Source: Verrucomicrobiaceae bacterium (lineage in GTDB: Bacteria > Verrucomicrobiota > Verrucomicrobiia > Verrucomicrobiales > V1-33). Taken from it: a DNA stretch of 33,441 bases. The DNA lies in NCBI GenBank assembly GCA_027486335.1, contig JAIXPK010000081.1, positions 1 to 33,441 on the forward strand, given 5' to 3'. Position numbers and translations under genes: made by a program. The notes beneath the pieces are model-generated. The model did not search any database, was not told the DNA's origin, and worked only from the letters and a program-made list of their open reading frames with translations. How positions within the stretch are numbered: the first letter of the stretch is position 1; each line of letters begins with the position of its first letter. Positions 1 to 33,441 of the stretch are shown in pieces.

Positions 1-22
1 CTCCCTCCACCCCTTTCCACGC

Positions 23-2593
23 ATGAACGCCGAACGCTTCACCCACAAAACCACCGAGGCCATCCAGTCCGCCCAGTCCTTCGCCACCAAAATGGGCCAC
101 GCGGAACTCAAACCCGCTCACCTCGTCGCCGCCCTCATGGACCAGGAAGGCGGCATCGCCCGTCCCCTCCTCGAACAAACCCTCGGCACCGAACGCACCG
201 AAGCCTTCGTCAAGGATCTCGCCGACTTCCTCACCCGCCAGCCTAGCGTCTCGGGAGCCACGGGCCTAGCCATGTCCAACGACCTCCGCATCCTCCTCGC
301 GGAAGCCGAAGAACAGCAGAAAGCCCTCAAAGACGAATTCCTCAGCGTCGAACACCTCCTCCTCGGTCTCACCAGAAAACCCGGCGAACTCCAGTCCCTC
401 ATCAGGGAATTCAACATCGCCCACGCCCCGCTCCTCGAAGCCATCAAGTCCATCCGTGGTTCCCAGAAGGTCGCCGATCAGGACCCCGAAGGCAAATACC
501 AGACGCTCGAAAAATACGGCACCGACCTAACCGCTCGTGCCCGCAAAGGCAAGATCGACCCCGTCATCGGCCGCGACGACGAAATCCGCCGCGTCATGCA
601 GGTCCTCAGCCGCCGCAGCAAAAACAACCCGGTCCTCATCGGTGAACCAGGCGTCGGCAAAACCGCCATCGCCGAAGGCTTGGCAAGGCGGATCGTCGCC
701 GGCGACGTCCCCGATTCCCTCAAAAACAAGCGCCTCATCAGCATGGACCTCGGCGGCATGATGGCCGGCGCCAAATTCCGCGGCGAATTCGAAGAACGCC
801 TCAAAGCCTTCCTCAAGGAAGTCACTTCCAGCGAGGGCCAGATCATCCTCTTCATCGACGAACTCCATACCATCGTCGGGGCCGGCAAAGCCGAAGGTGC
901 CATGGACGCCGGCAATCTCCTCAAACCCCAGCTCGCTCGCGGCGAACTCCGCTGCATCGGTGCCACCACCCTCGACGAGTACCGCAAGTACATCGAAAAA
1001 GACCCCGCCCTCGAACGCCGCTTCCAGCCCGTCATGGTCGGCGAACCTTCCGTCGAAGACACCATCGCCATCCTCCGCGGCCTCAAAGAACGCTACGAGG
1101 TCCACCACGGGGTCCGCATCCAGGACAACGCCATCATCGCCGCCGCCACCCTCAGCGACCGCTACATCTCCGACCGCTTCCTCCCTGACAAAGCCATCGA
1201 CCTCGTCGACGAAGCCGCCAGCCGCATCAAAATCGAACTCGATTCCATGCCCACGGAAATCGACGTCATCGAACGCGCCATCATGCAGGCAGAAATGGAA
1301 CGCCTCGTCCTCAAGAAAGAATCCGACGCCGCCTCCAAAGACCGCGTCACCCGTCTCGATCGCGAAATCGCCGACCTCAAAGAAAAATCCGGTGCCCTCA
1401 AATCCCAGTGGCTCACCGAAAAAGAAGCCGTCCAGGCAGGCCGCAAAATCAAAGAGGAAATCGACCGCCTCCGCACCGAACTCGAACAAGCCCAGCGCAC
1501 CGGCGACTTCGCCCGCGCCGGCGAAATCCAGTACGGCCTCATCCCTAACCTCGAAACCCAGCTCGCCGCCGCCGCCGCCAACCCGCCCGCCAAAGCCACT
1601 CTCCTCCGCGAGGAAGTCACCGACGAAGACATCGCCCGCGTCGTCGCCGCATGGACCGGCATCCCCGTCTCCCGTCTCAAGGAAGGCGAACGCGCCAAAC
1701 TCGTCCACATGGAAGAACGTCTCCGCGCCCGCGTCATCGGCCAGTCCTCCGCCATCACCGCCGTCTCCAACGCCGTCCGCCGCGCCCGCGCCGGCCTCCA
1801 GGACGAAAACCGCCCTATCGGCTCGTTCCTCTTCCTCGGCCCCACCGGCGTCGGCAAAACCGAACTCTCCAAGGCTCTAGCTGAATTCCTCTTCGACGAC
1901 GAAAACGCCATGACCCGCATCGACATGAGCGAGTACATGGAAAAACACGCCGTCAGCCGTCTCATCGGAGCCCCTCCTGGCTACGTCGGCTACGATGAAG
2001 GCGGCCAACTCACCGAAGCCGTCCGCCGCCGCCCCTACAGCGTCGTCCTCTTCGACGAAGTCGAAAAGGCCCACCCCGATGTCTTCAATGTCCTCCTCCA
2101 GGTCCTCGACGACGGCCGCATCACCGACGGTCAGGGCCGCACCGTCGACTTCAAAAACACCGTCCTCATCATGACCAGCAACATCGGCAGCCAGTTCATC
2201 ATGGACGTCGATAACAAGGAACAGCGCGAAGCCCGCGTCACCGAAGCCCTCCGCAATCACTTCCGCCCCGAATTCCTCAACCGCATCGACGAAACCATCA
2301 TCTTCGACCGCCTCAGCGACAGCGACCTCGCCAGCATCGTCAGAATCCAGCTCCAGCGCGTCGTCACTCGTCTCGCCAAACAGAATCTCCACCTCGACCT
2401 CGCCCCCGACGCCCTCCAGTTCATCGCCGATCAGGGCTACGACCCAGTCTACGGCGCCCGCCCCCTCAAACGCGCCATCCAGAAACACCTCCTCGACCCA
2501 CTCAGCCTCGAAATGCTAGACGGAAAATTCACCGACGGCGACCACATCTCCGCCCAACTCAAAGACGCCAAAGTCACCTTCTCCAAAACCTGA
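23..2593 (+). CDS. clpB: ATP-dependent protein disaggregase ClpB (Hsp100), 856 aa
   Basis: Cytosolic hexameric AAA+ chaperone that, with DnaK/DnaJ/GrpE, pulls polypeptides out of aggregates after heat or other stress. All ClpB parts are present at normal family length: N-terminal substrate domain (about 1-145), first ATPase module with Walker A GEPGVGKT (207-214) and Walker B acidic pair D279-E280, a long charged middle coiled coil (about 405-530) that separates ClpB from ClpA/ClpC, and a second module with Walker A GPTGVGKT (606-613) and Walker B near 678-679. The [10 protein letters not shown] start matches the family. The 22 bases before the ATG are pyrimidine-rich, with no Shine-Dalgarno and no room here to see a promoter or CIRCE element. 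Codons end overwhelmingly in C. No terminator hairpin follows the stop; repeat DNA starts within 10 bases. Confidence 0.98.
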
Positions 2594-2601
2594 CACATCC
2601 C

Positions 2602-2972
2602 CTCCGACCCAGCGCGCCGCAGGCTCTCGACTGCTGGGAGAATGACAACTCTCTCTGCGCACGGAGTACGCCTACCCGCCCTCTCCGAACACGCCCCCTG
2701 GGAGCGCCGAGCCCCAGCTCGGCCGCCCTCAGAAGATGCCCTCCGAACCAGCCAGCCGAAGGCTCTGGACTGCTGGGAGAATCACAGCTCTCCCTGCGTG
2801 CGGAGCACGCCTACCCGCCCTCTCCGAACACGCCCCCCTGGGAGCGCTGAGCCCCAGCTCGGCCGCCCTCAGAAGATGCCCTCCAAACCAGCGCGCCGCA
2901 GGCTCTGGACTGCTGTCAGGATTACCGCTCTCCCTGCGCACGAAGCACGCCTACCCGCCCTCCCCACAAGCC
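2602..2972. repeat. 139/140-bp tandem repeat, two full copies and a partial third
   Basis: Units begin near 2602, 2741 and 2881; the landmark CTGCTGGGAG recurs at 2631 and 2770, with a changed form at 2910. Copies differ by scattered substitutions and one extra C, and the third stops at about 2972. Each full copy carries a hairpin, GCCGAGC-CCCA-GCTCGGC at 2706-2723 and a wobble-paired version in copy two. All six frames carry open reading, so ORFs here are repeat translations rather than genes. From memory, similar hairpin-bearing repeats are scattered through Verrucomicrobia genomes and surface as spurious ORFs containing WERRAPAR-like peptides; a database search was not possible. They could act as transcript-end structures for clpB or be inert dispersed elements. 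Confidence 0.85.
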
Positions 2973-2979
2973 TCTCGGC

Positions 2980-3052
2980 ACAAGCCAGCCTCAACGAGGC
3001 GCAATATGATAGACCGGGGCAATGGCCCGGGTGGCATTCCAAAAGCGGTGAT
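2980..3052. repeat. Repeat-like intergenic segment with small hairpins
   Basis: This stretch follows the tandem repeats and contains GCCTC-AAC-GAGGC (2988-3000) and, about 15 bases on, a 5-bp GC stem in CCGGGGCAATGGCCCGG. Neither is followed by a T run, so they are not ordinary terminators. Its plus-strand translation contains SLNEAQYDRPGQWPG. I recall that peptide flavour from spurious ORFs in other Verrucomicrobia, which suggests a second dispersed repeat family. That link is memory, not a search result. Confidence 0.4.
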
Positions 3053-3268
3053 TCAATCCTCGCATCTCATGCCGCCCCTCGCCGGGGCGTAGATTGCCTT
3101 CCCGCGGATGCCATTGGGCAGCCGCCGGATGAATTGCCCGTCCTCGGCGGTGCTCATCGCCTTCCACGCCGTCCGATCCAACACTCCGAAGCGGATCATC
3201 ACCTTCTCCCGGAGATCGTCCGTCAGACGATCAGACGACTTGCATTGTTTAATGGGCGGGCGGGAAGC
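3053..3268 (-). pseudogene. Possible 3' remnant of an unidentified gene
   Basis: One minus-strand frame runs from just after an in-frame TGA (3269-3271) to a TGA at 3053-3055. Its balanced composition and phrases such as IRFGVLDRTAWKAMSTAEDG and FIRRLPNGIRGKAIYAP look protein-like. The first internal ATG would give only about 40 residues, and no ribosome site is visible. It lies directly downstream of the large SUMF1/TIG gene on the same strand. I recognise no family. It may be the tail of a decayed gene or chance open reading; the rest of 2594-3297 holds only repeats. Confidence 0.25.
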
Positions 3269-3297
3269 TCACGGAATCGGCTCTGCGAGAAACCCCT

Positions 3298-6200
3298 TTA
3301 GTTCGCGTTCTCGCTCACGCGGTAAAAGACCCTTGGCCCGGTCACTGTCGTCAGCGTATCCACGTAGGTGGTCTCGGTTCCCCCGGCTGGCAGAGAGTTG
3401 GTCAGTTCGACCCAGCCACCAGGTTGCCCGCTTGGCAACATCGCAGTGGAGGCCTCGACCGTGTAAGTCCGGCCGACGCGCGAATTGAAGGTCAATTCCA
3501 CCGACGGCGTCGCCCCTGCGAGATAGCGGATGCTGGTAATCTGAAAGATAACCGGCGGTTGACTGATGCTCGCAACACGGAAACCCCAATAGAGGGAATC
3601 GAGCGTCGGGCCGCCGCCGCCGCGGGACGAGGAGTCCAGGCCCTCCTTGGGGCCGCCCGAGTAGCCACCGCGGGCCACGCGACTTTCGTACCCTAAATCA
3701 TTTATCCCATCAAATGCACTCTCCTGCCATTCGCTCACATTCCCGCTCTGCCCCATCGTCCCATACGCACTCAGCCCTCCCGCCAGATTCACATCTGCGG
3801 GTTGGTTTTGGCCATTGTAAACTGCCGTCCCTGGTGCGGTCGCGCTCGCCACCGCTGTCGGGATGCTATTGCTCCCCGTCGCGTAGTCCCAATAGTTCGC
3901 CGTCACCCCGTCATTCTTGTGAAATGCCGCCTTATACCACTCATCCTCGCTCGGCAGAAAGTAATACGCGTCCTTGTGCCGATACAGGTTCTCCCCGCCA
4001 AGCTGCCATGCGTCCACGCTCGCCCACGGCGTCAGCGTCGTCAGCTCAATGTCGAGCTGATACGCCGCATGGTGCCCGGTGCTCGTGTTCAGCCAGTTCA
4101 CAAACGCCGCCGCCTCAAACCACGTTATAAACCTCGCCGGTTGGCTCCCCGTCATCGCTCCCGCCGCCACACCCGACAGCCCGCTCGCCCTCGCCTTCCC
4201 GATCGCATCCTGCGAAATCTCATACGTGCCCATTCGGAACTCATAAGCCACCCCGCCGTAGACCGTGGAGGAGATGCCTCCGCCCGCACCAGCGTCATCC
4301 GCGTTGCCGGCATTGCCGATCGGCACGAAGTCGATGGTGAAGGTATTGTCCCCGGTGCCGAAAGTGTCGGTAAGGATGGCGTCGTAAGTGTACAAGGTGT
4401 TCGCCGCACTGGGGCCGCCGGGGTTGATGACCACGACGCTGGCGGAGCCGACGGTGCCTGGCGGAGTGACGGCGGTGAGGGTGGTGTCATTGACAACGCT
4501 CACGCTGGCAGCGAGGTTGCCGCCGATGGTCACGCCGGTGGCTCCGGTGAAGTTCATGCCGGTGATCATCACGCTGATGCCGCCTGCGGTGTTGCCGCTC
4601 GCGGGATTGATGGCGCTCACGGTGGCGGGGCCGTTGGGATCGAAGTAAGTGAACAAGGTGTTCGCCGCGCTGGGGCCGCCGGGGGTGGTGACCACGACGC
4701 TGGCGGAGCCGACGGTGCCTGGCGGAGTGATGGCGGTGATGGTAGTGGCGTTGACAACACTCACACCCGTGGCTGCGTTGCCGCCGATGGTCACGCCGGT
4801 GGCTCCGGTGATGAAGTTGATGCCGGTGATCGTCACGCTGGTGCCGCCTGCCATCCTGCCGCTCGCGGGATTGATGGCGCTGACGGCGGGGGGGGCGTTG
4901 GGATCGAAGTAAGCGAACAAGGGGTTCGCCGCAATGCCGCCGTAGGGCGTGGTGACCACGACGCTGGCGGAGCCAACGGTGCCTGGCGGAGTGATGGCGG
5001 TGAGGGTAGTGGCGTTGACAACACTCACACCCGTGGCTGCGTTGCCGCCGATGGTCACGCCGGTGACTCCGGTGAAGTTGCTGCCGGTGATCGTCACGCT
5101 GGTGCCGCCTGCCACACTGCCGCTCGCGGGATTGATGGCGCTCACCTTCGGAGGCCGCCACCCACTCGCGACACTCGCGACACGAAAACCAATTGTGGAG
5201 CTGACCGTCGGGTCGGTGCTGCAACCGCCACACGACGACGACAACAAGACGTTGAAGTCGAAGTTCCAGTTCCCGCCGCGCATCCCGCGTGCCGACGATG
5301 GACTGTTGTTCACCAGGTCAGATTCCGTTTCTAAAAATTTCCAGATATTCCCACCCAGTCCCATCACGCCAAAGGGACTTAACCCGCCTGCCCGTGTGAT
5401 ATCGGCAGGACCTTGTTGGAATGCCTGGTTGTACACTGCTGTACCAGCAGCAGTACCGCTGGCGACGGGCATCGGTTGGATGTTGCTGCCCGTGGGATAA
5501 TCATAGTAAGTGCTGGTGTTGGGATCGTAGTACGCCGCCTTGTACCACTCATCGAAGCTCGGCAGGACGTATTGCGCTAGGCTATTGCGAAACAAGTTGT
5601 TCGCGTCGTAGCCCACGTCGCCAGGGGCCCAGAGCGCGATATTGTCGTTCACACCGTTCGTGGTGAACTTGTAGGCCGCTTGAAATCCCTGGCTCGTATT
5701 TAGCCAATTCACGAACCGCGCGGCTTCGTTCCAACTCACTCCCGTGGCGGGACGGTTCGCGCCGTTGCCGCCGAAGGAAGTCATGTCTTGCATCGTGATA
5801 CCTAGGTTGCCACCGCCATTCACAATTGACGCATTCGCTTTGGTGATCATGCCACGGCTGACATCGTACATGCCCATTTGGTAGTTGTAGCCAACCGCAC
5901 CGGCAGGGTTGGGACTGCCCGTCGTGTCAGCCGCGTTACCGGGCGAGCCGATGGGAACGAAGTCGATGGTGAAGGTATTGGCCCCGGTGCCGAAGGTGTC
6001 GGCACGGTAGTAAGTGTACAAGGTGTTCGCCGCGCTGGGGCCGCCGGGGTTGATGACCACGACGCTGGCGGAGCCGACGGTGCCTGCCGGAGTGACGGCG
6101 GTGAGGGTGGTGCCATTGACAACATTCACACCCGTGGCTGCGTTGCCGCCGATGGTCACGGCGGTGGCTCCGGTGAAGTTCATGCCGGTGATCGTCACGC

Positions 6201-7437
6201 TGGTGCCGCCTGCCTTGCTGCCGCCCGGGGGATTGATGGCGCTCACGGTGGCGGGGGCGTTGGGATCGAAGTAAGTGAACAAGGTGTTCGCCGCACTGCC
6301 GCCGGGGGTGGTGACCACGACGCTGGCGGAGCCGACGGTGCCTCGCGGAGTGATCGCGGTGAGGGTAGTGGCGTTGACAACACTCACACCCGTGGCTGCG
6401 TTGCCGCCGATGGTCACGGCGGTGGCTCCGGTGAAGTTGCCGCCGGTGATCGTCACGCTGGTGCCGCCTGCAATGCTGCCGCTCGCGGGATTGATGGCGC
6501 TCACGGCGGGGGGCCGCACCTCACTGGTCGCGACAATCGCGACACGAAAACCAGTGTAGCCTTGACCGGCCCACGGGCTGTCGAGGCTCCGGCCCGACGA
6601 CGACAACGACACGCCGCCGGGGGTCGACCAGCCGCCGCCGCGGCTCCCGCGAAACGACGATGGATCGTCGTTCGCTAAGTCCCATTCCGTTTCCTCCCAC
6701 TCCGAAACATTGCCCGCCAGGCCCATGACACCAAAGCGGCTTAAGCCGCCTGCCAGGGTAATATCTGCGGGACCTCCAAAACCAGGTGATTGATTGTAAA
6801 CCGCCGTGTTCGCCGCTGTCCCGCTAACGACCGCCGTGGGAGCCGTATTGAGGCCGTTGGGGAAATCGGAATAGGTGTTCGTGGTGGGATTGAAATACGC
6901 CGCCTTGTACCACTCGTCGGCGCTCGGCAATACATAGGTGGCCCGCTTGCTGCGAAACGGATTCGCCGCGTTGTAATCGAGCGTGTCGGCAGGCGTCCAG
7001 AGGGCGATATTGTCATTCACTCCCCCCGTGGTGAACTTGTAGGCCGGAAACCCGCCGGTACTGGTGTTCAACCAATTCACGAACCGTGCCGCTTCGTTCC
7101 ACGAAACGTTGGTGGCCGGCTGGTTCGGGCCACGCGTGTCCTTGGAGATCGTCAGACCTTGGGAAGCATTGAACTTGTTGATCATGGCATCCGAGACTTC
7201 GTACTTGCCCATTTGGTAGTTGTAGCCAACCGCACCGGCAGGGTTGGGACTGCCCGTCGTGTCAGCCGCGTTACCGGGCGAACCGATGGGCACGAAGTCG
7301 ATGGTGAAGGCATTGGCCCCGGTGCCGAAAGTGTCGGCACGGGTGGCAGGGACGGTGAACGCCAGGAGTCCGGCCAGCGTGATGCCCAGTTTGCAGGAGA
7401 CCATTTTGTTCAGGATCTTGTTCATGGATTCTTTCAT
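3298..7437 (-). CDS. Exported modular protein: three SUMF1/FGE-like domains and five IPT/TIG domains, 1379 aa
   Basis: Start chosen at ATG 7437, or ATG 7425 four codons on, because a signal peptide follows (hydrophobic LGITLAGLLAFTVPATRA); the longer frame to 7569 only adds an unlikely leader. Order: SUMF1-like module 1 (about 35-300), two TIG modules (about 310-477), SUMF1-like 2 (about 478-759), three TIG modules (about 763-1017), SUMF1-like 3 (about 1021-1292), then a beta-rich tail ending VFYRVSENAN, a style common at the ends of exported Verrucomicrobia proteins. Each SUMF1 module keeps fold signatures (VSWNEAARFVNWLN, DEWYKAA, GNVSEW, GFRVA). The two active-site cysteines of true formylglycine-generating enzyme, expected just after RGG-W, are missing; module 2's SSSCGGC is misplaced. 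So these are probably binding modules, with TIG spacers, acting at the surface or outside the cell. Divergent from the sigma/kinase pair. Confidence 0.9.
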   Translation of the reverse strand: MKESMNKILNKMVSCKLGITLAGLLAFTVPATRADTFGTGANAFTIDFVPIGSPGNAADTTGSPNPAGAVGYNYQMGKYEVSDAMINKFNASQGLTISKDTRGPNQPATNVSWNEAARFVNWLNTSTGGFPAYKFTTGGVNDNIALWTPADTLDYNAANPFRSKRATYVLPSADEWYKAAYFNPTTNTYSDFPNGLNTAPTAVVSGTAANTAVYNQSPGFGGPADITLAGGLSRFGVMGLAGNVSEWEETEWDLANDDPSSFRGSRGGGWSTPGGVSLSSSGRSLDSPWAGQGYTGFRVAIVATSEVRPPAVSAINPASGSIAGGTSVTITGGNFTGATAVTIGGNAATGVSVVNATTLTAITPRGTVGSASVVVTTPGGSAANTLFTYFDPNAPATVSAINPPGGSKAGGTSVTITGMNFTGATAVTIGGNAATGVNVVNGTTLTAVTPAGTVGSASVVVINPGGPSAANTLYTYYRADTFGTGANTFTIDFVPIGSPGNAADTTGSPNPAGAVGYNYQMGMYDVSRGMITKANASIVNGGGNLGITMQDMTSFGGNGANRPATGVSWNEAARFVNWLNTSQGFQAAYKFTTNGVNDNIALWAPGDVGYDANNLFRNSLAQYVLPSFDEWYKAAYYDPNTSTYYDYPTGSNIQPMPVASGTAAGTAVYNQAFQQGPADITRAGGLSPFGVMGLGGNIWKFLETESDLVNNSPSSARGMRGGNWNFDFNVLLSSSCGGCSTDPTVSSTIGFRVASVASGWRPPKVSAINPASGSVAGGTSVTITGSNFTGVTGVTIGGNAATGVSVVNATTLTAITPPGTVGSASVVVTTPYGGIAANPLFAYFDPNAPPAVSAINPASGRMAGGTSVTITGINFITGATGVTIGGNAATGVSVVNATTITAITPPGTVGSASVVVTTPGGPSAANTLFTYFDPNGPATVSAINPASGNTAGGISVMITGMNFTGATGVTIGGNLAASVSVVNDTTLTAVTPPGTVGSASVVVINPGGPSAANTLYTYDAILTDTFGTGDNTFTIDFVPIGNAGNADDAGAGGGISSTVYGGVAYEFRMGTYEISQDAIGKARASGLSGVAAGAMTGSQPARFITWFEAAAFVNWLNTSTGHHAAYQLDIELTTLTPWASVDAWQLGGENLYRHKDAYYFLPSEDEWYKAAFHKNDGVTANYWDYATGSNSIPTAVASATAPGTAVYNGQNQPADVNLAGGLSAYGTMGQSGNVSEWQESAFDGINDLGYESRVARGGYSGGPKEGLDSSSRGGGGPTLDSLYWGFRVASISQPPVIFQITSIRYLAGATPSVELTFNSRVGRTYTVEASTAMLPSGQPGGWVELTNSLPAGGTETTYVDTLTTVTGPRVFYRVSENAN
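4391..5155. repeat. Three in-gene direct repeats of about 260 bp (TIG modules 3-5)
   Basis: Units start near 4391, 4651 and 4915, each opening with a variant of ACAAGGTGTTCGCCGC on the plus strand and encoding one TIG module on the minus strand. Sequence identity between units is high over their whole length, so they are recent internal duplications or are kept alike by gene conversion. Related units 4 and 5 lie at 6017-6515. Confidence 0.85.
5873..6005. repeat. 133-bp near-identical direct repeat, copy A (start of SUMF1 module 2)
   Basis: Compared by eye with 7208-7340, the two 133-base copies differ at only four positions and have no gap. They encode the first part of SUMF1-like modules 2 and 1 (GTGAN..FTIDFVPIGSPG onwards) and lie 1335 bp apart in the same orientation. 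The rest of the two modules is clearly more divergent, so this block was copied or converted more recently. Confidence 0.9.
6017..6515. repeat. Two in-gene direct repeats of about 260 bp (TIG modules 1-2)
   Basis: Units start near 6017 and 6277 and encode TIG modules 1 and 2 of the large secreted protein. They are closely similar to the three units at 4391-5155 and could recombine with them, removing or adding the SUMF1 module between. Confidence 0.85.
7208..7340. repeat. 133-bp near-identical direct repeat, copy B (start of SUMF1 module 1)
   Basis: Partner of 5873-6005 (129 of 133 bases the same). Recombination between the copies would delete 1335 bp, which is 445 codons in frame, and leave a working shorter gene with one SUMF1 module and its following TIG pair removed. 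Confidence 0.9.
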
Positions 7438-7660
7438 CGTGGTTGCGGGTAAAGTGGTTGTCCGGGCCCGTTTCCCGCAGGGTCTGAGGCCTGGATGGCC
7501 GGGGGGGCCGGTGACACATGCGCCGTCTGTCCCGGGAAACGATAAAACATTTTGCACTTTCTTTGCCACACCCGTTCTTCAGGGCCTATGCCGCCCAACC
7601 GGATCCTCAAAAAGACCGGTTTTGCTCGCCATTTCCGGCCCGGATCGCATAATCGACGGC
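7438..7660. promoter_or_regulatory. Divergent promoter region between the SUMF1/TIG gene and the sigma/kinase genes
   Basis: This 223-bp spacer must hold promoters in both directions. An inverted repeat AACCGG (7597-7602) / CCGGTT (7616-7621) brackets an A-rich 13-base loop about 40 bp before the sigma gene and could be a regulator site. An A/T-rich patch at about 7540-7565 could serve the minus-strand gene. No clear -35/-10 pair is visible, as might be expected if an alternative sigma factor, perhaps the one encoded next door, reads them. Confidence 0.4.
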
Positions 7661-8251
7661 ATGAGCGATGTCACACGCCTCCTCAGTAACCTAGCCGCCG
7701 GAGACGCGGACTCGTTGAACCGGCTCTACGAGCAGGTCTATGCGGAATTACGGGCCATCGCGCTTCAGAAAATGGCTTCCGAGCGCCCCGGGCATACGCT
7801 GCAACCGACCGCGCTGGTCCATGAAGCTTTCCTTCGGTTGGGAGGCGGGGACCAACTCAAGTTTGACAACCGGGCTCATTTTTTTGCCGCTGCCGCCGAA
7901 GCGATGCGACGGATCCTCGTGGAGAGCGCCCGCCGCCATGGCCGTCTCAAACGCGGCGGCGACCAGGAACGCGTGGAGTGGTGCGAGGACCTCGTCGCCG
8001 CGCCGGTCGATAGTGAAAAACTCCTGCTGGTGGACGAGGCGCTCGATATCCTCGCCCGCGAGGACCCCATGCAGGCGGAGGTGGCGAAGATGCGTTATTT
8101 CGTCGGGCTCAAGCACCAGGAGATCGCCGATGCGCTGGGGGTCAGTGAATCGACCATTCGCAATCACTGGGCCGTGGCCAAAGTCCGGCTGTTCGAGCTG
8201 ATGAGCCCGCAATCCGCCCCGTCGCGTGCGCCTTCCGGGGAAACGCCATGA
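7661..8251 (+). CDS. ECF RNA polymerase sigma factor, PF07638/TIGR02999 type, 196 aa
   Basis: Directs RNA polymerase to a specific promoter set. The region-2 segment TLQPTALVHEAFLRL (about residues 45-59) is typical of the Planctomycetes/Verrucomicrobia/Acidobacteria group PF07638. Region 4 carries a helix-turn-helix, HQEIADALGVSESTIRNHWA, around 150-170. Length is normal and the ATG at 7661 begins the conserved N-terminus. No anti-sigma factor gene is adjacent; instead a membrane Ser/Thr kinase follows on the same strand, a pairing often seen for this group and consistent with control through phosphorylation. The kinase frame can be read back to a GTG at 8226 overlapping this gene, though a later start is preferred. 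Targets could include its own promoter and the divergent SUMF1/TIG gene; this is inference. Confidence 0.93.
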   Translation: MSDVTRLLSNLAAGDADSLNRLYEQVYAELRAIALQKMASERPGHTLQPTALVHEAFLRLGGGDQLKFDNRAHFFAAAAEAMRRILVESARRHGRLKRGGDQERVEWCEDLVAAPVDSEKLLLVDEALDILAREDPMQAEVAKMRYFVGLKHQEIADALGVSESTIRNHWAVAKVRLFELMSPQSAPSRAPSGETP

Positions 8252-8375
8252 GAACTGGAATGGAACCGAGGGCCGGAAAGGCAGAGAGCGGGAGTTTGGC
8301 TGTCCATGGTTTCTTTTGAACCGGAATTATCGTTTTCGGGCAGCGGCGGCGCATGTAGTTCCAACCAGACCAATT

Positions 8376-11300
8376 GTGAAAGACCTCAACGCAATTTATT
8401 GTGCCGCCCGGGAACTCCCCGGGGAAGACCGGCCCGCTTACCTGAACAAGGCCTGTGGGGGCGACCCTCTAATGCAGGCGCGCGTCATGAAAATGCTGTC
8501 CCTCGCCAACGAAGCGGAGGACTTCTTTGAGAGTACGGTGCGCGATCCCTCATCGAAAGGTTGGGAACCGGGGCGCGGCCCTGCCAATATCGATGGACCC
8601 GATGCGCACGACGGCACGGACGAAGTCGTGGGCCAGATGATCGGACGCTACAAAATTCTGGAGCGTCTCGGCGAAGGGGGCTGCGGCGTGGTCTATGTCG
8701 CCGAGCAAACTGAACCGGTGCGTCGGCGCGTAGCGCTGAAAGTCATCAAGCTGGGGATGGACACGAAGGCGGTGGTGGCACGGTTCGAGGCCGAGCGGCA
8801 GGCGCTGGCGATGATGGATCATCCCAACATCGCGAAGGTGCTGGACGGCGGGACCACCGATCACGGCCGTCCTTACTTCGTCATGGAGCTGGTGCGCGGC
8901 ATCCGCATCACCGACTACTGCGACCAGGCCAATCTTCCCCCCAGAGACCGGCTGGATTTGTTCATCAAGGTTTGTCAGGCCATCCAGCACGCGCATCAGA
9001 AAGGAATCATCCACCGCGACATCAAGCCCTCCAACATCCTCGTGACGCTGAACGATGGTGTGCCCGTCCCCAAGGTGATTGATTTCGGCATCGCCAAGGC
9101 GACCGAGGGCCGCCTGACCGATGCGACGATTTACACGCAGTTGCATCAGTTCATCGGCACTCCGGCCTACATGAGCCCGGAGCAGGCGGAGATGAGCAGC
9201 CTGGACATCGATACCCGCAGTGACATCTACAGCCTCGGGGTGCTCCTCTACGAACTGCTGGCCGGCAGCCCTCCGTTTGACGGGAAGGAACTGATGTCGC
9301 TGGGTCTCGACGCGATGCGGAGGACGATCCGGGAGAAAGAGCCGGTCCCGCCGAGCCTTCGGGTGTCGACCTTGCGGGGTGACAATCTCTCCACCACCGC
9401 TAAACGACGGGCGATCGAAGCACCCAGGTTGATCCATCTGCTCAAGGGCGACCTCGACTGGATCGTCATGAAGTGCCTGGAGAAGGATCGTGGACACCGA
9501 TACGAAACTGCCAACGGACTTGCCGCCGACCTGAAACGTTACATGGCGAACGAAGCCGTCGAAGCGAGGCCTCCGTCGGCGACGTATCGGCTGAAAAAGT
9601 TTGTCCTCCGCCACCCGCTCCAGTTAGCGCTCGCGGGGACCGTCGCCTTGCTGCTGCTGGTCGTCGGGGCGGTTGCATGGTGGCGGAATGAGCAGGCCAC
9701 CGCGCAGCGGGAGGCAAATCTCCAACAACAAATCGAGGACGAGCGGCGCCAGGCCGCCGACAACGACCGACTCGCGCGTAACAGCGAGGCCGTGGCCGCG
9801 CTTCTGAACCAGTGCGGAGATGCTCTTAAGGCAGGTGACAGGGCGAGGGCGAACCTCGCCATGGAAGCAGCCAGGAAACGCTCCGCCGAGGGCGGGGCCG
9901 ACCAGCAGACAGATCGAATCAGCCGGCTCGTGGCGGACCTGGATCTGGTGGCAGCACTGGACGCCGTCGATCAGTTCCGCTGGACCTACGTTGACAACCA
10001 CTATCCGGATCCAGCAGTCACCGCGACACGGTCCCGGAAAGCTTTGGAGCAGTTTGGAATCAATCCGGACGCCGTGTCGGTGGACGAAGCCGCAGCGCGG
10101 GTGTCGAAGTCGATGGCCCGCGAACGAATCGTGCCGGCTCTGGACCGGCTGCTGCAACATCAGAAAAACGCCGTCGTGCGGGCCCTGCTGGGCCGGGTGG
10201 ATGCCGATCCATACCGGGATGCCGTCCGGGATGCAGTCCTCGCCGGGGACGAGGGCGGAATCAGGGACCTTGCGGCACAGGACGACGCGTTATTGCAACC
10301 ACCGGGGTTTGCCGTTTTTATGGGCGAGACCAAGGTCATCGACGTAGAGCGCCGGCAGGAACTGTTGCGGGCGGCGTTGAGTCGGCGGACGACCGACGTG
10401 GATCTGCTGATGACGCTGGCGTTTACGTCCGCCTACCCGGCCTATCACCCGAAGAGATTGGCCGATCAGATGCGCTGGCTGCAGGCGGCCCTTGCTGCCG
10501 CACCCGGCAACGTGTCCGCCCACATCGATTTGGGCGCCACCCTGGCGGTCAATAACAATCCGGACGAGGCGATCACCTACCTTAAGAAAGCGATCGAACT
10601 CGATCCCGGGCTCGCCGGTTCACACACCAACATGGGAAACGTTCTCCATGCAAGGGGCCGGTTGAAGGAGGCCGCAGAATCATTCCAAAGAGCAATCGAT
10701 ATCGATCCATATTACGTTAGAGGCCACGTGAACCTCGCTTACACTTTGCTGGTTTCGGGCCGGCGGAAGGAGGGTCTCGAGTGCGCCCGGAAAGCCGTCG
10801 AAATCGCCCCGGACTCCGCCATGGCGCATTCCTGTCTCGGCGCGGCGCTGCAGGGCATGGGCCGCCTGGACGAGGCGGTCGCCTGCCAGCGAAAGGCGAT
10901 CGAACTTGACCCGAACTTTTCCAATGCCCACGCCGCCCTCGGCAGCGCACTGCAGCGCATGGGGCGTTTTGATGAGGCCATCGCCAGCCAGAGAAAGACA
11001 ATCGAAGTCGATCCGGCGTTTCCCAACGCCAGGGCCGACCTCGATAGGACGCTGCGGACCATGGAACAATTGGACGGGGACGTCGCACGTTTTCGCAAGG
11101 CCCTTGAGGAACGCCAGCCGCACGAGCCCGAACCGTACATGAAACTCGGCATCCTCCTCTGCGAGGCCAGGCGGGACTACGACGGAGCCATCCCCTGCTT
11201 CCAGAAGGCCCTCGAACTCGACCCGAAGTCCGCCCGCGCCCACACATGGCTTGGCGCTGCGCTGCATGGACTGGGCCGCTACAGCGAGGCCATCGCCAGC

Positions 11301-12650
11301 TGCCGAAAGGCCATCACCCTCGACCCGAAATATACCGAAGCGCACGTGAAGCTCGCGCTTCTCTCAGGTCTGGCCGCTGCCGAAAAGGCTGCGCCTCCCG
11401 ATCTCGAGGAGCGAATCCGCTTGCGCAAGCAGGCACTCGACTCGCTACGTGAAGCGCAGACTTTGCTAGCTGAACAACTGAACTCCGGCGAACCTGCCCC
11501 GGCGCAGCGCACACTGCGCGAATTGCAGTACGACACCGGCCTGGCCGGCATCCGTGACGCAGCGGCTCTGGCCAAACTCCCGGCAGACGAAAGAAAGGCG
11601 TTCGACCAGGTGTGGACCGACCTGTCACTCCTCCTGAAGAAAGCCGAGTCACTTCAGCCAGGAACAGGCCAGCCCGTCGCCAAAGAGACGTTCGAGCCCC
11701 TTGGCGCCGCTTCCCCAAAGGTACAGACCACCCTTGTGCCTGGCGATTCCACATGGCGCTGGCTGCACCCGGTCGATGGGGTGGACCCGGCGGAAGCCGA
11801 CGCCGACTTCCACACCACATTCTTCACCGCCGGCTACGACGATTCCGGATGGAAGACCGACAAGGACAGCACCAATCCCAACGGCGGCTTCGGCTACGGT
11901 CGCGACTTCGCCGGCGTGGACATCGGAATGCCGGAAGACGAAACCCACCGCCACACCGCCTGGTTTCGCCATCGTTTCACCACAGACAAAGCCCACGCCA
12001 GCCTCGAACTCCGCTGCCAGCGCGACGACGCCCTCATCGTCTATCTCGACGGCAAAGAAGTCCTCCGCGACAACCTCCCGCAAGGTCCGGACGCCTATCT
12101 GCTCTCCGCCACAACCCCGCAGAAACCAGACAACGACGGCGTCGTCCACCGCTTCCAGATCCCCGGCACCCTCGAGCCCGGAGAACACATTCTCGCCATC
12201 TCCGTCCACAATACCGAACTCCCCAGCTCCGACCTTCGCCTCGGCGGCATCACCCTCGTCGAGACCGGAGCGGAAGCGAAACCGCCGCAGGACGGTGGAA
12301 ACCAAGCGCCGGCTCCCACCGCAGCCGGGGACGATCTCAAATCCTTGGAGGAAGCCCTCGAAACCGTGCGCTCAGCCAAAGGTCCGGAAGCGCCGGAAAC
12401 CATCGCCGCGATGACCGCGCTCGCCGCGGCCTATGGCGCGGACGGCAGCGGACGCAAAGCCATCAAGCACGGAGAAGCAGCCCTCGCCCTCGCCCGCCGC
12501 GTCCTGCCCGCCGGAGACCCGAGCACCATCAAGGCGATGAAAGTCCTCATCCCGCTCTACCGCTCCGTGGACCTCGAAGCTGATGCCGCGAAGCTCGAAG
12601 AAGAGCTGAAGGCCCTCCCGGCCCTTGATTCCGCACCCGCGCAGAAGTGA
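8376..12650 (+). CDS. Transmembrane Ser/Thr protein kinase with TPR and beta-sandwich sensor region, 1424 aa
   Basis: Start set at GTG 8376 because the next residues (KDLNAIYCAARELPGEDRPA) match the usual opening of this kinase class; the frame stays open to GTG 8226, inside the sigma gene, but that leader looks non-coding. Hanks-type kinase: P-loop GEGGCG (99-104), lysine K122, catalytic HRD (213-215), DFG (236-238) and GTPAYMSPEQAE, so it should be active. One membrane helix (about 417-438, ALAGTVALLLLVVGAVAWW) puts the remainder outside the cytoplasm: a linker, an array of TPRs (about 690-990) and a domain at about 1120-1300 with YDDSGWKTD and LIVYLDGKEVLRD, resembling galactose-binding-like sandwiches of secreted enzymes. 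A TPR-like tail ends the protein. It likely passes an envelope signal to the partner sigma factor. Leucine codons shift from CTG to CTC near 11.75 kb, where the sandwich domain starts. Confidence 0.92.
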   Translation: MKDLNAIYCAARELPGEDRPAYLNKACGGDPLMQARVMKMLSLANEAEDFFESTVRDPSSKGWEPGRGPANIDGPDAHDGTDEVVGQMIGRYKILERLGEGGCGVVYVAEQTEPVRRRVALKVIKLGMDTKAVVARFEAERQALAMMDHPNIAKVLDGGTTDHGRPYFVMELVRGIRITDYCDQANLPPRDRLDLFIKVCQAIQHAHQKGIIHRDIKPSNILVTLNDGVPVPKVIDFGIAKATEGRLTDATIYTQLHQFIGTPAYMSPEQAEMSSLDIDTRSDIYSLGVLLYELLAGSPPFDGKELMSLGLDAMRRTIREKEPVPPSLRVSTLRGDNLSTTAKRRAIEAPRLIHLLKGDLDWIVMKCLEKDRGHRYETANGLAADLKRYMANEAVEARPPSATYRLKKFVLRHPLQLALAGTVALLLLVVGAVAWWRNEQATAQREANLQQQIEDERRQAADNDRLARNSEAVAALLNQCGDALKAGDRARANLAMEAARKRSAEGGADQQTDRISRLVADLDLVAALDAVDQFRWTYVDNHYPDPAVTATRSRKALEQFGINPDAVSVDEAAARVSKSMARERIVPALDRLLQHQKNAVVRALLGRVDADPYRDAVRDAVLAGDEGGIRDLAAQDDALLQPPGFAVFMGETKVIDVERRQELLRAALSRRTTDVDLLMTLAFTSAYPAYHPKRLADQMRWLQAALAAAPGNVSAHIDLGATLAVNNNPDEAITYLKKAIELDPGLAGSHTNMGNVLHARGRLKEAAESFQRAIDIDPYYVRGHVNLAYTLLVSGRRKEGLECARKAVEIAPDSAMAHSCLGAALQGMGRLDEAVACQRKAIELDPNFSNAHAALGSALQRMGRFDEAIASQRKTIEVDPAFPNARADLDRTLRTMEQLDGDVARFRKALEERQPHEPEPYMKLGILLCEARRDYDGAIPCFQKALELDPKSARAHTWLGAALHGLGRYSEAIASCRKAITLDPKYTEAHVKLALLSGLAAAEKAAPPDLEERIRLRKQALDSLREAQTLLAEQLNSGEPAPAQRTLRELQYDTGLAGIRDAAALAKLPADERKAFDQVWTDLSLLLKKAESLQPGTGQPVAKETFEPLGAASPKVQTTLVPGDSTWRWLHPVDGVDPAEADADFHTTFFTAGYDDSGWKTDKDSTNPNGGFGYGRDFAGVDIGMPEDETHRHTAWFRHRFTTDKAHASLELRCQRDDALIVYLDGKEVLRDNLPQGPDAYLLSATTPQKPDNDGVVHRFQIPGTLEPGEHILAISVHNTELPSSDLRLGGITLVETGAEAKPPQDGGNQAPAPTAAGDDLKSLEEALETVRSAKGPEAPETIAAMTALAAAYGADGSGRKAIKHGEAALALARRVLPAGDPSTIKAMKVLIPLYRSVDLEADAAKLEEELKALPALDSAPAQK

Positions 12651-12776
12651 GCGCAGCGAATGCTCGACATCACCGGATCGCCACCCCCCAAACCCCACAA
12701 CCGCACAGCACGACCGACCCCGAAAAACCAACTCAGACCATCCATTCGCACATCGCTCGAATGCCCTGCATTCAAT

Positions 12777-13076
12777 TCACTCCGATGGGGTCATTTGAAC
12801 AATGAGTTCCTCAATAGGAAGCCCAACCACACACTCCATACCTCCAAAATCCCCCCCTCCGGTCACAAATACCGAGACCCGGCTATTAGAAAATCTCCAG
12901 ACGACCCGATACCTTCTGCCCTCATACCAGGACCACGCCGACGTTTCATACTCTGCCCCTTCCTGAATTTGTTTCCAGCGTCGGCGACTCACCTTGATAG
13001 TGCTGTCGGCATCGTCGTTACCCCACAACGCTTTCACTTCAACGCAGGCTCTGGTTTTCGTTGGTTCCTTTTTCAT
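12777..13076 (-). CDS. Small tryptophan-rich hypothetical protein, 99 aa
   Basis: ATG 13076 (MKKEPTKTRACVEVKALWG) is preferred to the longer frame starting at 13382, whose first 100 residues overlap the transferase gene and have Arg/Ser-rich shadow composition. From MKKEP on the sequence is protein-like: alternating charged and aromatic residues, KVSRRRWKQIQEGAEYETS, WSWYEGRRYRVVWRFS, and a C-terminal segment LPIEELIVQ, suggesting a small beta-rich soluble domain. No signal peptide or membrane helix. It lies 130 bp beyond the transferase stop on the same strand, so it may be the operon's last gene or independent. No family recognised; an immunity-like or structural role would be a guess. Confidence 0.55.
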   Translation of the reverse strand: MKKEPTKTRACVEVKALWGNDDADSTIKVSRRRWKQIQEGAEYETSAWSWYEGRRYRVVWRFSNSRVSVFVTGGGDFGGMECVVGLPIEELIVQMTPSE

Positions 13077-13206
13077 ATCCGGGACGCTGTTCACTGAACT
13101 TGATTTCGAGCATTCGTCGAGTCGCTTGATCCAGAGCCGAACCGCAGAGCTCAACCGCCCCGCGCTCCGACATCGACCGAAGCGACTTGTCCGGCTGCTG
13201 GAAGGA

Positions 13207-13956
13207 CTACCGCTTCGATTTCGGCTTCCGCCCATTCTCGACGACCAGAGCCCCGACAAAACCTTCCGGCAAGGGAACCTCGTGGATTTCCCAACATACG
13301 GCCTCGACATCTGCCCCAGGCAACCGCAGCAACTCCGCAGGCATCCCCGGAGCAAACGTGAACTCAATGTCCGAAATCTCATCGGTCAATCCTTCGCCAG
13401 TCGCCTTCAGATACGCTTCCTTGCGGGTCCAACCTGCGAAAAATGCCAGCTCCTGCTGCTCCGGCGGCAAAGCGAGCACCCCGCCCAACTCGCTGGCCGA
13501 AAAAACCCGCTCGGCAATCAACGGCCAATCCACCGTCCGCCCTGTCCATTCGACATCGATTCCCACTTCCCGTCCTTTGGCCAGCGCAATCGCCACCAGT
13601 GAGTTGGAATGAGCAAGATTGAATCGAATATCACCCACGGCGGAACCGCTGATCAACCGCGGCTTGCCGCGCGCTTCATACCCAATCGCAACCTCCGTCG
13701 GATCAACTCTCAAGGATCTTCCCAGAAGAAGTCGCAGCAACGCCCGCCCGAAAACAAACTCATTCCGCGCTTCCATCCCCATAAAACGCTCGGCCCGCAA
13801 TCGCTCTCGTCCGTCAAGCAACCGGGCATAGGCCGACATCTCCGCCGAATCGCCAGGCACCGTAGCAAGCCAAACCTGGACATCCTCGTTTCCCGGTGCC
13901 ACCGGTTTTGGATTCCAGGTGGCGATGTCCTTCCACTCATGACATGTGATTCGCAT
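13207..13956 (-). CDS. 4'-phosphopantetheinyl transferase, Sfp type, 249 aa
   Basis: Moves the phosphopantetheine arm from coenzyme A to the serine of carrier domains, converting them to the active holo form. The family's motif blocks are present: GKPRL then FNLAHS (113-117 region), GIDVEW (132-137, with the magnesium-binding acidic residues), and FAGWTRKEAYLKATGEGL (173-190, containing the W-x-x-KEA-x-x-K signature). Length is typical of Sfp/Gsp enzymes and longer than AcpS. The ATG at 13956 lies 45 bp after the NRPS stop on the same strand, so it is very likely co-transcribed. Expected clients are the three carrier serines in this operon: one in the ligase-carrier protein and two in the NRPS. 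Confidence 0.93.
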   Translation of the reverse strand: MRITCHEWKDIATWNPKPVAPGNEDVQVWLATVPGDSAEMSAYARLLDGRERLRAERFMGMEARNEFVFGRALLRLLLGRSLRVDPTEVAIGYEARGKPRLISGSAVGDIRFNLAHSNSLVAIALAKGREVGIDVEWTGRTVDWPLIAERVFSASELGGVLALPPEQQELAFFAGWTRKEAYLKATGEGLTDEISDIEFTFAPGMPAELLRLPGADVEAVCWEIHEVPLPEGFVGALVVENGRKPKSKR

Positions 13957-14001
13957 GACGATTCTACGGGGGATGCGCGCTCTCGCGTCCTTTCCCGGCG
14001 T

Positions 14002-17000
14002 CTATCCGGCATTGGATAGTACCACCTCAATTGACTTGACGAGTGATTCAATGTTTGTGGCTTCTAACATTGTTTCGTGCGTGCCGGATACATGGTGGAT
14101 GCTGACACCGCCATGAGCCATCTGTCTCCAGAAGGCATAAGGGCTTTTCGTCGATGTTTTGGCCGCGAAGAAATCGACGTGGCCGGAATAGACCTTCGGT
14201 CGGTAGAGTGCCGACGCCACTTCGTAGTAGTCCGGCTGGTCCTCTTGCTGAATATCCCGGTTGGATTCCGTGGGCAATTGCGTTCGTAAACGTTTGCGCA
14301 AAACAAAATAACTTAACGCGTTCCAACGACCGAGGAAATATTGGCCGCGCTCGGCCAGCGGCAATTCGCGCCAATGCCTAAGGTGGACTCCGAACCTCTT
14401 ACGAAGATGGGGGAGCAGCATCCAGAGATAGTGTTTCAGTGAGACATGAGAGGTCGCCTGGGTGTCTAACAATCCGAGAAAAGCTACGGTTCCGCCCTCG
14501 CTGCTCAATTCCTGAGCCACGGCGTAAGCGATCCAGCCGCCGAGAGAAAAGCCCGCAAGGTGATACGGACCTTCCGGTTGCAGGGAACGGATTTCCCGGG
14601 CGTAATGCCGTGCCATTTCCTCCACGCTGGTGTGGCGAGGTGCACGCCCATCCAGACCCACCGCCTGCACCCCGTAGATCGGACGATCATTTTTCATCGT
14701 CCGGGCCAAATCCAGGAAGACGTAAACATCCCCGCCCCGGCCATGAATCAGAAACAGCGGCGGTTTCGAACCCGACGGCTGCAATGGCACCAGTGAACTC
14801 CACGCCGGTGCCCAATTGTCATCAGTGAGCCGACGGGCAAAAGAAGCAATCGTCGGCGATTGGAACAATGTCGCTATCGGAATCTTCCGATCCAGAAGCT
14901 TCTCAATCTCCGAAGCCAATCTGGCAGCTTGAAGCGAATGTCCGCCGAGGTCGAAGAAATTGTCATTGCGACCGATGCCTGATCTTTGAAAGAGCCGTTC
15001 CCAGATTCGAATCAGTTCATGTTCGAGAAGGCTTCTTGCTTGATCCGATGGTTGGGCATCTTTGGAGGGATTCTGATCGGGTGCTGGCAATTTGCTGCGA
15101 TCCACTTTGCCATTGGGCGTCAGGGGTAACTGGTCCAGCCATACAAAGGCACTAGGCAGCATGTATTCCGGCAGCGTGGAACAAAGCCGCGCCCGCAGGC
15201 TGGCCGGGTCAGCCTGCGGTGACGCCATACCCACCAAATAGGCGAACAATTGTTTGTCCCCGGATTTTGCTTCGTTCACAACCACCACCGCGTCAGAGAC
15301 CCCAGGGCAACAACGAAGCGCGTGCTCAATCTCCCCCAATTCAATCCTATATCCGCGGATCTTTACCTGATGATCGAAACGTCCCAGGAATTCGATGGTC
15401 CCATCGGGCCGCCAGCGTGCGAGATCCCCGGTTTTATAAAGGCGCGCCTGGGGATCCCTGCTGAAAGGATCGGCGACAAACTTTTCTTGTGTAAGCTCAG
15501 GCGCGTTCAGGTAGCCGCGCGCCAGACCATCCCCGCCCGCGTGAAGTTCACCCGCCACTCCCGGCGGCACCGGCTCGCCTTGCTTGTCCAGGATGTAAAC
15601 AGTCGTCCCTGCAATCGGACGGCCAATGGGCACTGAAGCGCCGACTTGCGACGCCTCGTCGAGCACGCCACAACAGGTGAAGGTGGTGTTTTCAGTCGGG
15701 CCATAGCCATTGATGAGCCGGCCGTGTCCCGGCATCTCCAGATAGTCGCGCACCCTGGCGGGCGACAACACATCACCACCGGCCAGCAATTGCCGCACTC
15801 CCGCAAGGGCCGATGGTTGTAGTTCCACCATTTGGTGAAACAAAGCCGCTGTCAGCCAAAGCGTGGTTACCCCGTGCCCCGTGATGGCACTTCCAAGCTC
15901 GGCGAGGTCGAATGACTCGCTTGGGGGCAAAACCAATTTCGCTCCATTGAGCAGACTGCCCCAGATTTCGAATGTCGAGGCATCGAACGAAATCGGCGCG
16001 AATTGCAGCAGCACGTCAGCGGGTCCCAATTCGACATAATCAGCATCGACCACCAGACGGACAATCCCTCGGTGCGGCACCATCACGCCTTTGGGCTTGC
16101 CGGTGGTACCCGAAGTAAACATCACGTAGGCCAGATCCCCGGGTTTGTTGGTGGATGGCAAGTCTGATGAATCCGATCCTTCCAGACTTTCCAATAGATC
16201 TTCCAGTCCCAGGACTTGTCCGCCCAGCGAGGATTCTCCCGCCAAAGAAAAAATATGATCCCGCCACTGACGCTGGCAGAGAACCAAGGGGGCGTTAACA
16301 TCGTGCAATAGCACGCGGAGCCGCTCAAAAGGCAGTTTCGGATCCAGTGGCACATACGCGCCACCCGCCTTCAGGATCCCGAGCAAGGCGACGATCATTT
16401 CCACCGAACGTTCGGTGCAAAGTCCCACCGGCACATCAGGAGCCACCCCGAGAGATCGCAGATGATGCGCCAATCGATTCGCCCGGAAGTTGACTTCCTG
16501 ATAGCTCAGGCAGACGTCGCCGCACTGCAGCGCCACCGCTTCAGGGGCACGATTCACTTGTTCCTCAAAAATCTGATGCACGCACTTGTCACGCGGATAG
16601 CTCCTTCCGGTCTGGTTCCATTCCACCAGAATTCGGTGCCTTTCCGAATCCGGCATCAGACGTAACTGATCGATGGGTTTCTGCGGGGCTTCGGCAATCG
16701 CCTCCAGCATCTCCTTCAGATGCCCGGCCATCCGCCCGGCCTCCTCTTGCGTGAAGATGTCGCAGGCATATTCCAATTGGCAGTCCCAGCCCTGCTCCGA
16801 TGCCATCACGCTGAAGATCAAATCACACTTGCTGGTGTGGTTGTGCATCGGAACCAGGTAACCCTTTACTCGGTCGAGGATCAATTGGGGCAGAACCTGC
16901 TCCAAAAAAACAAACATCACCTGGTGTAAAGGCTGGGAATGAGCCTCGCGCTCCTTGACCGCGAGTTCCACCATCTCTTCAAAGGGAAGTCGCGCATGGT

Positions 17001-20000
17001 CGAAGGCATCAAGAACAGTTTGCCGCACCTGCCGCAAAATCTCTTTGAAACCCTGGTGGCCCTTCATCCTGCAGCGGATGGGCAAGGTATTGAGGAAGAA
17101 CCCGATGAGGTTCTGGAATTCCCTTCTTTCCCGCCCGGTGATTGGCGTGGCCACCACCAGGTCGTCTTGGCCGGTGAAGCGGTACAACCAAACCTGGTAG
17201 GCAGCCAGCGCGGTCATGAAGGAGGTCGCATTCTCCTCACGTGACAGAACATTGAGCCTCGCCGCCACCTCACCGGCGAGTCGAAAAGATTGGATAGCAC
17301 CCCGGCCGCTTCGATGAAGCGGTTTTGGAATATCGCAGCGAAGATCCAAATCCGATGGCAAATCCCGGAGTTGTTCGCTCCAAAAATCCCTTTGAGCCTC
17401 CATCTCCCGACCTCTCAGTCGTTCCCGCTGCCAGATGGCAAAATCAGCATACTGCATCGGCAATTCCGGCAACCCCGCCGATTCCTCGTTTCCATCGGCA
17501 TGGTAAAGGCAGCTTAACTCCTGAAAAAGCAGCCTCAACGACCACTCATCCATGATGCTGTGATGGAAAGTGCACGCGAGCACCTGATCATCCTCCGCCA
17601 ACTGGATCCAGAGGATCCTCCACAGGGGTGCCTCGGCCAGATCGAAGGCTCGGCGCGCCTCCTCTTCCAGGACTTGCTGCATTACGGACGCCTGCTCCGG
17701 GATCGCGCTGGAACGCAAGTCCACCTCTCGCCAAGGCAGGGGAAAATCTTTCGCGTCGGCCACTCGCTGCACCAGATCTTCCCCCTGTTTCACTAACGCC
17801 GCCCGCAACACCTCATGGCGCTCTAAAATCACACGCAAGGATCCCCGCACACACTCCCGATTCACACGGCCAGAAAGGCGGACGGCTTTCGGGACATTGT
17901 ATGCCGCCGGATCCGGCAGCATCTGCTGCAGCAACCACATCCCCTGTTGGGCAAAGGACATTGGAAAAGGTCCCTGCCGGTCGGCTCTCCGAATTGGCTC
18001 GCTGCCTTTCAAATCGCGGCCGCAAAGCAGGGATTCAATCCGTTCAGATAGACTTTCAATGGTGGGATTGTCAAAAATCCATCGCAGGGGGATCTCGAGA
18101 TTGAGCAAATGCTTTACCCTCGAGCAGATCGCCACTGCCAGTAGGGAGTGTCCCCCAAGATGGAAGAAGTTGTCGTGGATGCCCACCCGCTCACGGCGCA
18201 GCGCTGTTTGCCAGATTTCGACCAGCGCTCGCTCCGGTTCATTGCGAGGGGCGACATAGCCTGCTTCCACAACTTCCAATTCTACCCCTTCCAGCCGCTC
18301 CAAGGCGCTCCGATCCACCTTTCCGCCCGGTGTCAGGGGGAAAGCGGGAACCATCAGGAAGCGCGATGGGATCATATGATCCGGCAGTTTTTCCTCCATG
18401 AAACGGCGCATTCGCCGATCTGCCGGATCGAAGTTGCCATCCACCACAAGATAGGCCGCCAGGCACTTGCCTCCGGTCGCGGCAGCATTTGCCAACACCA
18501 CGGCTTGTCGCACTCCGGCACAGGTCGCCAGCAATCTCTCAATCTCTCCAAGCTCGATGCGATAGCCGCGGATCTTCACCTGATAGTCCACTCGCCCGAG
18601 AAACTCGATAGTTCCGTCCGGCAACCATTTTCCGCGATCTCCCGATTTGTAGCAACGATCTTCTGGACCGCACCCAAACGGATCGGCTACAAAACGCGCG
18701 GACGTTTCGTCCGGGCGGTTCAGATACCCTCGCGCCACACCCTCACCACCAAGAAGCAATTCCCCCGGCACTCCAACACCCACTCGGCGCATTTGCGGAT
18801 CGACCACATAAACCCGGGCGTTTGGCAGTGGACGACCCAAGGGCACCGTCGTCTGGTGGTGCGCGGGACGCGGATGTTCAATTTCATGCGCCAGCACGCC
18901 CACGGTCGTCTCTGTCGGACCGTAGTGATTGATGATCCGACATTCCGGCGCCATTTTCTGGATCCGCTCCAGCATCCTCCAACTCGATGATTCGCCGCCC
19001 AGCACCAGGACACGCCGCGGGATCAGGTCGGGCGCCTGCCCCGGCGAGACCGACTGGAGCAGCATCTCCAGATGCGAAGGCACGATTTTAACCACATCAA
19101 TGGTCTTGCTGCGGAAGTAGCTTGCCAACGCGTTGGGATTGGTACCCCGTTCCCGGGAAATGACGTGCAACGCTCCTCCTGTGACCAAAGAGGGAAACAA
19201 TACTGTGTGCCCAAGATCCGTGGCAAAGGACGAAACCATCGCATAGCGCAAAGCCGACGGCAAAGACAGTCGCTCGACAATCCCGTTGACGTAGTTGACC
19301 AGGTGTCGATGCTCAATGAGCACCCCCTTGGGCCGCCCTGTCGAACCAGAAGTGAAAATGGCGTAGGCCAGATTCGCCGACCCAACGCCGCTAAACGGAT
19401 TCGTGGAGTTTTCGCTGGCAAGGCTTGGCCAGTCCGTATCGAGGTTGAATATTGGTGGGAGCCTCATTGACAGGTGCTCCACCATTGCCGATCGCGTTAT
19501 CAGAACTGTCGGATTGGTTTCCTCGATCATCGCTTTCAGGCGATCGGGCGGGCAAGTCGCATCAAGCGGCACATAGCCACCGCCAGCCTTCAGGATGCCA
19601 AGCAATCCCACCACGAGCTCAAGCGAGCGCTCGGCAAAAAGGACGACCAGTTTTTCCGGGCCTACACCAAGTCCACGCAAGTGGTGCGCTAGCTGGTTGG
19701 CCCGGGAATTGAGTTCCAGGTAAGTCAGCGATTGATCCTCGAACACTACCGCCACCGCGTCCGGAGTGCGTTCCACCTGCGCCTCGAACAACTGGTGAAC
19801 GCCCTTGTCACGCGGATACTCCCGCTCGGTCTGATTCCATTCCACCAGAGGTTGCTGCGGTTCTTGCGCAGAAAGCTCTGGGATATCCGCAAGAAGTTGC
19901 CCGGGATCGCTGGCGATGCTTTCGAGCAACACATGCCAACGTCCCAGCATTCGCACCACGCGGTCGGCGTCAAAAAGGTCGGTGTTATATACCGCCGTGG

Positions 20001-21372
20001 CCATCCATCCGGCGCTGACCTTCTCCACCGCGAGGGAGAAATCGAACTTGGCGGTGTGTGTCTCGGTTCTCCAGGGCGCGGTCAGGATACCGGGTAATTC
20101 TAGCGACACCGCGGGAAAATCCTGCAAGGCGAAGGTTACATCAAATAGCTTGGCTGCACCCGCGTCGCGGCGGAGTTGCAACAGTTCCACGAGCCGCTCA
20201 AACGGCATATCCTGATGGGCATATGCCTGAACAGCGGCCTCCTTCACGCGGCTTAACACTTCTCGGAAGGTGGGTTGGTCGGCCAGGCTCGTGCGCATGA
20301 CCAGGGTGTTGACGAAAAATCCGACGAGAGCCTCGACCTCCACACGCTGGCGGTTGGCAATGGGCACGCCGACCAGAAGATCCTCTCGACCGGTATAACG
20401 GTGCAGCAAGACTTTAAACGCGGCCAGCAGGATCATGAAGAGGGTTGCGCCCTCCTCCCGTGCCCGTGCCATGAGCCTCGCAGTGAGTTCGGAATCAAGG
20501 TGAATCTCAGCCCGGGCCCCTCGAAAGGATTCTTTTGACGGACGGGGTCGGTCTGATGGCAGATTCAATGGTTCCAGTTCGCCCGCGAGTTGTGCCTTCC
20601 AGTATTCGGCCTGCTTCTCAAAAACACCGCCGGACAACTGGCCCTCCTGCCACGCGGCATAGTCCACGAACTGCACGGGCAGCGGTGGCAACGGCATCCC
20701 AATCCCGGCGGCGCGTGCCGCGTAGCAGCCGCCCACCTCCCGCCAGAGATTGGAACGCGACCAACCGTCCGAGATGATGTGGTGCAAGACGAAGCACAAC
20801 ACATGTTCTTCCGGTCCGAGGCGGGCCAAAGCCACCCGGAAGCCGGGGGCCGCCGCCAGATCGAACGTGCGGCTCGCCACCTCCTCCAAATAGCGATTGG
20901 CCGCCGCCGACCGCTCGGTCTCGGGCACTGCCTGGAAGTTCTCTGCTTCGAAAGCAAACTCCGCACCCGATGCGACATACTGGAGTAGTTGCTCGCCTGC
21001 CATGACAAAAGTTGTCCGCAAGGTGTCGTGGCGGCGCACCACATCGGACACCGCACCTAGCAACAACTCCTCGTCCAAGGGGCCGATTAGGTGAAACGAT
21101 GATGGAATCACATAGACCGGCAACCGCTCCGAATACTCGTGCAAAAACCACATCCGTTGCTGGCTGTGAGAAGCGGGATAAACCGTGACTTGCCCGGTGG
21201 GTTCGTTTGGTCGGCCGAATGCCTCCGTCCGCAGGGGAACGGCGGGCACCATGGCCAGATACTCGGAGGAGACGGCGGCATCGCGACCGGCGGCGAGTCT
21301 TTGATCTAGCAACGCGCGTTGTTTGGGGCTCAGACGGGCAAGCCGTTCTCTCAGGTCCGTCGCTTCGCTCAT
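14002..21372 (-). CDS. Two-module nonribosomal peptide synthetase C-A-T-C-A-T-TE, 2456 aa
   Basis: Start ATG 21372 overlaps the upstream stop as ATGA, so translation is probably coupled; the frame extending to 21519 lies inside the upstream gene. Order: N-terminal helix (SEATDLRERLARLSPKQRAL), C1 with HHIISDG at 197-203, A1 with TSGSTGRPKG near 670, T1 (LGGHSL near 1071), C2 with HHSIMDE at 1270-1276, A2 with TSGTTGKPKG near 1750, T2 (LGGHSL near 2141), and a type I thioesterase with GFSLGG near 2275 and GTHE near the end. Ungapped alignment to GrsA as remembered gives pocket codes DLTKVGHVGK for A1 (nearest the Asp codes) and DAFWLGGTFK for A2 (nearest Val). No epimerase or methyltransferase domain, so L residues are expected. 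Beginning with a C domain implies an acyl donor from upstream, probably the ligase-carrier protein. C2 has Glu in place of the usual Gly in HHxxxDG. Confidence 0.96.
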   Translation of the reverse strand: MSEATDLRERLARLSPKQRALLDQRLAAGRDAAVSSEYLAMVPAVPLRTEAFGRPNEPTGQVTVYPASHSQQRMWFLHEYSERLPVYVIPSSFHLIGPLDEELLLGAVSDVVRRHDTLRTTFVMAGEQLLQYVASGAEFAFEAENFQAVPETERSAAANRYLEEVASRTFDLAAAPGFRVALARLGPEEHVLCFVLHHIISDGWSRSNLWREVGGCYAARAAGIGMPLPPLPVQFVDYAAWQEGQLSGGVFEKQAEYWKAQLAGELEPLNLPSDRPRPSKESFRGARAEIHLDSELTARLMARAREEGATLFMILLAAFKVLLHRYTGREDLLVGVPIANRQRVEVEALVGFFVNTLVMRTSLADQPTFREVLSRVKEAAVQAYAHQDMPFERLVELLQLRRDAGAAKLFDVTFALQDFPAVSLELPGILTAPWRTETHTAKFDFSLAVEKVSAGWMATAVYNTDLFDADRVVRMLGRWHVLLESIASDPGQLLADIPELSAQEPQQPLVEWNQTEREYPRDKGVHQLFEAQVERTPDAVAVVFEDQSLTYLELNSRANQLAHHLRGLGVGPEKLVVLFAERSLELVVGLLGILKAGGGYVPLDATCPPDRLKAMIEETNPTVLITRSAMVEHLSMRLPPIFNLDTDWPSLASENSTNPFSGVGSANLAYAIFTSGSTGRPKGVLIEHRHLVNYVNGIVERLSLPSALRYAMVSSFATDLGHTVLFPSLVTGGALHVISRERGTNPNALASYFRSKTIDVVKIVPSHLEMLLQSVSPGQAPDLIPRRVLVLGGESSSWRMLERIQKMAPECRIINHYGPTETTVGVLAHEIEHPRPAHHQTTVPLGRPLPNARVYVVDPQMRRVGVGVPGELLLGGEGVARGYLNRPDETSARFVADPFGCGPEDRCYKSGDRGKWLPDGTIEFLGRVDYQVKIRGYRIELGEIERLLATCAGVRQAVVLANAAATGGKCLAAYLVVDGNFDPADRRMRRFMEEKLPDHMIPSRFLMVPAFPLTPGGKVDRSALERLEGVELEVVEAGYVAPRNEPERALVEIWQTALRRERVGIHDNFFHLGGHSLLAVAICSRVKHLLNLEIPLRWIFDNPTIESLSERIESLLCGRDLKGSEPIRRADRQGPFPMSFAQQGMWLLQQMLPDPAAYNVPKAVRLSGRVNRECVRGSLRVILERHEVLRAALVKQGEDLVQRVADAKDFPLPWREVDLRSSAIPEQASVMQQVLEEEARRAFDLAEAPLWRILWIQLAEDDQVLACTFHHSIMDEWSLRLLFQELSCLYHADGNEESAGLPELPMQYADFAIWQRERLRGREMEAQRDFWSEQLRDLPSDLDLRCDIPKPLHRSGRGAIQSFRLAGEVAARLNVLSREENATSFMTALAAYQVWLYRFTGQDDLVVATPITGRERREFQNLIGFFLNTLPIRCRMKGHQGFKEILRQVRQTVLDAFDHARLPFEEMVELAVKEREAHSQPLHQVMFVFLEQVLPQLILDRVKGYLVPMHNHTSKCDLIFSVMASEQGWDCQLEYACDIFTQEEAGRMAGHLKEMLEAIAEAPQKPIDQLRLMPDSERHRILVEWNQTGRSYPRDKCVHQIFEEQVNRAPEAVALQCGDVCLSYQEVNFRANRLAHHLRSLGVAPDVPVGLCTERSVEMIVALLGILKAGGAYVPLDPKLPFERLRVLLHDVNAPLVLCQRQWRDHIFSLAGESSLGGQVLGLEDLLESLEGSDSSDLPSTNKPGDLAYVMFTSGTTGKPKGVMVPHRGIVRLVVDADYVELGPADVLLQFAPISFDASTFEIWGSLLNGAKLVLPPSESFDLAELGSAITGHGVTTLWLTAALFHQMVELQPSALAGVRQLLAGGDVLSPARVRDYLEMPGHGRLINGYGPTENTTFTCCGVLDEASQVGASVPIGRPIAGTTVYILDKQGEPVPPGVAGELHAGGDGLARGYLNAPELTQEKFVADPFSRDPQARLYKTGDLARWRPDGTIEFLGRFDHQVKIRGYRIELGEIEHALRCCPGVSDAVVVVNEAKSGDKQLFAYLVGMASPQADPASLRARLCSTLPEYMLPSAFVWLDQLPLTPNGKVDRSKLPAPDQNPSKDAQPSDQARSLLEHELIRIWERLFQRSGIGRNDNFFDLGGHSLQAARLASEIEKLLDRKIPIATLFQSPTIASFARRLTDDNWAPAWSSLVPLQPSGSKPPLFLIHGRGGDVYVFLDLARTMKNDRPIYGVQAVGLDGRAPRHTSVEEMARHYAREIRSLQPEGPYHLAGFSLGGWIAYAVAQELSSEGGTVAFLGLLDTQATSHVSLKHYLWMLLPHLRKRFGVHLRHWRELPLAERGQYFLGRWNALSYFVLRKRLRTQLPTESNRDIQQEDQPDYYEVASALYRPKVYSGHVDFFAAKTSTKSPYAFWRQMAHGGVSIHHVSGTHETMLEATNIESLVKSIEVVLSNAG

Positions 21373-22220
21373 GAATGGATCCGGTTCAGGCTGCGGTTCA
21401 GAACCTCGTTGCACGCTGCCAGGGTATCTCCCTTTGCCACCGCCGATGCTAACGATCCATCCGCCACGATGAGATTGGCCAAGGCGTTCCTCACCGCAGA
21501 TTGTGCCGCGAAGAGACATGGGGTGCTGTAAATGACCAGACTGGCACCATTATCCCCGAGTTCCTCCAGACGGCATACGGGAGACTTGCCACCGGCAATT
21601 TGGTTGAAAACCACAGGGCAATCCACCAGCGATTTGATTTCCTTGAGTACTTCGAGCGAACGGATGCCATCTGCCAAAACTGCGTCGGCGCCGGCCTCGC
21701 GGAAGGCAACCACCCGGCGCCTGATATCATCCAAGTCTGTGGCATCGGTGCGGGCCACGACAAACAATTCCCGGCGACAGGCTAAAACCGCCCGCAATTT
21801 CTCCAGATATTCATCCAGCGGCAAGATCTGTTTTCCATCCATGTGTCCACACCGGCGGGGGCGGGCTTGGTCCTCAAGAACGACCCCACAGGCTCCGATG
21901 CGTTCCAGCGATTTGGCAACATGGCAGGCGACGGCGGTGTCGCAGTAACCATCGTCGATGTCCACCAGCAGATGTTGGTATGGCAAAACCGCCCTCACCC
22001 GGCCGACAAAATCCAGCAGGTCGGACCATGCGATGAACCCCTCGTCGGGCAGCCCGTAGTGGCTGGCGGAAAACCCGAATCCGCTGATGAACAGGGCGTC
22101 ATGGGTTTCCGCCGCCAGCAAGGCACTGAAAACATCATAGACACCAATGAACGGAACCAGATCCCCACGTTTGAGGCGCTGACGCAACGTCTTTCCTTTC
22201 GATGAATCCAAAGTGTCCAT
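21369..22220 (-). CDS. Isocitrate lyase/PEP mutase superfamily enzyme, 283 aa
   Basis: TIM-barrel enzyme of the family that includes methylisocitrate lyase, oxaloacetate acetylhydrolase, dimethylmalate lyase and PEP mutase; members make or break C-C or C-P bonds beside a carboxylate using Mg2+. Visible signatures: FISGFGFSASHYGLPDEG near 44-61 (substrate loop), VDIDDGY near 86-92 (metal site), and EDQARPRRCGHMDGK near 115-129. The RRCGH loop with its cysteine is the lyase type. PEP mutase instead has EDK followed five residues later by NS, so phosphonate formation is unlikely. The ATG at 22220 lies 3 bp after the ligase gene stop, and the stop overlaps the NRPS start (ATGA), so all are one transcript. 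It may supply the acid loaded by the ligase or alter the acyl group. Exact substrate unknown. Confidence 0.88.
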   Translation of the reverse strand: MDTLDSSKGKTLRQRLKRGDLVPFIGVYDVFSALLAAETHDALFISGFGFSASHYGLPDEGFIAWSDLLDFVGRVRAVLPYQHLLVDIDDGYCDTAVACHVAKSLERIGACGVVLEDQARPRRCGHMDGKQILPLDEYLEKLRAVLACRRELFVVARTDATDLDDIRRRVVAFREAGADAVLADGIRSLEVLKEIKSLVDCPVVFNQIAGGKSPVCRLEELGDNGASLVIYSTPCLFAAQSAVRNALANLIVADGSLASAVAKGDTLAACNEVLNRSLNRIHS

Positions 22221-22223
22221 AAA

Positions 22224-24068
22224 TTAATCGAGCAATTTTGCGCGCTCCTCGGCACTCAGACGCTCCAGGGCTTTTGCCAGGTCATCGAGTTCTTTTTCCG
22301 CCTGAATACGCTCCAGTTCGGAGGCAAGCAGGGCAGGGGTCGGCATTCGGAATAGCAGAGGTGTCGGCAGTTCAAGCGACAGGCTCCGACCTAGCCGGGT
22401 GAGCACTTGAGTGGCACGCAGGGAATCTCCACCAAGCATAAAAAAATTGCCCTGCCTTCCGGCCGGCGGGCAACCGAGCACCTCGCTGAACATGTCCACC
22501 ACACGCTTTTCCATGGGTGATGCCGGTTCTTCATACGCGGTTGCTAAAAACGCACCCAACTGCCGGGCCAAACCGATGCGCTGGATCTTTCCCGTGGAGC
22601 CTCTTGGAATGTCCGGCACTACGATAATCCGGCTCGGGGCTTTGAAGGCCGGCAATCGATCAAGCACAAAACCCCTTAAGTCCGCTTCCGTGCAGTCAGC
22701 GCCCGGGTGCAATACAACAGCAGCGACCACATCCTCGCCCAGCGATGGGTGAGGGACGGCGAATGCTACCGCTTGCCGAACCATGGGATGAGCCAGCAAT
22801 GCCTCATCCACCTCACGGGGAGCTAATTTTTCTCCGCCGCGGTTGATCATTTCTTTCAGTCTTCCGGTGATAAAAAGATAGCCGTCCGCATCAAAGAAGC
22901 CTTGGTCACCGGTGCGCAACCAACCCAGATGGAACGCCTGGGCGTTGGCTTCGGGATTCCCATGGTAGCCGGGGGTCACATTTTCACCACGGATGGCAAT
23001 TTCACCAGTGATTCCAGCTTCCATCTGATCCCCCGCTTCATCCAAAACGGCGATAGCAGGACCAGCGGGAAGCCCCACACAACCGGGTTTTCGGAGGCGC
23101 GGTGGCAAAGGGTTGCTGGCCATCTGGTGAGCAGCTTCCGTCATGCCATAGGATTCGATCACCGGCACCTGGAAAAGATTCTCAAGACCCATCATCACTG
23201 ATGGAGGCAACGCGGCAGATGAAGACCTTATGAAACGGAGGCTGCTTTCGATGGTGGATCGGCCTTGGCCTTGCAAATGCGCCAGAATCGCCTGATGCAT
23301 CGTCGGCACCGCGGAATACCAGGTCGGTTTCCAGGTTTCCAGCCAACCGGGAAAATCGTCCGCGTTAAAACCCGTGGTGCAAATCGTGCCGCCACCCGCC
23401 GCCAGCGATGCCAGCACACAAGCCACTAGGCCATGGATGTGGAAAAGCGGCATTACATTGAGGCAAAGGTCCGATTCCGACAGTTCCAAGGTGCTCCCGA
23501 TATTCCGGGCCGATGCGCAAAGATTTCTCTGGGTGAGGGGAACCATCTTCGGGCGCGAGGTCGTGCCCGAGGTATGCAGCACGAGAGCCACATCATCTGC
23601 TTCGGCAAGGCCGGGTTGCGCGGCCCCGGTGCCGGGAGTGCCGGAAAGATCAAAACTCCCGTTGGGCCGCAGGGCTAGCTCAATCACAGGCACCCCGAGC
23701 GCAGTGGCCGCCGAGCGGGCCGGTGTTTCATCCCCCACCATCACGATGAGGCTCTTTGCCCGCAAGTCCCCGAGATAAAAGGCGAACTCTTTCTCCAAAT
23801 AGGCAGGGTTGAGAGGCGCGGCGATCGCCACGCAGGCGACAGCCAGAAAAGCCACCGCCAGCTCGGGTCCCTGCGGCAACACGATGGCAACCCGGTCGCC
23901 TCGGCCGATGCCAAGGTAGTTCATCTGCTCCAGCGTCCGGTGAACTTGCTCCCAAAGCATCTGGTGGCTGAGCGGTTCGACACCCTCGCTGGCAATGGCC
24001 TGTCTGGAGGTATATCGAGCCGCGTTTTTCGCGAGCAAAGCGGGGATTGAGCAGTCGCCTTCTGTCAT
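22224..24068 (-). CDS. Acyl-AMP ligase fused to a carrier protein (oxalyl-CoA ligase-like), 614 aa
   Basis: Probably activates a carboxylic acid with ATP and loads it on its own carrier domain, giving the starter for the NRPS. The ANL core has LHTSGTTSRPK (163-173), WYSAVPTMHQ, RFIRSSSA, ESYGMTEAAHQMASNPLP and GRLKEMINRGGEK, ending with a C-terminal lysine in STGKIQR. These phrases are almost those of the AAE3/Pcs60 oxalyl-CoA ligase group as I remember it, and unlike amino-acid A domains. A carrier domain follows, with attachment serine in LGGDSL (about 544-549), then a terminal helix ALERLSAEERAKLLD resembling the N-terminus of the NRPS. First gene of the operon: ATG 24068 has 185 bp of upstream spacer. 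Oxalate as substrate is inferred from similarity only; other small dicarboxylic, keto or acyl acids are possible. Confidence 0.93.
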   Translation of the reverse strand: MTEGDCSIPALLAKNAARYTSRQAIASEGVEPLSHQMLWEQVHRTLEQMNYLGIGRGDRVAIVLPQGPELAVAFLAVACVAIAAPLNPAYLEKEFAFYLGDLRAKSLIVMVGDETPARSAATALGVPVIELALRPNGSFDLSGTPGTGAAQPGLAEADDVALVLHTSGTTSRPKMVPLTQRNLCASARNIGSTLELSESDLCLNVMPLFHIHGLVACVLASLAAGGGTICTTGFNADDFPGWLETWKPTWYSAVPTMHQAILAHLQGQGRSTIESSLRFIRSSSAALPPSVMMGLENLFQVPVIESYGMTEAAHQMASNPLPPRLRKPGCVGLPAGPAIAVLDEAGDQMEAGITGEIAIRGENVTPGYHGNPEANAQAFHLGWLRTGDQGFFDADGYLFITGRLKEMINRGGEKLAPREVDEALLAHPMVRQAVAFAVPHPSLGEDVVAAVVLHPGADCTEADLRGFVLDRLPAFKAPSRIIVVPDIPRGSTGKIQRIGLARQLGAFLATAYEEPASPMEKRVVDMFSEVLGCPPAGRQGNFFMLGGDSLRATQVLTRLGRSLSLELPTPLLFRMPTPALLASELERIQAEKELDDLAKALERLSAEERAKLLD

Positions 24069-24253
24069 GGGGTGATGGATATTGGAGAGGTGGTTCGGGT
24101 CTTAGTGAGCAGAGGCCCGGTCAGCAACACTGATCTAAGCGGGTTTTGAATTTTAACAAACAAGCCTCGGGAGTCCGGTCGGTAAATCACTGCTAGAAAT
24201 TTACTCTCTGCTGGAGGCCCCTGAAAGAGCCATTGGGTCGGACCTCATTCGCG
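24069..24253 (-). promoter_or_regulatory. Upstream region and possible promoter of the NRPS operon
   Basis: The 185-bp spacer should carry the promoter for the four-gene minus-strand operon. The only A/T-rich patch is at 24133-24163. Read on the minus strand it has TTGTTT (24163-24158), TAAAAT (24155-24150) and TTAGAT (24138-24133). TTGTTT with TTAGAT has a 19-base spacer, longer than ideal, so the assignment is weak. No operator palindrome or riboswitch is apparent, and no strong Shine-Dalgarno precedes the ATG. Confidence 0.3.
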
Positions 24254-24487
24254 TCAGATTAAGGCCCGGATCCCTGATTCCACGGGGAATTGGCGTCGCC
24301 GTTTGTCCCGTATGACGTGGTCGGAGTAGGGATCGAAATCGAAGAGGGCGGCGATGTTCGGGGCTTTGATGAACTGCCCGGCCAGCAGGTCGTAGAGCTT
24401 TTCATGGCTCAGCCGCGCCCGGCCCACCACGACACCGATCCCCCCAACTGGTGGGCGATTGGCATCAACAAGCACCTCGCGTACCAT
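24254..24487 (-). CDS. Small unknown ORF coupled to the antitoxin-like remnant, 77 aa
   Basis: Starts at ATG 24487, whose last bases overlap the TGA of the preceding ORF (TGATG), the coupling usual for toxin-antitoxin pairs. It opens VREVLVDANRPP, reminiscent of the first strand of a PIN-domain toxin (LVDAN) with its acidic residue. The rest, including SHEKLYDLLAGQFIKAP and FDFDPYSDHVIRDKRRRQ, does not continue as PIN and lacks the later acidic residues. It could be a deleted or frameshifted VapC-like toxin joined to unrelated sequence, or an unrelated small protein. Function not recognised; expression uncertain. Confidence 0.35.
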   Translation of the reverse strand: MVREVLVDANRPPVGGIGVVVGRARLSHEKLYDLLAGQFIKAPNIAALFDFDPYSDHVIRDKRRRQFPVESGIRALI

Positions 24488-24732
24488 CAGTCCTCCCCCC
24501 TGGTTTCGCGCACCATCTCGTCAGTCGTGAACCTCCCCTTGGCGATGCCGACGCTCTCGGCAATGCACTGACGGAATTCCTCTTCCGACATGATTCCCCC
24601 CTCCCCGTCCGCCAGTGGCGTCGCTTTGAGGTAGGGCGAGGTTTCATCGAAATCCATCACCATCCCGCGCTTCAAGTGCAGCTTGTCTCGGATCGCAGCC
24701 AGCACACCAGCCCCTGATTCAAATCCCCCCTC
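24487..24732 (-). pseudogene. N-terminally truncated AbrB/SpoVT-type antitoxin remnant
   Basis: The frame opens right after the stop codon of the esterase gene (24733-24735). It reads AIRDKLHLKRGMVMDFDE, then an acidic tail ending EMVRETRGED. This matches the second half of a SpoVT-AbrB swapped-hairpin domain (consensus about IRekLglkpGd-v-f) and the end style of VapB antitoxins. The usual opening strand with KGQVTIP is missing; only ESGAGVLAAIRDK remains, and no ATG precedes it (a GTG at 24705 could start it). It therefore looks like a decayed DNA-binding antitoxin whose 5' end was lost where the neighbouring operon was joined. Confidence 0.5.
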
Positions 24733-26385
24733 CTACCTACCTCCCAGATACCCCCGCGCCAGCACCTCGCCCAATGCCCTGATCCCCGCCGCCGTGATCA
24801 CCAGTTGTTCCACCTGCACCGGCAGATCGAACGCCTTCAGGTGAATCACCCCCCGGTCCTCAGCCGCCAGCGCCGCAATCTTCCCCGTCACATCCATCCG
24901 ATTCAGACCCTTCGAATCCGTCGGCGGCTGCTGACTGACATACCATTTCAACCCGGGCAGCCCCAGATCCTCCCGGCTCTTCACCACCATCGCCTGCAGC
25001 CACTTCGCCGCATTGCTCCGGTATGGCCAGAACGACATGTCGTTCTCTCCCGCATGATAGAAAAGACCCGCCACCTCCACCTCGTGCCCCTTCGCTTCCA
25101 GTTCCTTCACCGCTTCCCTCACAAATGCGATGAACTTCGGATACACATGCCGCGACACCGCACTCGTGCCCTCCGGCGTCCAGTCGTTCATCTGTGATCC
25201 ACTGTCCGTGAACTTCGCCACCGCCACATTCCCCCCCACCTTCCCCTCCAGCGCCGCCCCTAAACTCAACTCCGGTCCAAACGTGCCATAGAACCCCGCT
25301 GGTCCCAACGGCTCCCACCCGTCCGACACCTTGTACCCGCCCCCGACGCTGTACTTGTACGCCACCCGCGGGTTGTCCTCGGCTAGCTTCTCCCCACCCG
25401 GCATCCGCTTCAGATCCTCCGTGAACGCCCGCTCCCCTTCCATGTTACGGTGCCCCGCCAGCACAAACAGCTTCACCTTGCTCCCCTTCTCATACGGCCA
25501 CACCTTCAGCGGCCGCGCCGTCCCTACCGGTTTCCCGATCGCCCGCAGATAAGCATCCGCATGATTCACCCCATGCTCCAGCTGCCCCAGCGTCCCGTAA
25601 TGATAGTGCAGCCCCTCGCCCCCGCCGATCTCCACCGCGTCGTGTGACGTCGGCACATAATCCGCTAGCTCGTCCGCATCCGTCACCGCCCGCTGCCCGG
25701 TCCGGATCGCATCCATGTTCTCCCGGTTGTCCATCCCCCACACCGTCTTCGTGCAAAGCTCACCCACATAAAACCGCAACCCCGGCACCCCGAGGTCCCG
25801 CCGCCAGCTCGCCACAAATCGCTTCAGATTCTCCCCGTACGCCGGCCGGAACTTCTCATCAAACATGTCGTTCTCACCCTGATGCCACATGAATCCCTCC
25901 ACCCGGTAAGGCACCTTCCGCTTCTCCAGCTCCGCCAGCGACGACCGCACCAACTCCAGCGCCAGCGGATAAAGCTTGAACCCCGTCGGTTCGTCAGGAT
26001 TCCAATCCCCGCCCAGCGTCGTCCCCCCGGCCGCACACTTGATGATCGCCACCGGCGCTCCCGTCTCCTGCACCACCCGCCTCGCAAAACTCAGCTCCGG
26101 CCCCACCACGCCACCAACCGGCTGCAGCGCCACCCAACCCTTCGACTCCTCCTTCTCCTCACGCCCCAGATTGTACGAAAACAACACCTTCTCCTGCGGC
26201 GCATCCAGTCCCGCAAACGGCGGAAACTTCCCGATGTCCTTCACCTTCGAATCCGACCCCACCATGTTCGACTGCCCGGCAAAGATGAACACCCTGACCG
26301 TTTTCACATCCGCATCACCAGCCGCACTCGAACGCACCGCCGGCAGCACCAGCAGCAACCCAACAATCAGACGCAGGCTTTTCAT
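24733..26385 (-). CDS. Secreted tandem SASA-family (carbohydrate esterase 6-like) protein, 550 aa
   Basis: Start ATG 26385 is chosen because a purine-rich site GGGGGA lies just upstream and a signal peptide follows (SLRLIVGLLLVLPAVRSSAA). SASA domains are SGNH-type esterases that remove acetyl groups from sugars. Domain 1 (about 30-285) keeps the nucleophile block FAGQSNM (Ser39), HQGEND (168-173) and a likely catalytic histidine in GEGLHYH (about 258-262). Domain 2 (about 303-550) keeps the fold phrases LAGHRNMEG and HAGENDM, but its nucleophile position is Arg313 and its end lacks a matching Asp-x-x-His, so it is probably inactive and perhaps binds substrate. Last gene of the minus-strand operon, 93 bp after the DUF6288 gene; fits deacetylation of a polysaccharide outside the cytoplasm. 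Confidence 0.9.
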   Translation of the reverse strand: MKSLRLIVGLLLVLPAVRSSAAGDADVKTVRVFIFAGQSNMVGSDSKVKDIGKFPPFAGLDAPQEKVLFSYNLGREEKEESKGWVALQPVGGVVGPELSFARRVVQETGAPVAIIKCAAGGTTLGGDWNPDEPTGFKLYPLALELVRSSLAELEKRKVPYRVEGFMWHQGENDMFDEKFRPAYGENLKRFVASWRRDLGVPGLRFYVGELCTKTVWGMDNRENMDAIRTGQRAVTDADELADYVPTSHDAVEIGGGEGLHYHYGTLGQLEHGVNHADAYLRAIGKPVGTARPLKVWPYEKGSKVKLFVLAGHRNMEGERAFTEDLKRMPGGEKLAEDNPRVAYKYSVGGGYKVSDGWEPLGPAGFYGTFGPELSLGAALEGKVGGNVAVAKFTDSGSQMNDWTPEGTSAVSRHVYPKFIAFVREAVKELEAKGHEVEVAGLFYHAGENDMSFWPYRSNAAKWLQAMVVKSREDLGLPGLKWYVSQQPPTDSKGLNRMDVTGKIAALAAEDRGVIHLKAFDLPVQVEQLVITAAGIRALGEVLARGYLGGR

Positions 26386-26478
26386 AGATTCCCCCACCTT
26401 CTCCCCGCTTCCTCCCTCCCGCACAATCCAATTCACTCAACCCGCTGCACCTCTTTCCACCCCACCCACCACCGCTCG

Positions 26479-28896
26479 TCACCCTTCCCCATCCTTCAAA
26501 CCCACCAACTCCGGCGTCTCCGTCGACGCCTCGATCTCCGCAATCGTGTCGCGCACGCACTTCGCCTTCCTCCTCATCAGCTCCCGCGGGAAATCCTTCT
26601 CATCATTCGCAAAATACTCCGCAATCTTCCTCAGCTCCGGAATCACCGCCTTCGCATGCGTCCCGTAACTCACCAGCACCTTCATCAGTAACGGCGTCCG
26701 CTCCTGACTATCCCACGGATTCTGATCCCTCGTGTATTGCACACACGCCCCGATCCCTTCCGCAATCCGATGCTTCGCCAGCAACCGCAAACCCTCCACC
26801 CGGATCCCATCCGCAAACATCTCCCCGCTCGGCGCAGGCGCGGCCACCGCCTCGTAGATCGCCGGCAGCAACGGCCGGATCTCCTCAGTCGATAGGTTCC
26901 GGTACACCGACCCTATCGCCCCGCGCGCCCGACCATCCTGATTCTTCAACCCAGCCCTCACCGCCTTGTACAACGCCTCGCGGTCCACTCCCTTCAGCGA
27001 ACGACTCAGCATCCCGTTCCCATGCTCCCCATTCGTATCGAACAACGCAAAACACAGATACCGCTGCTGCATCCCCCGCGGATCCTTCTCCGCATCCACC
27101 TGCGCCAGCAGTTCCAGCAGCTGCGGCACCGCTCCCGCCGCCGCCTCCCCAATCCCCGCTAACGCCTCCGCCGCCTTGATCCGCTCCCACAAATCATCCG
27201 CACTCAGCCGCAACCGCAGCGCACCAACCGCCGCCTCGCCTCGCCCGCCTAACTCCGCCAGCGCCTGACACGCACCATAGCGGCTCTCAATCTTCGGCGA
27301 CTCCAGCAGCTTCAGCAAATCACCCACCGGCACATCCTTCCGCCGCGCCATCGCCTTCGCCGCCCGTTCCCGCACCACCGGCGACCAGCTCCCTAGCCGC
27401 TCCAGCAGCTGCTCAAAAGTCAGCTTTTCGTACACACCATACCGGTCACGGTCACTCCACCCCCGCCCGTCGCTGATCAGCGCCTCCGCACCAGCCGCAT
27501 CCACCTGCGGCACCCCGCCCGCTCGCTTCCCCGTCAGAAAAATCTTCTTCAGCGGCATCGCATACGCCAGCAGATAACCGCCACTCGCATCCCAACCCGC
27601 ATAACTGTCCCGCTCCGCCTCCGGCGGCCCCTGATGCGGAAACGCCCCGTCCCATCGCCGCGCCAGATCACCATACCATCCCCCGAACTCCCGCATCCAC
27701 GCCCCCGCCGCCTGCGGACCCGACTGCGCCACTCCTGGCATCGCCCAAAGCATGTTGAAGAAATTCCCCGTATGCCCCGTGTCTCGCTCCGCCCCGTGCG
27801 ACGCCACACTCATCCGCGAAAAGAACTCCGCTCCCTTCGTCTCGCCTAGCAAATTAAACAGCACCGCCGCCATCCCGCACTTCCCGTTGTCATCATGGTT
27901 CTGAATCCACGGATGGTGATCCCCATACGGAATCGCTCCCTTCCCGATGTAAAACCGCAGCAATCGCGCACTCAGCTCGATCGCCCGCCCCACCTCCGGA
28001 TCCTTCACCCCGGCCTCCCGCGCCAGCACCAATCCCATCGTCAGCGGCAACCCCGGCGAGTTCATCATCCCATACCCGCCAAGCCGACCATCACCCTTCG
28101 CAAACCCGTGCCCCCACGACCCAACCGCACTCTGCCCCTTCGCCGCCTCCAGCGCCAATCGCCGCAACCCGGGCATCGCCGCCTCATCACCCGTCGCTAG
28201 CACATACTCCGCCAGCAGGATCATCACATAACCATAGTGCCACGTCTGCATCGAATCCGCCTTGAATCCCGCCGCCCATTCCACCTCCCGCTTCACTAGC
28301 GGAAGATACTCCGCCTCGCCGCTCGCCAGCAGCGCCAGCGCATTCAGCGACCGCTCGATCGGATCCTTCCCCTCAGCCTCCGCTGCCCTCGCCGCCAGTG
28401 CCTTGCATCCCAACTCAAGAATCCGCTTCGACTTCTCACAATCGTACGGAGCCGTCGCCCCGTAACTCCCCAGCACCGGCAACTTCAAAACCACTTCCTC
28501 ACTCTTTCCCTCACGCCAGCGCGTCACGGCCAGCTTCCCACCACCCGCCGCCGTCTCCGCCGCCGTCACCGCCTTCCCCATCTCCATCCGAGGGTCCACC
28601 GAAAACACCTTCCCCCCAACCCCGAGAATCACATCCCCAACCTTCATCAACCCATCCGCCGGCGACCCCTTCGCCACCTCCGTCACCGCAATCTGCCGCG
28701 CCGCCGTCGTCGCCATCCCCTCACTGAACATCCAACCCCGCAATCCCGTCGGCCCCAGATTCCAATCATGCTCCGCCCGCGCCGGTATCGCCTCGCCCTT
28801 CGTAAAGTCAGGATTCTTCAGCTCCCCGGCAGCCATCACCACCTGCGGTGCCGCACTCAGAATTGTTAGTATGGTTGCAAGGATCAGCTGCTTCAT
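26479..28896 (-). CDS. Exported DUF6288-type protein with PDZ domain and HEAT repeats, 805 aa
   Basis: ATG 28896 begins a signal peptide (KQLILATILTILSAAPQVVMA); the ATG at 28932 would add 12 hydrophilic residues and is less likely. After HDWNLGPTGLRGWMF, typical of the DUF6288 family as I recall it, a PDZ domain (about 65-140) includes VAKGSPADGLMKVGDVILGV. The middle (about 150-480) is alpha-helical with conserved Trp/His/Gly patches (GSWGHGF, GDHHPWIQNHDDNGKCG) and recalls terpenoid-cyclase/lyase-like toroids. HEAT-type helical repeats follow (about 500-640). Biochemical role is not known. It sits between the sulfatase (180 bp upstream) and the SASA esterase (93 bp downstream), so involvement in envelope polysaccharide handling is plausible. 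The 180-bp spacer shows nothing distinct. Confidence 0.85.
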   Translation of the reverse strand: MKQLILATILTILSAAPQVVMAAGELKNPDFTKGEAIPARAEHDWNLGPTGLRGWMFSEGMATTAARQIAVTEVAKGSPADGLMKVGDVILGVGGKVFSVDPRMEMGKAVTAAETAAGGGKLAVTRWREGKSEEVVLKLPVLGSYGATAPYDCEKSKRILELGCKALAARAAEAEGKDPIERSLNALALLASGEAEYLPLVKREVEWAAGFKADSMQTWHYGYVMILLAEYVLATGDEAAMPGLRRLALEAAKGQSAVGSWGHGFAKGDGRLGGYGMMNSPGLPLTMGLVLAREAGVKDPEVGRAIELSARLLRFYIGKGAIPYGDHHPWIQNHDDNGKCGMAAVLFNLLGETKGAEFFSRMSVASHGAERDTGHTGNFFNMLWAMPGVAQSGPQAAGAWMREFGGWYGDLARRWDGAFPHQGPPEAERDSYAGWDASGGYLLAYAMPLKKIFLTGKRAGGVPQVDAAGAEALISDGRGWSDRDRYGVYEKLTFEQLLERLGSWSPVVRERAAKAMARRKDVPVGDLLKLLESPKIESRYGACQALAELGGRGEAAVGALRLRLSADDLWERIKAAEALAGIGEAAAGAVPQLLELLAQVDAEKDPRGMQQRYLCFALFDTNGEHGNGMLSRSLKGVDREALYKAVRAGLKNQDGRARGAIGSVYRNLSTEEIRPLLPAIYEAVAAPAPSGEMFADGIRVEGLRLLAKHRIAEGIGACVQYTRDQNPWDSQERTPLLMKVLVSYGTHAKAVIPELRKIAEYFANDEKDFPRELMRRKAKCVRDTIAEIEASTETPELVGLKDGEG

Positions 28897-29076
28897 CGGT
28901 TTGTCTTCGTGCTCTGTTGAAATGTCATTCACCGAACCGTCCCCCGGAATCTCTCCCGGAACCCTCCCGCCCAGTTCGCTTCCTCCATCCTTACCAGCAG
29001 CTTCCCGAAAACAAAACCTTTTCCTCCGACACCCACCTGCCCGGCCTCCACCCTGGTCAACCCCATCCGCCCAGCC

Positions 29077-30630
29077 TCACCGACCCGCCCGACTCCGCCC
29101 CGCCGCCACCGTCGCCACCGTCGCCTCCAGCAACCCCCGCAACTCCTTCACCTTCTCAGGCTCCTCCTCATAAAGGTTCTTCGTCTCACCCGGATCCAAT
29201 TCAAGATTGTACAACTGACACGGCGCGTCCGGCATCGCGTCCGGCACCTCCAATCCCTTCAACTCCGGAACCTTCCCATACCGATTCCCCCCGGAACCCG
29301 CATGATTCAGAAACTTCCACTTCCCCTGCCGAATCGAAAGCGTCTTCGCTCCGCCAAACGCCTGCACCAGCAGATACGGCCGAATCGGCCCCGCATCCTC
29401 CCCTCGCCACGCCGGCAGCATGCTGAAACTGTCCTCCGCCGCCCCATCCGGCAGCTCGCACCCGATCACCTCCGCCACTGTCGCCATCACATCCGTCAGG
29501 CTCGTCAGCTGCCCGCTCACCGCACCCGTCTTCACCCGCCCAGGCCATCGCACCAGCAGCGGCACGCGGTGCCCGCCCTCCCAGCTATCCCGCTTCACCC
29601 CCCGCCACGGCCGCGCCGCGTCATGCCCATGGTCCTCCCGCATGTGCACCACACTCGTCGTCTCCGGCCCATTGTCACTCGTCACCATCACCACCGTCTC
29701 CCCAGTCACTCCTAACTGATCCAGCGTCTCCATCAACTGCCCCACCACCCAGTCAAACTCATGAATGAAATCCCCGTGCGGCCCCGCCCCAGACTTCCCC
29801 TGAAACTCCCGCGCCGCAAACGACGGCAGATGCACCGCCTGCGCGGCATGATACAGAAAGAACGGCTTCCCCGGCGTCTCCCGCACATGCGCCTCCAGAA
29901 ACTCCCGGCTCTTCCTCAGAAACACCAGATCCACTTCCTCCATCGGAAAATCCGGCGCAATCACCCCACTCCGGCAGTCATTCGCATACGCATGCTTCGG
30001 CAGCTTCCCACGGTCCAGCAACCCTACAGGCACCACCGGCACCCTGTCATTCTCGATAAACGCATACAGCCAGTCCGTCGTCGGACAGCACGCCGTCCCG
30101 AAAAACCGATCAAACCCATGATCCACCGGACCGCCCTCAACCCGCCGCCCGAAATCCACCCGCCTCACCGCCTCCACCCCATTCCCCCTAACCTCACGTC
30201 CGTCTCCATCTCGGAACGTCAGCCCCACATGCCACTTCCCCACACACGCCGTCGCATACCCCTTCGCCCGCAGCATCCCCGGCAGCGTCAACCGCCCCGC
30301 CGCAATCAATGAAGGCCCGCCCACTCCATCAAACACCCGCCCGCCATTCGGCACCCGAAACGCCATCTGCCCGGTCATCAGGCTGTAACGCGACGGCGTA
30401 CACACCGTCGCCGGACTGTGCGCATCCGTAAACCTCATCCCCTCACGCGCCAGTCGATCCATGTGCGGGGTCTTCACCTTCGCCTGCTCATTATAACATC
30501 CCACATCCCCATACCCAAGATCGTCCGCAACGATCAGTACCACGTTAGGCCTCTCCCCCGACCGCACCTCCCCACTCAACAGCAACACCAGCACAGCACA
30601 GACCAGTTTCGGCAGGGTCATCGTCTTCAT
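29077..30630 (-). CDS. Exported sulfatase, S1 (formylglycine) family, 517 aa
   Basis: Removes sulfate esters, probably from sulfated glycans, outside the cytoplasm. A signal peptide (MTLPKLVCAVLVLLLSG) precedes the sulfatase core. The metal-binding pair D36-D37 lies in VADDLGYGD; the maturation motif CTPSR is at 77-81, where Cys77 should become formylglycine; GKWHVG (131-136) supplies Lys and His; TSDNGPE near 317-323 supplies the other metal ligands. It ends with the usual ELDPGETKNLY C-terminal subdomain. Start ATG 30630 with an alternative three codons on. It needs a true formylglycine-generating enzyme or anaerobic AtsB, neither encoded here; the SUMF1-like domains at 3.3-7.4 kb lack the required cysteines. 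67 bp downstream of the TlpA-like gene, same strand. Confidence 0.95.
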   Translation of the reverse strand: MKTMTLPKLVCAVLVLLLSGEVRSGERPNVVLIVADDLGYGDVGCYNEQAKVKTPHMDRLAREGMRFTDAHSPATVCTPSRYSLMTGQMAFRVPNGGRVFDGVGGPSLIAAGRLTLPGMLRAKGYATACVGKWHVGLTFRDGDGREVRGNGVEAVRRVDFGRRVEGGPVDHGFDRFFGTACCPTTDWLYAFIENDRVPVVPVGLLDRGKLPKHAYANDCRSGVIAPDFPMEEVDLVFLRKSREFLEAHVRETPGKPFFLYHAAQAVHLPSFAAREFQGKSGAGPHGDFIHEFDWVVGQLMETLDQLGVTGETVVMVTSDNGPETTSVVHMREDHGHDAARPWRGVKRDSWEGGHRVPLLVRWPGRVKTGAVSGQLTSLTDVMATVAEVIGCELPDGAAEDSFSMLPAWRGEDAGPIRPYLLVQAFGGAKTLSIRQGKWKFLNHAGSGGNRYGKVPELKGLEVPDAMPDAPCQLYNLELDPGETKNLYEEEPEKVKELRGLLEATVATVAAGRSRAGR

Positions 30631-30697
30631 TCAGACGCCCACCCTACTCTCCGCCAGCAGTCTTGTCACCCTCCCTCTCGCAACCACCACACCCCTC

Positions 30698-31846
30698 CTA
30701 CTTCCCATCACCCGGCTTCCCGTCACCAGACTTCCCGTCACCCGCAGCCTCCCTCATCTTGCCCACGAATTCACTGAATGTCTGCGGCTCCCCCTTCTCA
30801 TAACTCTCCGCAAATCCCTTCAGCGCCGCCTCGGGAATCACTCCCATCCCCATTCCCGTCACCGCCTTCGCCGCCACCTTCGCCTCATCTTTCCTACCCA
30901 GCCTCCACAACCCCTGCGCCAGCGCAATCTTCTCAAACGGCCCCATCGCCTGCCGCTCCTCACCCGGCTCATCACCAAGGCTCTCCACCGCCGCCTCAAG
31001 CGCCTTGACCGCACCCGCATCTTCCGTCCCCCCAATCATCTCCACCACCATCATCGCCGCCGCCCGATTCATCATGCCGGCCCCGTCGCCCCGCAGCAGC
31101 GCCGTCACCGCTTCCCACCGCTTACGCTTCGCCGCCAGCACACACTTCAGGTACCCGAGCATCTCATGATCGGGATCAAGGGCCTCGAGCTTCCCTAGAT
31201 TCTCTTCCGCCTTGCCTTCATCCCCCTCAAGCGCCCCGGAGAAGTCCGCGATCAGCAACGCAATCTCCTCCTTGCTGCCTTCCGCCTTCCGCAACCGCTT
31301 CAGCAACGCCTCCTCCCGCTCCCCTCCAGCCAGCAGCGCCTCCACCATCTCCTCCTTCAATGACGCCGGATGAATCCCGAACAGAAACTTCCCGTCCTTC
31401 ACCACAAACGCATACGGAATGCTCTTGATCCCCGTCGTTTCTAGCCAATCCCGCTCGAACACCCCGCCCTTCCCCACATACGCCACCGGATAAGACATCC
31501 CTTTGCCCTTCTTCTTCGCAAACGCCGCCGCCTTCTCCCGTCCATCCTCAAACACATTCATCCCGAACACCTCAAGCCCCTGCTCGTGGTACTTGTCGAA
31601 CAGCTTGTCCATGTGCGGAATCGCCGCCACACACGGCCCGCACCACGTCGCCCAGCACTCAAACACATACACTTTCCCAGGCACCCATCGCTCCGGCGCA
31701 GCTCCCGTCACAAAATCCGCCTTGCCCACCGCATCAGGCACCACCGCATCCCCCGGACTCAGCGCCATCACAGGAAGGGCCGCAGCAATCGCCAGCAAGG
31801 CAGTGATCAGTACTCTTGGTGTATTCTTCATAATCTTATTATTCAT
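30698..31846 (-). CDS. TlpA-like exported thioredoxin-fold protein with helical C-terminal region, 382 aa
   Basis: Start ATG 31846 overlaps the sigma-factor stop (ATGA), indicating coupling; ATG 31831 is an alternative that gives a tidier signal peptide (KNTPRVLITALLAIAAALPVMA). The thioredoxin domain (about 35-175) has redox motif WCGPC (68-72) preceded by FECWAT, and a cis-proline region SIPYAF, as in TlpA/ResA reductases that work in the periplasm. A helical region follows (about 175-365) with repeated small helices like TPRs, and a low-complexity GDGK tail. It probably reduces or guards disulfides in envelope proteins, perhaps the exported enzymes downstream. No lipobox at the cleavage site. 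Confidence 0.9.
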   Translation of the reverse strand: MNNKIMKNTPRVLITALLAIAAALPVMALSPGDAVVPDAVGKADFVTGAAPERWVPGKVYVFECWATWCGPCVAAIPHMDKLFDKYHEQGLEVFGMNVFEDGREKAAAFAKKKGKGMSYPVAYVGKGGVFERDWLETTGIKSIPYAFVVKDGKFLFGIHPASLKEEMVEALLAGGEREEALLKRLRKAEGSKEEIALLIADFSGALEGDEGKAEENLGKLEALDPDHEMLGYLKCVLAAKRKRWEAVTALLRGDGAGMMNRAAAMMVVEMIGGTEDAGAVKALEAAVESLGDEPGEERQAMGPFEKIALAQGLWRLGRKDEAKVAAKAVTGMGMGVIPEAALKGFAESYEKGEPQTFSEFVGKMREAAGDGKSGDGKPGDGK

Positions 31847-33411
31847 CGGATCGGCTCAGGAACAAGCTTCAGCAGTCTCTGCAACGTGCGCTCCTCCTGA
31901 GCCTTCGCGCGCTCGTACGCCTCCGTCTGCTCCGGCGTCAGCACCGACCGCAGCATCTCCTCCTCCGCCCCGGATGCATCCTTCCCAGCCTCCGCCGCAC
32001 CCCCTTCCCCTAACCGCGCCGCCGCCGCCCGCTGAAAAAGCACATCCCTCTGCTCAGCCGTAAGATCCACATAACGATCCGCAGCCCTCACCGCGTCATT
32101 CCCAGCATCCTCCGCCGCCGCCACCCGGCGCGACTGCCTGACCTCCGCAAACCTTCCAAACTGCTCTTCAGTCAGGATTCCCCGCAGCGCTGCATCGTCC
32201 ACTTCAAGCTCAATCCCCTCAGCCGCCGCCAACCGGTCCCGCTCCTCCTGACTGAAACTCGCAGGGTCCACACTGCCGCGCCGCAGCGCCCCCTCCACAA
32301 CCTCCCGCATCGCCTCCGTCTGCACCCGAATCCTCTCCCCGATCTCCGCCCTCAATCTCGCCTTCTGCCCCTCCGTCAATCCAGACACCGTCGCACAAAA
32401 CCGACTGAACAGCCTCTCAACCCGCAACTCCGCCTGGCTGTCGATCACCTCAAGAACCATCTCCCTCGATATCGCCGGATCCAGCCCCACCCCCGCCTCC
32501 ACTCCCTCTCTGCGCCCACGGAAAACCGCCGCCGTCAGCACCGTCGCCCGACGCTCCTCACCGGCGGCCCCGGCCGTCCGCTCCCGCACGCCCGTCGGCA
32601 CCGTGCCAGCCCGACCCGCCTCCAGTTCCCGCCTCAACACACCATTCTCCCGCCACAGCATCCCCACCGGAACCGCCGCCATCAGCACCGCCGCCACCGC
32701 CACCTTCAACCCCATCGATCCCCCCCAGACTCCCATCACCGCACCTCCCCTCCCAACCCCCTCAACCCTCGCCGCTTCCCGCAGCGCCCCCCCAGCCAAC
32801 TCCGCCGCCGACGCCGGCCTCACACTCAATCCCTCAGCCGTCACCACCGCCGCCACCGACCCCGCCGACGTCATCATCCCCCGCCCGCGCAATACCACCC
32901 CCAGTCGCTGCACCGTCCGCTGCAGCCGCTTCTTGCACGCCTCCTCACTCGTCCCCTTCGCCACCGCAATCTCCCTGACACTCTCTCCCTCGAAATACCG
33001 CCGCACCACCAGCTCCCTCTCCTCCTCGTTCAACCGGCTCATCGCCAGATCAAGCTGCGGAAGCACCTCCAACGCACCCGGCACCTCCCGCCGCCCCACA
33101 GCCTCAGCATCATCCCGGAACTTCTCCAGCACTCTCCGGTACCGCGCCGCCTTCCGCGACGCATTGCGCGCCTCCAGAAACGTCGTCCGGTGCAGCCACC
33201 CTGCCACCGCCTCATGCCCCAACTCTCCCGCCTTCCGCGCAAGAATCGCAAACACCGTCTGCGTCACCTCATCCGCCAGCGCCGCATCGCCAGTCGCCCG
33301 CAGCACCACCCCGCGCATCATCGGCGCATGCCTCTCCACCATCTGCCCGAACGCGTCCTCGTCGCCTGTTCGCGCAAATCGCTCAAGTAATGCCGCGTCG
33401 GTTTCCATCAT
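31843..33411 (-). CDS. ECF sigma factor with membrane anchor and long C-terminal extension, 522 aa
   Basis: Residues 1-175 form an ordinary ECF sigma factor: region 2 (FGQMVERHAPMMRGVVLRAT through LADEVTQTVFAILARKA) and region 4 with the recognition helix in REIAVAKGTSEEACKKRLQR. An Ala/Gly linker, one membrane helix (about 233-253, GLKVAVAAVLMAAVPVGML) and about 270 further residues follow, mostly charged helices with repeated phrases such as GLTEGQKARLR, ILTEEQFGRFAEVR and DLTAEQRDVLFQ. This tail resembles zinc-resistance/CpxP-type LTxxQ helices and should lie outside the cytoplasm, so the protein may combine sigma factor and sensor/anti-sigma. Start ATG 33411 or 33408; the promoter is at or beyond the window edge. 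It heads the operon. Confidence 0.9.
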   Translation of the reverse strand: MMETDAALLERFARTGDEDAFGQMVERHAPMMRGVVLRATGDAALADEVTQTVFAILARKAGELGHEAVAGWLHRTTFLEARNASRKAARYRRVLEKFRDDAEAVGRREVPGALEVLPQLDLAMSRLNEEERELVVRRYFEGESVREIAVAKGTSEEACKKRLQRTVQRLGVVLRGRGMMTSAGSVAAVVTAEGLSVRPASAAELAGGALREAARVEGVGRGGAVMGVWGGSMGLKVAVAAVLMAAVPVGMLWRENGVLRRELEAGRAGTVPTGVRERTAGAAGEERRATVLTAAVFRGRREGVEAGVGLDPAISREMVLEVIDSQAELRVERLFSRFCATVSGLTEGQKARLRAEIGERIRVQTEAMREVVEGALRRGSVDPASFSQEERDRLAAAEGIELEVDDAALRGILTEEQFGRFAEVRQSRRVAAAEDAGNDAVRAADRYVDLTAEQRDVLFQRAAAARLGEGGAAEAGKDASGAEEEMLRSVLTPEQTEAYERAKAQEERTLQRLLKLVPEPIR

Positions 33412-33441
33412 CTCAACTCTACCACGTCATCCCAGCGACGC

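Follow-up and report, generated by a model that had tools for sequence, protein, structure and literature searches.

Oxalate is usually regarded as a waste product, an acid or a chelator. N-oxalylglycine is a mimic of 2-oxo-dicarboxylates that blocks 2-oxoglutarate enzymes. In the NRPSs of aryl acid siderophores and lipopeptides, an acyl-AMP ligase and a carrier provide a C domain with its carboxylic acid starter. According to the available text of PMC9485241, the AAE enzymes of yeast and Arabidopsis are strictly oxalate-specific, Oah and AAE have been employed to supply oxalyl-CoA, and the PanE protein of M. extorquens reduces oxalyl-CoA. In grass pea, AAE3 and BOS yield beta-ODAP from oxalate (PMC9935904, available part). 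N-oxalylglycine is named as a crystal ligand in the accessible portion of PMC12141560. An oxalyl NRPS starter is not described in the titles and abstract openings of the literature searched, a scope that excludes most subscription papers, nor in the accessible portions of PMC12751119, PMC12141560 and PMC12542777.

The window analysed here, a stretch of 33,441 nt from a Verrucomicrobiaceae bacterium, contains a compact cluster in which oxalate probably serves as the NRPS starter, a lyase probably supplies it by converting oxaloacetate to oxalate and acetate, and N-oxalyl-Asp-Val is the probable product. This reading builds on the observed anatomy of the operon, its behaviour as a cassette, the kinship and genomic context of its ligase, and the recurrence of ligase and lyase together.

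ORF coordinates and Pfam matches bear out an earlier note on this DNA, which had described four minus-strand genes for a ligase-carrier, a lyase-fold enzyme, a two-module NRPS and its own transferase, separated by 3-bp, ATGA and 45-bp junctions. The ligase-carrier gene (22224-24068, 614 aa) encodes AMP-binding, AMP-binding_C and PP-binding domains. Its A domain (about 22554-24068) is a putative oxalyl-CoA-synthetase-like acyl-AMP ligase, and the fused PCP (about 22320-22505) is the predicted oxalyl-S-carrier. The lyase gene (21369-22220, 283 aa; Pfam PEP_mutase/ICL) follows after 3 bp and encodes an RRCGH loop. It overlaps in ATGA with the NRPS gene (14002-21372), whose product is organized as C-A(Asp)-T-C-A(Val)-T-TE (two Condensation, two AMP-binding, two PP-binding and one Thioesterase domain in Pfam). 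The last gene, 45 bp further on, encodes an Sfp/HetI-like 4'-phosphopantetheinyl transferase (PPTase; 13207-13956, 249 aa; Pfam ACPS with AASDHPPT_N). The longest NRPS ORF begins at 21519; the true start is likely the ATG at 21372-21370 that overlaps the lyase stop codon, giving a protein of 2456 aa with a docking-like segment, DLRERLARLSPKQRALLDQRL, at its N-terminus.

The A-domain specificities were read solely from the motif-anchored code. A1 (18289-19812, minus strand) gives DLTKVGHVGK and A2 (15073-16593, minus strand) gives DAFWLGGTFK, which, with the code positions, we take to signify Asp and Val, the extenders already predicted in the earlier note. The carrier serines are all present (one GGDSL and two GGHSL motifs), the type I thioesterase domain (14005-14808, minus strand) carries GFSLGG, and HHxxxD is found in both C domains, the C2 version being HHSIMDE and not HHxxxDG. 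With its C, A and T domains, TE and carrier serines, the locus classifies as a type I NRPS cluster. By family membership, the PPTase is a candidate for carrier priming; against the NCBIfam HetI model it scores 153 bits, under the 370-bit cut-off. No named-product NRPS model of NCBIfam (AusA, SolG, MxcG, EntF) was above cut-off among the best 25 of 108 matches. A specialised starter C domain was sought and not found: the first C domains form no clade of their own (6 changes versus 6.3 when shuffled).

The best PDB matches of the ligase are oxalyl-CoA synthetases (5ie0, E 6.5e-125; 6qjz, 4.7e-122; 8aff, 1.6e-106; then 5e-79), presumably the plant and yeast enzymes, followed by an NRPS at 3.5e-61. 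A fatty-acyl starter was rejected on the ground that these nearest solved relatives are oxalyl-CoA synthetases. The pocket residues were located through an alignment with the A-domain code of NRPSs, so that residue contacts are presumed and not read from a bound structure. The aligned set (His, His, Ser/Thr, Arg, Ser/Cys, Ala/Ser, His) is common to all 14 rows compared, namely the window, nine lyase-linked relatives, AtAAE3, Pcs60 and the ligases of M. bullatum and a Rhodobacteraceae plasmid. It occurs in none of 12 control rows, one of which (L098) ends before most of the positions; the 42% identical control H4 shares all positions except the last two, that is, the last His and its neighbour. 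Oxalate-binding residues are not given in the available parts of PMC7700444 and PMC8099913. In the ligase tree, NRPS-linked and oxalate-context ligases fall into one 17-row group (84/97, not starred), which also holds the long-branched controls H3 and H4 and whose internal order is mostly unresolved. Its nearest solved structures, AAE3/Pcs60, have the same pocket residues, and as far as sequence can tell the ligase is placed in the AAE3 group.

The genomic context of stand-alone relatives points the same way. In M. bullatum, the ligase (57-58% identity) follows an oxalate/formate antiporter gene (TIGR04259, 629.7 bits, cut-off 335), with FAH-like and PanE-like frames, named by reading, between the two. 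A PanE-family gene comes after the Rhodobacteraceae plasmid ligase (54-55%). In G257, a genome of the window's phylum, about 1.2 kb separates the ligase (50-51%) from another oxalate/formate antiporter gene on the opposite strand (516.8 bits). Two cyanobacterial stand-alone ligases (L136, L137) adjoin a PanE-type gene, confirmed in L136; in L137 a gene read as PanB-like lies close to the PanE-like gene, which may serve pantothenate instead. An oxalyl-CoA decarboxylase above cut-off was not found in nine genomes searched; its absence from the window's genome (93% complete), one of the nine, speaks against a catabolic role. Kinship and context thus make oxalate a well-supported predicted substrate of the ligase. 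The acyl-dipeptide reading of the earlier note stands as far as the architecture goes; it had left the starter and the role of the lyase unnamed, and the evidence here points to oxalate. With an N-oxalyl rather than a fatty or aryl acyl group, the chemistry would be different.

In two clusters, L046 from a Gammaproteobacteria MAG and L152 from a genome of the window's phylum (G059), a ThDP enzyme is encoded beside ligase and NRPS. The two enzymes are 42% identical to each other, and both begin with a docking-like segment resembling those of NRPSs. Oxalyl-CoA decarboxylase is among their nearest models, with scores of 342.9 (L046) and 275.9 bits (L152), both below the cut-off of 557; a model for acetolactate synthase fits about equally well, at 341.8 and 281.2 bits. 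Among solved structures, the L046 enzyme is best matched by proteins annotated as oxalyl-CoA decarboxylase and 2-hydroxyacyl-CoA lyase. In L152, the carrier reading frame breaks after GGDSL and no lyase is found within 20 kb. An oxalyl-carrier would predict such a docking-tagged enzyme class, handling oxalyl and formyl thioesters.

A lyase scan of genome contigs returned 379 relatives, of which the best 80 were examined. An oxalyl-type ligase (54-60% identity) is encoded at nine of these loci (L040, L041, L042, L043, L046, L047, L052, L059 and L092). It adjoins the lyase in eight, with one NRPS gene in between in L092, and is the sole ligase match at E 1e-80 in each of the nine genomes. Seven of the paired loci contain an NRPS; in L043 none was seen and the ligase-carrier is joined to a TE, and the L059 sequence stops at the lyase. 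The pairs come from Cyanobacteriota, Pseudomonadota, Planctomycetota and Gemmatimonadota, the window's phylum being the fifth; ligase and lyase hence recur together in five phyla and beside NRPSs in four, a co-occurrence biased by the lyase-first search from which the nine pairs came. No oxalyl-type ligase was found in the fetched DNA of 70 of the 80 loci. Ten of these (L035, L036, L038, L039, L044, L045 and L048-L051; context B) encode a different ligase (26-30%), with a carrier-sized gene in 4/10 and a related membrane protein in 8/10; one, L049, is titled Chthoniobacterales. The other 60 are from Actinomycetota. A small protein beside the actinobacterial lyases was considered as a carrier and rejected, since it has no Pfam hit and looks secreted. 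The next best lyase match within the window's phylum is 36% identical.

At L037, an Acidobacteria MAG with a 70% identical lyase, the locus starts at a contig end and continues with lyase, C-A(Val)-T-TE and PPTase; only 29-30% matches to the query P0001 were found in this genome at E 1e-25. Its C domain is sister to C1 of the window (100/99 in the tree) and its A domain is nearer to A2 than to A1, a pattern that the gain of an Asp-specific A-T-C unit in the window, or its loss in L037, would produce.

Searches that started from the ligase gave matches in 17 genomes, G000 and G411 included: 14 in the cyanobacterial phylum (292 searched) and 3 in the window's phylum (387 searched). By open frame or sequence, five of these bear a carrier (G411, G592, G690, G000 and G059, the last with the broken carrier frame), and the lyase is adjacent in three (G411, G690, G000). 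G690 (L135) provides a further ligase-lyase pair with an NRPS. Among the other 12 matches, no lyase was found at nine, read with wide flanks in G513, G425, G671 and G257 and with about 1.5 kb in five; G545, G521 and G698 were left out. Two ligase clusters, L133 and L152, are without a lyase.

The lyase belongs to the PEP-mutase/isocitrate-lyase superfamily, close to petal death protein (PDP) and oxaloacetate acetylhydrolase (OAH). D87, D89, E116, C124, G125, H126 and R157, which we take to be metal ligands and the Cys-Gly-His loop, are present in the window lyase and in all rows of an 82-row table that excludes L066, L089 and L096. Clade-specific residues are Asp90 and Asp184 (82/82) and Gln207 (81/82). 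All references have Glu and Thr at the positions of Asp90 and Asp184. The window lyase and 81 of the 82 relatives have Gln where OAH (3lye) has Ser, presumably a marker of oxaloacetate specificity; lacking this Ser, the lyase is classed as OAH/PDP-like only. In the tree, a 36-row clade (12 rows NRPS-linked or from the window, 10 from context B and 14 actinobacterial) stands on a long stem apart from PDP, OAH and MICL (100/100), OAH itself being a long branch. The sequence profile ranks PDP, 4iqd, DMML and OAH in order of closeness; pairwise identity to four references is highest for OAH (33.7%). The AlphaFold2 model (mean pLDDT 78.7) has the superfamily barrel, and fold comparison of this model gives tied Z values of 29-30 for MICL, DMML and OAH alike. 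A phosphonate (PEP mutase) reading was rejected on account of the lyase-type Cys-Gly-His loop and a TIGR02320 score of 71.7 bits, far under the cut-off of 319.55. Neither does the enzyme qualify as the methylisocitrate lyase PrpB: TIGR02317 is its best NCBIfam model, at 156.5 bits and a cut-off of 354.4. Oxaloacetate is the likeliest substrate, a prediction less well supported than that for the ligase, and the oxaloacetase reading derives from the partner ligase, not from the lyase sequence alone.

It is unlikely, though conceivable on these data, that the ligase loads oxalate drawn from general metabolism or the environment and that the lyase forms a different compound or has its role elsewhere. 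The subfamily residues that depart from OAH would fit such a division of roles, as would the in-frame shortening of the lyase in the same-genus genome G387, the ligase clusters L133 and L152 without lyase, and the 70 lyase loci without such a ligase nearby (L037 being cut off); the pairing of ligase and lyase across phyla and the complete retention of the core catalytic residues argue against it. Distinctly improbable is a different small acid as starter, such as glyoxylate, malonate, pyruvate or succinate, with the lyase acting on 2-methylisocitrate, dimethylmalate or isocitrate-like substrates. MICL and DMML are equally close to the lyase in fold and prpB is its best model, yet far under cut-off; the similarity and pocket of the ligase fit oxalyl-CoA synthetases and not malonyl-CoA or other ligases, oxalate antiporters lie beside two stand-alone ligase relatives (M. 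bullatum and G257), and the ThDP partners in L046 and L152 are decarboxylase-like.

Of 37 genomes taken as relatives, two gave a lyase match at E 1e-50, namely the window's own and G387 from the same genus. Contig C358 of G387 carries the entire block (window 13223-24441) with 92-97% DNA identity at a different locus, and the 20 kb read there shows no match to the window flanks. The window flanks (12717-13218 and from 24723) match another G387 contig, C22, on which the gap between the two flanks is occupied by a type I R-M system (HsdR, 790.5 bits, cut-off 550; HsdS domain). Because the flanks match C22 around the R-M system and the block lies on C358, sequence is exchanged at this site and the operon is a separate unit, its four genes moving together as a cassette. 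The G+C content of the block is 58.3%, versus 63.0% in the rest of the window. The self-contained unit proposed in the earlier note is thereby recovered at a second locus, consisting of the four genes alone with neither exporter nor regulator, as the note had said. The separation of the NRPS from its flanking genes in relatives, named there as evidence against the proposal, is seen neither in G387 nor in L037.

Conservation in the same-genus genome with dN/dS values of 0.20 (ligase), 0.19 (lyase remnant), 0.22 (NRPS) and 0.33 (PPTase) sets the block beyond chance. The G387 lyase is without 93 codons, an in-frame deletion at an 8-bp repeat that includes the catalytic loop and leaves 190 aa; the deletion may be real or an assembly error of the draft genome. 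The least probable explanation is a cluster that has become inactive or is decaying in this lineage: the G387 deletion, the HHSIMDE motif of C2 and promoter-like sites no more frequent than in shuffles (2 in the window, shuffle mean 3.5) are outweighed by dN/dS of 0.19-0.33 with open frames in both genomes and by intact carrier serines and TE motif.

With oxalate from the lyase as starter, as preferred here, the pathway would begin with cleavage of oxaloacetate to oxalate and acetate by the lyase (21369-22220). The ligase (22224-24068), whose specificity is strongly indicated, would adenylate oxalate and charge its own fused carrier, all three carriers having presumably been primed by the PPTase. 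C1 would couple the oxalyl group to Asp, C2 would add Val, and the TE would release the chain, probably by hydrolysis. The simplest predicted product is N-oxalyl-L-Asp-L-Val (C11H16N2O8, 304.0907; [M-H]- 303.083), which might act by 2-oxo-dicarboxylate mimicry or metal chelation.

A wider proposal, whose chances we judge to be evenly balanced, is an oxalyl-carrier starter class in at least five phyla (six with the Acidobacteria relative, where the ligase was not seen), in which an oxalate ligase-carrier often comes with its own oxalate-forming lyase. Its products would be natural 2-oxo-dicarboxylate mimics, N-oxalyl-Asp-Val here and N-oxalyl-Val in L037, with a side branch of docking-tagged ThDP enzymes acting on the carrier-bound oxalyl thioester. 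If true, a dedicated oxalate-forming lyase and an oxalyl-loading module would provide a new NRPS starter unit, N-oxalyl amino acids and peptides would be predicted as products, and a little explored route to small oxalate-capped peptides in bacteria could be followed through the ligase-carrier, which is readily searchable in genomes.

Compared with AAE3 and Pcs60, the ligase domain is 44% identical to AtAAE3 and 46% to the Pcs60 part, with the same aligned pocket residues; it differs in being carrier-fused and NRPS-coupled, whereas theirs is CoA-dependent catabolism. The grass-pea route to beta-ODAP (dencichine) likewise has AAE3 activate oxalate, which is put on an amino group, but it is a plant route with a free amino acid acceptor and a BAHD protein, and no NRPS (PMC9935904, available part). 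The engineered E. coli system of Oah and AAE joins an oxaloacetate hydrolase to an oxalyl-CoA synthetase, the pairing proposed here, but is man-made and uses a CoA thioester and a BAHD acceptor step, as far as the available text of PMC9485241 describes it. OAH and PDP share superfamily, Cys-Gly-His loop and metal ligands with the window lyase, which forms a separate clade and has Gln, Asp and Asp where the references have Ser or Met, Glu and Thr. In contrast to other starter-loading NRPSs, the operon of the window is predicted to use a C2 dicarboxylate as starter and to encode a dedicated synthase for it.

The same-genus genome G387 carries the four-gene NRPS operon on contig C358 (L118), where the gene (11448-12020) for the lyase, a member of the PEP-mutase/isocitrate-lyase superfamily, is missing 93 codons at an 8-bp repeat with the reading frame kept, and the remaining three genes are open frames. 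Window positions 13218-24723 form an exchange site, which in contig C22 of G387 holds a type I restriction system with HsdR and HsdS (L144 722-10262). Outside the operon and adjoining it, a SASA-family esterase and a DUF6288/HEAT protein are encoded at window 24733-28932.

Among lyase loci with an oxalyl-type ligase, L040 encodes an NRPS (944-7459) in which a formyltransferase-like domain is inserted between C domains. The NRPS layout has a comparable gap in L041 and L042, the scan for this domain having covered, of the three, L040. Sulfotransferase-family genes are found close to oxalyl-type ligase clusters in L046 (17740-18492) and in L133 (9998-10894), which lacks the lyase. In L152, also without lyase, the ligase gene (8116-10138) changes frame in its carrier part after the GGDSL motif, either through a draft-assembly fault or as a real break.

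The actinobacterial lyase is directly followed in L030, L053, L057, L071, L081, L095, L097, L107 and L112 by a small protein (ITVIDNS...GSDHDGSAVD) that looks secreted. A common gene near the lyase in 13 further loci, partly overlapping with this set, encodes an SBF-like transporter in the one member tested (L076).

An AMP ligase of a different type adjoins the lyase in L035, L036, L038, L039, L044, L045 and L048-L051, accompanied by a carrier of 86-90 aa in four of these loci and by a membrane protein of ~460 aa in eight. The latter had no Pfam match in the one member tested and reads as MBOAT-like from its sequence. Lyase, ligase, carrier and membrane protein together possibly represent a Dlt-like surface-acylation cassette.

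Follow-up and report, generated by a model that had tools for sequence, protein, structure and literature searches.

Oxalate-CoA ligases, including Arabidopsis AAE3, grass pea OCS and yeast Pcs60, have an adenylation fold and a His/Ser/His pocket, and two of those related to the enzyme described below were reported to be strictly specific for oxalate (PMC9485241). In the beta-ODAP (dencichine) pathway, which is natural in grass pea and has been engineered in E. coli (PMC9485241), oxalate, derived from oxaloacetate in the engineered route, is activated by an AAE3-type enzyme and transferred to an amine by way of CoA and a BAHD acyltransferase. Within the ICL-PEPM superfamily, to which oxaloacetate acetylhydrolase (OAH) and the petal death protein belong, a serine marker has been described for oxalate-producing OAHs (PMC3256194). 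In the stand-alone A-T starters that load DHB or salicylate, such as the EntE-EntB fusion (4iz6), a trans-acting adenylation-carrier pair feeds an aryl acid to a C-A-T synthetase. No published oxalyl-primed nonribosomal peptide synthetase (NRPS) was found in the literature searched, although this search was incomplete.

The window analyzed here, a whole stretch of 33,441 nucleotides from a Verrucomicrobiaceae bacterium, contains four intact and open genes on the minus strand. A 614-aa didomain (22224..24068; Pfam AMP-binding, AMP-binding_C and PP-binding) and a 283-aa lyase of the ICL/PEP-mutase superfamily (21369..22220; Pfam PEP_mutase/ICL) lie immediately upstream of an NRPS with the order C-A1-T1-C2-A2-T2-TE (14002..21372; Pfam two Condensation, two AMP-binding, two PP-binding and Thioesterase). 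The didomain gene is two genes upstream of that of the NRPS with the lyase gene between them, and the spacing consists of a 3-base gap and an ATGA overlap, in which the true start codon of the NRPS gene (ATG at 21372) overlaps the stop codon of the lyase gene. The last gene of the apparent operon, downstream of the NRPS gene, encodes an Sfp-type 4'-phosphopantetheinyl transferase (PPTase; 13207..13956; Pfam ACPS and AASDHPPT_N). These four genes probably constitute an operon for an oxalyl-primed NRPS, in which the lyase would produce oxalate, the didomain would load it, an Asp-Val chain would be capped with it, and the thioesterase would release the product; we assign this reading a probability of roughly two in three. 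Its sequence-level support consists of the domain order, the gene order and overlap, both A-domain codes, the kinship and pocket residues of the didomain, and the marker Ser of the lyase.

Pfam and a motif scan revealed that the NRPS has the C, A, T and TE domains of a type I modular synthetase with intact core motifs, C2 having HHxxxDE. The complete C1 domain (19852..21186), with HHIISDG at 20764-20787, is predicted to receive the oxalyl group held by the carrier upstream. It is followed by A1 (18295..19809), T1 (18046..18249, FFHLGGHSL), C2 (16660..17994), A2 (15082..16599), T2 (14827..15018, FFDLGGHSL) and a type I thioesterase (14026..14760, GFSLGG at 14536-14553), all on the minus strand. 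C2 carries HHSIMDE (17545-17568) where HHxxxDG is expected, and this altered motif counts against the best explanation, though the change is common to relatives.

In order to read the pocket codes, the A domains were aligned by MAFFT to GrsA PheA, after its sequence had been confirmed to match residues 226-526 of PDB 1amu identically, and positions 235, 236, 239, 278, 299, 301, 322, 330, 331 and 517 were taken. The preliminary description of this DNA had proposed an Asp-like pocket for A1 and a Val-like pocket for A2, and had read the product as L-Asp followed by L-Val. All eight peptides that it quoted were found in the minus-strand open reading frame (those of A1 within 18898-19224, those of A2 within 15679-15987), and the codes DLTKVGHVGK (A1) and DAFWLGGTFK (A2) were reproduced with gap-free pocket segments. 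The A1 code recurs unchanged in the tistrellabactin A domain for Asp (beta-OH-Asp; PMC10391617); in a 2025 survey, it was found on Asp and Asn domains, with Asp in most (PMC12283262). The A2 code is likewise shared without change by the A domain for Val in malacidin MlcM (PMC9113097). The assembly lines and products of malacidin and tistrellabactin differ from those considered here. Because the matches to published codes are exact, the codes are unlikely to be chance products, and both were identical in the copy of a sister genome, whose A domains are 90-93% identical. A1 and A2 are both ordinary amino-acid A domains, and Asp followed by Val is the best reading of their pockets, Asn being less likely for A1. 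The earlier statement that the NRPS lacks an epimerase domain agreed with Pfam, and the motif scan did not find the dual C/E motif HH[IL]xxxxGD in the NRPS.

The assignment of L-Asp and then L-Val therefore holds as the best reading of both pockets but is incomplete, because an oxalyl-type starter is predicted upstream. A plain dipeptide product was proposed without regard to the starter module, the lyase between it and the NRPS, or the PPTase, and when these are taken into account the predicted product shifts to an N-oxalyl dipeptide. Pocket codes alone can thus overlook the most unusual unit of a product. An uncapped L-Asp-L-Val or cyclic dipeptide, with upstream genes that are unrelated or serve only in oxalate detoxification, is compatible with the sound codes of both A domains but is very improbable, since the NRPS opens with an intact C1 and an acyl donor is therefore needed. 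Moreover, the upstream genes share the strand of the NRPS gene, with the close spacing given above, detoxification does not require an oxalate-ligase homologue to be fused to a carrier, and the arrangement recurs across phyla.

The four best solved relatives of the didomain were all oxalate-CoA ligases, namely, Arabidopsis AAE3 (421 bits), the grass pea enzyme (412 bits) and yeast Pcs60 (360 and 270 bits), and the next-best family followed by a wide margin at 211 bits. Foldseek likewise ranked oxalate-CoA ligases first, the top matches being 5ie3, 5ie2, 5ie0, 6qjz and 8aff. The didomain shows approximately 43% identity to AAE3 and 40-43% to the plant enzymes named above. It keeps the residues corresponding to His214, Ser289 and His319 of AAE3, which we take to be involved in oxalate binding. 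These residues were kept in 62 of 62 stand-alone homologues and in all 19 readable close carrier-fused homologues, and were changed in two distant carrier-fused homologues (L014 and L015) as well as in other ligases and A domains of the bacterium's own genome. The didomain thus appears to be an enzyme for oxalate activation with a carrier attached. In contrast to the oxalate-CoA ligases, it has a PCP (about 22320-22505, minus strand; Pfam PP-binding) and is set in an NRPS operon; the predicted acceptor is therefore the phosphopantetheine of the carrier, whereas oxalate-CoA ligases use CoA. The trans arrangement resembles that of the DHB- and salicylate-loading starters, but the predicted starter is oxalate, and the operon has a dedicated lyase. 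The beta-ODAP pathway shares oxaloacetate-derived oxalate, AAE3-type activation and transfer to an amine, and a carrier and a C domain are predicted here in place of CoA and the BAHD acyltransferase.

The lyase has the catalytic loop EDQARPRRCGH, with the catalytic Cys within RRCGH, as in the CGH-bearing lyase branch of its superfamily. In the alignment, its Ser232 falls on a Ser that is present in the solved structures of both OAH and the petal death protein (3lye and 1zlp). The equivalent position is Pro in MICL 9hra, DMML, CPEP mutase and four lyase paralogues from other genomes with carrier fusions, and Cys in MICL 3eoo. The lyase thus has the CGH loop and the marker Ser in common with OAH and the petal death protein, but it is bacterial, only about 32-34% identical to them (34% to OAH) and encoded within an NRPS operon. 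Based on these residues, it is predicted to be an oxaloacetate hydrolase that supplies oxalate. An AlphaFold model of the lyase was built from two sequences only (pLDDT 70), and a fold search gave no separation between OAH and MICL. No further copies of the lyase were found in 388 genomes of the phylum at E <= 1e-55.

Other members of the superfamily were considered and rejected. The PEP_mutase Pfam match raised the possibility of a phosphonate-pathway PEP mutase; EDKxxxxxNS is absent, with EDQARPRRCGH in its place, and the lyase scored 71.7 against a cut-off of 319.6 (TIGR02320). The score for methylisocitrate lyase PrpB was 156.5 bits (cut-off, 354.4), and a methylcitrate-cycle role was set aside, the lyase being the sole member of its own family found in the genome. 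The score for carboxyvinyl-carboxyphosphonate phosphorylmutase was 117.6 bits (cut-off, 420.05).

It is conceivable that the didomain activates another small acid, such as glyoxylate, malonate or a short keto or hydroxy acid, made through C-C cleavage by the lyase, so that the cap would not be oxalyl. The activities in the superfamilies of both enzymes are hard to predict from sequence, and the identities to AAE3 and OAH are only about 43% and 34%. On the other hand, the pocket residues and the sequence around them do not vary between the didomain and the stand-alone oxalate-CoA-ligase homologues, and the marker Ser of the lyase and the TPP enzymes encoded in related clusters independently indicate oxalyl chemistry; we therefore regard another acid as unlikely.

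In the oxalyl-primed pathway, the lyase would cleave oxaloacetate to oxalate and acetate, and the didomain would adenylate oxalate and load its own carrier with it as an oxalyl thioester. C1 would then move the oxalyl group onto Asp loaded by A1, C2 would couple oxalyl-Asp to Val loaded by A2, and TE would release N-oxalyl-L-Asp-L-Val or a cyclized form, the three carriers having been activated by the PPTase. We infer from the genes all substrates in this scheme, that the didomain donates to C1 in trans, the form in which the product is released, and any stereochemistry beyond the missing epimerase. A variant in which the oxalyl group, once loaded, undergoes decarboxylation either ahead of its transfer or afterwards, to yield formyl-Asp-Val, is suggested by three related clusters (L022, L025 and L029) that hold a TPP enzyme most similar to oxalyl-CoA decarboxylase/2-hydroxyacyl-CoA lyase. 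Such a gene is absent from the window, and no oxalyl-CoA decarboxylase was found in the bacterium's own genome (93% complete), which yielded only a TPP homologue of 26% identity; formylation at this locus is thus highly unlikely. With an oxalyl group on the carrier, a TPP enzyme of this kind would be expected in the same cluster as the fusion, as seen in these three.

Oxalate-ligase-carrier fusions were found in at least seven other phyla, and nearly all of them adjoin genes for C or TE domains or, in the three clusters above, the oxalyl-CoA-decarboxylase-like genes. The gammaproteobacterium L022 has the same triad of didomain, lyase and NRPS, and its lyase is intact and 57% identical. In a tree of the oxalate-ligase family, the carrier-fused sequences were set apart from nearly all stand-alone enzymes; we do not claim a single origin of the fusion, because deep support was weak. 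We lean slightly towards the existence of an undescribed, phylum-spanning class of oxalate-primed assembly lines, in which an AAE3-type domain on a carrier would feed C-A-T modules making N-oxalyl amino acids and peptides, some clusters having their own OAH and others a TPP enzyme that would turn the oxalyl group on the carrier into a one-carbon unit by decarboxylation. If this is correct, oxalate would be an NRPS starter unit unreported in the literature searched, and the AAE3-carrier fusion would be a simple signature for genome mining. N-oxalylglycine and other N-oxalyl amino acids are inhibitors of 2-oxoglutarate-dependent oxygenases, and oxalyl peptides could therefore be bioactive; the N-oxalyl products might act as 2-oxoglutarate mimics or metal chelators. 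One of the hosts, Bryocella elongata DSM 22489, is in culture, so that the claim is directly testable.

In the sister genome (L018), the lyase gene has lost its catalytic segment through an in-frame deletion of 279 bp that lies between 11-bp direct repeats, and in a second verrucomicrobial lineage only a 116-aa remnant of the lyase is left; the synthetases are intact in both. In addition, most related clusters are without such a lyase. It follows that the lyase is not essential or that oxalate is obtained otherwise in these bacteria, and the lyase may be dispensable to the system. Given that deletions affect the lyase gene both in the sister genome and in L019 and L020, the cluster could also be undergoing decay, or be silent, in this lineage. 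This is improbable, as none of the four genes in the window is disrupted, and the didomain and synthetase show 88-96% conservation relative to their counterparts in the sister genome. A PPTase gene is also located downstream of the NRPS gene in L018, L019, L022 and L083.

The adenylation-carrier didomain (614 aa; 22224-24068), an ICL/PEP-mutase family enzyme (283 aa; 21369-22220; hereafter, the lyase), and a C-A-T-C-A-T-TE synthetase (14002-21372) are encoded on the minus strand, nearly without gaps, with the first two upstream of the synthetase. The window is one entire contig (33,441 bases) of a fragmented 5.8-Mb genome, whose closest named relative is L018, a Verrucomicrobiaceae bin from a pond metagenome (96% identity in the didomain). 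The listed synthetase ORF opens at 21519, but the likely start is at 21372 (MSEATDLRERL), where the ATG and the preceding stop codon overlap as ATGA. A Sfp-type PPTase gene (13207-13956) lies downstream of the synthetase. The condensation domain at the N-terminal end (C1) is complete, with the motif HHIISDG, and an acyl donor is therefore required. In C2, HHSIMDE (17545-17568) replaces HHxxxDG, and the acidic change is common to homologous loci L019 (HHSIEDE) and L024 (HHSIFDE).

This locus encodes a modular NRPS, for which we predict a new starter unit, oxalyl. The four best solved relatives of the didomain were all oxalate-CoA ligases (421, 412, 360, and 270 bits; next family, 211 bits), and oxalate-CoA ligase structures were top-ranked in a structure comparison with its AlphaFold model (pLDDT 83). 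The equivalents of His214, Ser289, and His319, the oxalate-pocket residues of Arabidopsis AAE3, are conserved in every stand-alone homologue (62 of 62) and in each of the 19 close carrier-fused homologues that could be read; these positions are altered in the distant carrier-fused L014 and L015 and in other adenylating enzymes of the window genome (G000). This genome also harbors a C-A-T-TE NRPS piece next to a PPTase on contig C57 (L016), and contig C384 (L017) ends in a T-A fragment.

The lyase carries EDQxxxxRCGH, the catalytic loop of the lyase branch, and scored far under all curated cut-offs for methylisocitrate lyase, PEP mutase, CPEP mutase, and phosphonopyruvate hydrolase. Its Ser232 is the same residue in the solved oxaloacetate acetylhydrolase (OAH) 3lye and petal death protein 1zlp. 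This column is proline in 2,3-dimethylmalate lyase, CPEP mutase, methylisocitrate lyase 9hra, and four paralogues from other carrier-fusion genomes, and Cys in methylisocitrate lyase 3eoo. A marker serine confined to oxalate-producing fungal OAHs has been described (PMC3256194, citing Joosten et al.), and the Ser232 column presumably corresponds to that marker column. The lyase is predicted to convert oxaloacetate into oxalate and acetate, a reaction that its fold by itself does not settle.

An intact lyase (57% identity) is also present in L022. In the sister locus (L018:11849-12421), 279 bp with the catalytic segment are deleted in frame between direct repeats of 11 bp, which read CAAATCGCTGG in the window; the overlap with the synthetase is preserved. 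A distinct in-frame shortening has left a 116-aa remnant in L019 (11076-11426) and L020 (2077-2307), which are near-identical there though these soil contigs were binned separately. The loss in two related lineages (L018 and L019/L020) suggests that the lyase is a helper replaceable by another oxalate source.

The preliminary description had assigned L-Asp and then L-Val to the synthetase. All of its quoted peptides were located in the synthetase ORF, and alignment to the GrsA PheA segment, which was checked against PDB 1amu, reproduced both codes (A1, DLTKVGHVGK; A2, DAFWLGGTFK) without gaps near the pocket; both are identical in L018. The A1 code is that of a tistrellabactin domain which takes Asp, present as beta-hydroxy-Asp in the product (PMC10391617), and a 2025 survey found it on Asp and Asn domains alike, with a majority of Asp (PMC12283262). 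For malacidin MlcM, the Val domain is reported with the A2 code (PMC9113097). Asp then Val is the best reading of these pockets. As had been claimed, a domain search of the synthetase revealed no epimerase domain, and it contains no dual condensation/epimerisation motif; both units are therefore probably L. The assignment is correct yet ordinary, and had missed the upstream starter genes and the downstream PPTase; it is the gene context that adds interest.

In the proposed route to oxalyl-Asp-Val, the order of the genes, their domains, the codes, and the diagnostic residues are observed, and all substrates and all transfers are inferred. The lyase would turn oxaloacetate into oxalate, which the didomain would convert with ATP, via oxalyl-AMP, into oxalyl-S-carrier. 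C1 would move the oxalyl group onto Asp held on T1, C2 would join oxalyl-Asp to Val on T2, and TE would release oxalyl-Asp-Val. This chemistry has a precedent in the laboratory: an engineered dencichine pathway in which an OAH, an AAE3-type ligase, and an acyltransferase are combined, with CoA taking the role of the carrier (PMC9485241).

Scanning of genome contigs with the didomain yielded carrier-fused homologues in Verrucomicrobiota, Acidobacteriota (including cultured Bryocella elongata), Pseudomonadota, Chloroflexota, Myxococcota, Planctomycetota, Bacillota, and one cyanobacterial bin; several contigs are from metagenome bins, and their phylum labels are no better than the binning. C-A-T(-TE) follows most of these homologues. 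By our reading, the downstream pockets differ (Val/Ile-like in L023, beta-Ala-like in L079, and Pro-like in the distant L014), and the constant part is therefore the predicted oxalyl starter. Four homologues are joined directly to TE: L027:9932-12604, L051:8870-11389, L064:9995-12619, and L087:1513-4149 each encode an oxalate-ligase-like domain, carrier, and thioesterase in a single protein without a C domain, possibly a free-standing oxalyl transfer or release unit. An oxalyl-CoA-decarboxylase/2-hydroxyacyl-CoA-lyase-like TPP enzyme adjoins the homologue in three loci (L022:16998-18746, L025:2274-3827, and L029:11925-13640); for the enzymes of L022 and L029, the ones scanned, oxalyl-CoA decarboxylase/2-hydroxyacyl-CoA lyase was the best match. 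At such loci, an oxalyl group held on the carrier could be a source of one-carbon units.

The operon in the window is flanked by genes for an FGE-sulfatase domain protein (3298-7569, minus strand; 1423 aa) with at least five IPT/TIG repeats and a Ser/Thr kinase (8226-12650, plus strand; 1474 aa) with many TPR repeats. A DUF6288 protein with HEAT repeats (26479-28932, minus strand) neighbors a sialic-acid-esterase-type (SASA) protein and a sulfatase.
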